Positions 1 through 49,258 of a DNA stretch of 49,258 nucleotides are shown piece by piece (the first letter of the stretch is position 1; every line of letters starts with the position of its first letter). The stretch comes from Pseudooceanicola algae (GTDB taxonomy: Bacteria > Pseudomonadota > Alphaproteobacteria > Rhodobacterales > Rhodobacteraceae). Below the pieces are notes generated by a model, which worked only from the letters and a program-made list of their open reading frames with translations, searched no databases and was not told the origin of the DNA. Location of the stretch: NCBI RefSeq assembly GCF_003590145.2, contig NZ_CP060439.1, positions 1 through 49,258 of the forward strand, read 5' to 3'. The position numbers and the translations under genes are program-made.

Positions 1-796
1 TGGACTGGGTGCCCGTTGTCGCCAGGGAGACCGTCGTGTCGATGGTACCGCCGAAGTTCGCGGTATCGATCCCGTCACCACCGTTGAAGTAATCATTTCC
101 TGAATTGCCGTCGAGCGTGTCGTCGCCGTCGCCCCCGACCAGCGTGTCGTCCCCGTTCCCCCCTGCGAGCAGGTCGTCCTGGGAGCCGCCATAGAGCAGG
201 TCGTCCGCATCCCCGCCGTAGAGGAGGTCAAGGCCGGACCCACCCGAGAGCGTATCATCGTCGGATCCTCCATAGACGGTGTCGTCCCCGGAGCCGCCAT
301 AAGCCGTGTCGCCTCCGGAACTGCCGAAGAGCAGGTCGTTTCCGGCGCTCCCAAGAAGGGTGTCGTTGCCCGCCCCGCCGAACAGCAGATCGTCGTCGTC
401 CTCGCCGAACAGCACATCGTTGCCGGCATCGCCGTCGAGCCTGTCGTTGCCACTGCCTGCCCTAAGAACATTCGCGGCTCCGTCACCGACGAGATGATCG
501 TTGCCGCCCGCCGTGGTCACGTTCTCGATCCCGACCAGTCGGTCGGAGCCGTGGCCCGTGGACTGGGTGCCCGTTGTCGCCAGGGAGACCGTCGTGTCGA
601 TGGTACCGCCGAAGTTCGCGGTATCGATCCCGTCACCACCGTTGAAGTAATCATTTCCTGAATTGCCGTCGAGCGTGTCGTCGCCGTCGCCCCCGATCAG
701 CGTGTCGTCCCCGTTCCCCCCTGCGAGCAGGTCGTCCTGGGAGCCGCCATAGAGCAGGTCGTCCGCATCCCCGCCGTAGAGGAGGTCAAGGCCGGA
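1..796 (-). repeat. 558-bp tandem repeat array, part 2
   Basis: Bases 1-558 are one full unit. Bases 559-796 are a partial unit with one visible substitution (cgatcag in place of cgaccag near 698). Identity breaks down at about 797, where older, diverged RTX repeats begin. Confidence 0.92.
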
Positions 797-3700
797 ACCA
801 CCAAAGAGCGTATCCTGATCGGCCCCACCGAAGAGCGTATCCTGACCGTCGCCACCGACCACGGTATCCTCGCCGCCGCTGCCCAAGAGCGTATCGTTTC
901 CAGCGCCGCCGATGACCGTGTCGTCCCCATCCTCTCCGAAGAGCACGTCATCGCCGGCATGACCATTGAGACTATCGTTGCCCTCTCCTCCTCTCAGCGT
1001 CTCGTCAGCTTCCGTCCCGACCACCTGCATCCCGGTATCGGCGGAAGCGGTGATCCTTACCGTGCCGGTACTCTGTTCGCTCCCGTCCGAGACCACGTAG
1101 GTGAAGCTGTCGATGATCTCCCCGGTCGTGGCGGGATCATCGGCGAGGGCCGACGCATCATATTGATAGAGGCCATTGCCAAGGGCGGTCAGTGCGCCAC
1201 GCAGGTCGCTGTCGTCGAGGGAAATGAAGCTGAGCGTATCGCCGTCCAGGTCGATGTCGTTCGCCAGCAGATCTGTGATGGAAAACTCCAGAGGCTGCGT
1301 GCCCGGGGCCTCGAAGTCGTCATCCGCTGCCTCGGGCGCGTCGTTGAGGCCGGTGATGGTGACGGTGATCTGCGCGGTAGTCGTGTCGGTGCCGTCGGAG
1401 ATCGTGTACTCCAGTGTATCCGTCGCGGTCTCGCCCGCGCCCAGATACTGGAAAGCGGTCCCGGGAGAGTAGAGCCAGGAATAGTCACCCTTGTAGATAT
1501 TTCCCTTTGTCTCCGAGGTCTTATCCACCGAGACCACGCTCAAATCTGCCCCCTCCGGATCACTGTCATTGGCCAGAAGATCTTTTATACGGCTTTTCAG
1601 CTTGCCGTCTTCCGTCACGGCAGGTTTGACATAAGCCGACCCGTCCGCGTCGAAGATCTGCGCCTTGACCGCGTAGCCACTGCCGTCCTGAGTCCTGTCA
1701 CTGGTTTCCCATGTGATGACGAATCCGCCATCTTCCAGACCGGTCACAGATGGATCGGACTGGAGAAGGCTGTTCTCGAGGTTGACAAGAACCTCGTCTC
1801 CGACCGCCCCCCCATCCGCATCGAAGACCTGTGCCTTGATTGCCGAGCCGGAGCCATCCTGCGCCACATCGTCGGTTTTCCATGTGACGACGAACCTGCC
1901 CCCTGCGAGGCTGGTCACCGAAGCGGACGACTGATCCGAGGAGGTCGCGTCGTTGACGATGAATTCGGTCCCGACCATGGCGCCGGTCGCATCGAAGATT
2001 TGTGCCTTGAGCGCAGAGCCGTCCCCGTCCTGTGCCGGGTCCAACGTCTCCCAGGTGATGACGAACCCATTTCCCTCGAGGCTCGTGATCGAAGGGGTGA
2101 CCTGGCTCAGATCAGGCGTCGAATTGACGAGGAATTCGCTTCCAACCGCGCTTCCATCCGCATCGAAGATCTGCGCCTTGATCGCATAGCCGCTGCCGTC
2201 CTGGGTCGTATCGTTCGTCTGCCATGTGATGACGAACCCGCCAGTCTCGAGACCTGTCGACGATGGTGCGAGCTGACTGCTGCTGGTCAGGGAATTGACG
2301 AGGAACTCGCTTCCGACCGTGGCCCCATTCGCCGCGTATATCTGCGCCTTGATCGCATAGCCGCTACCGTCCTGGGCCGTGTCGCTTGTCCGCCAGGTGA
2401 CGAGGAACCCGCCATCCGCCAAACCGGTCATCGAAGGTTCGAGCTGGCTGTTGGACCTCGAGGAGTTGACGAGGAATTCGGTCCCGACGCCTGTGCCGTC
2501 CTCCGCGAAGACCCGCGCCTTGATCGCGGAGAGGCTGCCGTCATGAGACGGGTCTGACGACTGCCATGCGATGGTGAAGCCGCCACCTGTCAGATCGGTC
2601 ACGACGGGATCGAGCTGGTCGCCCATGGGTTCGGAGTTGACGAGGAACTCGCTTCCGATCTTGGCGCCGTCGGCAGCGTAGAGCTGTGCCTTGAGCGCGG
2701 TGCCATCCTTGTCCTGATATGCGTCGCCAGTCGTCCATGTGACGAGGAACCGGCCATCCGCCAGACCGCTCACCGACGGGGCGCGCTGATCTCCGTTGGT
2801 CCCGGAATTCACGAGGAATTCGCCCACCTCGGTTCCAGTGATGTTGTCCGCCCCGGCGACGGGTGCCTGGTTCGGCGCGACATCGACCGTCACGTTGCCT
2901 CCCACGGCGTGGGTTCCGTCGGACAACACGTAGGTGAAGCTGTCCGTACCGACGAAACCTGCGTCCGGGACATAGAGAACCGTATCGTCGGAAGTGTCCG
3001 CAGTCCCCTGATCCTCGATTTCGACGACACCATGCGCCGCCGCGCCAAGCGAGACGATCGAGAGAACAGATCCGGTATCGGGGTCGCGGTCATTGGCCAG
3101 AACATCCACCTCGACAGCTACACCATAAGCTGCGCTTGCGGCATCTGCCGTCGCAATTGGCGCGTCGTTGGTGCCCAGGACGGTGATGGAAACGGTGGCG
3201 GCAGCCGTGTTGCTGCCATCCGAGATGATGTACTCCAGCGTGTCCGTTGCGGTCTCGCCTTCTGGCAGGTAGTCGAATGCCTCGCCCGGCTCATAGGTCC
3301 AGGTGCCATTGCCATTGTCCGTCAGGCGGCCCGATGTGTCCTCGGTTGCCGTGACGGAGACGACTTGCAACGTCGCACCGGTCGAGCTGTTGTCATTGGC
3401 CAGAAGTTCCGCAGCGGTGATCGTCAGGCTGTCATCTTCGGTGAGGGCGGACCAGACATAGTCCGTCCCGTCCGCGTTGAATGCCCGCGCCTTGATCGCC
3501 GAACCGCTGCCGTCCTGTGCAGTGTCATCGGTCTGCCATGTGATGATGAACCCGCCATCCGCCAGTCCGGTCACCGAAGGGGATATCTGATCGCCCGTCG
3601 CATCCAGGTTGACGAGCAACTCGTCCGCGACCTCGGTGCCATCCGCCGTGTAGACCTGCGCCTTGATGGCATGACCGCTACCGTCCTCGGTCGGGTCAGA

Positions 3701-4732
3701 GGTGCTCCATGCGATGACGAACCCGCCGTTTGCCAGACCAGTCACGGAAGGTTCGCCCTGACTTTCATTCCAATCGGAGACAACGGTGAAGGCGCGTCCG
3801 AGCGCTGAGCCGTTTTCGGTGTATATCCTTGCTATGAGTGAACTACGGTGACCTTCGTCGCCTTCTGAATAGCCCCACTCCTCCCACGCGGTGACGAAGC
3901 CACCATTCGACAGAGCCGTCACCGTAGCCGGCCCATCATCCGCCACGTAAATGAGACCGATGGGATCCTTGGAAACGACATTACGCTCGGTTCCGATTGC
4001 TGTGCCATCCGCAGCATAGAGCTGTGCTCTGATCCCCCGGCTTGAACCATCGCTGGTTGTGTCGATCGTCTTCCATGTAACCACGAAGCCACCGTCCGTC
4101 AGGCCGGTCACCGAAGAGAAGGTCTGTGCATTGGCTTTCTGCGAGTTCACGAGAAACTCGTCGCTGACCACGGTGCCATCGGCTGCGAAGACCTGCCCCT
4201 TGATGGCAGAGCTGCTGCCATCCTGCGACACGTCGGAGGTGGTCCATGTGATAACGAACCCTCCATCGCCGAGGCTGGTCACCGAGGGCGAAAACTGGCG
4301 TCCGAGCGTCTCCGAGTTGGCGAGAATCTCGCTCCCGACCGCAGTGCCATCCGCCGCGTAGACCCGCGCCTTGATCGCGTAATCGGAGCCGTCCTGCGTG
4401 GTGTCGGAGGTGGTCCATGTGATGGCCCACCCGCCATCCGCCAGACCCGTCACGGCCGGGGTGCTCTGGCTTCCCTCTGTCTCGGAGTTGACCAGGAATT
4501 CCGTTCCCATCGCGTTCCCGTCGACCGCGTATCTCTGCGCCTTTAGTGCGGAACCGGAGCCGTCCTGTGTCGTGTCGGAGGTGATCCACGTGACGAGGTA
4601 TCCGCCATCTGCCAGTGCGGTGACCATCGGGTCGGTCTGCTCGGAGGTCGTTCGGGAGTTGACGAGGAACTCCCCCAACCCGGTCGTTCCACCGAAGCTG
4701 TCTGCGGCTGCGGTGAGGCTCTCAGTGTTCAT
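1..4732 (-). CDS. Giant RTX/cadherin-like secreted protein, N-terminal 1577 residues (continues at 49258)
   Basis: The frame starts at ATG 4732 and stays open to base 1. It continues in the same frame at 49258 and stops at 47982, giving 2002 residues if the molecule is circular. About seven repeats of roughly 57 residues (motif FLVNS, then LADGG and TW) occupy residues 10-430. A cadherin/VCBS-like module (LANDNSSTG, FTYVLSDG) spans about 430-625, a second set of seven FLVNS repeats about 630-1030, another cadherin-like module about 1040-1240, then calcium-binding RTX nonapeptides (GGxGxD). There is no N-terminal signal peptide, as expected of type I secretion substrates. The likely role is a surface or matrix adhesin; this is inferred from architecture. 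No T1SS transporter lies in the window. The ribosome-binding site before ATG 4732 is weak, so the exact start is moderately sure. Confidence 0.85.
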   Translation of the reverse strand, partial: MNTESLTAAADSFGGTTGLGEFLVNSRTTSEQTDPMVTALADGGYLVTWITSDTTQDGSGSALKAQRYAVDGNAMGTEFLVNSETEGSQSTPAVTGLADGGWAITWTTSDTTQDGSDYAIKARVYAADGTAVGSEILANSETLGRQFSPSVTSLGDGGFVITWTTSDVSQDGSSSAIKGQVFAADGTVVSDEFLVNSQKANAQTFSSVTGLTDGGFVVTWKTIDTTSDGSSRGIRAQLYAADGTAIGTERNVVSKDPIGLIYVADDGPATVTALSNGGFVTAWEEWGYSEGDEGHRSSLIARIYTENGSALGRAFTVVSDWNESQGEPSVTGLANGGFVIAWSTSDPTEDGSGHAIKAQVYTADGTEVADELLVNLDATGDQISPSVTGLADGGFIITWQTDDTAQDGSGSAIKARAFNADGTDYVWSALTEDDSLTITAAELLANDNSSTGATLQVVSVTATEDTSGRLTDNGNGTWTYEPGEAFDYLPEGETATDTLEYIISDGSNTAAATVSITVLGTNDAPIATADAASAAYGVAVEVDVLANDRDPDTGSVLSIVSLGAAAHGVVEIEDQGTADTSDDTVLYVPDAGFVGTDSFTYVLSDGTHAVGGNVTVDVAPNQAPVAGADNITGTEVGEFLVNSGTNGDQRAPSVSGLADGRFLVTWTTGDAYQDKDGTALKAQLYAADGAKIGSEFLVNSEPMGDQLDPVVTDLTGGGFTIAWQSSDPSHDGSLSAIKARVFAEDGTGVGTEFLVNSSRSNSQLEPSMTGLADGGFLVTWRTSDTAQDGSGYAIKAQIYAANGATVGSEFLVNSLTSSSQLAPSSTGLETGGFVITWQTNDTTQDGSGYAIKAQIFDADGSAVGSEFLVNSTPDLSQVTPSITSLEGNGFVITWETLDPAQDGDGSALKAQIFDATGAMVGTEFIVNDATSSDQSSASVTSLAGGRFVVTWKTDDVAQDGSGSAIKAQVFDADGGAVGDEVLVNLENSLLQSDPSVTGLEDGGFVITWETSDRTQDGSGYAVKAQIFDADGSAYVKPAVTEDGKLKSRIKDLLANDSDPEGADLSVVSVDKTSETKGNIYKGDYSWLYSPGTAFQYLGAGETATDTLEYTISDGTDTTTAQITVTITGLNDAPEAADDDFEAPGTQPLEFSITDLLANDIDLDGDTLSFISLDDSDLRGALTALGNGLYQYDASALADDPATTGEIIDSFTYVVSDGSEQSTGTVRITASADTGMQVVGTEADETLRGGEGNDSLNGHAGDDVLFGEDGDDTVIGGAGNDTLLGSGGEDTVVGGDGQDTLFGGADQDTLFGGSGLDLLYGGDADDLLYGGSQDDLLAGGNGDDTLIGGDGDDTLDGNSGNDYFNGGDGIDTANFGGTIDTTVSLATTGTQSTGHGSDRLVGIENVTTAGGNDHLVGDGAANVLRAGSGNDRLDGDAGNDVLFGEDDDDLLFGGAGNDTLLGSAGNDLLFGSSGGDTAYGGSGDDTVYGGSDDDTLSGGSGLDLLYGGDADDLLYGGSQDDLLAGGNGDDTLVGGDGDDTLDGNSGNDYFNGGDGIDTANFGGTIDTTVSLATTGTQS

Positions 4733-4761
4733 GGAGGAGTATCTCTCTGAAATATATAGTA

Positions 4762-4789
4762 AAAATATGAATAATAGGATGTATGTCGA
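4762..4789 (-). promoter_or_regulatory. Candidate promoter of the RTX gene
   Basis: On the minus strand TCGACA (4789-4784) and TATTTT (4767-4762) are separated by 16 bp, and lie about 30 bp upstream of ATG 4732. The surrounding 4741-4800 stretch is strikingly AT-rich compared with the rest of the window. This is a pattern match only. Confidence 0.35.
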
Positions 4790-4898
4790 ATATAGGTAGC
4801 GGTTTACGAAATATTAACTTTGCTTAGCGGGGAATTGAAGTCCTGAGGATACCAATGAGTTGCAACGCCACTCATTTCCGCTCGGCGTGGCTGAGCTA

Positions 4899-4909
4899 CC
4901 CCCCCCCCC
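4899..4909. repeat. C11 homopolymer tract
   Basis: Eleven consecutive C residues lie between the RTX promoter region and the IS3 remnant. The tract is not inside a recognisable gene. It is prone to slippage and to sequencing-length error. Confidence 0.8.
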
Positions 4910-4947
4910 GAAATTCGGACACTGACATAAGCTACGATTTGCAGTCT

Positions 4948-5157
4948 GCTGATCTTCGACGAGAAGGAGCTCCACGCCAAGATCGGGGAGCTGGCGGTGG
5001 CCAACTCTTTTTTGGAACGAAAGCTGAAACCTTGGGGCGGGAAGTGAGGCACGGCATGATCGAGCCGGACCACCCGGATCTCCCCATTGGGCAGCAGTGC
5101 AAGCTTCTGTCGACCGCGCGCTCCTCTTTCTACTACACGCCCAAGGGTGAGTGGTAA
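4948..5157 (+). mobile_element. IS3-family transposase remnant (orfA tail and orfB head)
   Basis: One frame reads LIFDEKELHAKIGELAVAN then ERKLKPW and a stop at 5045-5047, which resembles the C-terminus of an IS3-family OrfA. From ATG 5056 a second frame reads MIEPDHPDLPIGQQCKLLS, SSFYY and stops at 5155-5157, resembling the N-terminus of the matching OrfB. The rest of both proteins, including the DDE core, is missing. The element is dead. It abuts an unrelated IS5-family fragment. Confidence 0.75.
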
Positions 5158-5192
5158 CAGTGGTGCGCAACGCAGGGACCCGTTATGGCATC

Positions 5193-5318
5193 TCATAGCC
5201 AGTAGATGATGATGGCTGCGAGAACGGTGGCGGAAAAGAAGGCCTTGGGGCACCGGTCGTATCTTGTTGCGACACGTCGCCAGTTTTTGAGCCTACCGAA
5301 ACGGTGCAGTTGCGGCGG
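5193..5318 (-). mobile_element. IS5-family transposase 3' remnant
   Basis: The minus strand encodes FGRLKNWRRVATRYDRCPKA, then FFSATVLAAIIIYWL and a stop at 5193-5195. This is the C-terminal signature of IS5-family (IS427-like) transposases. Similarity ends near 5318, so only about 40 residues of the transposase remain. With the IS3 piece it fills the 4733-5447 gap, which holds no intact gene. Confidence 0.75.
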
Positions 5319-5447
5319 CTCTGCCCCCTGAAAACTGGATCGTTTGAATCTGGCGTTTTTGGTTAAACTTTCTTGGTTGGTCATTGCCTTTCCAACTTCG
5401 ACTTTCCGCGCCTGTGACACTTGTCGGATTTGCTGAGAATAGGCAGT

Positions 5448-6527
5448 CTAGAACTGGGGACCAGACGGGCCAGAATATGGAAGCGGTTCATGCTCCGTCT
5501 TTTCATCTGGTCCCAACTTTGACCTAATGTCTTCCTGGGCAGCCTGTGCCTGAGCTTTCTGCCGTTTGCGTAGCTCCTCAAGGTCGGACGCTACAAGATC
5601 TACCACCAGCCGGTTCACCTTGAACCTACCTGGACCATCGACCAGGCGTTCTTCTCGCCAAAGATCGTTCGAAAGCATGAGCTCTTCGGTGCCGAAGCCC
5701 CAATTAGCAAGGATTTTTCGTGCCTTAGGATCAGATGAAAAGGCGCGGCACATTTCAATTTTCTTGTTGATCCGCTGGTTTTCAGCGCGCTGCGCCGCCG
5801 CAGCGGCAAGTCGATCCGCAGCCCGTCTTTCCTCAATGGCGTTCTGCTGCTGGCGCTGCTTGTTTTGTTCCGCCCGCTCTCGTGCTCTCCGCGCTTGTTC
5901 CTGATCTGCTTTCGCTTGGCTGATCTTCGCATTACCCGAAGAGGTTTTGGCATAGGCTTCCAGCTGCTCTGCGCGGTGTTTCACGCCGCCCATGACAGGT
6001 GTGATCAGCGCTTGGTCATGGAATGTTACCAGGCCTGACAGCCGGTCCCGTTCCTGGATAAGTTCGGCACCGGTGAGCTTTTTGACCGGCTCCAGCACCA
6101 TGTGCATCTCGGTCAAGGTGAGGGAACTCTCCAAATAGGCGTTCTCCGGCTCGTCAAAGGCAGCTGGCGCGCGACGACCATCCCTGTAGGCGTTCCAAGC
6201 CTCAAGAAGGCGCTCAGCGGCGCTCAGGAAGGCCGTGGTGGCCTTCAGGTTGGTGTTCAGGCGTGTGGCGACGGCCTCGCCGAGTTCGAGGTAGGCTGCG
6301 TCTTGCTGATCGGGCGTCAGCGTCTCGAACAGCTTCTGGGCCTGATGGCCGAATGTGATGATCCCCGCCGTGGCAACAGCGGCGTTGGACTTCATGGCGC
6401 GTTTCGTGTCGCGCAGGGCGCGGCGTTCTTCGCTGACTTTGCGGAGCTTGCCGCCCGTCTCGGGAGTGATGAGCACCCGGTTCTGGGCGGAGAGGATGGT
6501 ATCGACGTAAGCAGGCTGCGGTCCCAT
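5448..6527 (-). CDS. MobV/Pre-like relaxase-derived protein, probably degenerate
   Basis: The frame resembles the MobV (Pre/Mob) plasmid relaxase family. It has RIGTRSATTIGG and NHDLR (family motif I, upstream of the first ATG), then NRVLI and AGIITFG-AQKLFETLTPDQQDAAY. The catalytic His-rich stretch expected next (HxDExxPHxH in the family) is absent; the sequence goes to NLKATTAFLSAAERLLEAW instead. The second half (about residues 150-330 from ATG 6527) is charged and coiled-coil-like (QARRARERAEQNKQRQQQ). Family similarity extends upstream to about 6590 with no convincing ATG, so the true start may be lost. ATG 6527 is given as a conservative start. It probably does not nick DNA; whether any product is made is unknown. 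Confidence 0.5.
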   Translation of the reverse strand: MGPQPAYVDTILSAQNRVLITPETGGKLRKVSEERRALRDTKRAMKSNAAVATAGIITFGHQAQKLFETLTPDQQDAAYLELGEAVATRLNTNLKATTAFLSAAERLLEAWNAYRDGRRAPAAFDEPENAYLESSLTLTEMHMVLEPVKKLTGAELIQERDRLSGLVTFHDQALITPVMGGVKHRAEQLEAYAKTSSGNAKISQAKADQEQARRARERAEQNKQRQQQNAIEERRAADRLAAAAAQRAENQRINKKIEMCRAFSSDPKARKILANWGFGTEELMLSNDLWREERLVDGPGRFKVNRLVVDLVASDLEELRKRQKAQAQAAQEDIRSKLGPDEKTEHEPLPYSGPSGPQF

Positions 6528-6799
6528 CCGGAGATCGTGGTTGCGCTGCCCTCCGATGGTGGTGGCGCTGCGCGTCCCAATCCTAGTCTGTGCTGCCCTT
6601 GGATTCCCGCCGGGTCCGGGCTTTAAAATCTTATCCGCTAACCTACTAGAGATAGCAAAACTATCCCGTAGGCAAAGAGAGGATGCCACAGCCTCCCCCC
6701 TTTTGAACCCCCCAGCCTTCCGCAGGACCGAAAGGTGCTGCTGCCCCTTTGGAAACCCCGTCTCCGGCTTACGCCTGCGCAGCCCTGACCAGCCTTGCT

Positions 6800-6867
6800 G
6801 CCGCCCTATAGGCGGCGCAAACCAAAACCACCCCAGCCATGTGGGGGGGCGGTCGGTTTTGGTTTGC
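6800..6867. other. Two adjacent hairpins, candidate oriT or remnant
   Basis: A 6-bp stem GCCGCC/GGCGGC with loop CTATA (6800-6816) is followed at once by a 13-bp perfect inverted repeat GCAAACCAAAACC (6817-6829) and GGTTTTGGTTTGC (6855-6867) with a 25-nt loop. They lie 5' of the MobV-like gene. Relaxase origins of transfer often have such stems beside the mob gene, but the assignment is inference. Confidence 0.4.
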
Positions 6868-6979
6868 AAGGAGGTCCTGTCAGAAGCCGAGGTATTCCGG
6901 GAGCATTGACGCCGCGTTTCGTTTGGAAGCTCTGGCAGGCTTCAGCACCCGCCAGGATACGCCACTTTCTCAGACCGCA

Positions 6980-7060
6980 TCACCCAATTTCGACCATAGC
7001 TCCGTGCACTTGGAACACATTCTTTGCCAGATCGAGCCCGACCGGGATCATCTCCGACAT
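6980..7060 (-). pseudogene. IS110-family transposase N-terminal remnant
   Basis: From ATG 7060 the minus strand reads MSEMIPVGLDLAKNVFQVHG and stops at 6980-6982 after 26 residues. The GLDLAKNVFQVHG motif is the first DEDD block of IS110/IS1111-family transposases. The remaining 300 or so residues are missing. A ribosome-binding site (aaggagagcg) still precedes it. Confidence 0.7.
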
Positions 7061-7081
7061 GATCGCTCTCCTTGTGGTTCT

Positions 7082-7156
7082 TCATAGACCCACATTGGCA
7101 CAGAGATGCCGTCGGGGGGCGGTGCTGCCGGTACTCTGCGAATAGATGACTACCAT
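7082..7156 (-). pseudogene. Truncated 5' copy of the beta-helix gene at 44765-47317
   Basis: The minus strand reads MVVIYSQSTGSTAP, against MVVIYSQSASSTAP at the start of the 850-residue protein encoded at 44765-47317. It then diverges and stops after 24 codons. It lies at one end of a 175-bp direct repeat whose rest is the shared upstream leader. It is either a relic of a lost third beta-helix gene or a partial duplication. Confidence 0.75.
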
Positions 7157-7284
7157 TTCGATCCCTTGGATAAATTGATGGGTCCGTCGCGCAAAGCGTC
7201 AACCAAGCTGAGGGAATGGTAAGAGGGAAGGATTCAACTGTGTAAGCGGGCCGAACGCATCGCTCAGGCAGTCTTTGGAATTGG
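7111..7284. repeat. Direct repeat copy B (beta-helix gene leader)
   Basis: About 174 bp match 47272-47447 in the same orientation, with roughly seven substitutions and one 2-bp indel by eye. Both copies end at the same GAATTGG. The block contains the first codons and the upstream leader of a beta-helix gene. On the circle the two copies bracket the RTX gene and the insertion-sequence debris. Confidence 0.85.
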
Positions 7285-7439
7285 TTCCTTGATCGTGAAC
7301 GGCGGCCGCGCTCCATGTTGTGAATGGTTCAGGCGGTACGAGGTGGAGCCGATCTCACGAGGGGAGTGCGTTCTTGGGCTGCAATGCCCCGCCACCGCGT
7401 CACTCTGGACGCGTCAACATCCGCTGGCGAGGCTGTCCT

Positions 7440-7469
7440 AGGTGACCGGGATGAACCCGGTCACCTTTT
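7440..7469 (+). terminator. Strong intrinsic-terminator-like hairpin
   Basis: GGTGACCGGG (7441-7450), loop ATGAA, CCCGGTCACC (7456-7465) and TTTT form a perfect 10-bp stem with a short U run on the plus strand. No recognisable plus-strand gene precedes it, so its gene may have been lost. It may also hinder transcripts running past galU on the other strand. The rest of 7285-7555 shows nothing recognisable. Confidence 0.6.
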
Positions 7470-7555
7470 AGCGTCTTGCAGGTATGAAACCTACTAGAGT
7501 TGGACGCCGTGATCCCGAGGACCTGCTCCTGTGGCGGGCTATGCGCGGCACCCGA

Positions 7556-8449
7556 TTATTGTGCCGCGTGCTCGATATGCATAATGTCTTCGAGATAGCC
7601 CAGAAGCTCCTCGCGCAGGTCGTCACGCCCCAGACCGAAGGCGACGGTGGCCTGCAGGAAGCCTGCCTTGGAGCCGCAGTCGAAGCGCTGGCCCTTGAAA
7701 CGGAAACCGTGCACCGGGCGACCCGCGGTGATCTCGTCCGCGATGGCGTCGGTCAGCTGGATCTCTCCGCCGGCACCGGTCTTGCCCTGGTTGAGGTTCT
7801 GCATCACCGAATTCTGCAGCACGTAACGCCCGATTACCGCCAGGTTCGACGGCGCTTCGCCTTCCTTGGGCTTCTCGACCATGCCCTTGACCGAAACGAC
7901 ATTGCCCATGTCCTTTTCGACGTCGAGGATCCCGTAGGATTTCGTCTTGGCCGGGGCGACTTCCATGGCGGCGACCATGGAGGCGGGCTGTTCCTCGAAG
8001 GCTTCGATCATCTGCTGCAGGCAGGGCTTCTCGGCTGCGATCACGTCATCGGGCAGGATCACCGCAAAGGGTTCATCCCCGATCAGGCGCCGCGCGCACC
8101 AGACCGCGTGGCCAAGGCCAAGCGCCTTGTGCTGGCGGATATAGGCGATGGCGCCGCTGTCCATGTAGGTGGACTTCAGCACGTCGAGCAATTCGGTCTT
8201 GCCCTTGGCCGTCAGGTCCGCCTCGAGCACGGGCGAGTGGTCGAAGTAATCCTCAAGCGCGGATTTCCCGCGCGAGGTCACGAAGATGAATTCCTCGATT
8301 CCGGCGGCGCGGGCCTCGTCGATCGCGTATTGGATCAGCGGCCGGTCGACCAGCGTCATGATTTCCTTCGGCACCGATTTGGTCGCCGGAAGGAAACGCG
8401 TGCCCAGGCCCGCAACCGGGAAAATGGCTTTGGTAACTTTGTTTTTCAC
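7556..8449 (-). CDS. galU: UTP-glucose-1-phosphate uridylyltransferase
   Basis: The 297-residue product makes UDP-glucose from UTP and glucose-1-phosphate in the cytoplasm. It feeds both the ExoY-started unit and Ugd in this locus. The nucleotide-binding N-terminus AGLGTRFLPATKSVPKE lies at about residues 13-29. ILPDDV, YGILDV, VEKP and GGEIQLTDA follow in the usual order, and GFRFKGQRFDCGSK near the C-terminus closes the sugar-binding site. Length fits bacterial GalU/ExoN. ATG 8449 starts directly at the conserved N-terminus. It is the last gene of the 19266-7556 minus-strand polysaccharide region. A 272-bp gap separates it from the polymerase gene, so it may have its own promoter. Roseobacters usually also carry a chromosomal copy. 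Confidence 0.95.
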   Translation of the reverse strand: MKNKVTKAIFPVAGLGTRFLPATKSVPKEIMTLVDRPLIQYAIDEARAAGIEEFIFVTSRGKSALEDYFDHSPVLEADLTAKGKTELLDVLKSTYMDSGAIAYIRQHKALGLGHAVWCARRLIGDEPFAVILPDDVIAAEKPCLQQMIEAFEEQPASMVAAMEVAPAKTKSYGILDVEKDMGNVVSVKGMVEKPKEGEAPSNLAVIGRYVLQNSVMQNLNQGKTGAGGEIQLTDAIADEITAGRPVHGFRFKGQRFDCGSKAGFLQATVAFGLGRDDLREELLGYLEDIMHIEHAAQ

Positions 8450-8721
8450 AATAATGTCCTCAGGTATGTCACAGTGTTCAATACATCCGGCCCCGGTTCG
8501 TTCCCCGGCCGCGATGCAGGGGGCGAAGATTGGCCGCTGCGCTGCCCGCCGGTTGAAAACGCGGGAATTTGTCTCAAATCCGGAGCCGTGTTCCGGGCGT
8601 TCACCCGGTCCTCCGTTCCGCGGGCTAGGATCACGTCAAGCGTTTGCGATTGCAAGAGAGGAAGAGCCGATGTTGGCCCTGTCGCGGGAGGGCCGGCGGT
8701 ACTTTGCCCGGTTGTTCTGCA

Positions 8722-9990
8722 TCAGAAGGCGGGCAGGCCTTCGGCTTCTCGTTCCCGCCATCGCGTCTCGCTCGCCAGAAGCAGGAACATCAGGCAGAAG
8801 ATCGTCGAGAGAGCCCCGGCGTAGTTCATCCCGAAGAGGCTGCCCAGGGTGACATAGAGCACCAGGAACAGGCTGTAGGAATGCCGGTTGGTTTCTGCCG
8901 AGGCCCGCCAGGCGGCGCTGAGCTGGGTCAGGATCAGCACGATCACCGCTATCTGCCCGATCCGGCCTGTCTCGAAATAGGCCTGGATGAAGGAATTGTG
9001 CGAATGCGCCGGGCGGTAATCGCCGCGGAAGATGTAGTCGAAATAGGATTGGTCATAGGTCCGGAACCCGTAGCCCAGAAGCTGTTTCGCCGGTTCGATC
9101 GCCTCGAGCGTCCGCTGCCAGATCAGGACACGGCCGGTCAGGCCGGTGTCCACGCCCTGGCTTTCCAGCCAGAACAGGATTTCCTGGCTGCTGGCCCCGA
9201 TCACCACCACGGCGAGCACCGCCAGCACCACGGTGATCCATTTCTTGGCCCCGCGCCGTGACAGGGCCAGCGACAGCAGCAGCGCCAGTATGGCGGTCAC
9301 GACGTAAAGCCGCGTCTGGGACAGGTAGAGCGTTACCATGAGGATCAGGAAGACGAACACGGCCCGCCCCCGCGATCGCAGCATGACCCGCAGCAGATCG
9401 CCGTTCAGCCAGGCCACGACGTAGAACCCCATGGCCATGGCCATGAAGGCCCCCAGGCGCAGCTGGTGCTTGAACACGCCGCGCAGTTCGGCCCCCCCGG
9501 TCGAGGAGGAGGGCTGATAGGCCAGGGAGCTGCTGACCGGGATCATCATGATCGACAGCACGGCCGCCACCACGGCGAAAATCATGATCTGGCGGATGAT
9601 CGTGGTCGTCGGGACGCGCCACATGGCCAGGGTCAGCCCCAGCAGGGCGAACTGGGGCAGTGCGGCGACGATCGTCCGCCCAGGCACCACGCTCCACAAC
9701 GCCGATGCCATGGTGAGCGCGATGTAGAAAAGGTAGACCCAGTCATGGGCCAGCAGCGGACTCATCGGTCGCTGGTTAAGGAACCTGTCCGCCACCAGCA
9801 GCATGAAGAAGCATAGCAGGAACAGGATGCCCAGGTTCGCTCCGGCACTGAAGAAGTGCAGTTCCAGCGACATGGCCAGGAAGATGAAGACCGAGACATA
9901 CCAATAGTTCTGCCGACCGGCTGCCTGGCTCGCAGCCCGGTGCATTGCCGGGGTGGTCTGGTGGGTCGGGTAGGTCTCGGCCATGGTCAT
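8722..9990 (-). CDS. Wzy/ExoQ-like polysaccharide polymerase (O-antigen ligase family)
   Basis: This is a polytopic inner-membrane protein of 422 residues with about ten hydrophobic segments. A periplasmic loop before the last segments holds TGRVLIWQRTLEAI, LLGYG and PAHSHNSFIQAYFETG, the Wzy_C/O-antigen ligase signature (GR-W-xx, then HxHN). In this family that loop joins lipid-linked units into polymer in the periplasm. Two start codons are close (ATG 9990 and 9984). The first gives an ATGA overlap with the stop of the upstream acyltransferase gene and indicates translational coupling. A longer upstream frame exists but runs into the acyltransferase gene and was not used. A ligase role instead of a polymerase role cannot be excluded. 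Confidence 0.85.
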   Translation of the reverse strand: MTMAETYPTHQTTPAMHRAASQAAGRQNYWYVSVFIFLAMSLELHFFSAGANLGILFLLCFFMLLVADRFLNQRPMSPLLAHDWVYLFYIALTMASALWSVVPGRTIVAALPQFALLGLTLAMWRVPTTTIIRQIMIFAVVAAVLSIMMIPVSSSLAYQPSSSTGGAELRGVFKHQLRLGAFMAMAMGFYVVAWLNGDLLRVMLRSRGRAVFVFLILMVTLYLSQTRLYVVTAILALLLSLALSRRGAKKWITVVLAVLAVVVIGASSQEILFWLESQGVDTGLTGRVLIWQRTLEAIEPAKQLLGYGFRTYDQSYFDYIFRGDYRPAHSHNSFIQAYFETGRIGQIAVIVLILTQLSAAWRASAETNRHSYSLFLVLYVTLGSLFGMNYAGALSTIFCLMFLLLASETRWREREAEGLPAF

Positions 9991-11078
9991 CCAAGAAGGC
10001 GTCGCGACAGGTGGATCAGCGGCCGTTCTATCACCAGATAGGCGATTGTCCCACACAGGACTGCGAAGACAAACGCGAAAATGAAGAAGGCATGCAGGCC
10101 CATCAGTGTGATCAGTCCCACCTTGCCCCCGATCAGGAAGGTGGCGGAGATGACAGCCGAATGGACCAGGTAGATCGAATAGGAGGCATCCCCCAGCAGC
10201 ATCAGGATCGACGGGAAGCGGATCTCGTGCCGGCGTTCCAGCAGGATACCGCCTAGGATCAGAGCCAGGAAGGTGGGTGCGAGCAGGAAGTGCAGCCCCT
10301 CGGCGCGATGCGCCAGGTCAGCGATCCGGCCGACATCCGTCGACAGGGCACCGTAAAGCACGAACAGGGCCACGCCGAGCCCGAAGATGAGCCCGCCGGC
10401 GCGCTCCGGAATCCGGTCGAGGACCAGGTAGCCCAGCATCCCGGCCAGGAAGTAGAGGTTCCAGACCGACATGACATCGGGCACGTCGATTCCGGCCAGG
10501 AAACAGACAAGGATCGCCACGCCCCAGCCGACAAAGGCCCAGAGCATGCGCGCGCCGAAGACCAGCAGCAGCACGAAGATCAGGTAGAAGCGGATCTCGT
10601 AGACCAGGGTCCAGGCCACTTTCAGCGGCAGCGTCATGTCCTCGACCAGCGGGAACAATATGTAGGAAGAGGCCAGGTTGAGCGGCGCCCAGGAGAAATC
10701 AGGATAGCCAATTCCCATGGCCGCAGCGACCAGGAAGAGGGTCAGGTAGATCCAGTAGGCCGGATAGACCCGCGCGGCGCGCTTGTAGAGGTAGACCGGG
10801 ATCGACCCCGGCCGTCCCAGGTCGCGCCTATGGGCCATGAAGATGATGAAGCCGCTGAGCACGAAGAAGAAACTGACACCGAGGAAGCCGTAGCGGGCCA
10901 CCGGGCGGAACAGGACCTCGGCGCCGTATTCAGGTTCCATCAGGATGATGTAGACATGGTAGAACACCACGGCCACCGCCGCGATGCCACGCATCACCTG
11001 CAGCGTGGCGATGCTCTTGCGCTTGGCAGCCGCCGGGGTGGCGCTGTCGGCTCCCAGTGTCGCGCTCTGTTCCACCAT
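9987..11078 (-). CDS. Acyltransferase 3 family membrane protein (ExoZ/OafA-like)
   Basis: The 363-residue integral membrane protein has about ten hydrophobic segments. It shows the acyltransferase-3 hallmarks LQVMRGIAAVAVVFYHVY (catalytic His near residue 41), GVSFFFVLSGFIIF and KRAARVYPAYW. The family moves acyl groups, often acetyl, onto sugars of exopolysaccharides or O-antigens on the membrane. Its place between the pyruvyl transferase and polymerase genes suggests it decorates the lipid-linked repeat unit. The gene starts three bases after the upstream stop and overlaps the downstream gene by four bases, so it belongs to one operon. Donor and acceptor cannot be read from sequence. Confidence 0.88.
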   Translation of the reverse strand: MVEQSATLGADSATPAAAKRKSIATLQVMRGIAAVAVVFYHVYIILMEPEYGAEVLFRPVARYGFLGVSFFFVLSGFIIFMAHRRDLGRPGSIPVYLYKRAARVYPAYWIYLTLFLVAAAMGIGYPDFSWAPLNLASSYILFPLVEDMTLPLKVAWTLVYEIRFYLIFVLLLVFGARMLWAFVGWGVAILVCFLAGIDVPDVMSVWNLYFLAGMLGYLVLDRIPERAGGLIFGLGVALFVLYGALSTDVGRIADLAHRAEGLHFLLAPTFLALILGGILLERRHEIRFPSILMLLGDASYSIYLVHSAVISATFLIGGKVGLITLMGLHAFFIFAFVFAVLCGTIAYLVIERPLIHLSRRLLG

Positions 11079-11081
11079 GGT

Positions 11082-12176
11082 CTATTCTCCCTGGGCTTTC
11101 GGCCCCAGCAACTCGTCGAAAAGCGCCTTCAGGCGGCCGGCCGGGGCCGTGCCGTCGAACCGCAGCGGCGTCATCAGCGGGTCGAGATCCGTGGCGCTGC
11201 TGCTGGCCAGATCGCAGACGTGATCGCCCAGACCGATACTTTCGAACACGCCGCGGATCTTGTGATCCAGCTCTTCCACCACCAGCGCCACCGGGCTGGC
11301 CCCGGCGCGCAGCCCCAGCAAAAGCCCGTGCAGCCGGTTCGACAAGAGCGCCTGGCAGGGTTCATAGGCGGCAATTGCCGCCGAGATGTCCTCATGGGCA
11401 TCGACCAGGTCGACTTGGCCGGGATGCCGCTTTTCCAGACGTTCGGCAAGCTCGCTCATGTAGGGCAGGTCGCGGCCCACCTGGGCGATGCAGCGGAACC
11501 GGGTCCCCGGTGCGGTGCGGGCGCAGACCTCTTCGGCGAGGCCTGTCAGCCGGTCGCGGATCGCCGGGTCCTTGTCGGTGCGGAAGGAAAAGCCGATGGC
11601 ACCGCGCGGGTCGGGCGCCACGGTGGGGTTTTCGGCAAAGAGGTTCAGCGCCAGATCGGTCACCAGGTGGGTGGTGCGGATGCCGAGGTCCTCGGCATAG
11701 GCCTGGGAAATCCGGTCGCGGATCCCGACGCAATAGAGCACCTTCGAACGCCAGCGCAGCAGGCGCGCATGGCGCGGCCCGATCCGTTCGATGGAGAATC
11801 CGGTCTGGCAGATCCGCACGCCGACCAGCGCCAGCAAGGCGATCACCGCCAAGCTTACCAGCCCCGAGGCGAATTGCTTGACCGACTTGTCGCCATTCAG
11901 CCCGCCGGGGATCAGGAAGTAATAGCACCGGATGCCGCGCAGCCGCGCGCCCAGCATGTTCAGGATCAGGGCCCCGAAACCGCCCTTGTCATGGACCTCG
12001 ACATTGGGCCGCCCGGCGATGTCCAGCGTGCGGCGGAAGCTTTCCGGTGCACGTTCCAAATAGACCTCGGTCATGGCCCGGTCGGAGGCCAAGCGGATCA
12101 GCTCTCGGATGATCAGCGCATCGCCGACATTGTCGAACTGGGTCTTGATGTTGAAATAGGCGCGTTGCCCGCTCAT
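11082..12176 (-). CDS. Polysaccharide pyruvyl transferase family protein
   Basis: The 364-residue product matches the PS_pyruv_trans fold. The N-terminal motif FDNVGDALIIRELIRLA (about residues 14-30) is followed by YYFLIPGG, and the C-terminal half has the signature SNRLHGLLLGLRAG with the conserved His. Members such as CsaB and ExoV transfer pyruvate from phosphoenolpyruvate to sugars as a ketal, adding negative charge. One hydrophobic stretch (VSLAVIALLALVGV, about residues 107-120) may be buried or membrane-associated. The start ATG overlaps the stop of the wzx gene (ATGA, 12173-12176). It probably decorates the repeat unit together with the neighbouring acyltransferase. Confidence 0.85.
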   Translation of the reverse strand: MSGQRAYFNIKTQFDNVGDALIIRELIRLASDRAMTEVYLERAPESFRRTLDIAGRPNVEVHDKGGFGALILNMLGARLRGIRCYYFLIPGGLNGDKSVKQFASGLVSLAVIALLALVGVRICQTGFSIERIGPRHARLLRWRSKVLYCVGIRDRISQAYAEDLGIRTTHLVTDLALNLFAENPTVAPDPRGAIGFSFRTDKDPAIRDRLTGLAEEVCARTAPGTRFRCIAQVGRDLPYMSELAERLEKRHPGQVDLVDAHEDISAAIAAYEPCQALLSNRLHGLLLGLRAGASPVALVVEELDHKIRGVFESIGLGDHVCDLASSSATDLDPLMTPLRFDGTAPAGRLKALFDELLGPKAQGE

Positions 12177-13501
12177 GATCCCGATCCCTTCTTGTCCTTG
12201 CCGGACTTGCGGGCGAACTTGCGGCGCAGCTTGCCGCCCACACCGCCCAGGTCGCTTTTGCGCAGCACCAGGAAGTCACCGGGCGAGACGCCGTAGCGCA
12301 GCCAGAAGACCCCCAGGAAGGAAAGCGACAGCAGCAACTGACTGATCGCCATGGCGACCCCTGCCCCGATCAGCCCATGCGCGTGGAACAGCCACCAGGT
12401 CAGAGCCGAGCCGATCGCAAGGTTGGGCAGGAAAATCAGGAAGGCCACCAGGGGGGAATCGATGGCCGTCATGCTGGGGTAGATGATGATCCAGATGGTG
12501 CCGATCAGCGTTCCCAGCAGCAGGATCCGGAACAGGCCGGTATAGCCGGCAAAATCTGGTCCCAGGGCCAGCGGCACCAGCACCGGGGCGGTCACCGCGG
12601 CGATCACGGAAAGCGCGACGAAGAACCAGAACGAGATGCGGGTGGAATGGGTCGCGGCTTCCAGCGCCTCTTCGCGGGAGGCCGCTCGCACGTTCTGCGA
12701 GAACAACACGACAGAGACGGCCAGGCCGATTTCGGTCAGGATCTCTGTCAGGCGACGCAGGCCGTAGAACAGGCCCGCCTGCCCCTCGCTGCCGATCTGG
12801 GTCAGGATCAGGAAGGCGATCTGCTTGGCCGCCAGCATGGCGACCACGCCCAGCATGAACAGAAAACCACGTTTCAGCAGCGCCTTGGCCGGAGTGAGAT
12901 CGCTGAGGGAGCCGCCGCGCGCCTTCGGGATCGTGCCGATGACGACAGAGACCGCGCCGGCGAGGTTGGACAGTGCCAGCAGCCAGAGCGCCGAGGACAG
13001 GGTGATCGCCCCGGCCAGCAGCAACGCCACGGCGCCGGCCAGCAGCACCACGCGGGGTGCCAGCTCGGTCGTGTTGAAATACTTGATGTCGCCCAGGCCC
13101 AGCAGGATGCCCTGCTGCATGCGGATCGTCAGCAGCGCGACTGCGTTGACCATGGCCGGCAGCGCCAGGCTGGACAGCGGCACGTCCAGCTTCTGCAGGC
13201 TGTAGATCGCCGGGGTGAAGAGGGCGCAAAGCACCGCCAACACGACCAGCAGCAGCAGCGACTGGCGCGTGTAATCTGCCGCCCGCGCTTCGTCCTTGCC
13301 GATGAAATTGGCCACCGAGTTGCGGATGCCGACGTCGAACAGCGTGGCAAAGAGCAGGCAGGTGGTGAAGACGAAACCGTAGATCCCGAGGTCGGGCACC
13401 GTCAGCGCCCGCGCCATGATGGCGAAGACCAGGAAATTGGCGCTCTTGCCGGCGAAACGGGTGATGATGGTGCCCAGCATCTGGCGGGTACGCGAGGCCA
13501 T
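12173..13501 (-). CDS. Wzx-type polysaccharide flippase
   Basis: This is a 442-residue protein with about twelve to fourteen hydrophobic segments and a basic C-terminal tail (KLRRKFARKSGKDKK). The N-terminus (IITRFAGKSANFLVFAIMAR, GIYGFVFTTCLLFATLFDVG) is typical of the MOP-superfamily polysaccharide transporters. It should move the undecaprenyl-linked unit across the inner membrane to the Wzy-like polymerase encoded downstream. A good ribosome-binding site (GGAGG) lies just upstream, within the end of the previous gene, whose stop is three bases before ATG 13501. The pairing of Wzx, Wzy and Wzc/Wza in one window supports a Wzx/Wzy-dependent pathway over an ABC-transporter one. Confidence 0.88.
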   Translation of the reverse strand: MASRTRQMLGTIITRFAGKSANFLVFAIMARALTVPDLGIYGFVFTTCLLFATLFDVGIRNSVANFIGKDEARAADYTRQSLLLLVVLAVLCALFTPAIYSLQKLDVPLSSLALPAMVNAVALLTIRMQQGILLGLGDIKYFNTTELAPRVVLLAGAVALLLAGAITLSSALWLLALSNLAGAVSVVIGTIPKARGGSLSDLTPAKALLKRGFLFMLGVVAMLAAKQIAFLILTQIGSEGQAGLFYGLRRLTEILTEIGLAVSVVLFSQNVRAASREEALEAATHSTRISFWFFVALSVIAAVTAPVLVPLALGPDFAGYTGLFRILLLGTLIGTIWIIIYPSMTAIDSPLVAFLIFLPNLAIGSALTWWLFHAHGLIGAGVAMAISQLLLSLSFLGVFWLRYGVSPGDFLVLRKSDLGGVGGKLRRKFARKSGKDKKGSGS

Positions 13502-13504
13502 GGC

Positions 13505-14866
13505 TCAGCCCTCCGCCAGGCCGGAAGTATCGGCCATCAGCACCTGGCGGTAACCGTCGATGATGCCGTTGAAGATCACCTTGCGCCCCTGGTCGGTCCA
13601 GACCGGATGCGGATCGATGCGCCGCGGCCCGTCCAGCTTGCGGGTATTGACCCGGGTCAGGGGCTGATCCTCGGCGCTGGCCAGATCGATGCAGCGGATC
13701 GGCACGTCGCCGGCGTCATCGACGAAATCGCGCTCGGAGGTATAGGCATCGGTCAGCAGGTGGGTCAGCTGCGGGTTCAGGGTGGGATGGCCACCGCCCT
13801 TCTGGCCCGGCGCCAGGGTCTCGATGTTCTCGCCGTCGTAGCGGAATTTCACGAAGGCCATGGGCTGTTTCTTGTCGCGCAGGTTCATGATGATGTGGTC
13901 GCCGTCGGGCAGCCAGCTGGGGTGGTGCCCGCCGATGCGCCAGCGGGCATCGGACATGGCCAGGCGGATATTGCTGCCGTCCATGTCGAAGGTCACCAGC
14001 TGCGGCGGCCAGCCCGGACGGCCGGGGATCTTGCGGGTGAAGAGCACCGCGAAGCCGCGGGTGCCCTGGGCGTTCACCTTGACATTGAAGACGTAATAGG
14101 TCCCGCCCTTCAGCCCTTCCTGGCCCGGCAGCGCCGAGACGATATCGGCGATCGACAGGAACAGCTCGGACTTGCCGGTCTCCAGGTCGGTCCGCCAGAT
14201 GCCGTCCTCGGGGTTTTCCGCATGGGGCTGGCGGGGGCGGTGCAGCAGCCCCTCGGGCACGCCGTAGCCGGGGATACCGGCGTTGACGTAATCGATCCGC
14301 CCGCTGAGGCTGATCTTGCGGTCCGGGCTCAATCCGTAGATCGGCCCGCCCAGCACGCGGGCCTTGCCGGTGCTGCGTTCAAGCGCGACGCCGGTGGCGC
14401 GGCCCTCGATCACGTCGTTGCAATAAAGGGTATCGTCATCCGCCCCCCACTGGACATTGGCGCCAAGCTGCGCGCCCCAGCCGCGGGTGGTGTAGATCGG
14501 CGTCGCCGTGCCCTCGAGCAGGTCGATCACCACGACCTGGGCCGGGTCGCCCACATAGGGAATGCGCCAGATGAAGGGCACCTTGGTCACCGCCAGGTAA
14601 CGCCCCGAGGGGCTGACCGGGTCGATGTCGAAGAAGGTGGTCATGTAATGCCCCCCCGCCGGGGTCATGACCTGCACGGGCACGCGGCTGCTTTCGGGGC
14701 GATAGGGCCGGGGAGGCGCGGGAATCGCCGTACCGATCGGCAGCGGGCGGCCCTCGGAAATGAATTTGCGTGTGGCCGCGCCGTAGGAAACGCGCGCCAG
14801 TTCCGGGACCATCTTCGCGTTGCGCTTGGCGGCCTTCAGCGTGCTGATCAGATTGTCGGTCTTCAT
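13505..14866 (-). CDS. TolB/oligogalacturonide-lyase-like beta-propeller protein
   Basis: The 453-residue product starts at ATG 14866, seven bases after the stop of the GT2 gene; a longer frame upstream overlaps GT2 and is spurious. Its pattern is repeated blades with PDG/DG turns and aromatic strands, for example FFDIDPVSPSGRYLAVTKV, GGHHPSWLPDGDHIIMNL and IDPHPVWTDQGRKVIFNG. This is typical of PD40/WD40-like propellers and resembles the oligogalacturonate lyase family. No signal peptide is visible, so it seems cytoplasmic. Its place inside the assembly operon, between a glycosyltransferase and the flippase, suggests a role in making or modifying the repeat unit. Its catalytic status is unknown. 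Confidence 0.65.
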   Translation of the reverse strand: MKTDNLISTLKAAKRNAKMVPELARVSYGAATRKFISEGRPLPIGTAIPAPPRPYRPESSRVPVQVMTPAGGHYMTTFFDIDPVSPSGRYLAVTKVPFIWRIPYVGDPAQVVVIDLLEGTATPIYTTRGWGAQLGANVQWGADDDTLYCNDVIEGRATGVALERSTGKARVLGGPIYGLSPDRKISLSGRIDYVNAGIPGYGVPEGLLHRPRQPHAENPEDGIWRTDLETGKSELFLSIADIVSALPGQEGLKGGTYYVFNVKVNAQGTRGFAVLFTRKIPGRPGWPPQLVTFDMDGSNIRLAMSDARWRIGGHHPSWLPDGDHIIMNLRDKKQPMAFVKFRYDGENIETLAPGQKGGGHPTLNPQLTHLLTDAYTSERDFVDDAGDVPIRCIDLASAEDQPLTRVNTRKLDGPRRIDPHPVWTDQGRKVIFNGIIDGYRQVLMADTSGLAEG

Positions 14867-14873
14867 GGGGGTC

Positions 14874-15848
14874 CTAGGAAAGGGAGGCCTTGGATTTCTT
14901 GTCCGGAGAATCCGAACGCCCGAACAGGGCAACAAGGCGGGTCGCGATCTTCTGGTAGGCCCGGCGCGGAATAAGCACCTGGGCCGCGATGACCATCGCC
15001 TGCTTGAACGGGTAGACCCCGCGCAGGGCCGAGGCCAGGTAAAGCCGGATCGCCAGCAGCCGGTTGGAATAGGAGGCGACCCTGGCGCATTGCCAGCCAC
15101 GATAGGCCCAGTAGGCCCGGTCCGAAATATGGGTGCCGCGCATGGTCTCGATCCAGTCCAGCAGCGGCTGGTACTTGCCTTGCTTGGACACGCGGGTATC
15201 GCTGAAGACATCATCCAGGATGATCAGCGGCTCTTCGATGAAGACCACCTCGGCCCCGGCATTGGCAACGCGGATGGCGAAATCGGTATCCTGAGAAGAG
15301 GGCAGCGCCTCGTCAAAGCGCACCCGGCGCGCCAGGTCGGTCGGCAGCACCATGGTCGACGACTGGATCCAGCCCGCGGTGCACATCAGGTATTCATCCA
15401 CGCGCTCGCCTTCGGCCAGACCGCGGGGCGGCTTGACCCACTGCTTTTCCACGCCGCGATCGACGATCATGCGGGAATAGATCAGCACGTCCTTGCTGGG
15501 GTGCGCCTTCAGCGTCTCGGCACAGACCGCAAGTTTCCGGGGCAGGAAGATATCGTCGGAATCCAGCAGCGCGATATAGGCGCCCCGGGCGGCGTCGAAC
15601 CCGGTGTTGCGCGCCTTGCAGGCGCCGCCGTTTTCCTGGTGTATATAGACGAAGCGCGGATCGCCCAGATCGGTGACGACCTGTTCCAGAAGCGCGCCGT
15701 CCTTCGATCCGTCGTCGACCACCAGACATTCGAAATCGGCAAAGTCCTGGTCCGCGACCGCCTTCAGGACAGGCGCGATCCGATCGGCCCGGTTATAGGC
15801 GGGGATCACCACGGAAAAGAGCGGCCGCGCCTGGGTTGGATCGGTCAT
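14874..15848 (-). CDS. Family 2 glycosyltransferase
   Basis: The 324-residue protein has a GT-A fold N-terminus. FSVVIPAYNRADRI lies at residues 11-24, VVDDGS at about 44, NGGACKARNTG, and the metal-binding LLDSDDIFLP around residue 95. It is a cytoplasmic or membrane-associated enzyme that adds one sugar to the growing lipid-linked unit. The acceptor and sugar are not predictable. ATG 15848 is the first in-frame start and has a poor ribosome-binding site. The 119-bp gap to exoY upstream shows nothing distinctive. It is one of few glycosyltransferases in the window (with ExoY and PssD/E), fewer than the nucleotide sugars supplied. Confidence 0.9.
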   Translation of the reverse strand: MTDPTQARPLFSVVIPAYNRADRIAPVLKAVADQDFADFECLVVDDGSKDGALLEQVVTDLGDPRFVYIHQENGGACKARNTGFDAARGAYIALLDSDDIFLPRKLAVCAETLKAHPSKDVLIYSRMIVDRGVEKQWVKPPRGLAEGERVDEYLMCTAGWIQSSTMVLPTDLARRVRFDEALPSSQDTDFAIRVANAGAEVVFIEEPLIILDDVFSDTRVSKQGKYQPLLDWIETMRGTHISDRAYWAYRGWQCARVASYSNRLLAIRLYLASALRGVYPFKQAMVIAAQVLIPRRAYQKIATRLVALFGRSDSPDKKSKASLS

Positions 15849-15967
15849 AGGAATTCCACGTCAGTCAAGAGGGGCAACAATCAAAGAAATCATCAAAAAA
15901 TACACAGGCCGTGCCCTTTCAGGGCAGAAGGGGCCGGCGCGTGCGGTCTGCTCTCAATGTGCGGCGC

Positions 15968-16672
15968 TCAGTGGCCGGTGCGGTTCACGATGACTGCGAT
16001 GGTGCGCCAGATCAGGCTCATGTCCCGACGGAAGGACAATGTCTCGAGGTAACTGTCGTCATAACTGATACGCTCGACGAAGGTGGTCTGACCGCGGCCT
16101 TCGACCTGCCAGTTGCCGGTGATGCCCGGACGCACCTTGAAATAGGATTCGCCGCCGGCCTGACGGTAGAGATGCTCTTGCGAGGTCATGAAGGGACGCG
16201 GGCCGATAAAGCTCATGTCGCCGGTGATCACGTTCCAGATCTGGGGCAGTTCGTCCAGACTGCTCGAGCGCAGGAAGCCACCGATGCGGGTGATGCGGGG
16301 ATCCTTGGCAAGCTTCTGATTTTCATGCCATTCGCGCGCCACTTCAGGGTCACTGTCGCAAAGATCCTGCAGCGCCTGCTCGGCGTTGATGACCATGGTG
16401 CGGATCTTCCAGCAATTGAATATCTTGCCATTCAGGCCAATGCGCTTCTGGCTGTAGAAGCCCGGGCCGCGATCTTCGAGCCGGGTCAGCGCCCAGACCA
16501 GAGCGATCAGCGGCAGGAACAGGGGCAACAGGGTGAGGGCCAGCGCCAGATCGAAGCAGCGCTTGCCGAATCGACCATAGAACGAGTTGCGGCGGGAAAG
16601 GTCCAAGGGACGACTGGTCTTGCTCGCAGATGAGAAAGCCCGGTCCATGGACGTGAAATCGAATGCTTTCAC
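15968..16672 (-). CDS. exoY: Undecaprenyl-phosphate sugar-1-phosphate transferase (initiating enzyme)
   Basis: The 234-residue product belongs to the bacterial sugar transferase (ExoY/WbaP C-domain) family. It transfers hexose-1-phosphate to undecaprenyl phosphate and so starts the repeat unit. One membrane anchor ([20 protein letters not shown]) lies at about residues 39-58. It is followed by NCWKIRTM, the family block [25 protein letters not shown] and [13 protein letters not shown]. The start is GTG 16672, supported by GGAGG eight bases upstream. A candidate promoter sits about 45 bp further upstream. It heads the run exoY, GT2, propeller, wzx, pyruvyl transferase, acyltransferase, wzy. 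ExoY in rhizobia transfers galactose; glucose is equally possible here. Confidence 0.92.
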
Positions 16673-16718
16673 GAGTGTGCCTCCAATAAGCCGAGCGCCA
16701 TCGGCAAGATAAAAATAA

Positions 16719-16748
16719 ATAGAACGCGCACTAACTGGTGCTTGTCAA
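16719..16748 (-). promoter_or_regulatory. Candidate promoter for the exoY assembly operon
   Basis: On the minus strand a perfect TTGACA (16748-16743) and TTCTAT (16724-16719) are 18 bp apart, upstream of GTG 16672. The 16673-17162 gap holds no gene. Otherwise it shows only an AT-rich patch at 16706-16724 and a CCCCGCGGGG palindrome at 16916-16925. Confidence 0.5.
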
Positions 16749-17162
16749 ACTTGAGCAGAAACTAGTGAATTTTAGTCAGAGTGTCGAGATGGGCAGGGGG
16801 GGACCAAGCGGGAAAGCGCCCTTGTTAGCGCCCACATCTCTCACCCCCAGAGGGAGCTTTGCCAGCGCGGATCGCGGTGATCGAAGCCCGGCTTCCAGTT
16901 CGAAAAGCCAGAATACCCCGCGGGGAATTTTGAATTATTAACCTTAAAACAAACGCTTATCCTGATTTCAGCGGAGGCCTTTTCACTCCACTCTTCTTCG
17001 TCGCGGAGCGTCTCTGAAAAGGGCCAGCCGAGGTGCTCGCTGCGCCGCGGCATTCGTTTTGCCAGTGCAGAATTTTTTTCCGCCCCTTGCGGCTGCATAG
17101 AAAAATGGCAAAATCCCGGTTGATGGGGGCTGCAACGGCCCTGTCCTGGCCGGCTCAGCGGG

Positions 17163-17633
17163 TCAGCCAAAGATTTCCTTGCGCAGGTTTCCGATCAGCC
17201 GGGTCCGTTCCGGCGTCTCGCCGGCCGACATGGCCAGCAGGTCGGGATCCGCGAAGTAACGGCGCAGGTCCTCGGTGGTCTCGGCCACGTGAATCCCCGG
17301 GATCCGCTGCATCTGGGCCACGGTGGCCAGTTGGTGATCGTTTCGGTGCTCACCCAGTTCGGCCCGGCGCGCCATGATGACCAGCGGCTTGCCGGCGTTG
17401 AAGCCCGACAGGATCGAACCAATGCCGGCATGGGCCACGATCACCCGCGCCGCGGCGAAGCGGTCGTTGAATTCCCGCGGGGTCATGTAATCGGTGACCT
17501 GCATGTTCTTCGGCTTGTAGCCGGACTTGCCGATCTGGCCGAAGATCTCTTCGTCCAGCCCGTCCACGGCATTGTCCACCGCCTCGACCAGCCGGTCGAA
17601 GGGCAGCTGCGTGCCCAGAGTCAGAAAGATCAT
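17163..17633 (-). CDS. pssE: PssE-like glycosyltransferase subunit (Alg13-type, UDP-sugar-binding half)
   Basis: The 156-residue product starts MIFLTLGTQLPFDRLVEAVD and has the glycosyltransferase-28 C-domain signature VIVAHAGIGSILSGFNAGKP, then RRAELGEHRNDHQ. That matches the donor-binding half of split GT-B enzymes such as Alg13 and rhizobial PssE. It should act with the product of the upstream gene at the cytoplasmic membrane. In rhizobia the PssD/PssE pair adds glucuronate, which fits the adjacent ugd gene. ATG 17633 overlaps the stop of the upstream gene by four bases (ATGA). The longer frame upstream lies inside that gene and was not used. Confidence 0.85.
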   Translation of the reverse strand: MIFLTLGTQLPFDRLVEAVDNAVDGLDEEIFGQIGKSGYKPKNMQVTDYMTPREFNDRFAAARVIVAHAGIGSILSGFNAGKPLVIMARRAELGEHRNDHQLATVAQMQRIPGIHVAETTEDLRRYFADPDLLAMSAGETPERTRLIGNLRKEIFG

Positions 17634-18100
17634 AGCACGCTCCCCCAATGCTGGACGCGGCCGTCGCTTTCCGTGGCCAGGTGTTCCCACTGGGTCAGGA
17701 CCACATGGCAGAACTTCGGGGCCAGGCGGCCGCTCAGGGACATTTCCTGGGAATTGGCGATACTGTCGACCCAGATCGTGCGGGCCCCCATGACGCGCCC
17801 CCAGAGCAGGCAGAGCAGGCCCGGCGCGGCCCCGGTCGAGATCACCACATCGGGACGCAGGCGCCGGATCACGCCGAAGGTCTCGGCCAGGCCGGCAAGC
17901 ATCTTGAGCTTCTCGTTCTGGTTGTAGTCCTTAAGCGCGATGAACCGTTCGAAATCGTAGTTTTCGGCCTGGCCGGCATCGGTCGAGGCGAAGGTCACGT
18001 CACTGCCTTCGAAGGCGGGAGCCAGCTGCATCAGCTGCTGCCAGTGCCCCCCCGTCGAAGCGACGGCGAGGACACGCTTGCGTCGCGCGGAAGAGGCCAT
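17630..18100 (-). CDS. pssD: PssD-like glycosyltransferase subunit (Alg14-type, membrane/acceptor half)
   Basis: The 156-residue product has the Alg14/PssD pattern. The N-terminal VLAVASTGGHWQQLMQL is followed by a central RRLRPDVVISTGAAPGLLCL with a hydrophobic stretch, then TIWVDSIANSQEMSLSGRLAP. In split GT-B enzymes this half binds the lipid acceptor and recruits the PssE/Alg13 half. The ATG at 18100 overlaps the ugd stop as TGATG; a TTG three bases earlier is an alternative. The order ugd, pssD, pssE with tight overlaps argues for a coupled glucuronosyltransferase module. The sugar is inferred from that context. Confidence 0.85.
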   Translation of the reverse strand: MASSARRKRVLAVASTGGHWQQLMQLAPAFEGSDVTFASTDAGQAENYDFERFIALKDYNQNEKLKMLAGLAETFGVIRRLRPDVVISTGAAPGLLCLLWGRVMGARTIWVDSIANSQEMSLSGRLAPKFCHVVLTQWEHLATESDGRVQHWGSVL

Positions 18101-19266
18101 CAATCAGCCCCGAACAGGTCTCGGGTGAAGACCTTGTCGGGAATGTCTTCCAGGTCAGCCGTCAGCCGGTTGGCAACGACGACATCCGCAGCGTCCTTGA
18201 ACGCCGCAAGGTCACGTTCGACCCGCGAGTTGAAGAAGCTGTCGTCCTTCAGGGAGGGCTCATAGATGATGACCTCGATCCCCTTGGCCTTGAGACGCTT
18301 CATGATGCCCTGGATCGAGCTCTGGCGGAAGTTGTCCGATCCGGCCTTCATGACCAGGCGGTAGATCCCGACGACCTTGGGCATGGTATCCAGGATCCGC
18401 GCCGCCAGGAAATCCTTGCGGGTCGTGTTGGCATCCACGATCGCGCGGATCATGTTCTGCGGCACTTCCGAGTAGTTGGCCAGAAGCTGCTTGGTATCCT
18501 TGGGCAGGCAATAGCCGCCGTAGCCGAAGGAGGGGTTGTTGTAATGGCTGCCGATCCGCGGGTCGAGGCCAACACCGTCGATGATCTGGCGCGCATTCAT
18601 GCCATGGGCCATCGCATAGCTATCGAGCTCGTTGAAATACGCCACCCGCATCGCGAGGTAGGTATTGGAGAACAGCTTGATCGCCTCGGCTTCTTCGGGA
18701 TCGGTGAAGAGCATCGGCGCCTCGTCGATCAGCGCGCCTTCCAGCAGCATGTTCGCGAAGACCTCGGCCCGCTCGGACTTTTCGCCGACGATGATCCGCG
18801 AGGGATGCAGGTTGTCGTAAAGCGCCTTGCCCTCGCGCAGGAACTCGGGGCTGAAGATCACGCGGTCGGTGTCGTATTCTTGGCGGACCCGGGTCACGAA
18901 GCCCACGGGAACCGTGGACTTCACCACGATGACAGCCTTGTCGCTGACCGAGAGCACGTCCTTGATCACCGCTTCGACCGAAGATGTGTCGAAGAAATTC
19001 GAGACCTCGTCGTAGTTGGTAGGCGTCGCGATGATGACGTAATCGGCATCGGCGAAAGCCGCCTTGCCGTCCAGCGTTGCCGTCAGGTTCAGCTCACGCG
19101 TCGCGAGGTATTCTTCGAGCTCCTTGTCTTCGATCGGGCTCTTGCCCTCATTGACGAGCGCCACGCGATCTTCGCTGATATCGACAGCGGTAACCTCATG
19201 CTTCTGCGCCAGAAGTACGGAGTTGGACAGCCCCACGTAACCAAGACCTGCGACAGCAATTTTCAT
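18100..19266 (-). CDS. ugd: UDP-glucose 6-dehydrogenase
   Basis: The 388-residue enzyme oxidises UDP-glucose to UDP-glucuronate with two NAD+. It has an N-terminal Rossmann motif (AGLGYVGL, residues 6-13), IIATPTN at about 78-84, KSTVPVGF at 116-123, [12 protein letters not shown], and the catalytic loop [15 protein letters not shown] with Cys253. This length is that of the short bacterial class, as in Wzc-linked capsule loci. It heads a three-gene minus-strand unit with pssD and pssE. It provides the acidic precursor that pssD/E probably uses. In some capsule systems BY-kinases phosphorylate Ugd, and two such kinases are encoded in this window. The 256-bp upstream gap is shared with a divergent gene. 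Confidence 0.95.
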
Positions 19267-19522
19267 TACGAATACAATCTCTTGCTAGTTTTAAAATAGG
19301 CGGTATGGAGGATTTTTAGCCAATAGCTACGGGATAAGACCTCCGCTGGACGGGAACAAGCCAGAAATTCCCATTAAGAGCAAGTAAACCTCGCTTTCAC
19401 AGCCAAAAGCTTATCCGAGCAGCAGCTTCCTGCCGCGAGCGACATGTTCCCGCCGAGAGCCTTTGTTTCAGCCCGGGAATCGGGATAGCTGATACGGGAA
19501 TATTCCGGCAGATGGGAAGAAG

Positions 19523-22510
19523 ATGGTCACCAGGCGCAGCTTTCTGGCCGGTGGCGCGGCCGGACTTGGGGGGGCAGGGCTGACTGGCAGCCCCGGCCTC
19601 GCGGCGGAGCAGGAGGGCGAAACCTTCCTGCGCGAATACCGCTTTGCCTTCGCGGCGGCTTCCTTGCTGGCCGGTAAGGCCGGCGCGATCCCGCCCCGGG
19701 CCCGGCTGAGCCTGCGGGACGGGGTGACCGGCGCGGCCAGCACGGTCTATGCAGATGGCCTTATGAGCCAGGTGCGCGACACTCCGATGATCGCCGATGA
19801 CACGGGCGACCTTGGTCTGTGTTGCCTGGCGGACGGGCTTTACGACATCGTGCTCGAGGATGCGGCGGGGGAGCAGGTTCTGGCCCGGCGGCGCCTCGGC
19901 ATACGCACGGCCTTTCGCCATGAAAGCGCAGGCAGTTTCCAGTCTCTCGCGGACCTTCTGGAAGACCGCAGCCTGGGTTATCAGGCTGACGCCACGCCCG
20001 TGGACCCGGCCTATCGGCAGGCCTGGCCCGGGGCCGTTGTACAGGTAGCCCAGGGCGGGTTCAGCTATGTCATCCTGCCCCCCGAAGGCGGGGGCGCGGC
20101 CCACCTGGTCACCGTCGGCGGCGTGCGGATGCAGGTACAGCCCGACCCGCGCGGACGCTATCCCCTGGCCGCCTTTCCGGGAGATGCCGATACCGCGTTG
20201 TCGCTGGCCCTGGAAAGCGGTCCCGTGCTGCTCGAAGAAGGCCATAACTACCGTTTGAGCCGGGGCATCACGCTGCGGGACCGCCCGGTCACGATCATCG
20301 GCAACGGAGCCCGGCTGCTGCGTACCGCCGGGGCCGAGAACCGCCCGGTGCTCGATATCTCCTTTTCCCTGTCCGATCCTGTGCCGGTGCGGGACCTGAC
20401 CCGCACCCGGCTCTGGGCCGGCCATCCCGTCACGCGGCTCACCTCGGGAAAAAATTTCACCTCCGGAGACCGGCTGGACATCCTTGGCCAGAGCTACCGT
20501 TTTACAGAAGAGGCACAGGCGAAAGGGACGGCCGGAACCCCGGGCGCAAATCCGGACCGCACGCTCCGGGGTGGGCCAGATCGGGACAGGCTGGTTCCTC
20601 TGGCCCCTTCCCTGCCCGAGACGCTGGACAACCTGGCCGAGGCACTGAAAGCTGGCGGCCAGGGCCGGGTGCATGCGACGCGCGAAGGGGACGACGCCCT
20701 GGATGTCACCGCCTGGGAGGAGGTCGTTTCGGACGGGGCCTGGCAGTTCGACAGCACCGCCCCTGCCGCCGAATGGAAGCGACAGTTCTCGCCCACGACC
20801 GGCAGCCGGATCACGCTGGACCCCCGGGACGTCACCGCCCTGGGGCTGCAGGTGGGTGATGTCGTCAAGATCGTCTCGGATGATCCGATCCCCTGGTCCC
20901 AGGCCAAGAACAGGGAATACGTGGGCGAAACCTTCCGCATCGATGCGCTGGAGGATGGCCGGCACCTGTTCTCGTCCCAGCCGCTGGCGATGCATGCCCA
21001 TTTGCGCAGCAACCCGCGCCTTGTCCGGCTGACCGACCAGCCGGTGCTGATCGAGGACCTGGAAATCTCGGATGCGCCGGAGTTCGATCCGCAGATCAAC
21101 AGCCCGCACATCTTGCTGACCGGTGCGGTCCGGCCACGGCTGCGCAATGTCGGAACGCAGATGGGGGCCGCAGGACACCTGGAACTGCTGAGCTGCTACA
21201 AGGCCCGGACCGAGGGCGTTTACGGGGCCAACCTGCGCACCTCGACCGCCAAGCGGTACAATGCCTTTGGCTATGTGCTGATCGAATACGCCTGCACCGG
21301 CGGGGTCCATACCGGCCTTTACGGGGCGCGGTGCCGTCATGTCTACACGACCGGTGCACGGGGCCTTCGGGACCTGCCGGGAACCGATCTGACCCGCTAC
21401 GGGGGCGTGATCGGCGCCGAAGTCGAAGGCGTCGGGGACGACTGCGAACATTACGCCTTTGACACCCATCCCGACGCCCTGGGCTGCCGGTTCGACGTGA
21501 AGGTCCGCCCCGGCTATCGCGGTATGTTGGCCTCGCTCTTCGGGGTGCAGCTGCGCGGGCAGGATCATGTGCTGAGGGCGGATGTCACCGCCCAATCCTG
21601 CCTGACGGTCGGTGTCTACGGCACGGGCACCGGCGGACACCAGATCAAGATGACCTTCCGGCGCCCCGACAATGGCGCGGGCGAGAAGACGCCCGTGCTG
21701 CGCTTCACCAGCACCTCGACGGACCGGGCCAGCTGCCGGTTGTCCCTGGAAGCCCAGGTCGAGGGGTATGCGGGGTCCCTGATGCATGTCGACGGGGTCG
21801 ATCTGGTCTGTCCCGACCTCACCCTGTCCTATGCCCCGACAGAGGATGCCAGGGCCGCCGCCCTCTTCTATCCGCAGAACTGTCGGATCGAATGCGCTGC
21901 GCTTGACTGGGACATGGCCGGCACCCGGGCCCATCTGCCACGTCTCGTGCGGCAGATGGGCCCGGACGGCCGGGTGATCATCGACCGGGCCCGGATCCGC
22001 AATGCCCCGCGTTTCCTGATCGGGGACCTGGGGAACGAGCCCGGCGCCGAGGTCCGGATCGCGGACCTGCTGAGCGAGGATGACATCTACATCGGGCCGC
22101 AGTCCGAGGGGTTCGACCTGTTCGTCAATCGCGTTCCCGGCTCTCGCGGCGGCGCGGCGGTCCGGCGGCTGACCGACCGATCTCCGGCCCCCGGCTTCCT
22201 GACATTCCTCTCCCGGACGGCCACGCGGGCCGAATTCTTCTGGCAGGGACGGCTGGACCCGGTCATCCATCTGGTCGCCTGGAACCTCACGGGGCAGGAG
22301 GTCAGGATAAGCGCCCTCAGCCCCCCCGCCTTTGACGGGCAGAAGCTGCAGGTCACCCTGCCCTTGACTCCACCGCCCGACACGACTGCGAAAAAGCCCG
22401 TTGCCGGCTATCTCTTGCAATCCGGGCAGTCCCTGTCCCCGGAGACCGGGTTGGCGCCGGGGCAAGGCCTGACCCTGATCGGGTACCATGGCAGCTGGCT
22501 TCCCGGCTGA
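19523..22510 (+). CDS. Tat-exported right-handed beta-helix protein, possible polysaccharide depolymerase
   Basis: The 995-residue product begins MVTRRSFLAGGAAGLGGAG, a twin-arginine signal, with likely cleavage after GLAA near residue 28. A family-specific N-domain (to about 190) is followed by a long region of short strand-turn repeats as in beta-helix tailspikes and lyases. The best-conserved stretch with the 44765-47317 paralogue is about residues 545-690: RYNAFGYV, CTGG-HT, CRHVYTTGARG, DCEHYAFDTH and GMLASLFGVQLRG. The His/Asp cluster could be an active site. It stands alone on the plus strand, divergent from ugd, and is followed by a 703-bp gap. Binding to or cleaving the locus polymer is inference; no known lyase family is confidently assigned. 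Confidence 0.8.
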   Translation: MVTRRSFLAGGAAGLGGAGLTGSPGLAAEQEGETFLREYRFAFAAASLLAGKAGAIPPRARLSLRDGVTGAASTVYADGLMSQVRDTPMIADDTGDLGLCCLADGLYDIVLEDAAGEQVLARRRLGIRTAFRHESAGSFQSLADLLEDRSLGYQADATPVDPAYRQAWPGAVVQVAQGGFSYVILPPEGGGAAHLVTVGGVRMQVQPDPRGRYPLAAFPGDADTALSLALESGPVLLEEGHNYRLSRGITLRDRPVTIIGNGARLLRTAGAENRPVLDISFSLSDPVPVRDLTRTRLWAGHPVTRLTSGKNFTSGDRLDILGQSYRFTEEAQAKGTAGTPGANPDRTLRGGPDRDRLVPLAPSLPETLDNLAEALKAGGQGRVHATREGDDALDVTAWEEVVSDGAWQFDSTAPAAEWKRQFSPTTGSRITLDPRDVTALGLQVGDVVKIVSDDPIPWSQAKNREYVGETFRIDALEDGRHLFSSQPLAMHAHLRSNPRLVRLTDQPVLIEDLEISDAPEFDPQINSPHILLTGAVRPRLRNVGTQMGAAGHLELLSCYKARTEGVYGANLRTSTAKRYNAFGYVLIEYACTGGVHTGLYGARCRHVYTTGARGLRDLPGTDLTRYGGVIGAEVEGVGDDCEHYAFDTHPDALGCRFDVKVRPGYRGMLASLFGVQLRGQDHVLRADVTAQSCLTVGVYGTGTGGHQIKMTFRRPDNGAGEKTPVLRFTSTSTDRASCRLSLEAQVEGYAGSLMHVDGVDLVCPDLTLSYAPTEDARAAALFYPQNCRIECAALDWDMAGTRAHLPRLVRQMGPDGRVIIDRARIRNAPRFLIGDLGNEPGAEVRIADLLSEDDIYIGPQSEGFDLFVNRVPGSRGGAAVRRLTDRSPAPGFLTFLSRTATRAEFFWQGRLDPVIHLVAWNLTGQEVRISALSPPAFDGQKLQVTLPLTPPPDTTAKKPVAGYLLQSGQSLSPETGLAPGQGLTLIGYHGSWLPG

Positions 22511-23213
22511 CCGGCGGAGGGGAGTGCCCTACCTGCATTTTCTGGACTGCCGGGCGCGACGTCGGGACAAAGCAGGGAACTCCGGCATCATCTCTGATCC
22601 TGCCTGAGGTTTCGTTCAGGCAATTCAGGTAGTCCTCGACTTCGCTGAAGTAGCGTTGAAATTCTCCCCGAACCTCTGCATCGAAAAAACCAGCATCAAG
22701 GAGATGTCCAGCCGCGCGCGCGCCGAAACCGACCATGGCTGGGATTTTTTGCCTGCTTATCCTCGACGAGGATCGGAGACATTCAACCGCAAGTCACCCG
22801 CGCTCCGGGGCAAGGCGGCTGTCCAGCTGGAAACCCCAACGGGTGAGGGGACCGTGACCGAACGCAAGCACCGGTTCAGGGAGCATTGCGTACCAGAACC
22901 GCAGGAGAAGCTGCACAAGTCGCGCCGAGGATCCAGGAGTGGCGGTACAAGGTGCCCAAAGACCCGTCCAGCGCGACAACCAGCGAGGTCTGTCGGCTCC
23001 CGCCACCTCTCCTGATCGCGGCGGTATAGTTGCCATAATCGACCCCTAACCGCCGCATTCTTCCCTGTTTCAATGCGTCCAATAACATTGCATTATCGGT
23101 GCTTCCGGTGAACGCCGGTTTGCTGCCATGACAGTCGCCCGCCTTGGGTGAAACAATGCCATGGCAGCCTGCAGCAGAGGCCTCCGTGCTTGGCGGTTAC
23201 GCGAAATCTTCGC
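22511..23213. other. Gene-poor interval between the beta-helix gene and manC
   Basis: This stretch of about 700 bp has only short open frames on both strands, none recognised and none with a convincing ribosome-binding site. Parts are less GC-rich than the flanking genes. It may be decayed DNA. No hairpin terminator after the beta-helix gene was evident. Confidence 0.5.
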
Positions 23214-24656
23214 TCAGCCCCGCGCGTAGATATCCTCGTAGCGGATGATATCATCCTCTCCCAGGTAAGCGCCGGTCTGGATCTCGATCAGTACCATGGG
23301 CACCCGTCCCGGATTTTCCAGTCGGTGGCGGGCGCCGCAGGGAATGTAGATCGACTGGTTCTCGGTCATTAATGTAACCGTGTCGTCCAGGGTGACCCGC
23401 GCCGTGCCCGAGACCACGACCCAATGTTCCGAACGGTGAAAATGGCTTTGCAGCGACAGCACGCCGCCGGGATGCACGACGATGCGTTTCACCTGGAAAC
23501 GCGTGCCATCGGCCAGCCGTTCGAACCAGCCCCAGGGTCGGTGTTCCTTGGGAAAGCTGGTCGCCTGGCGCGCGCCCTTTTCCTTGAGCAGCGCGACGGC
23601 CGTCTTGACCTCCTGGGCGCGGGACATGTCCGCCACCAGAACGGCATCCCCGGTCGCCACGGCCAGGATATTGTCCAGCCCGATCCCGACGACCTCGACC
23701 TGGTCGTTCTCGGAGCGCAGCAACGTGTTGCGGCAATCGATCGCCGTCGCCTCGCCGGAGGTCGCGACGCCCTCCGCATCCGGGGCGCTGGCCTGCCAGA
23801 CGGCATCCCAGCCGCCGAGATCCGACCAGCCCCCGGTGAAGGGCACGACCGACAGGTTTGCGGCCTTTTCCATGACCGCGTAATCGATCGAGACATCTTC
23901 GGCCTGCTGCCAGGGCTCGGGGGCCAGGCGCAGGAATCCGAGGTCGGTCTTCGCCTCCTCGACAGCCGCCCGGACCGGGGCCATCAGTTGCGGCGCGAAG
24001 GCGTCGAAGGCGGCAATCGCATCTCCGGCGCGCAGCAGGAAGATCCCGGCGTTCCAGAGATAGTTCCCCGCCGCGACCATTTCCGCGGCCCGGTCGGCAT
24101 CAGGTTTCTCGACGAAGCGCGACAGGGCCAGAGGCGCACCGCTGGCGTCGAGCGGCCCGGACAGTTCGAGGTACCCATAGCCGGTCTCGGGGCGGGTCGG
24201 GACGATTCCGAAGGTGACCATGTCCCCTGCCCTGACGGCGGAAAGGCCGCGCGCCACCGCGGCGCGGAAGGCGGGGATGTCGGGAACCACGTGATCGGAA
24301 GGCGCGACCAGCAGGATCGCCTCGGGGTCCGTGGCGGCCAGCCGCAGGGCCGCGGCCAGGATCGCCGGGGCGGTGTTGCGGCCTTCCGGTTCGATCAGGA
24401 TCTCCCCCGGATCGATACCCGCCTCGGCCAGTTGCTCGGTCACGATAAAGCGGAAGTCGGAATTGGTCAGCACCATGGGCGCGGTAAAGACCAGGTCCTC
24501 GTCACCGCCGGAAAATCGCCGGGCCGAGGCCTGAAAGAGGGTCTCGGTCCCGGTCATGGGCACGAACTGCTTGGGATAGCTTTTCCGGGACAGTGGCCAA
24601 AGCCGCGTTCCCGAGCCGCCACAGAGCAAGACGGGGGTAATCGTCGTAGGTGCCAT
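23214..24656 (-). CDS. manC: Mannose-1-phosphate guanylyltransferase / mannose-6-phosphate isomerase
   Basis: The 480-residue bifunctional-type enzyme makes GDP-mannose. The N-terminal nucleotidyltransferase domain carries LLCGGSGTRLWPLSRKSYPK (about residues 10-29), EPEGRNTAPA, APSDHV, GYGYLE, VEKP and FTGGWSDLGGW. The C-terminal cupin (about 365-480) has HRPWGWFE, QSHFHRSEHW and EIQTGAYLGEDDIIRYEDIY, the type II isomerase module. ATG 24656 places the family start correctly; an in-frame upstream ATG would add an unusual leader. It supplies Gmd and Fcl, encoded at 34619-36686. It is monocistronic, with a 222-bp gap to the next minus-strand gene. No phosphomannomutase gene lies in the window. 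Confidence 0.95.
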   Translation of the reverse strand: MAPTTITPVLLCGGSGTRLWPLSRKSYPKQFVPMTGTETLFQASARRFSGGDEDLVFTAPMVLTNSDFRFIVTEQLAEAGIDPGEILIEPEGRNTAPAILAAALRLAATDPEAILLVAPSDHVVPDIPAFRAAVARGLSAVRAGDMVTFGIVPTRPETGYGYLELSGPLDASGAPLALSRFVEKPDADRAAEMVAAGNYLWNAGIFLLRAGDAIAAFDAFAPQLMAPVRAAVEEAKTDLGFLRLAPEPWQQAEDVSIDYAVMEKAANLSVVPFTGGWSDLGGWDAVWQASAPDAEGVATSGEATAIDCRNTLLRSENDQVEVVGIGLDNILAVATGDAVLVADMSRAQEVKTAVALLKEKGARQATSFPKEHRPWGWFERLADGTRFQVKRIVVHPGGVLSLQSHFHRSEHWVVVSGTARVTLDDTVTLMTENQSIYIPCGARHRLENPGRVPMVLIEIQTGAYLGEDDIIRYEDIYARG

Positions 24657-24878
24657 CCTGTCGTTATCCTCTCGGATTAAAGTGCATTGCGGCAACTGTT
24701 AGCCAGTGCCTTTCCGATCTCAAGGCCCAATCCCGGCGCCGGACCTCGCAAGCCTGCGTGACGCGCTGTCCCGGGCAGGGGGCAGGATGCGCCGCGCCTT
24801 CCCCTATCTACCCGCAGGTTCCGCGATGCAACGCCACCTTCCGCCCGGCCTCACGGAAAACCGCCGCCAGGCATTTCC

Positions 24879-25208
24879 CTATGGCGGCTCGTATCCTGCC
24901 ATGGCGACATCCTGCAGGGGCTGCCATTCGGGGTGGCGCTGAAAGAAATCCGGATCCCGCAGGGCAAAGGTCCATAGCCCGGTGACCCGGCCATCGGCAT
25001 GGACCCGCGTCGGGAACCCCAGGAAGAGACCGCCGACCTGTTTGCCAAGGCACTTCCAGACCCGCCCCTGCCCCGGCAGGGCCACCCCGTCATGCCCGCC
25101 GGGGTAGCGCGCGCCCGGCGACAGCCATATCAGGCAAGGGGTGCCCTCGAGTGTCTCTTCTTCGGTCATTATATAGACCGGCTGGTGATAGAAGTTGGTG
25201 ATGGCCAT
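24879..25208 (-). CDS. Small conserved-looking protein of unknown function, 109 residues
   Basis: The gene is not recognised. It starts at ATG 25208 behind an excellent ribosome-binding site (AGGAGG, seven bases upstream); the longer frame that overlaps repA is spurious. The product (MAITNFYHQPVYIMTEEETL, LIWLSPGARYPGG, TGLWTFALRDPDFFQ) is aromatic-rich and soluble-looking, without signal or membrane segment. It lies between manC and repA on the same strand as both. A parS-like palindrome sits 18 bp upstream of its start, so partition-complex binding could affect its expression. A replicon-maintenance role is possible but unsupported. Confidence 0.65.
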   Translation of the reverse strand: MAITNFYHQPVYIMTEEETLEGTPCLIWLSPGARYPGGHDGVALPGQGRVWKCLGKQVGGLFLGFPTRVHADGRVTGLWTFALRDPDFFQRHPEWQPLQDVAMAGYEPP

Positions 25209-25225
25209 GTGCGGCCTCCTGGAAA

Positions 25226-25243
25226 TGTTTCGCGCGCGAAACA
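25226..25243. promoter_or_regulatory. parS-like site 1
   Basis: Perfect 18-bp palindrome TGTTTCGCGCGCGAAACA, between repA and the small downstream gene. The TGTTTC/GAAACA arms are those of the canonical chromosomal parS, but the centre is GCGCGC in place of ACGT. The same core occurs twice more, beside and inside parB. Confidence 0.8.
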
Positions 25244-25288
25244 GCGCCATACTCGAACCACGCCCCAAACGGCCCCCGGTCGCCGCGA

Positions 25289-26320
25289 TCAGCCCGTGGC
25301 CTTCTTGCGCAGAAAGCCCAGAAAGGCCCTGTCGACCGACCGCAACCGGGGGCGACCCGAGCCGGCCCAGAAATCGCGCCATTCGGCCTCCAGCGCATAG
25401 ACATCCGCGCCGGGCATCAGGCGACGCGCCTCGTCCAGAGCTTCGGGTGACAGCGGCGGCGCCTCGGGGCCGGCTTCCACCACCTGGGCGCGGCGGGAAA
25501 AGCGAATGATATCCCCCGGCTCTTCCACCATCTCGTAATCCGGCAGATGGCCGCTTTCGATCATGTCGCGGATCATCTTGCGGAAGACCCGGCGCGGGCT
25601 GGCGCTGCCCGACTTCTTCAGCAACACCTCGACCGAGACGCGCCATTCGGGCTGCCGTCCGCAATGCTTGCGGGCCAGTTCATAAACCCGCCGTTCCAGA
25701 GGTTTGCGCAGGCGGAAATAATCGCGGCTGAGCGTCAGCACCGATTTCGACATCACCGCCCGGAACAGCCAGTCCGACAGCGTCACGGTGACGGAAACCA
25801 TGCGCCCGCCGCGGGTCTTCTTGACGATCTGCCAGGTCTCGATCAGGCCAAAACCGGTGGTGGCCTCCTGCTCTCCGGTGACGATATTGGTGGTGATCCT
25901 GGTGCCCGCCAGCCGTTCAAAGCTTTCCTTCAGGCGGCGATAGGCATCGCCGCTGGTCTCGCGGTTGGTGGCCACCAGCAGGTCATGGGCCCGCAGGGTC
26001 AGCGTGCGGCCGACCGCCCGGCCCGCGTTCACCGCCGCCATCAGCTGGCTGATGCAGAAGATCAGGATGTCCTTGTCGTGGATCGTCGCCAGGCCCTTGA
26101 CCGAAGGGGTAACCTCAACCTTGGTGCCACGATGTTCATAGGACAGGATGCGCCGGTCAGGCCGGGTCGACAGCGAAAAGACGGGATGTTCCATCGTCGC
26201 CATGTCATCCTTGGGGATGGCATCGAAGATGTCGCAAATGAAGAAATCCACCTGCCTGTGACGGTCCGGCAGAAGGGTAGGCCCCTGCCCTGTCCCGTCC
26301 GGAACACTGATCGCACTCAT
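25289..26320 (-). CDS. repA: RepA-type plasmid replication initiator
   Basis: The 343-residue protein matches the RepA replication initiator family of roseobacter and related plasmids. Features are DFFICDIFDAIPKDDMATME near residues 25-44, then SLSTRPDRRI, IFCISQLMAAVNAG, a winged-helix-like central part (AYRRLKESFERLAGTRITTN, SDWLFRAVMSK) and RRVYELARKHCGRQ. It should bind iterons at 26477-26538 and open the adjacent AT-rich stretch. It is divergent from parA, with a 502-bp shared region, the usual arrangement for this replicon type. ATG 26320 begins the family N-terminus. Copy number and compatibility group cannot be assigned without a phylogeny. Confidence 0.92.
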   Translation of the reverse strand: MSAISVPDGTGQGPTLLPDRHRQVDFFICDIFDAIPKDDMATMEHPVFSLSTRPDRRILSYEHRGTKVEVTPSVKGLATIHDKDILIFCISQLMAAVNAGRAVGRTLTLRAHDLLVATNRETSGDAYRRLKESFERLAGTRITTNIVTGEQEATTGFGLIETWQIVKKTRGGRMVSVTVTLSDWLFRAVMSKSVLTLSRDYFRLRKPLERRVYELARKHCGRQPEWRVSVEVLLKKSGSASPRRVFRKMIRDMIESGHLPDYEMVEEPGDIIRFSRRAQVVEAGPEAPPLSPEALDEARRLMPGADVYALEAEWRDFWAGSGRPRLRSVDRAFLGFLRKKATG

Positions 26321-26476
26321 GGCCTGCCCGCCTTGCTGCCCGTTTCGCCGCCTCTTTTCCGAGGCCCTGAACCCGGTCCGGATGCCCGCTGTGCCTGTTG
26401 CGGAACCCCGGCCTTTTTCGTGGTTTCATTGACGCTCACCCTAAGGCTGCGACACCCTCTGGTCCAGCTTTTCCAA

Positions 26477-26538
26477 CGGGGGTTCGGAATCGCTCTGTCG
26501 GGGGTTCAGAGTCACCCTATCGTGGGTTTGGAATCGCA
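26477..26538. other. Origin of replication: three 22-bp-spaced iterons
   Basis: Direct repeats start at 26477 (CGGGGGTTCGGAATCGCT), 26499 (CGGGGGTTCAGAGTCACC) and 26521 (CGTGGGTTTGGAATCGCA), exactly 22 bp apart, about two helical turns. They lie upstream of repA on the side facing parA. Iteron arrays of this spacing are typical of RepA-controlled origins. Confidence 0.8.
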
Positions 26539-26597
26539 AGCCGATCCTGAGATCGTCAAAAGCCCATCTGAAACAAGGAATTGCCCGAAAGCCTCTG

Positions 26598-26660
26598 ACT
26601 CCGTAACACTATAAATAACACAAATATAACTCTCATATTTTTTCGAGAGACATGAAATCT
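26598..26660. other. AT-rich putative DNA-unwinding region of the origin
   Basis: This stretch (cactataaataacacaaat, catattttttcg) is the most AT-rich part of the repA-parA interval and directly follows the iterons. It is the probable melting site. Assignment is by composition and position. Confidence 0.6.
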
Positions 26661-26723
26661 GCCGTCTTTCCCGGCTGGAACCCTCCGATTTTCATAGAAA
26701 ACCAGAAGGACATGCGTATTAGC

Positions 26724-26758
26724 GTTTCACGTGCTCTCTTTTGTGGTACATTCATGTA
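26724..26758. promoter_or_regulatory. Candidate parAB operator elements
   Basis: GTTTCACGTG (26724-26733) equals the left ten bases of the GTTTCACGTGAAAC core of chromosomal parS but lacks its right arm. Fourteen bases on lies a perfect TACAT-TC-ATGTA inverted repeat (26747-26758). Both are 65-100 bp upstream of parA, where autoregulatory binding would be expected. Low certainty. Confidence 0.35.
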
Positions 26759-26822
26759 AACAGAGCACTTATTATGGCCTCCCAAAACGGAACGGCCCGA
26801 CAAGAACTTTCCGGAGGCACGG

Positions 26823-28208
26823 ATGAAAGACGAGCAACCGCCCTATTTCAACATCGATCCCGACCGCGCCCTGCGCGACCTTGGCGCCCCGGCAACCAGC
26901 GCCCGGTTTGCCGAGATCGCAGAAGCCTGTGCAAGGGGACGCTCCGACCTTTCCTCGCGCGGGATGCAGGAAAGCGGGAGAAAGCGCCTGCGCCTGTTTT
27001 CGACCTGGGAAATCACCCGCTATCTCATTCCCGTGGCGACGCCGCATTTCCGGCGCGTGCTGAAAGCCAATCCGGATCTGCCCCAGGGACGTTCGGAAAC
27101 CGAAAGCGGGGCCAAGTGGTTCACCCTGGACGAGGTCCTGCGTCTGCGCGCCCATTTTGCCGCCGAAGGGTCGAAGTCGAAGGAATACCTGCCCTATCGC
27201 CCCGAGGGGCTGCCGGCCAAGATGGTGGCAGTGGCGAACTTCAAGGGCGGGGTCGGCAAGACCTCGACCGCCGCGCACCTGGCGATGTCGGCCGCACTCG
27301 ATGGCTACAAGGTGCTGGTGATCGACCTGGATTCCCAGGGGTCGATGACCTCGATCTTCGGCGGTCAGATCGAAGATGAATGGCAGACGGTCTTTCCGCT
27401 GCTGGCGCGTCACTACGGCGAATACCTGCGCCAGGACAACCAGCGCCGGCTGGACCGGGGTGACCCGCCCCTGCCCCTGGACGACACCCTGTCCGAGGCG
27501 CTTTCGGTCAAGGCCGCCGATCTGATCAAGCCCACCCACTGGCCCAATATCGACCTGATCGGCGCGCAGCTGAACCTGTACTGGTCCGAGTTCCAGATCC
27601 CTGTCTGGCGGATGCAGGCGCGCGGCTGGAAGCTTTGGGATGCGCTGACCGAAGTGCTCGAGGCCGACGGTGTGCTGGATAATTACGATGTGATCTTCCT
27701 CGATACGCCCCCGGCGCTCGGCTACCTGACGATCAACGGGTTGTCGGCGGCGGATATCCTGCTGGTGCCCCTTGGGGCCTCCTTCCTGGAATTCGACAGC
27801 ACGGGGCGGTTCTTCGATATGCTGCATTCCACCTTCGCTTCGATCGAGGAAGGGGAAAACATCGCCGCCCGTGCCCTTGGTCGGCCGGAACTGTCCTTCG
27901 AATGGGATGCGGTGCGCGCGGTGATCACCCGCTACGACGGTGCCCAGCAGGGCGAATTGGCGGCCCTGATGCAGGCTTATCTCGGCCCCGTCCTGACGCC
28001 GGAACGGCAGGATTTCACCGCGCTCATCGGCCAGGCCGGGGAACAGGTCTCGGGGATCTACGAAGCCGACTACCGGGATTTCAACCGCGAGACCTATGCC
28101 CGTGGGCGCGCGACGTTCGACGAGACCTATGCGGCATTCAAGCGATTGCTGCTGGCCACCTGGCGGCGCGACGAACTGGCCGCGAAAGAAGCGGAGCCGG
28201 CGGAATGA
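26823..28208 (+). CDS. parA: ParA-type partition ATPase (RepA-replicon class)
   Basis: The 461-residue protein has an N-terminal DNA-binding region (about residues 55-110, with RYLIPVATPHFRRVLKANP) and the deviant Walker A box NFKGGVGKTS at about residues 139-148. Walker A' (VLVIDLDSQGSMT) and VIFLDTPPALGYL follow. It is a large type Ia ParA, which both represses its operon and moves plasmid-ParB complexes over the nucleoid. ATG 26823 follows GGAGG at good spacing. The gene pairs with parB 172 bp downstream. That gap carries two hairpins and a parS-like site. Confidence 0.94.
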   Translation: MKDEQPPYFNIDPDRALRDLGAPATSARFAEIAEACARGRSDLSSRGMQESGRKRLRLFSTWEITRYLIPVATPHFRRVLKANPDLPQGRSETESGAKWFTLDEVLRLRAHFAAEGSKSKEYLPYRPEGLPAKMVAVANFKGGVGKTSTAAHLAMSAALDGYKVLVIDLDSQGSMTSIFGGQIEDEWQTVFPLLARHYGEYLRQDNQRRLDRGDPPLPLDDTLSEALSVKAADLIKPTHWPNIDLIGAQLNLYWSEFQIPVWRMQARGWKLWDALTEVLEADGVLDNYDVIFLDTPPALGYLTINGLSAADILLVPLGASFLEFDSTGRFFDMLHSTFASIEEGENIAARALGRPELSFEWDAVRAVITRYDGAQQGELAALMQAYLGPVLTPERQDFTALIGQAGEQVSGIYEADYRDFNRETYARGRATFDETYAAFKRLLLATWRRDELAAKEAEPAE

Positions 28209-28225
28209 GGCGGCTGGCGGGAAAA

Positions 28226-28292
28226 GGGGGCCAACCCCCCTCTCGCTTTGCGATAGTCCCCCGGAGTGTTCTTGACAGGATGAACGGGGGAC
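28226..28292 (+). other. Two hairpins between parA and parB
   Basis: GGGGG-CCAA-CCCCC (28226-28239) lies 18 bp after the parA stop. It is followed by an 8-bp inverted repeat GTCCCCCG/CGGGGGAC (28256-28263 and 28285-28292). They may attenuate transcription and set the ParA to ParB ratio. Function is inferred. Confidence 0.45.
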
Positions 28293-28298
28293 GGGATT

Positions 28299-28316
28299 TG
28301 TTTCGCGCGCGAAACA
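28299..28316. promoter_or_regulatory. parS-like site 2
   Basis: Perfect TGTTTCGCGCGCGAAACA, extended to a 22-bp palindrome by flanking TT/AA (28297-28318). It lies in the parA-parB gap, 65 bp before parB. It is the strongest of the three copies and the likeliest centromere core. Confidence 0.82.
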
Positions 28317-28380
28317 AACGGGCCGTTGACTGTGCGCGCCGCCAGAGCCCCGTCGCGAGCATGACAAAGGAGGTCCCGGA

Positions 28381-29418
28381 ATGGCCAAACGTAAACGTCT
28401 GACACCCGCCAATCCGACATTCCTGTCTTCCGAAGAGGAGGCGTTGCGACCCGAGCCGATGCCCGAGGACCTGGAGACCAAGGGGTATCCGTTGGGAGTT
28501 GCTCGACGGTCGGCGCGGACCAAGCCGCCGATCGCCCAGGTGGCGGCGGCCGCCTCGGCCGAAGCGGCGCTGAGCGAGCTGGCGGACAGCATGAAGCGGG
28601 CCCGGGACGAGGGGCGACTGGTGCAGGTGCTGGCACTTGCGGAAATCGACGCGGGCCATCTGGTGCGCGACCGGATCTTCGCCGATGAGCAGGAGCTGTC
28701 CGCACTGGTCGAAAGCCTGAGGGCCCGTGGTCAGCAGACGCCCATCGAGGTCGTCGACCGGGGCGAGGGGGCAAGCCCGCGTTACGGGCTGATCTCGGGC
28801 TGGCGACGGCTGGCGGCGCTCGGGCGGCTGGCGGCAGAGGACGCAACCTTCGGCCGGGTTCTGGCGCTGGTGCGGGCCCCGAAAAGCGCCTCGGACGCCT
28901 ATGTTGCCATGGTCGAGGAAAACGAGATCCGCGTCGGGCTGAGCTATTACGAACGCGCACGCATTGCCGTGAAGGCGGTCGAGCAAGGGGTCTATCCGGA
29001 TCTCAAGGCGGCGCTGAACGGACTTTTCGCAAATGTTTCGCGCGCGAAACGTTCCAAGATCAAGAGCTTTACCCTGATCGTCGAGGCGCTGGACGGGGTG
29101 CTGCGCTTTCCCACGGCCATTGGTGAACGGCTGGGGCTGGATCTGGCGAAGCGGCTGGAGGATCCCGCTGCGGCGGCCGCGCTGCTCGACGGTCTGGGGG
29201 GCAGCCCCGCGGACAATGCAGAAGAGGAACAGGCGCGTCTTTCTGCCAGCGACGCGGGGCGGGGGCGTCGATCCGCTGCCCCCGCTGCGCCGCCCGAAAA
29301 CCGGTCCGCGCCGGTACAGATCCGCTTCGACGATGGGGCGGGGCAGATCGTGCTGAACGGTCCGGGGGTCGATGCCGCGCTCATGAAAGACCTGCAATCC
29401 TGGCTGAAGCGTCGCTGA
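28381..29418 (+). CDS. parB: ParB-type partition protein
   Basis: The 345-residue product shows the ParB/Spo0J order. A charged, poorly ordered N-terminus is followed by LVQVLALAEIDAGHLVRDRI and the ParB-N nuclease-like domain (QQTPIEVVDRG, YGLISGWRRLAALGRL at about residues 135-150). Then come VAMVEENEIRVGLSYYERAR and a helix-turn-helix region. ATG 28381 has AAGGAGG eight bases upstream. It should bind the GCGCGC-centred palindromes near and inside its own gene and load onto neighbouring DNA. The C-terminal part is alanine-rich and linker-like, ending in a short conserved tail (LMKDLQSWLKRR). Confidence 0.93.
   Translation: MAKRKRLTPANPTFLSSEEEALRPEPMPEDLETKGYPLGVARRSARTKPPIAQVAAAASAEAALSELADSMKRARDEGRLVQVLALAEIDAGHLVRDRIFADEQELSALVESLRARGQQTPIEVVDRGEGASPRYGLISGWRRLAALGRLAAEDATFGRVLALVRAPKSASDAYVAMVEENEIRVGLSYYERARIAVKAVEQGVYPDLKAALNGLFANVSRAKRSKIKSFTLIVEALDGVLRFPTAIGERLGLDLAKRLEDPAAAAALLDGLGGSPADNAEEEQARLSASDAGRGRRSAAPAAPPENRSAPVQIRFDDGAGQIVLNGPGVDAALMKDLQSWLKRR
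29034..29051. promoter_or_regulatory. parS-like site 3, inside parB
   Basis: TGTTTCGCGCGCGAAACG differs from the other two copies only in the last base. It overlaps parB codons for NVSRAKR, so the gene encodes its own presumed binding site. Confidence 0.7.
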
Positions 29419-29542
29419 TCTGGATCGCGGCTGCCGTCGTCGCTGCCGGACCGGGCAAATGAACCGGCGCGCCCGACCGGGATGGGGGGCGGGGCAGGCT
29501 TGTCTTGCAGCGGGTGGGATGACGGGGATAGGAGGGAAGGGG

Positions 29543-30382
29543 ATGAGGACGCCCGAAAGTCTGATCGGCAACACGACGGAGAACAGAGTGGATTTCGAAA
29601 AACTGACGACAGTCATGCGGACCCTCGCGCTGGAGGCCGGCGACAAGATCATGGAGATCTACAATTCCGACGATTTCGAGGTGAAGACCAAGTCGGACGA
29701 AAGCCCGGTGACGGCCGCCGACGAGGCCGCCGATGCGCTGATCTCGGCCGGGCTGCGGGCGGCCTTCCCGGATGTGCTTCTGGTGACCGAGGAACAGGCG
29801 GCCACCCATTCGGAAAGCGCCGATACCTTCCTGATCGTCGATCCGCTGGACGGCACCAAGGAATTCATCAACCGGCGCGGCGATTTCACCGTGAACATCG
29901 CCCTGGTTGAAAACGGCACCCCCACGCGCGGCGTGGTCTATGCGCCTGCCCGGGACCGCATGTTCTATACGCTGGCGGATGGTTCTTCGGTCGAGGAACT
30001 CGGCCCCTTCGGCGAGACCGCCGGAGAGCTGAAACCGATCCGGGTGGCCGACAGCGACAACAGCGCGCTGATGGTCGTGGCCTCCAAAAGCCACCGCGAT
30101 CAGGCGACGGACGATTACATCGGCAAATATGCCGTCAAGGACATGAAAAGCGCCGGCTCCTCGCTGAAGTTCTGCCTGGTGGCCACCGGCGAGGCGGATC
30201 TTTATCCGCGGGTCGGGCGCACCATGGAATGGGACACGGCGGCCGGACATGCGGTCCTGGCCGGCGCGGGCGGGCAGGTGGTGCGCTTTGACGATCTTTC
30301 GCCGCTGGTCTACGGCAAGGAAGGCTATGCGAACCCGTTCTTCATTGCCTATGCTCCGGCTGTCGACCTGAAAGAGGCCTGA
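29543..30382 (+). CDS. cysQ: 3'(2'),5'-bisphosphate nucleotidase, inositol monophosphatase family
   Basis: The 279-residue enzyme removes the 3'-phosphate from PAP (or PAPS), the by-product of sulfate activation and sulfotransferases. The metal-binding motifs are SDESPVTAADEAAD (about residues 51-64), VTEEQ, IVDPLDGTKEF (about 95-105) and MEWDTAAGHAVL near the C-terminus. ATG 29543 has GGAGG eight bases upstream; the longer frame to 29459 has no such signal. It follows parB by 124 bp and precedes an SLC13-type transporter gene by 140 bp, on the same strand. The pairing suggests sulfate metabolism, and possibly polymer sulfation, although no sulfotransferase gene was seen here. Confidence 0.92.
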   Translation: MRTPESLIGNTTENRVDFEKLTTVMRTLALEAGDKIMEIYNSDDFEVKTKSDESPVTAADEAADALISAGLRAAFPDVLLVTEEQAATHSESADTFLIVDPLDGTKEFINRRGDFTVNIALVENGTPTRGVVYAPARDRMFYTLADGSSVEELGPFGETAGELKPIRVADSDNSALMVVASKSHRDQATDDYIGKYAVKDMKSAGSSLKFCLVATGEADLYPRVGRTMEWDTAAGHAVLAGAGGQVVRFDDLSPLVYGKEGYANPFFIAYAPAVDLKEA

Positions 30383-30522
30383 ACGGCAAGCCGCATGGCG
30401 TATCACATTCACGAAGCCGGCCCGGCGCGCCCAGTACACCCAGTACACCCGGTCCGCCGGGGCGGGCGGTTCGCGGGACACTCCATCGCGGGCTTCCCGG
30501 CGGTTTTCACCGGGGGGGGCGG

Positions 30523-32340
30523 ATGGCGTTTCTGATCCCCGGGCTGATCCCCGACCTTACCGGCCGCCTGATCGGCGGCATGACCGGCGAAGCGGCGCTT
30601 TGCCTGCTGGTCGTGCTGGTCATGTTCGTCATGTTCGTGCGCGAAACCTATCCGACCGAGGTCGTGGCCCTGGGTGGCGTTTCGGTCATGCTGATCCTCG
30701 GGCTGCTGCCCTACGACCGGGGGCTGCAGGTGCTGTCGAACCCGGCGCCCTGGACCATCGCGGCGATGTTCCTGATCATGGGGGCCTTGGTGCGCACGGG
30801 CGCGCTTGAGACCTTTACCCAGGTGGCCTCGCGTCAGGCGACGCGGCGGCCAAAGCTGGCCCTGGCGGGGATGTTCGGCTTCGTCATCGCCGCCTCGGCC
30901 ATCGTGTCGAACACGCCGGTGGTCGTGGTGATGATCCCGGTCTTCGTGCAACTGGCCCGCGCGCTTGGCATCATGCCGTCCAAGCTGCTGATCCCGCTCA
31001 GCTATGCCGCCATCGTCGGCGGGACCATGACGCTGATCGGCACCTCGACCAACCTGCTGGTCGACGGGGTCGCGCGCGCCCAGGGGCTGGAGCCCTTCTC
31101 CATCTTCGAAGTCACGCCCATCGGCATCATCGTGGTCGCCTGGGCGATGTTCTATCTGTTCGTCGCCGGGCGCTGGTTGCTGCCCGATCGCGACAGCATG
31201 GCGACAATGCTGTCCTCGCGCTCGAAGATGAAGTTCTTCACCGAGGCGGTGGTGCCCCCCGAAAGCAACCTGATCGGCCGCGAGGTCACCGGCGTGCAGC
31301 TGTTCAAGCGTGAAGGCGTGCGCCTGATCGACGTGGTGCGCGGCGACGACAGCCTGCGCCACAGCCTCAAGGGGGTGGAACTGCAGGTCGGCGACCGCGT
31401 GGTGCTGCGTACCGAGATGACCGAACTGCTGAGCCTGCAGCGCGACAAGAGCCTGAAGCGCGTCGACCAGGTCAGCGCGGTCGAGACGACCACCGTCGAG
31501 GTGCTGATCACGCCGGGCTGCCGGATGGTGGGCCATTCGCTTGGCTCCATGCGGCTGCGACGGCGCTACGGGGTCTATCCGCTGGCCGCGCACCGGCGGA
31601 ACCAGAACATCGGCCAGCAGCTGGATCAGCTGGTGGTGCGGGTCGGCGATACGCTGCTGCTGGAGGGGGCGCCGGCGGATATCAAGCGGCTGGCCAACGA
31701 CATGGACATGGTCGATGTCGGCCAGCCGACGGACCGCGCCTACCGGCGCAGCCATGCCCCGATCGCCATTCTTGCGCTGCTGTCCATCGTGGTGCTGGCG
31801 GCCTTCGGCGTGGCGCCGATCCTGGCGCTGTCGATCATTGCCGTGGCGGTGGTGCTGCTGACGCGCTGCATCGATTCCGACGAGGCCTTCGAGTTCATCG
31901 ACGGTCGCCTGCTGGCGATGATCTTTGCCATGCTGGCCATCGGGCAGGCGCTGGACCAGACCGGCGCGGTGACGCTGATCGTGCAGGGGCTGACGCCGGT
32001 GCTGTCGAACCTGCCGGTTTTCCTGGTGGTCTGGGCGATCTACCTGCTGACGTCCGTGCTGACCGAACTGGTGTCCAACAACGCCGTGGCCGTGGTGGTG
32101 ACGCCGATCGCCATCGGCCTGGCCCAGGCCATGGGGGTCGACCCCCGGCCCCTGGTCATCGCGGTGATGGTCGCGGCCTCGGCCAGTTTCGCCACGCCCA
32201 TCGGGTACCAGACCAACATGCTGGTCTATGGTCCGGGGGGCTACAAGTTCACCGACTTCCTGCGCGTGGGCGTGCCGCTGAACCTGTCGATGGGGCTGAT
32301 CGTCAGCGCGGTGATCCCGCTGATCTGGCCGCTGAGCTGA
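30523..32340 (+). CDS. SLC13/DASS-type permease with RCK_C domains, possible sulfate transporter
   Basis: This is a 605-residue inner-membrane protein. N-terminal helices include LCLLVVLVMFVMFV, and the family motif IVGGTMTLIGTSTNLLVDG lies at about residues 163-181. A cytoplasmic part (about 240-400) has two TrkA-C/RCK_C-like units (SNLIGREVTGV, LQVGDRVVL; MVGHSLGSMRLRRRYGV, VRVGDTLLL). A second membrane half contains VSNNAVAVVVTPIAIGLA and ATPIGYQTNMLVYGPGGY. Such RCK-bearing members include sulfate transporters of algae and bacteria. The cysQ gene upstream strengthens sulfate as substrate, but dicarboxylates or other anions are possible. The start at ATG 30523 has only a G-run upstream as ribosome-binding site; ATG 30580 is an alternative. 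Confidence 0.85.
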   Translation: MAFLIPGLIPDLTGRLIGGMTGEAALCLLVVLVMFVMFVRETYPTEVVALGGVSVMLILGLLPYDRGLQVLSNPAPWTIAAMFLIMGALVRTGALETFTQVASRQATRRPKLALAGMFGFVIAASAIVSNTPVVVVMIPVFVQLARALGIMPSKLLIPLSYAAIVGGTMTLIGTSTNLLVDGVARAQGLEPFSIFEVTPIGIIVVAWAMFYLFVAGRWLLPDRDSMATMLSSRSKMKFFTEAVVPPESNLIGREVTGVQLFKREGVRLIDVVRGDDSLRHSLKGVELQVGDRVVLRTEMTELLSLQRDKSLKRVDQVSAVETTTVEVLITPGCRMVGHSLGSMRLRRRYGVYPLAAHRRNQNIGQQLDQLVVRVGDTLLLEGAPADIKRLANDMDMVDVGQPTDRAYRRSHAPIAILALLSIVVLAAFGVAPILALSIIAVAVVLLTRCIDSDEAFEFIDGRLLAMIFAMLAIGQALDQTGAVTLIVQGLTPVLSNLPVFLVVWAIYLLTSVLTELVSNNAVAVVVTPIAIGLAQAMGVDPRPLVIAVMVAASASFATPIGYQTNMLVYGPGGYKFTDFLRVGVPLNLSMGLIVSAVIPLIWPLS

Positions 32341-32368
32341 GGCGCGGCCGCCGCCAGGGGGGAGGAGG

Positions 32369-32387
32369 GGCCCCCGGCGAGGGGGCC
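32369..32387. terminator. Terminator-like hairpin between convergent genes
   Basis: GGCCCCC-GGCGA-GGGGGCC forms a perfect 7-bp GC stem in the 50-bp gap between the convergent permease and kinase genes. There is no U run, so it may work poorly or from both sides. Confidence 0.45.
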
Positions 32388-32390
32388 GCC

Positions 32391-34421
32391 TCAGTTGGTG
32401 TAGTACTTGCTGCCGTAAGCGGCATAGGCGCCATAGCGACCGGCATGGCCGTAGCGCTTCATGCCCTTCGGATCGACCTGGTTCAGCACCAGACCGGAGA
32501 TCTGGACGCCGAGGCCGTCAAACATGCCCAATGCCGCGGTGACCTGTTCCTTGGAGGTCGAATCCCAAGCGACCACGAAAAGCATCGCATCCACATGCCG
32601 GGCGATGATGCGGGCATCGGGCACCAGCAGCACGGGGGCGGTGTCGATGATGATCGTGTCGTAGGTCTTGCGGGCCTCTTCCAGCATCCGCTCGAACCCC
32701 TGCGAAGAAAAGAGATCCGCAGCGTTCTGGGTCGAGGTCCCGGCCACCAGGATGTCGGCCTTGACCTTGTCGTACTGGACCACCGCATCCTGCAGGGCGA
32801 TGCGGCCCTCCATCACGGCAATCAGCCCGCCATCCTCGTCGACCGTCAGGTATTCCCCGAAGATGCGGCGGCGAATGTCGCCTTCGATCAGCAGGACCTT
32901 CTGGCCCAGACCGATGAAATTCTGCGCCAGGGCCAGGGCCGTGGTGGTCTTGCCTTCCGAGGGCACCGCCGAGGTGGTACCGATGATCTGCGGCGGACGC
33001 TGCGTATCGGTCAGCAGCACCGAGGTGCGCAGGTTGCGGATCGCTTCGGCCGCCGCCGAGGTGGGCTTGTCCGCAAGGTAGCCGATGACATCCTTGCGCG
33101 CCCGCGCCGGCACCATGGGCACCTGACCCAGCACCCGGCGCCCGGTGAACTTTTCCAGGTCCTCGGCAGTGCGGAAGGTACGGGTCTGTCTTTCACGCCA
33201 GAGCACCAGGCCCGCACCGGTCAGCAGGCCGAGCACCGCGAAGATGGTCAGCAGCGTCGGTACCGAGGGCGAGGAGGGGAAAAGGTTGATCGTCGCACGG
33301 GACAGGATGCGGCTGTCGGGGGCCTGCATCCCGGTCATGCTGGTGGTCTCGCGCAGGCGGCGCAGGAAATATTCGTAAAGTTCCTGCTGGGCAGCGACCT
33401 CGCGGGTGATCCGGTTGAGCTCGATCTGTTCGAGGCTCTGGTGACGCAGCTTTTCCTCCAGCATGTCGCCGGAGGTCTGCAGGGCATCGATCTGGCTGCG
33501 GATGCGGTCGATATTGTCGGTCAACCCGGCGGGCGCGCCGGGCCCCTGGGCGGCCAGTTCCGTTTCCAGGCCCAGACGGGAGGTTTCCAGCGCGGCGATC
33601 CGGCTGCGGATATCCTTCAGCTGGTAGTTCATCCCCGTCAGCTGTTCGGGGCTGATCAGATCGGTCGAGATGTTGAAGGCGCTCAACTCGGTCTCTGCAT
33701 CCTGAAGCTCCTGGTAAAGCGCCGTCACCCGTTCCGAAAGCCAGTCGGAGGCATCGTCCAGCCCCCCGGTCTTCAGGACAAGTTGGTCGTCGATATAGGT
33801 CAGGACCACTGCATCGGCGAGTTCCGCAGATTTCAGCGGGTTCCGGGTGGTGGCGGTCACGCTGAAGACCAGGCTGTTGGGGATGTTCCTGACGGACAGA
33901 CTCTGCGTGAGCCGCTCGGTCACCGCATCCAGGGTCACCTTGTCGTTTTGCGCGGGATCAAGGTCGAAGCTGCTGGAGGGCAGCCAGCTCTTGACCTGTG
34001 ACAGCAGGCCTTGCAGGAGGCCGGGGGGGGCAAGCCTGGGATTGAATTCCGGGTCCTGCATCAGGTCCATGCGGTCGACGACCTGTTCCAGCAGTTTCCG
34101 GCTGCGCAGCACCTCGAGTTCCGTGGTGATTTCCGAGGTGTCCCCCGCAAGCGAGCCGACGACGCTGGCCAGGTCCACAATCTGCGCGGAATTGCTGTCC
34201 AGCATCCCCGTGGTGGTGGTGCTGTAGCGCGGCGTGGTGAAGAAGATCAGGAAGAGCAGGCCCAGGGCGAGCCCCAGAAGAACCGATCCCAGAAGCGTCA
34301 TCTTCTCGCGCCGCAGAAGCTGCAGCAGGATATCCAGGGAGAAAGCGGTTTCGGGAGGGGGGGCATCGGCGTGTGGCGGGGGAAGCTTCACGTAGGCAGC
34401 GGGCCCGTTCAGTTTATTCAT
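32391..34421 (-). CDS. Wzc/ExoP-like polysaccharide co-polymerase with BY-kinase domain (copy 1)
   Basis: The 676-residue protein has a membrane helix at about residues 45-65 (LLGSVLLGLALGLLFLIFF), a periplasmic Wzz-type coiled-coil region and a second helix near 400 (PTLLTIFAVLGLLTGAGLVL). The cytoplasmic tyrosine kinase domain has Walker A SAVPSEGKTTTALALAQ, Walker A' LLIEGDIRR and Walker B TIIIDTAPVL. The tail RYGHAGRYGAYAAYGSKYY has six tyrosines for autophosphorylation. It controls polymer length and couples to Wza. ATG 34421 starts at the natural N-terminus (MNKLNGPAAY). It follows fcl on the same strand after 197 bp. A diverged paralogue lies at 42521-44671. Confidence 0.93.
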   Translation of the reverse strand: MNKLNGPAAYVKLPPPHADAPPPETAFSLDILLQLLRREKMTLLGSVLLGLALGLLFLIFFTTPRYSTTTTGMLDSNSAQIVDLASVVGSLAGDTSEITTELEVLRSRKLLEQVVDRMDLMQDPEFNPRLAPPGLLQGLLSQVKSWLPSSSFDLDPAQNDKVTLDAVTERLTQSLSVRNIPNSLVFSVTATTRNPLKSAELADAVVLTYIDDQLVLKTGGLDDASDWLSERVTALYQELQDAETELSAFNISTDLISPEQLTGMNYQLKDIRSRIAALETSRLGLETELAAQGPGAPAGLTDNIDRIRSQIDALQTSGDMLEEKLRHQSLEQIELNRITREVAAQQELYEYFLRRLRETTSMTGMQAPDSRILSRATINLFPSSPSVPTLLTIFAVLGLLTGAGLVLWRERQTRTFRTAEDLEKFTGRRVLGQVPMVPARARKDVIGYLADKPTSAAAEAIRNLRTSVLLTDTQRPPQIIGTTSAVPSEGKTTTALALAQNFIGLGQKVLLIEGDIRRRIFGEYLTVDEDGGLIAVMEGRIALQDAVVQYDKVKADILVAGTSTQNAADLFSSQGFERMLEEARKTYDTIIIDTAPVLLVPDARIIARHVDAMLFVVAWDSTSKEQVTAALGMFDGLGVQISGLVLNQVDPKGMKRYGHAGRYGAYAAYGSKYYTN

Positions 34422-34592
34422 ATGCACGTCAAACTCATAATCTGGGAACCCTAGCCTGAGGGGGGGGGAGGGCAAGAAAAAACAGGGACCCGGGCCTTGT
34501 GGCCCCAAGTGTGCTGATTTGGCAGGCGGCTTCGCCGTGGGGTCTGCCGCGGATCGGCTGGCTGGCATGGCGAAGAGCCCGGAGGCGTGTCA

Positions 34593-34630
34593 AGGTCTCA
34601 GGTCTCAGGTCTCAGGTCTCAGGTCTCAGG
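34593..34630. repeat. 7-bp tandem repeat (AGGTCTC, about six copies)
   Basis: Five to six head-to-tail copies of AGGTCTC (CTGAGAC on the minus strand) cover the last codons and stop of fcl and run downstream. The stop TGA lies inside the first unit, so changes further downstream would not alter the protein. Confidence 0.9.
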
Positions 34631-35563
34631 GCTGTCCCCCTGCCCGAGATATTCTGCGTAAGCATCACGAATCCCGTCCTCGAGCGTACGGACGTTGTTC
34701 CAGCCAAGGGCGTGCAGGCGTGCACTGTCCATCAGCTTGCGCGGCGTGCCGTCGGGCTTGGAACTGTCGAAGACCAGTTCGGCCTCGTAGCCGACGACCT
34801 TTGCGATGGTCTCGGCCAGTTCCCGGATCGAGACCTCAACGCCCGAGCCGACGTTGACGTGGTCATGGCCCGAGTAATTCTTCAGCAGGAAGACCAGCGC
34901 ATCGGCCAGGTCGTCGCAATGCAGGAACTCGCGCAGGGGGGTGCCGCTGCCCCAGAGCTCGACCTGGGGCGCGCCGGCCAGCTTGGCCTCGTGGAACTTG
35001 CGCAGCAGGGCCGGCAGCACATGCGAGGAGTTCAGGTCGTAGTTGTCGCCCGGACCGTAAAGGTTCGTCGGCATGGCCGAGATCCAGTCGCGACCGTATT
35101 GCTTGCGATAGGCCTGGGTCAGCTTGATGCCGGCGATCTTGGCGATCGCGTACCATTCGTTGGTGGGTTCCAGCGGGCCGGTCAGCAGGCTGTCCTCGGC
35201 CATCGGCTGGGGCGCCATCTTGGGATAGATGCAGGAGGAGCCGAGGAACAGGAAACGCGCCACGTCATTGGCATGGGCGGCCTCGACGATATTGGTTTCA
35301 ATCTGCAGGTTCTGAACGAGGAAATCCACCGGGTGGGTGTCATTGGCCAGGATCCCGCCGACCTTGGCGGCGGCCATGACGATGGCATCGGGCCGGGTCT
35401 GCGCCATCCAGTCGCGCACCTGGGCCTGGTTGGTCAGGTCGACCACGTCGCGCCCGGCGGTGATGACGTCGCAGCCCTCTGACGTCAGGCGGTGCACGAC
35501 GGCGCCCCCGACCATGCCGCGATGCCCCGCGACCCAGATACGTTTGCCGGTCAGATCGTACAT
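34619..35563 (-). CDS. fcl: GDP-L-fucose synthase
   Basis: The 314-residue short-chain dehydrogenase/reductase converts GDP-4-keto-6-deoxymannose to GDP-L-fucose (epimerase and reductase). It has the nucleotide motif VAGHRGMVGGAVV (residues 11-23), AAAKVGGI, the catalytic FLGSSCIYPK Ser with downstream EWYAIAKIAG (YxxxK), and GPGDNYDL. C-terminal GSGTPLREFLHCDDLADA is the family substrate region. ATG 35563 comes one base after the gmd stop. Together gmd and fcl give de novo GDP-fucose from ManC product. The end of the gene runs into a 7-bp tandem repeat, so its last residues (GDSPET) may be non-native. Confidence 0.95.
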   Translation of the reverse strand: MYDLTGKRIWVAGHRGMVGGAVVHRLTSEGCDVITAGRDVVDLTNQAQVRDWMAQTRPDAIVMAAAKVGGILANDTHPVDFLVQNLQIETNIVEAAHANDVARFLFLGSSCIYPKMAPQPMAEDSLLTGPLEPTNEWYAIAKIAGIKLTQAYRKQYGRDWISAMPTNLYGPGDNYDLNSSHVLPALLRKFHEAKLAGAPQVELWGSGTPLREFLHCDDLADALVFLLKNYSGHDHVNVGSGVEVSIRELAETIAKVVGYEAELVFDSSKPDGTPRKLMDSARLHALGWNNVRTLEDGIRDAYAEYLGQGDSPET

Positions 35564-35564
35564 G

Positions 35565-36686
35565 TCAGCGCTCCTCGACGGAGATCGGCAGCGACAGCCC
35601 GTGTTCTTTCAACAGCGCATGGCGCCGCGCGGTCTGCAGGTCCGAGGCGACCATTTCGGCGCACATCTCCTGCGCGGTGATCTCGGGCGTCCAGCCCAGC
35701 ACGCGCTTGGCCTTGGCCGGATCGCCCAGAAGCGTCTCGACTTCTGCGGGACGGAAATAGCGCGGGTCGATGCGCATCACCACGTCGCCGGGTTTCAGGG
35801 ACGGGGCCAGGGTGGTGTCCACGGAGGTCACGGTGGCGGTCTCTTCGGTGCCGGTGCCGGTGAACTCCAGCTCGACCCCCAGTTCGCGCGCCGTCCAGGT
35901 GATGAATTCGCGCACCGAATATTGCACGCCGGTGGCGATGACGAAATCTTCGGGCGCCTCCTGCTGCAGCATCATCCACTGCATGCGGACGTAGTCCTTT
36001 GCATGGCCCCAGTCGCGCAAGCTGTCGATGTTGCCCATGTAGAGGCAGGGCTCCAGCCCCATGGCGATATTGGCCAGGCCGCGGGTGATCTTGCGGGTCA
36101 CGAAGGTCTCGCCGCGCCGCGGGCTCTCGTGGTTGAACAGGATGCCGTTGCAGGCATACATCCCGTAGGCCTCGCGGTAGTTCACCGTGATCCAGTAGGC
36201 ATACATCTTGGCTACCGCGTAGGGGCTGCGCGGATGGAAGGGGGTGTCTTCGCTCTGCGGTGTCTCGCGCACCTTGCCGTAAAGCTCCGATGTCGAGGCC
36301 TGGTAGAAGCGTGTGGTCTTTTCCAGCCCGAGAAAGCGGATGGCTTCCAGCAGTCGCAGGGTGCCGGTGGCGTCGACATCGGCGGTATATTCCGGGGCCT
36401 CGAAGCTGACGGCGACATGGGACTGGGCCCCGAGGTTGTAGACCTCGTCGGGGCGAACCTCGCTCAGGATGCGGGTCAGGTTCGAGGTATCGGTCAGGTC
36501 GCCGTAATGCAGCTTGAACCGGGCGTGATCCGTATGGGGATCCTCGTAGATGTGATCGACCCGCTGCGTGTTGAACGAAGAGGCGCGGCGCTTGATGCCG
36601 TGGACCTCATAGCCCTTTTCCAGCAGGAACTCCGCCAGGTAGGATCCGTCCTGTCCGGTGATCCCGGTGATGAGCGCTTTCTTCAT
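35565..36686 (-). CDS. gmd: GDP-mannose 4,6-dehydratase
   Basis: The 373-residue enzyme makes GDP-4-keto-6-deoxy-D-mannose. The N-terminus [20 protein letters not shown] holds the GxxGxxG NADP site. [49 protein letters not shown] (YxxxK) and [17 protein letters not shown] are all typical, as is [12 protein letters not shown] near the end. ATG 36686 is the natural start; a longer upstream frame lies in the gap before the phosphatase gene. It is tightly coupled to fcl and separated by 161 bp from the phosphatase gene upstream on the same strand. Confidence 0.96.
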
Positions 36687-36847
36687 GGGTCCTCCGGGAC
36701 GCGATGGCTGCCCCTGGCGGCACGGGGCCGGGGCATATGGGGCAGGTGCGCCCCCTATGCCAGAGCATGACAGGGCTTGTCGAGTTGCGCCGCCCCGAAG
36801 CCGGGCGCGATCCCGCCCGTTTCCGGAGGTAAGCATCAGCCGGGGTG

Positions 36848-37636
36848 TCAGGCCTGGAGAAAGTCGAGCATCCCGTCCGGGCGCAGCAGCGCGGCGGTCA
36901 GCCGCCCGGTGGCATAGGCCCCGGTATCCACGGCGATCCGTCCGGCGGTCTCATGGGGCATGTCGACGATCGTATGGCCATGGACGATCCACTGGCCGTC
37001 GCCGCGGGGCGTGGTTTCGAAAGCCTCGTGTCCCCAGAGCAGGGTCTGGCTGCTTTGTTCGGGGATGGGCAGCGCCGGATCGGCCGCGGCATGTACGACG
37101 GTGACATTGCCGCTGCTCCAGTGCAGCGGCAGCTTGGTCAGCCAGCTTTCGAGATCCGGGCCGAGGGCGGTGCGCAGCTGATCGCGCTGCTTGATCCAGG
37201 CTTCTTCCCCGGCGTTGTCGGAGACGAAGCCAAGCCCGAAGCTGGCCATGGTTTGCAACCCGCCGTAGCGGTTCCAGCGCGGACCGTGGCGGGCCGGGGA
37301 GTCGAGGAAGTCGAGCATCATGCGTTCGTGGTTGCCCATCAGGCAGATCACCTCGCGCGGTGTCGCGCCGGATGGGTCACCGGAAGTCGGGCCGGTCTGC
37401 AGGGCGTGCAGCTGGCGCAGCACCTGGGCGCTCTTCTCGCCGCGGTCGATGTAATCGCCGACAAAGATCATGGGCGCATCTTCGGGCAGGGTTTGCCCGA
37501 GTCGTTCGAGCATGCGTTCCAGAAGGTCGTCGCGACCGTGGATATCGCCGATGGCGCAGAAGGCGCGATCCGGCGCACGGGGTGCGTCGAAGGATAGCGG
37601 GGTGGGGCGGGCGAGCAGGCGGCGCAGGAATCTCAT
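36848..37636 (-). CDS. PPP-family metallophosphatase (serine/threonine phosphatase-like)
   Basis: The 262-residue protein has the PPP-family metal motifs in order: GDIHGR (residues 30-35), GDYIDRG (60-66), GNHE (101-104), then VHAA and HGHTIVD. No signal peptide is present, so it is cytoplasmic. Bacterial PPP enzymes act on phosphoproteins or on diadenosine polyphosphates. Its position at the head of a gmd-fcl-BY-kinase run suggests it could oppose kinase signalling in polysaccharide synthesis. That is inference; low-molecular-weight tyrosine phosphatases normally do this job and none is encoded here. It is divergent from yjbH across 163 bp. Confidence 0.88.
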
Positions 37637-37799
37637 GCTTTTCAGTTAGTGCGAAGCGGAGGGGCTGTCACGGGGCAATTCCGGGGAGGGTCGGGATGCG
37701 GCGTCCGGGAGAGCCATAATTTTCGCGTTCAGGCGGTTTCGCGGGGAGTTTTTCGCCGATCCTGAACAAGGATGGTAGCAATCGAGGGGATGACCGCAT

Positions 37800-40049
37800 A
37801 TGCACTTCGGGAGGCAGGACGATGCGGGAAGAACAGTGCGCAAAGCCAAAATTTTACGCTCCGAAAGACGAGGTAGCGACGGTGTCGGTGGGGCCTGTAC
37901 CTTAGCGATTGTCGTGCTTTTGGGCACTCCGGCCGCAGCGCAGACCACGGCTGATGGCGGGCGCCCCACCTTGGGCTTTTACGGCGCGCCAGGCATGCTG
38001 GACATGCCGACAGCCGAGATGATGGACGATGGCGAGATCTCTGCCACGGTCGGCACCTTCGGGGGGCTGAACCGTGGGGCGGTCACCTTCCAGATTACGC
38101 CGCGCCTGCAGGGGGGCTTCCGCTATTCGGGGCTGGAGCGCGAGGGCGACGATACGTTTTCGGATCCGAGCGACCTCTATTTCGACCGGGCCTTCGATGT
38201 CAGCTACCAGATCGTCACCGAAGGGGCCGGACGACCGGCCGTGACCATCGGCCTGCGCGATTTCGGCGGCACCGGGATCTACGCCAGCGAATATGTCGTG
38301 GCGACCAAGAATTTCGACAGCGGGCTGAGCGCGACCCTTGGCATGGGCTGGGGACGGTACGGTTCGTACAACAGTTTCCGCAACCCGATTTCCTATATCT
38401 TCGATGGTTTCCGCACTCGCCCCGACAACGATTCCCGTGTGGCCGAGGGGAACGTGGGCGACGTGGACTTCGGCCAGTGGTTCCACGGGCCGGCGGCGCT
38501 TTTCGGCGGGGTGCAGTACCGCTACAACGACCAGCTGGTACTGACGCTGGAATATTCCTCGGACGCCTATGACGAGGACTCGGATCCCAGCGATTTCGTC
38601 CGCGATATCCCCATCAACTTCGGCGCCACCTACCAGTTCGACAATGGTGTCGACCTGACCGGCGCCTACATGTACGGCGAGACCTTCGGCGTCCTGCTGA
38701 GCTATCGTTTCAATCCCAAGTCTCCGCCGGGTCCGGACGGAGGCCGCGCAGGGCTGGGACCGGTCGTGGTCCCCCGCAGCGCCGCGCCGCTTGGGTGGGG
38801 CACGGATCTGGATGAGGCGCGCGACGGGACCGCCGCTGCCGCGCCGGCCGGTCAGGCGCAGATGGAAGCGGTCCTGCGCCGCACCCTTGGCGCCCAGGGG
38901 ATCGTGATGCTGGGGGCCCGTCAGGAAGGCAGCAGTATCCGCATCTGGATGGAGAACACGCAGTTCCAGGCCGAGGCCGAGGCGCTAGGCCGGGCCGCAC
39001 GCGCCCTGACGGCGGTGCTGCCGGCGGGCATCGAGACCATGGTGCTGATCCCCGTCGCCCAGGGCATGCCGCTGTCGGAAGTGACCCTGCACCGCGCCGA
39101 TCTGGAAGAATTGCAGGACGACCTGGACGGCAGCTGGAAAATGTTCAGCCGCGCCGCGATCGGCGAAGCCGCGCCCCTGCCGTCCTCGGTGGCGACGACG
39201 GTCGGCGCACGCTTCTCCTACGGGGTCTCGGCCTACGTGGGGCCGACCTTCTCCAACCCGGACAATCTGCTGGCCGAAGGCGGGCTGCGTTTCAATGCCG
39301 CCTATGTGCCGCGCCCGGGCCTGGTGCTGTCGACCGAACTGCGCCAGCCTCTGTTGCGGACCGGCAGCGGCGAGGTTCCCCTGACCACGGGGTCCGGGAT
39401 CACCCGGGTGCGCAGCGATGCGGGCCTCTTCGAGGATGATTACGATTTCGAGGTCCGGCAGCTGAAGGCGGCCTATTTCGCCCGCCCGGCAAGCGCATTT
39501 TACAGCCGCCTCTCGGCGGGCTACCTCGAAGAGATGTATGCCGGGGTCTCCGGCGAATTGCTCTGGAAACCTGTTGCCAGCCAGCTGGCCCTGGGGGCCG
39601 AGCTCAACTACGCGATGAAACGGTCGCCCGACGAGCTGATGGGCCTCGGGGATTACGAGACGATGACGGGTTATCTTTCGGCCTATTACGATCTCGGCGA
39701 TGGCTACATGGCGCAGGTGGATGCCGGGCGCTACCTGGCCCAGGACTGGGGCGGCAGCCTGTCGCTGCAACGCGAATTCGACAACGGTTTCATCCTGGGC
39801 GCCTACATGACCCTGACGGATGTGCCCTTCGAGGACTTCGGCGAAGGCTCCTTCGACAAGGGGATCTATTTCTCCGTGCCATTCACCTGGCTCTGGGGCA
39901 AACCTTCGCCGCGCAATTACTCTGCGGTCTGGAAACCGATCAACGGGGACGGGGGCGCCCGGATGCAGATCTCGGATCGCCTCTATGATCGGGTGCGCAG
40001 CGCCCAGAGCAGAGAGCTGCAGGACAGCTGGGGGAGGTTCTGGCGGTGA
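37800..40049 (+). CDS. yjbH: YjbH/GfcD-family outer-membrane exopolysaccharide protein
   Basis: The 749-residue product has a long basic N-region, a hydrophobic core (GACTLAIVVLLG) and a probable cleavage after PAAAQ near residue 48. It begins with the family pattern LGFYGAPGMLDMPTAEMMDDG, then many amphipathic beta strands (ITPRLQGGFRYSG, YVVATKNFDSGLSATLGMGWGR), and ends in a second barrel-like half. YjbH proteins lie in the outer membrane and are linked to export or modification of capsule-like polysaccharide. Its stop overlaps the yjbF start. A GAGGGG ribosome-binding site precedes ATG 37800. The E. coli partners yjbE and yjbG are absent; yjbF and wza follow. Confidence 0.88.
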   Translation: MHFGRQDDAGRTVRKAKILRSERRGSDGVGGACTLAIVVLLGTPAAAQTTADGGRPTLGFYGAPGMLDMPTAEMMDDGEISATVGTFGGLNRGAVTFQITPRLQGGFRYSGLEREGDDTFSDPSDLYFDRAFDVSYQIVTEGAGRPAVTIGLRDFGGTGIYASEYVVATKNFDSGLSATLGMGWGRYGSYNSFRNPISYIFDGFRTRPDNDSRVAEGNVGDVDFGQWFHGPAALFGGVQYRYNDQLVLTLEYSSDAYDEDSDPSDFVRDIPINFGATYQFDNGVDLTGAYMYGETFGVLLSYRFNPKSPPGPDGGRAGLGPVVVPRSAAPLGWGTDLDEARDGTAAAAPAGQAQMEAVLRRTLGAQGIVMLGARQEGSSIRIWMENTQFQAEAEALGRAARALTAVLPAGIETMVLIPVAQGMPLSEVTLHRADLEELQDDLDGSWKMFSRAAIGEAAPLPSSVATTVGARFSYGVSAYVGPTFSNPDNLLAEGGLRFNAAYVPRPGLVLSTELRQPLLRTGSGEVPLTTGSGITRVRSDAGLFEDDYDFEVRQLKAAYFARPASAFYSRLSAGYLEEMYAGVSGELLWKPVASQLALGAELNYAMKRSPDELMGLGDYETMTGYLSAYYDLGDGYMAQVDAGRYLAQDWGGSLSLQREFDNGFILGAYMTLTDVPFEDFGEGSFDKGIYFSVPFTWLWGKPSPRNYSAVWKPINGDGGARMQISDRLYDRVRSAQSRELQDSWGRFWR

Positions 40050-40711
40050 GGGTATCCTTGTTCCCTGCCCGTGGCCGTGGCCGCCCGGTTTTTCGGGGGC
40101 TGGCCCTGGTCCTGTCGTCCGCGCTGGCGCTGGCCGGCTGCGGCATCGGTGAGGGCGCAGACACGGGCCCCGGCACCGCGCGCGATCCGTCCTTCCTCGA
40201 CGCCTTCCTACCCTGGGGGCCGGATGGGGCCGTGCCCACGGCACGTTATGCCGCGCTGGAAACGGCCGGGGTGCCGGTCATGCAGGTCAGCGACCTGCAG
40301 AGCGGCGCGCGTTATCCGCTGCGCCGGGTGGCGCGGTCCGCCGATGGGGTCACCGCCTGGCTGGCCCCCGACGGCAGCGGTTTCTCCTTCCGGAATGGTA
40401 TCCTGGTGGCCACGCGTGGCACCGGCGATGACCTGATGTCGGCGGATGTCTCGGGGCTGGCGGATCTGCTGGCACGTGGCCAGTCCGGCCGGGCAGAGCG
40501 GTTCCACAGCCGGTTGGATGGTCAGAACCAGGTGGTCCTGACGAGCTACGTCTGTGATGTGAGCCGCAGCCCCGCAGAGGGCGGTATCATCGTCAGCGAA
40601 GATTGTGCTGGTGCCGAAGAGGGGCTGGTGAATACGTTTCTTTTGACCCCCTCCGGGGATATGTTTCAGTCCAATCAACTTGGCTTTCAGTTTGAAAGCA
40701 TGAACCCATGA
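40046..40711 (+). CDS. yjbF: YjbF/GfcB-family lipoprotein
   Basis: The 221-residue product has a signal peptide ending in a lipobox (ALALAGC, Cys about residue 32). The mature domain includes GVPVMQVSDLQSGARYPLRRVARS, GVTAWLAPDGSGFSFRNGILVATRGTG and VNTFLLTPSGDMFQSNQLG, the YjbF pattern. It starts at GTG 40046 inside the end of yjbH (GTGA overlap), so the two are translationally coupled. YjbF and YjbH are thought to work together at the outer membrane during polysaccharide export. The wza-like gene follows after 56 bp. Confidence 0.88.
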   Translation: MRVSLFPARGRGRPVFRGLALVLSSALALAGCGIGEGADTGPGTARDPSFLDAFLPWGPDGAVPTARYAALETAGVPVMQVSDLQSGARYPLRRVARSADGVTAWLAPDGSGFSFRNGILVATRGTGDDLMSADVSGLADLLARGQSGRAERFHSRLDGQNQVVLTSYVCDVSRSPAEGGIIVSEDCAGAEEGLVNTFLLTPSGDMFQSNQLGFQFESMNP

Positions 40712-40767
40712 ACAAGATGTGCTGCGTTTTCGACGCCACTTTTTAGCGACCTGAAAAGGAATTTCTT

Positions 40768-42126
40768 ATGCGGTGCCTGACAGTAGCGCTTTGTCTGCTT
40801 ACCCTCGCAGGGTGTGGGGTGGTCTACCGGAGTCCCACGGTAAGCTCTGCTTCCAACAGTGGCAGTGCGGTGCGCGTCCTGCCGATCACGCCGCAGAACG
40901 TCCTGATTGCGAACCGGTCTTCCTATCGGCCGCGCACCCTGCCGGCGATCTTCTCGCAAACCTCGGGCGGCGGTAGCGCCTTGCGCGGGGCCGGGGCCCT
41001 GCCGGAACCGGCGGTCAGCCAGACCTCGCGCCCCGAAGGCATGGCGATGCGGGTGCCGCCGCCCGTTTCCTCCGGTCCCTACCGGATCGGCGTCGGTGAC
41101 GTGCTGCTGCTTGCCACCCCCCAGGTTGGCAATACCGTCGAGCAGCTGACCGGCCTGCTGGCCGCCCAGAATGCGCGCCAAGGCTACACGGTGCAGGATG
41201 ACGGCGCGATCGCCATTCCCAACGTGGGCCGCGTGCAGGTCAACAGCCTGACCCTGGAAGATGCCGAGGCCGAGCTGTTCCAGCGCCTGGTCGAAAACCA
41301 GATCGACCCGACTTTCAGCCTGGAGGTCTCCGAGTTCAATTCCAAGAAGGTATCGATCGGCGGCGCCGTGGCCCGCCCGGCCGTGGCCCCGGTCACGCTG
41401 ACCCCGCTCTACCTGGACGAAGCCCTGGCCGCTGCGGGCGGGATCACGGTGACGGATCAGGATTATGCCTCGGTGCGGATCTACCGCGACGGTGAGCTGT
41501 ATCAGATCCCGCTGACCGAGCTTTACTCCAACAACGGGCTGCAGCGCATCCAGCTGGTCGATGGAGACAGTGTCTTCGTGGATACCGAGTATGACCTCGA
41601 CATGGCCCAGGCCTATTTCGAAGAGCAGATCCGGCTGGCCGAATACCGTCAGGATGCCCGGATCGCCGCGCTGGATGCGCTGGATACCGAGGTGGCCATC
41701 CGCCGGGCGGACCTGAAGGAAGCGCGGGACAACTACATTTCCCGAACCGACCTCGGGGCCGTGGAACGCGACTATGTCTACCTGACCGGCGAGGTCACGC
41801 GCCAGAGCCGCTTCGCGCTGCCCTTCGAACAGACTGCGGTGCTGGCGGATGCGCTTTACAGCACCGGCGGCATGCCGACCGAAACCGGCGACGCAAGCCA
41901 GATCTACGTGTTGCGCGGTTCGGATGATCCGCGGGAATTCGCAGCCGTCACCGCCTGGCGGCTGGACGGCAGCGAGGCGACCAACCTGCTGCTGACGACC
42001 CGATTCGAGCTGCGGCCGAACGACATCATCTTCATCGCCGAGCAGCCGATCACCCGTTGGAACCGTGTCATCCAGCAGTTCGTGCCCTCGCTGATCACCA
42101 CGCCTGTCTCAGTTGTCGCAAACTGA
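40768..42126 (+). CDS. Wza-like outer-membrane polysaccharide export lipoprotein
   Basis: The 452-residue product has a lipoprotein signal (LLTLAGC, Cys about residue 16). After a disordered stretch comes the Poly_export domain (SSGPYRIGVGDVLLLATP at about 108). Two SLBB-type units follow (KVSIGGAVARPAVAPVTL, ALAAAGGITV; VYLTGEVTRQSRFALPF, ALYSTGGM), ending in DIIFIAEQPITRWNRVIQQF. The fold forms the octameric outer-membrane channel that pairs with Wzc-type co-polymerases. ATG 40768 has AAAAGGA upstream. It follows yjbF and precedes the second BY-kinase gene after a 394-bp gap. Confidence 0.92.
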   Translation: MRCLTVALCLLTLAGCGVVYRSPTVSSASNSGSAVRVLPITPQNVLIANRSSYRPRTLPAIFSQTSGGGSALRGAGALPEPAVSQTSRPEGMAMRVPPPVSSGPYRIGVGDVLLLATPQVGNTVEQLTGLLAAQNARQGYTVQDDGAIAIPNVGRVQVNSLTLEDAEAELFQRLVENQIDPTFSLEVSEFNSKKVSIGGAVARPAVAPVTLTPLYLDEALAAAGGITVTDQDYASVRIYRDGELYQIPLTELYSNNGLQRIQLVDGDSVFVDTEYDLDMAQAYFEEQIRLAEYRQDARIAALDALDTEVAIRRADLKEARDNYISRTDLGAVERDYVYLTGEVTRQSRFALPFEQTAVLADALYSTGGMPTETGDASQIYVLRGSDDPREFAAVTAWRLDGSEATNLLLTTRFELRPNDIIFIAEQPITRWNRVIQQFVPSLITTPVSVVAN

Positions 42127-42520
42127 CCTGGTGTTGGCCGGAACCTGTTCGGGACCTGGCATGGCGGGCGCAGACCGGAACGCCCCCGGCCCATGCAATC
42201 CCCTTGGAGGGAGGCCTGGGCCGGGGGGCGGTATTTTCCGGTAACGCTCTGTTCCGACGGCAGGACATCCTGCCCGCTCCGGGACAAAATCGTGGAGTAT
42301 ATAGGCAGAATTCCGCGTCTTGGGGTGGGTCATGCTGGCGAAGGCGTCTTTGTCTTGAAGAACGTCTTGCCTTTAAGCAGGTGATAGCAAGGAGATAGAC
42401 CAAGTTGGCCGCGGATGCGGGGGAGAGGTATCCCCTTGTATGGATTCAAGCCCCGCCATCGGATATCTATGTTAGCTTGAGACAAGAGTTTTTTTGGCTT
42501 GGATAAGTAAGACAAGTATT
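42127..42520. promoter_or_regulatory. Long leader before the second BY-kinase gene
   Basis: No gene is seen in this stretch. It contains a near-palindrome GGCAGGACATCCTGCC (42259-42274) and an AT-richer second half with a T7 run (42490-42496). The length suggests a separate promoter for the downstream kinase gene. No promoter could be chosen with confidence. Confidence 0.4.
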
Positions 42521-44671
42521 ATGAACCAGACATTTCCAACACGGGTTCCCTCAACGGCTTCAGGCACGCCCGACGGGGGCGCGGCGGATTTCATTGATCT
42601 TGGCCGCATTCTTCAGACCCTGTGGCGTGGCAAGTTCGCAATCCTGGCGGCGATGGTGATCGGGGCGATCTGTGCTGGCTATTATGCCTTCGCCGTGGCG
42701 ACGCCGCTTTATCGTTCGACCAGCGTGGTGATGCTCAACAACCGCGAAGAGCAGGTCGTGGACATCGAAAGCGTGCTCGGCGGGCTGTCTCCGGACCGGC
42801 TCGTGATCAATTCCGAGGTCGAGATCCTCAACAGCCGCAGCCTGAATGGCCAGGTGGTCGACGCGCTGAACCTGACAGAGGATCCGGAATTCAACGGGGC
42901 CCTGCGTCCGGCCAGCCTGACGGAACGCCTGCGTCAGTCCGTTTCGGGACTGATCGGCACCGGCGACGGCACGACGCTTTCGGAGGCCGAGCGTGAGGCG
43001 CGGGAGAGGGAAGCGACGATCAACGCCCTCCAGCAGGCGGTGACCGTTCGCAACGTCCCGACAACCCTTGTCTTCGACATCACGGCCAAGTCCGAAAGCC
43101 CCCGCAAGGCGGCATTGATCGCGGATACGGTTGCCCAGCTCTATATCGAGGAACAGCTCGCGGTGAAATTTGCCGCGACGGAACAGGCGACGAGCTGGTT
43201 GTCCGACCGCGTGGCCGAACTTCGTGTCGAGCTGGAAGATTCCGAGGCCAAGGTGACCAGCTTCAACCTGGGCGCCGAGCTGATCAACCAGGAAACGCTG
43301 AGGGGGCTGGAACGCCAGCTCAAGGAACTGCGGGACCGCATTGCCGAGCGCAGCAGCAGCCTTGACCAGCTGCGGGAGCAACTGGCGCGGATTCAGGCGG
43401 CCGATACGCCACTGGCCAAGGCCGAGGCCTCCGGTGATGCCCAGTTGCAGCGCATGATCAGCCAGGGGGGCGCCGATGATCCGGCCTTCGCCATCCGGCT
43501 CGAGCAGGTGATTGCAAGACTGGATATCGACGTGCAGCGCGGCGAAACACAGCTGCAGGCGCTGTCCACTTCGGAAACCGAACTGGGGAACCAGATCGAC
43601 CGGCAGGGGGCAGATCTGCTGACCCTGCAGCAGCTGACACGCGAGGCCGAGGCCAGCCGGCTGCTCTACGAATATTTCCTGTCTCGTCTGAAGCAGACAT
43701 CCGCGCAACGCGGGATCCAGCAGGCGGACAGTCGTCAGCTGTCCACCGCGATCGTGCCGGTGTCCCCCTTCGAGCCGCGCAAGTCCATGATGATGGTCAT
43801 CGGTGCCATGCTGGGGCTGTTCGTGAGCGCCGCGCTGCTTCTGATCCGGGAATCCCGGAACAATACATTCCGCGAAGCCGAGACCCTTGAGGGCCTGTCG
43901 GGTTATTCGGTGCTCGGCAACATTCCCCTGCTGCCTGCACGTCGGCGCAAGGATGCCCTGGAATATCTCGCCTCGCGACCCACCTCTGCGGCGGCCGAGG
44001 CGATCCGGAACCTGCGGACCTCGGTGCTACTGTCCAATATCGACTCGCCGCCCCAGGTCATCATGATGACCTCCTCGCTGCCCGGGGAAGGCAAGACCAC
44101 GCTGTCCCTGGCCCTGTCCCAGAGCTTTGGCGGCATGGGCAAGAAGGTGCTGCTGATCGAAGGCGATATCCGTCGCCGGGTCTTTTCGCAGTATTTCGAC
44201 ATCGCCGATGATGCGCCCGGACTGGTTGCCGTGCTCGACCGGAGCACGGCTTTGAAAGATGCGGTGGTCCACAACGCACGGGTGGGTGCGGATATCCTGA
44301 TCGGGGACAAGACCAGCACAAATGCGGCCGATCTGTTCTCGTCTGAGAGCTTCGCCACGGTGCTGCGGGAAGCGCGCGAACAGTACGACCAGATCATTAT
44401 CGATACGCCGCCGGTACTCATCGTGCCGGATGCCCGGGTAATCGCGCATCAGTGCGACGCGGTGATCTTCACGGTGAAATGGGATCATACCTCGCACCCG
44501 CAGGTGCTTTCGGCGCTGAAGATGTTCGAGAGCGTGAACCTGCAGATCAGCGGTCTGGCCCTGAACCAGATCAATCCGAAGGGGTTGAACCGCTATGGAT
44601 ATGGCGGAAAATCAGGGGCTTATAGCCAGTACGCCTATACGGGCTATGGTAAGAACTACTACACCAACTGA
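42521..44671 (+). CDS. Wzc/ExoP-like polysaccharide co-polymerase with BY-kinase domain (copy 2)
   Basis: The 716-residue protein has the Wzz-type layout. The first membrane helix lies at about residues 45-65 (FAILAAMVIGAICAGYYAFA), followed by long coiled coils and a second helix near 430 (MMMVIGAMLGLFVSAALLLI). The kinase domain has SSLPGEGKTTLSLALSQ, LLIEGDIRR and QIIIDTPPVLIVPDAR. The tail RYGYGGKSGAYSQYAYTGYG plus KNYYTN has eight tyrosines. ATG 42521 starts the natural N-terminus (MNQTF). It belongs to the yjbH-yjbF-wza run and may be the cognate kinase for that Wza. It ends 93 bp before a convergent gene. Confidence 0.93.
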   Translation: MNQTFPTRVPSTASGTPDGGAADFIDLGRILQTLWRGKFAILAAMVIGAICAGYYAFAVATPLYRSTSVVMLNNREEQVVDIESVLGGLSPDRLVINSEVEILNSRSLNGQVVDALNLTEDPEFNGALRPASLTERLRQSVSGLIGTGDGTTLSEAEREAREREATINALQQAVTVRNVPTTLVFDITAKSESPRKAALIADTVAQLYIEEQLAVKFAATEQATSWLSDRVAELRVELEDSEAKVTSFNLGAELINQETLRGLERQLKELRDRIAERSSSLDQLREQLARIQAADTPLAKAEASGDAQLQRMISQGGADDPAFAIRLEQVIARLDIDVQRGETQLQALSTSETELGNQIDRQGADLLTLQQLTREAEASRLLYEYFLSRLKQTSAQRGIQQADSRQLSTAIVPVSPFEPRKSMMMVIGAMLGLFVSAALLLIRESRNNTFREAETLEGLSGYSVLGNIPLLPARRRKDALEYLASRPTSAAAEAIRNLRTSVLLSNIDSPPQVIMMTSSLPGEGKTTLSLALSQSFGGMGKKVLLIEGDIRRRVFSQYFDIADDAPGLVAVLDRSTALKDAVVHNARVGADILIGDKTSTNAADLFSSESFATVLREAREQYDQIIIDTPPVLIVPDARVIAHQCDAVIFTVKWDHTSHPQVLSALKMFESVNLQISGLALNQINPKGLNRYGYGGKSGAYSQYAYTGYGKNYYTN

Positions 44672-44679
44672 CCTAGACG

Positions 44680-44713
44680 ATCACCGCCCTGATGCAGGGT
44701 CCGGGGCGGTGAT
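44680..44713. terminator. Terminator-like hairpin between convergent genes
   Basis: ATCACCGCCC (44680-44689) pairs with GGGCGGTGAT (44704-44713), a perfect 10-bp stem with a 14-nt loop. It lies nine bases after the kinase stop. No U run follows. Confidence 0.5.
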
Positions 44714-44764
44714 TGCAAGGCCGCCGCCGTACCCGGTCGCACGGCCTCCGCGGGTTTCAGGGGC

Positions 44765-47317
44765 TCAGGCGCGTATCCAGACGCCCTGGTAGCCGATGAA
44801 GTTTGCGACCTGCCCCGGCCCCATCAGGAGATCGTTGGCCAGGCTCACATTCGCAGTCGTCGTGCGCAGCGTATACCCGAAGCTGGGGCTGCGGATCGAG
44901 ATCGTGAGCCTTTGCCCCTCATGGGCAGGGGCGGTGAGCGACGAGAGGTCGACATCCGTCGAGTGCGTATTGGCCATCAGGAGCAGCAGGTTGGTTTCGA
45001 ACCGGCCGCGCCAGATGACATTCTTTGCCCCGCCCGCTGCAGAGGCATAGGCCATGATTGAGGGCAGGGGGTGGCCGCTGCCATGGGTGCGCACATTGGC
45101 CAGGCCGATGGCACCCGGGATCCGGTTGGCAAAGACATCCCAGCCCGAGGACTGGTTGAGCACCTGGACGGGGGAATCCGTCAGCAGATCATGGATGATG
45201 ATCCGGGCACTGCTCTCGCTTCCGAGATCCCCGACATAGAAGGTCGGGGCATTGCGGATCCGGGCATGATCGATGACCACGTCCCCGGCGGGCCCTTTCT
45301 GGCGCACGATGCGCGGCGTCGCCGCGGTGGAATGTTGCATGTCCCAGTCGAGATGGCTGCATTCGATCCGGCAATTTTCCTGGTAGAAGATCGCCCCCGT
45401 GTAATCGGTTTGCGGCGCGTATTCGATGTCCAGCCGCGAGACCAGCACATCAACACCTGAGGAGTGGATGATCGGGTTCCCGTAATCGCTGATTGTGGCG
45501 CGCATGGCCATGCGGATACGCGAGGGCTGCGAGGAATCGCTGTCAAAGCGCACGAGGTCGGTCTGCATGCCCTGTTGCAGGTCCGGCCGTCTGTAGATCA
45601 CATCGATGTCATGTTCGCCGCGCCCGTCGCCGACCACCTTGACGGTTACGCAGGCCTGGGCCTCCACATCGGCACGCAGCGTATGTCCCTCACCACGCAG
45701 TTGCACCCCGAAGAGCGAGGCCAGCATGCCGCTGTAGCCCTGCGAGACGGTCACGTCGAAATGGCAGCGCAGCGCATCGGAATGGGTATCGAAGGCGTAG
45801 TGCTCGCAATCCGCACCGATCCCTTGGATGACGGCGCCGATCACACCGCCGTAGCGTGCCATTTCCGAGCTCGGCGGGGTGCTGATCCCGCGGGCGCCGG
45901 TCGTGTAGACATGGCGGCACTTGGACCCGAAAAGGTCGGTATGTTTGCCACCGGTGCAGCCGTATTCCACCATCACGTAGCCGAAGGCATTGTAGCGCTC
46001 GGCCGTCGAGGTGCGCAGGTTCGTACCATAGATTCCTTGGGTCTTCGGCTTGTAGCAGCTGAACAACTCAAGATGCGACGCCGCGCCGAAATGGGTGCCG
46101 ACATTGCGCAGCTCGGGCTGGACGGCCCCGGTGATCAGGATATGGGAGGTGTTGATTTCGGGATCGAATCCCTCGGTGTCGGAGCATTCCAGATTTTCGA
46201 TCCGCACAGGCATGTCGGTGAGCCTGGCCAAGCGGGTGTTGGTCTGGAAATGCTGCCACATGGCCGGGGGCTGCGAGGTTAGGATGTACTTCCCTTCGGA
46301 GATGCCGTCCACGCGGATGCTTTCGCCGCAATACTCGTTGTCGTCGGGGTCGCTCCAGGGAATATAATCGTCTGAGACGACCTTCATCACGTCCCCGACC
46401 TGCACGTCCAAGGTCGAGAAATCCGTGGAAAACAGGGTTACCCGCCCGCCCACGGTCGGAGAGTTCTGTCGCTGCCAGTTGCCGGAGTTGGTGCCGAACT
46501 GCCATTTGTTATCCGGGATGATCTGCGCGGTGGAGGTCACCTCGAGGTTGGACCCGTTCATGGTCGCGCTGAGCTCGGCGTTGGTAACCGTCGAGGAGGC
46601 ATAGCGCGATCCCGCCCCCGAGGAGCCGTTAATGGCATCCTTGAGGTTGACCAGGCTCTGGGTCCGGGACGAGCCGATCAGCACATCGTTCGGCGCACTT
46701 AGGTTGGTCACGAAACGATACTGCCGCCCGACCATGGAAACGGTCTGGCCAACCTGGAAATTGGCACTGCCGCTCAGGGTCGCGACCGGGTAGCCGGCCC
46801 AGAGGGAAATCAGACTGATCCCGCTCACCGGGACCGGATCCGAGAAGGAAAATCCGATGTCCAGGATTGGATCATTGTCGGCATCTGCAAGCCGCTGGAT
46901 CTTGGAGCCGTTGCCGTAGATGCGCACGGGCATGTCGCGGAAGACCGCGCTGCGCTCCGCCGTGTAGGTGACGGCGGCTTCAAGCTGTACGGCGCCGGCC
47001 GAGACGGCAAGTTCGAGGGCTTCGGGGAAACTTCCCGGAAAGGCGCCGATCGGGTAGCGGCCCTGTTCGTCGGGCGCTACTCTCAGACGCACCCCACCAG
47101 GGGTCACTAGGTGGTAATTCGTCGAGAAGAAAGAGACTTCCGTGTACAGATAGGGGCCTGCCTGCCAGACGCTGCCTTCGCCGAAGGCCGGGTAGGTGCT
47201 GTTGAACAGATTTTCCCGTTCCGAGAACAGGATAGCCATCCTGCCATCGACATATCGATAGCTCGGATAGGCCTTGGGGGCGGTGCTGCTGGCGCTCTGC
47301 GAATAGATGACTACCAT
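44765..47317 (-). CDS. Right-handed beta-helix protein without signal peptide, paralogue of the 19523-22510 product
   Basis: The 850-residue product aligns along most of its length with the Tat-exported 995-residue protein. Shared runs include GGVRLRVAPDEQGRYPIGAF against GGVRMQVQPDPRGRYPLAAF, SFSDPVPV, NLRTSTA-RYNAFGYV, CRHVYTTGARG, CEHYAFDTH and GMLASLFGVQLRG. It lacks the Tat signal and the first ~150 residues of its paralogue, starting MVVIYSQSASSTAPKAYPSY. How it reaches the polymer, if it does, is unclear. A 175-bp repeat of its leader and first codons lies at 7111-7284. Polymer binding or cleavage is inferred from the tailspike-like pattern. Confidence 0.8.
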   Translation of the reverse strand: MVVIYSQSASSTAPKAYPSYRYVDGRMAILFSERENLFNSTYPAFGEGSVWQAGPYLYTEVSFFSTNYHLVTPGGVRLRVAPDEQGRYPIGAFPGSFPEALELAVSAGAVQLEAAVTYTAERSAVFRDMPVRIYGNGSKIQRLADADNDPILDIGFSFSDPVPVSGISLISLWAGYPVATLSGSANFQVGQTVSMVGRQYRFVTNLSAPNDVLIGSSRTQSLVNLKDAINGSSGAGSRYASSTVTNAELSATMNGSNLEVTSTAQIIPDNKWQFGTNSGNWQRQNSPTVGGRVTLFSTDFSTLDVQVGDVMKVVSDDYIPWSDPDDNEYCGESIRVDGISEGKYILTSQPPAMWQHFQTNTRLARLTDMPVRIENLECSDTEGFDPEINTSHILITGAVQPELRNVGTHFGAASHLELFSCYKPKTQGIYGTNLRTSTAERYNAFGYVMVEYGCTGGKHTDLFGSKCRHVYTTGARGISTPPSSEMARYGGVIGAVIQGIGADCEHYAFDTHSDALRCHFDVTVSQGYSGMLASLFGVQLRGEGHTLRADVEAQACVTVKVVGDGRGEHDIDVIYRRPDLQQGMQTDLVRFDSDSSQPSRIRMAMRATISDYGNPIIHSSGVDVLVSRLDIEYAPQTDYTGAIFYQENCRIECSHLDWDMQHSTAATPRIVRQKGPAGDVVIDHARIRNAPTFYVGDLGSESSARIIIHDLLTDSPVQVLNQSSGWDVFANRIPGAIGLANVRTHGSGHPLPSIMAYASAAGGAKNVIWRGRFETNLLLLMANTHSTDVDLSSLTAPAHEGQRLTISIRSPSFGYTLRTTTANVSLANDLLMGPGQVANFIGYQGVWIRA

Positions 47318-47447
47318 TTTGATCCCTTGGATAAATTGATGAGGCCGTCGCGCAAAGCGTCAACCAAGCTGAGGGAATGGTAAGAGAGAAGGATTCAACT
47401 ATGTGTAAGCGGGCCGAACGCATCGCTCAGGCAGTCTTTGGAATTGG
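47272..47447. repeat. Direct repeat copy A (beta-helix gene leader)
   Basis: This is the functional copy, covering the first codons of the 850-residue beta-helix protein and about 130 bp upstream. It matches 7111-7284 in the same orientation. On the minus strand it holds TTGACG followed by ATCAAT at 17-bp spacing, a possible promoter. At GAATTGG (47447) it is cut off by an IS3-family remnant. Confidence 0.85.
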
Positions 47448-47507
47448 ATCTGTCACGGTTTGATGCTGCTCCTTTGATAGCATTTACTGCAACAAAGGAG
47501 ATTGACT

Positions 47508-47838
47508 ATGGGACTGAAACGGACGGACGAATTTCGCCAAAATGCGGTGCGGATCGCGCTGACCAGTGGGCTTCCGCGCAAACAGGTGGCTGATGATTTG
47601 GGTGGCTGTATCTCGCCGTGATCCTCGACCTGCATTCAAGGCGGGTCATTGGCTGGGCTGTCTCGAACCGGATGAAACGGGACCTGGCGATCCGAGCGTT
47701 GGACATGGCCATCGCATTCCGGCAACCGCCCAAAGGCTGTATCCATCACACAGACCGTGGATCGCAATACTGTTCGCACGATTGCCAGAAGATCCTACGC
47801 AAGCCCGGCTTCAAGGTATCGGTGAGCGGCAAACAGAG
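47508..47838 (+). mobile_element. IS3-family transposase remnant with internal deletion
   Basis: From ATG 47508 the frame reads MGLKRTDEFRQNAVRIALTS, then LPRKQVADDLG, the N-terminus of an IS3-family OrfA, preceded by a good AAAGGAG. It then jumps to the OrfB catalytic core in another frame (WLYLAVILDLHSRRVIGWAV, CIHHTDRGSQYCSHDCQK). The middle of the element and the OrfB end are missing. The type differs from the IS3 piece at 4948-5157. The following 47839-47981 stretch has repeated GGTCA-T-rich motifs like another IS end, but is unassigned. Confidence 0.78.
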
Positions 47839-47981
47839 GGTCATTTTTGGACGCCGATAGGGGGTCAAAAATGCGGGCCGTTTGACACCCGGGTCACTTC
47901 TGGGTGGAAATCAACACCTTTGGCCGCGAAAAAGCTCGCGCAGTCGGGAGGGGCGCGAGCTTGGTGGTTGCAGCAATTGTA

Positions 47982-49258
47982 TCAGAAGATATCCACATAC
48001 GGCATCAGGTCGGCGAAGCTCAAATTGTCGAGCTGAAGCATATCTCCGTCGCCGAAGTCAAAGATCAAATCGCCGTCGTCCTCCAAGACGTACGCCTCTA
48101 GGTCGGAGACGTCCTCGAGCCCAGTGATCTTGAGCCGAAGGCGATCCGTGCCCTCGCCGAAGTCGAGGATCCGGTCTGCCTCGTAACCGGTCCGAAAGAT
48201 GAAGACGTCGTCATCCCCTAGCCCCCTCAGCAGATCATTTCCTGAATTGCCGTCGAGCGTGTCGTCGCCGTCGCCCCCGACCAGCGTGTCGTCCCCGTTC
48301 CCCCCTGCGAGCAGGTCGTCCTGGGAGCCGCCATAGAGCAGGTCGTCCGCATCCCCGCCGTAGAGGAGGTCAAGGCCGGACCCACCCGAGAGCGTATCAT
48401 CGTCGGATCCTCCATAGACGGTGTCGTCCCCGGAGCCGCCATAAGCCGTGTCGCCTCCGGAACTGCCGAAGAGCAGGTCGTTTCCGGCGCTCCCAAGAAG
48501 GGTGTCGTTGCCCGCCCCGCCGAACAGCAGATCGTCGTCGTCCTCGCCGAACAGCACATCGTTGCCGGCATCGCCGTCGAGCCTGTCGTTGCCACTGCCT
48601 GCCCTAAGAACATTCGCGGCTCCGTCACCGACGAGATGATCGTTGCCGCCCGCCGTGGTCACGTTCTCGATCCCGACCAGTCGGTCGGAGCCGTGGCCCG
48701 TGGACTGGGTGCCCGTTGTCGCCAGGGAGACCGTCGTGTCGATGGTACCGCCGAAGTTCGCGGTATCGATCCCGTCACCACCGTTGAAGTAATCATTTCC
48801 TGAATTGCCGTCGAGCGTGTCGTCGCCGTCGCCCCCGACCAGCGTGTCGTCCCCGTTCCCCCCTGCGAGCAGGTCGTCCTGGGAGCCGCCATAGAGCAGG
48901 TCGTCCGCATCCCCGCCGTAGAGGAGGTCAAGGCCGGACCCACCCGAGAGCGTATCATCGTCGGATCCTCCATAGACGGTGTCGTCCCCGGAGCCGCCAT
49001 AAGCCGTGTCGCCTCCGGAACTGCCGAAGAGCAGGTCGTTTCCGGCGCTCCCAAGAAGGGTGTCGTTGCCCGCCCCGCCGAACAGCAGATCGTCGTCGTC
49101 CTCGCCGAACAGCACATCGTTGCCGGCATCGCCGTCGAGCCTGTCGTTGCCACTGCCTGCCCTAAGAACATTCGCGGCTCCGTCACCGACGAGATGATCG
49201 TTGCCGCCCGCCGTGGTCACGTTCTCGATCCCGACCAGTCGGTCGGAGCCGTGGCCCG
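47982..49258 (-). CDS. Giant RTX/cadherin-like secreted protein, C-terminal ~425 residues (continued from base 1)
   Basis: This is the 3' part of the gene that begins at 4732 and crosses the window edge. It holds one full and one partial copy of a 186-residue RTX unit with about a dozen GGxGxDxxx nonapeptides, and a short non-RTX linker (residues such as GIDTANFGGTIDTTVSLA). After the last repeat comes a C-terminal tail of about 80 residues (VFIFRTGYEADRILDF, then FDFGDGDMLQLDN) ending in MPYVDIF. That acidic, then aliphatic, DxIF-like end is typical of uncleaved type I secretion signals in RTX proteins. If the window were linear, this would be a 5'-truncated gene. Frame and repeat phase match exactly across the junction, so one continuous gene is favoured. 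Confidence 0.85.
   Translation of the reverse strand, partial: GHGSDRLVGIENVTTAGGNDHLVGDGAANVLRAGSGNDRLDGDAGNDVLFGEDDDDLLFGGAGNDTLLGSAGNDLLFGSSGGDTAYGGSGDDTVYGGSDDDTLSGGSGLDLLYGGDADDLLYGGSQDDLLAGGNGDDTLVGGDGDDTLDGNSGNDYFNGGDGIDTANFGGTIDTTVSLATTGTQSTGHGSDRLVGIENVTTAGGNDHLVGDGAANVLRAGSGNDRLDGDAGNDVLFGEDDDDLLFGGAGNDTLLGSAGNDLLFGSSGGDTAYGGSGDDTVYGGSDDDTLSGGSGLDLLYGGDADDLLYGGSQDDLLAGGNGDDTLVGGDGDDTLDGNSGNDLLRGLGDDDVFIFRTGYEADRILDFGEGTDRLRLKITGLEDVSDLEAYVLEDDGDLIFDFGDGDMLQLDNLSFADLMPYVDIF
48235..49258 (-). repeat. 558-bp tandem repeat array, part 1 (continues into 1-796)
   Basis: The unit 48701-49258 is, by eye, identical over 558 bp to 1-558. The segment 48235-48700 matches the last 466 bp of the unit. 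The period is 186 codons, so copies can be gained or lost without shifting frame. The units encode RTX nonapeptides plus a linker. Confidence 0.92.

Follow-up and report, generated by a model that had tools for sequence, protein, structure and literature searches.

A plasmid-encoded pair of phage-tailspike-like proteins, one with a Tat-type signal, as probable exopolysaccharide depolymerases in Pseudooceanicola algae

A plasmid-like contig of Pseudooceanicola algae encodes two paralogous proteins, P0001 and P0002, that are homologous to phage capsule depolymerases and lie among polysaccharide genes. We propose, with a probability of roughly 0.6, that both are phage-tailspike-derived polysaccharide depolymerases which most likely cut the cell's own uronic-acid exopolysaccharide (EPS), P0002 being exported by the Tat route and P0001 acting after leaving the cell by another one. 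Judged by homology, they are a known kind of enzyme, the phage capsule depolymerase type, in a new arrangement. A phage-style depolymerase within a bacterium's own polysaccharide machinery is already known from WceF, and the role of a tailspike in an EPS locus is to that extent partly known. The open-access literature, mostly at the level of titles and abstract openings, yielded no description of tailspike-headed proteins linked to wzc in this bacterial family, and none of same-body pairs with one exported and one non-exported copy. If the proposal is true, such loci encode a ready-made depolymerase fitted to their own polymer, which would aid the prediction of EPS specificity, biofilm control, and tests of how gene transfer agents (GTAs) find kin.

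The pair and its plasmid setting

The window, by which we mean the whole stretch of 49,258 bp that was analysed, is the entire contig C4 of a four-contig genome. Its ends share no overlap of 15 bases or more, and circularity is thus not shown. Of 72,556 plasmid records, 167 match a 10-kb stretch that includes the replication genes, and in the best 20 of these the aligned part corresponds to the ParA-, RepA- and ParB-type genes. The plasmids among the matches listed belong to Phaeobacter, Leisingera, Dinoroseobacter, Thioclava and their kin; the best match (Thioclava) has many polysaccharide genes in the part examined. These matches point to a genome of the Rhodobacteraceae in the wide sense. 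The pair and the main neighbouring genes are as follows.

44765..47317, - strand: P0001, 850-aa tailspike-like beta-helix protein without a signal peptide
19523..22510, + strand: P0002, 995-aa paralogue of P0001 with a Tat-type signal
19523..19606, + strand: Tat-type signal of P0002, MVTRRSFLAGGAAGLGG...LAA (cleavage site guessed by eye)
20099..22501, + strand: P0002 body homologous to P0001 residues 68-848 (protein search of the own genome)
8722..10056, - strand: Wzy_C family protein (polymerase or ligase)
11082..12176, - strand: polysaccharide pyruvyl transferase family protein
18100..19266, - strand: UDP-glucose 6-dehydrogenase-like protein, divergent from P0002
25547..29418, + strand: RepA-type initiator, ParA-type ATPase and ParB/RepB-type protein of the replicon
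40768..42126, + strand: Wza-type export protein
42494..44671, + strand: wzc2 (Wzz, GNVR, AAA_31; Tyr-rich tail), convergent with P0001 across a 93-bp gap

Open reading frames for both proteins are present at the 995 and 850 residues given by an earlier, sequence-only reading of the window, and their similarity is far beyond chance (BLASTP: 379/804 identities, or 47%, 508/804 positives, 743 bits). The long conserved runs which that reading had picked out, RYNAFGYV, CRHVYTTGARG and CEHYAFDTH, have the same letters in both. It had also described a TRRSFL signal on one protein and none on the other, and inspection agrees: P0002 begins MVTRRSFLAGG, with an RR motif, whereas P0001 has neither an RR motif nor a hydrophobic N-terminus (best 15-residue Kyte-Doolittle mean of 0.28 within the first 60 residues), and only 14 residues of open frame precede its start Met. 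A whole-genome protein search at E <= 0.001 found no third place beyond these two. Scoring of the 7997 candidates with the most words in common brought up one more close relative, P0003 (1040 aa, RR-type start). Opposite P0002 runs a 1030-aa open frame (19397-22489, - strand); as conservation is seen in the + frame, we regard this one as a GC-rich artefact.

P0002 adjoins a block at 8.7-19.3 kb with wzy, an acyltransferase, the pyruvyl transferase, a wzx-type flippase, glycosyltransferases, and exoY-like and UDP-glucose dehydrogenase-like genes, and P0001 adjoins one at 32.4-44.7 kb with wzc1, fcl, gmd, yjbH, yjbF, wza and wzc2. The pair thus does sit among exoY/wza-type genes, as had been proposed, and each copy borders one block, but the term "bracketing" used for this layout is loose. 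Among the polysaccharide genes of the contig are a sugar transferase and an Alg13/14-like pair. The two wzc-type proteins, at 32391-34568 (-) and 42494-44671 (+), are 53% identical in their kinase part and have Tyr-rich tails; both full wzc-type matches of the genome sit on this contig, and no other full one was found. The nearer wzc lies 93 bp from P0001 and 9.9 kb from P0002. For the UDP-glucose 6-dehydrogenase-like protein the best NCBIfam model is PRK15057 at 643.9 bits, below the cut-off of 757, and the cut-off of the nucleotide sugar dehydrogenase subfamily is exceeded. The gene content of this locus, with candidates for UDP-GlcA synthesis and for the addition of pyruvate, would fit a uronic-acid polymer. 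Between the two blocks, at 29459-32337 (+), an inositol-monophosphatase-family protein lies beside a CitMHS / sodium:sulfate-type transporter, possibly for sulfate supply.

Kinship with phage capsule depolymerases and a candidate active site

Pfam gives nothing above its cut-offs in P0001 or P0002, and the full proteins have only weak matches in PHROGs (best phrog_29932, of unknown function, E 1.4e-9, for P0002). A tblastn search of 50,697 phage records found nine for P0001 and seven for P0002, mostly Klebsiella phages at 22-27% identity, among them K5-2 ORF38, annotated as a K5 depolymerase, and for P0001 a gene of phage P1011 (match H8) that is probably dep1011. In hhalign, a profile of seven of these phage proteins matches the P0001/P0002/P0003 profile with 99.7% probability (E 6.4e-27) over 499 columns, to near the C-terminus, at 16-19% identity to P0001 (about 16% for K5-2 ORF38). 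Purified K5-4 ORF38, which is up to 98% identical to K5-2 ORF38, is reported to strip K5 capsules (PMC5496888), and dep1011 to degrade the K5 capsule (PMC11077817). The sequence-only reading had suspected tailspike-like proteins and pointed to profile-profile searches; these do match phage tailspikes, so that its further suggestion of an undescribed polysaccharide-processing family gives way to relatives of characterised K5 capsule depolymerases, and an unrelated new family is ruled out. A role in polysaccharide processing, also suggested there, is probable. With the K5 enzymes (K5-2 and K5-4 ORF38, dep1011) the pair has in common the beta-helix body and the RHxYTT, FDTH and QxRG motifs; those enzymes, however, are phage proteins directed against the Klebsiella capsule, whereas P0001 and P0002 are encoded by a bacterium, on a plasmid with EPS genes, and one of them bears a Tat-type signal.

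Other searches returned little. Six of the nine proteins of alignment A6 match Pfam Phage_depo_C (PF25692), and the window core gives no family, remaining below threshold. Plasmid records gave no tblastn match with P0001 or P0002 as queries, and two with P0003, in the head region only. Profile scans resting on one or two short patterns confirmed no relative in genome contigs (A1, A5) or, with A1 and A4, in viral records, and gave eight and three viral loci with A2 and A5. K64-ORF41 was rejected as a sequence relative (Prob 0.4).

An initial AlphaFold model, with a mean pLDDT of 46.1, was of poor quality and was set aside. In the model used, the fold predicted is a parallel beta-helix, in agreement with the sequence-only reading, and it aligns structurally over the greatest length, 461-470 residues, with the Klebsiella K1 capsule lyase (NTUH-K2044-K1-1 ORF34; 7W1C/7W1D). 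In a viral fold search the K5-4 depolymerase came second (E 1.4e-20); since the alignment that was folded included K5-2 ORF38 (L116), there is some circularity in this rank. The parts of P0001 concerned are listed here.

45227..47059, - strand: residues about 87-697, predicted parallel beta-helix region (structural matches of the model)
44768..45226, - strand: C-terminal region, aligned with the C-terminal part of phage depolymerases (hhalign)
45977..45979, - strand: Tyr447, invariant in both wide alignments; possible counterpart of K1-lyase Tyr311
45911..45916, - strand: Arg468-His469, RHxYTT motif; aligned with K1-lyase Arg333-His334
45782..45790, - strand: Asp510-Thr511-His512, FDTH motif; His512 aligned with catalytic His373 of the K1 lyase
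45695..45697, - strand: Arg541, QLRG motif; aligned with catalytic Arg397 of the K1 lyase

On their own, the window proteins have no significant sequence match to the K1 lyase (Prob 2.7). Through the phage profile, its H373, R397 and R333-H334 align with H512, R541 and R468-H469 of P0001, and a further alignment of the K1-lyase site with P0001 residues agrees at 53.9% probability. Counting forward to the RH motif, Tyr447 is 21 residues away and Tyr311 22, but the alignments disagree on the Tyr pairing. R468, H469, D510, H512 and R541 are invariant in both wide alignments, and Q539 is near-invariant in one, so that the invariant His, Asp and Arg residues noticed earlier within the conserved runs are retained. 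As to the question, raised with them, of whether they line one groove, the answer is indirect: by alignment, the motif residues correspond to the K1-lyase active site.

Two alternatives can be weighed against these data. The proteins might be non-catalytic matrix components whose beta-helices bind and cross-link EPS; we consider this improbable, as H512, R541, R468 and H469 are invariant even though P0001 is so distant from the phage proteins. Uronic-acid C5-epimerases of the EPS have the same fold and a related chemistry, and in the fold search their Z is within 1.5 of the lyase. They align over 314-320 residues, however, against 461-470 for the K1 lyase, and the nearest sequence relatives of known activity are depolymerases, making an epimerase very unlikely.

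Heads, wzc-linked relatives and same-body pairs

The two proteins carry different N-terminal heads.

47018..47317, - strand: P0001 residues 1-100, head (MxIIYxxSA...)
19661..20197, + strand: P0002 head, phage tailspike N-terminal-like domain and linker module

The short head of P0001 is common to signal-less proteins with other bodies in 4 of 21 same-genus genomes searched, and its second half matches the linker module of a wider wzc-linked set (98.0%). The profile of P0001, P0002 and P0003 matches the phage tail spike N-terminal domain 9vyg (E 6e-9) over a part present in P0002 and P0003 and absent from P0001. Among 393 other genomes of the bacterial family, 21 match this profile, at the head end only, which marks the body type as rare. 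In 16 of the 393, the tailspike-type head and linker begin signal-less proteins. These 16, with a full head (E < 1e-11), were kept for the head profile A7 and for a count of distances; the other five (G110, G341, G353, G362 and G375; E 1.7e-6 or weaker) were left out. That A7 matches these 16 follows from how it was built, and at most seven candidates were scored per genome. Linker-module ORFs were also seen at G098:C12:45595-45972 and G273:C4:2977614-2977958, in each case at a distance from that genome's wzc-linked spike.

The distance from spike to wzc ranges from 80 to 14,062 bp, being at most 500 bp in 8 genomes, 1.3 kb in 10, 8 kb in 14 and 15 kb in all 16, against 0.2 of 16 expected within 15 kb under uniform placement, a simple null, given that genes for polysaccharide synthesis tend to group together in any case. 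The spikes are linked with the polysaccharide locus no less than with wzc itself. In the four same-genus genomes with the short P0001-type head, spike and wzc are no more than 2 kb apart. As for the genomes left out, G110 has a wzc homologue about 6 kb from its match, and none was found within the 20 kb examined in G341 and G375. Around the spikes no small partner gene is evident among clustered frames; those small recurrent frames whose coordinates were listed overlap wzc.

Pairs with the same body and different N-termini occur in the window (47% identity) and in at least 2 of 23 other genomes, in each of which 6-60 kb were examined; the P0001/P0002-type pair is therefore not unique. In G172 the two proteins are 55% identical over 706 aa, and one of them has an RR-type start; their genes lie about 20 kb apart in a region that also contains yjbH, yjbF, wza, wzc, and exoY- and ugd-like genes. 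In G013, two same-body spikes (C11:40759-42333 and 43318-45135; 53% over 403 aa) lie about 1 kb apart beside wzc, with different heads and no RR copy seen. An RR copy is thus present in only two of the three pairs. Head type does not track export type: the tailspike-type head is on the exported copy in the window and on the other copy in G172.

Phage-type heads and bodies, bodies that vary between genomes and the rarity of this one would all suit captured phage tailspike genes, carried as passengers or as phage decoys with no role in EPS. We hold this to be quite unlikely, given that both copies are intact, that their GC3 of 0.80-0.82 is like that of most neighbouring plasmid genes tested, that one bears a Tat-type signal, and that wzc-linked relatives occur in 20 other genomes and same-body pairs in three.

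A possible, if doubtful, alternative concerns the signal-less proteins: P0001 and its wzc-linked relatives could serve as adsorption spikes on a phage-like particle that is released by lysis, for which the Rhodobacterales GTA is the most plausible candidate; their bodies would fit the cell's own capsule so that the particles reach kin, leaving EPS processing to the Tat copy only. An RR motif is absent from all of the 20 wzc-linked relatives listed, whose N-termini lack strong hydrophobicity. In the PDB, the 16-head profile picks up N-terminal domains of phage tailspikes: 9vyg at E 7e-16, and 7eeq, named a "head-binding domain", at E 2e-8. The head-spike fibre gene of the gene transfer agent RcGTA, rcc01080, precedes the capsule genes rcc01081-86 by locus number. 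The GTA marker PF13547 is found in 20 of 21 spike-bearing genomes, the window's included, which says little because GTA clusters are very common in Rhodobacterales. Against this reading, G418, a 99% complete genome, has a wzc-linked spike and no PF13547 match, and it is the exported P0002 that keeps the tailspike-type head which P0001 lacks.

RcGTA is also reported to have a separately encoded biofilm-degrading tailspike, TspA (rcc02623; PMC13420450, preprint), which favours a spike function and, like the role we propose for the pair, involves degradation of the producer's own biofilm in Rhodobacterales. As reported there, TspA differs in its beta-sandwich head, its lysS neighbourhood and a subunit-interface active site with His533 and Asp566, whereas P0001 and P0002 lie in EPS loci. 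By eye, no tailspike-like ORF of 300 aa or more was seen beside lysS in 16 kb of this genome, a further point against the spike reading; with the pair on a plasmid contig, orthology to TspA by position was rejected. The final 60 positions of the head profile also match weakly in roughly 100 genomes, for the most part in frames of 760-860 aa; most of these genomes have a single such ORF, near 790 aa in length, which may be the GTA tailspike TspA.

Proposed action on the cell's own polymer

For the depolymerase reading that we prefer, the closest parallel to P0002 is WceF of Pantoea stewartii. That protein is tailspike-like, has a phage-type head and is exported by Tat; its gene belongs to an EPS cluster that includes wzc, and its knockout is reported to lengthen stewartan (PMC7949094). 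WceF is a stewartan hydrolase, and the available part of that source describes no pair, whereas here P0001 exists as a copy without a signal. WceF is absent from the PDB matches listed for the three-sequence and 16-head profiles and from the fold-search matches listed for the model.

Both proteins would most likely cleave the cell's own uronic-acid-containing EPS by beta-elimination, with His512, Arg541, Arg468/His469 (P0001 numbering) and probably the conserved Tyr acting in the beta-helix groove. P0002 would be exported folded through Tat and would most likely trim or release the EPS chains of its own locus either in the periplasm or outside the cell, by analogy with WceF and stewartan. P0001, with the same body and encoded beside wzc, may act on the same polymer once outside the cell, for which lysis, a phage-like particle or non-classical export are candidate routes. 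This reading builds on the observed paralogy, kinship with phage enzymes, modelled fold, invariant residues and gene surroundings; from these we infer enzymatic activity, a lyase mechanism, the cell's own EPS as substrate and the place where P0001 acts.

A broader scheme, which we regard as speculative and rather unlikely, would have Rhodobacteraceae capsule/EPS loci carry near wzc a hypervariable tailspike "key" that fits their own polysaccharide and moves with the locus; signal-less keys would serve GTA or phage-like particles to reach kin, and Tat-exported same-body duplicates (window, G172) would have become EPS-trimming enzymes of the producer. If so, a cell that changes its capsule would change its key too.

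A 412-aa protein with 18 RTX nonapeptide stretches adjoins P0001 (47982-49220, - strand), and in G418, too, the spike is followed by an ORF that matches RTX (L050:12225-13553; 42% identity in part).
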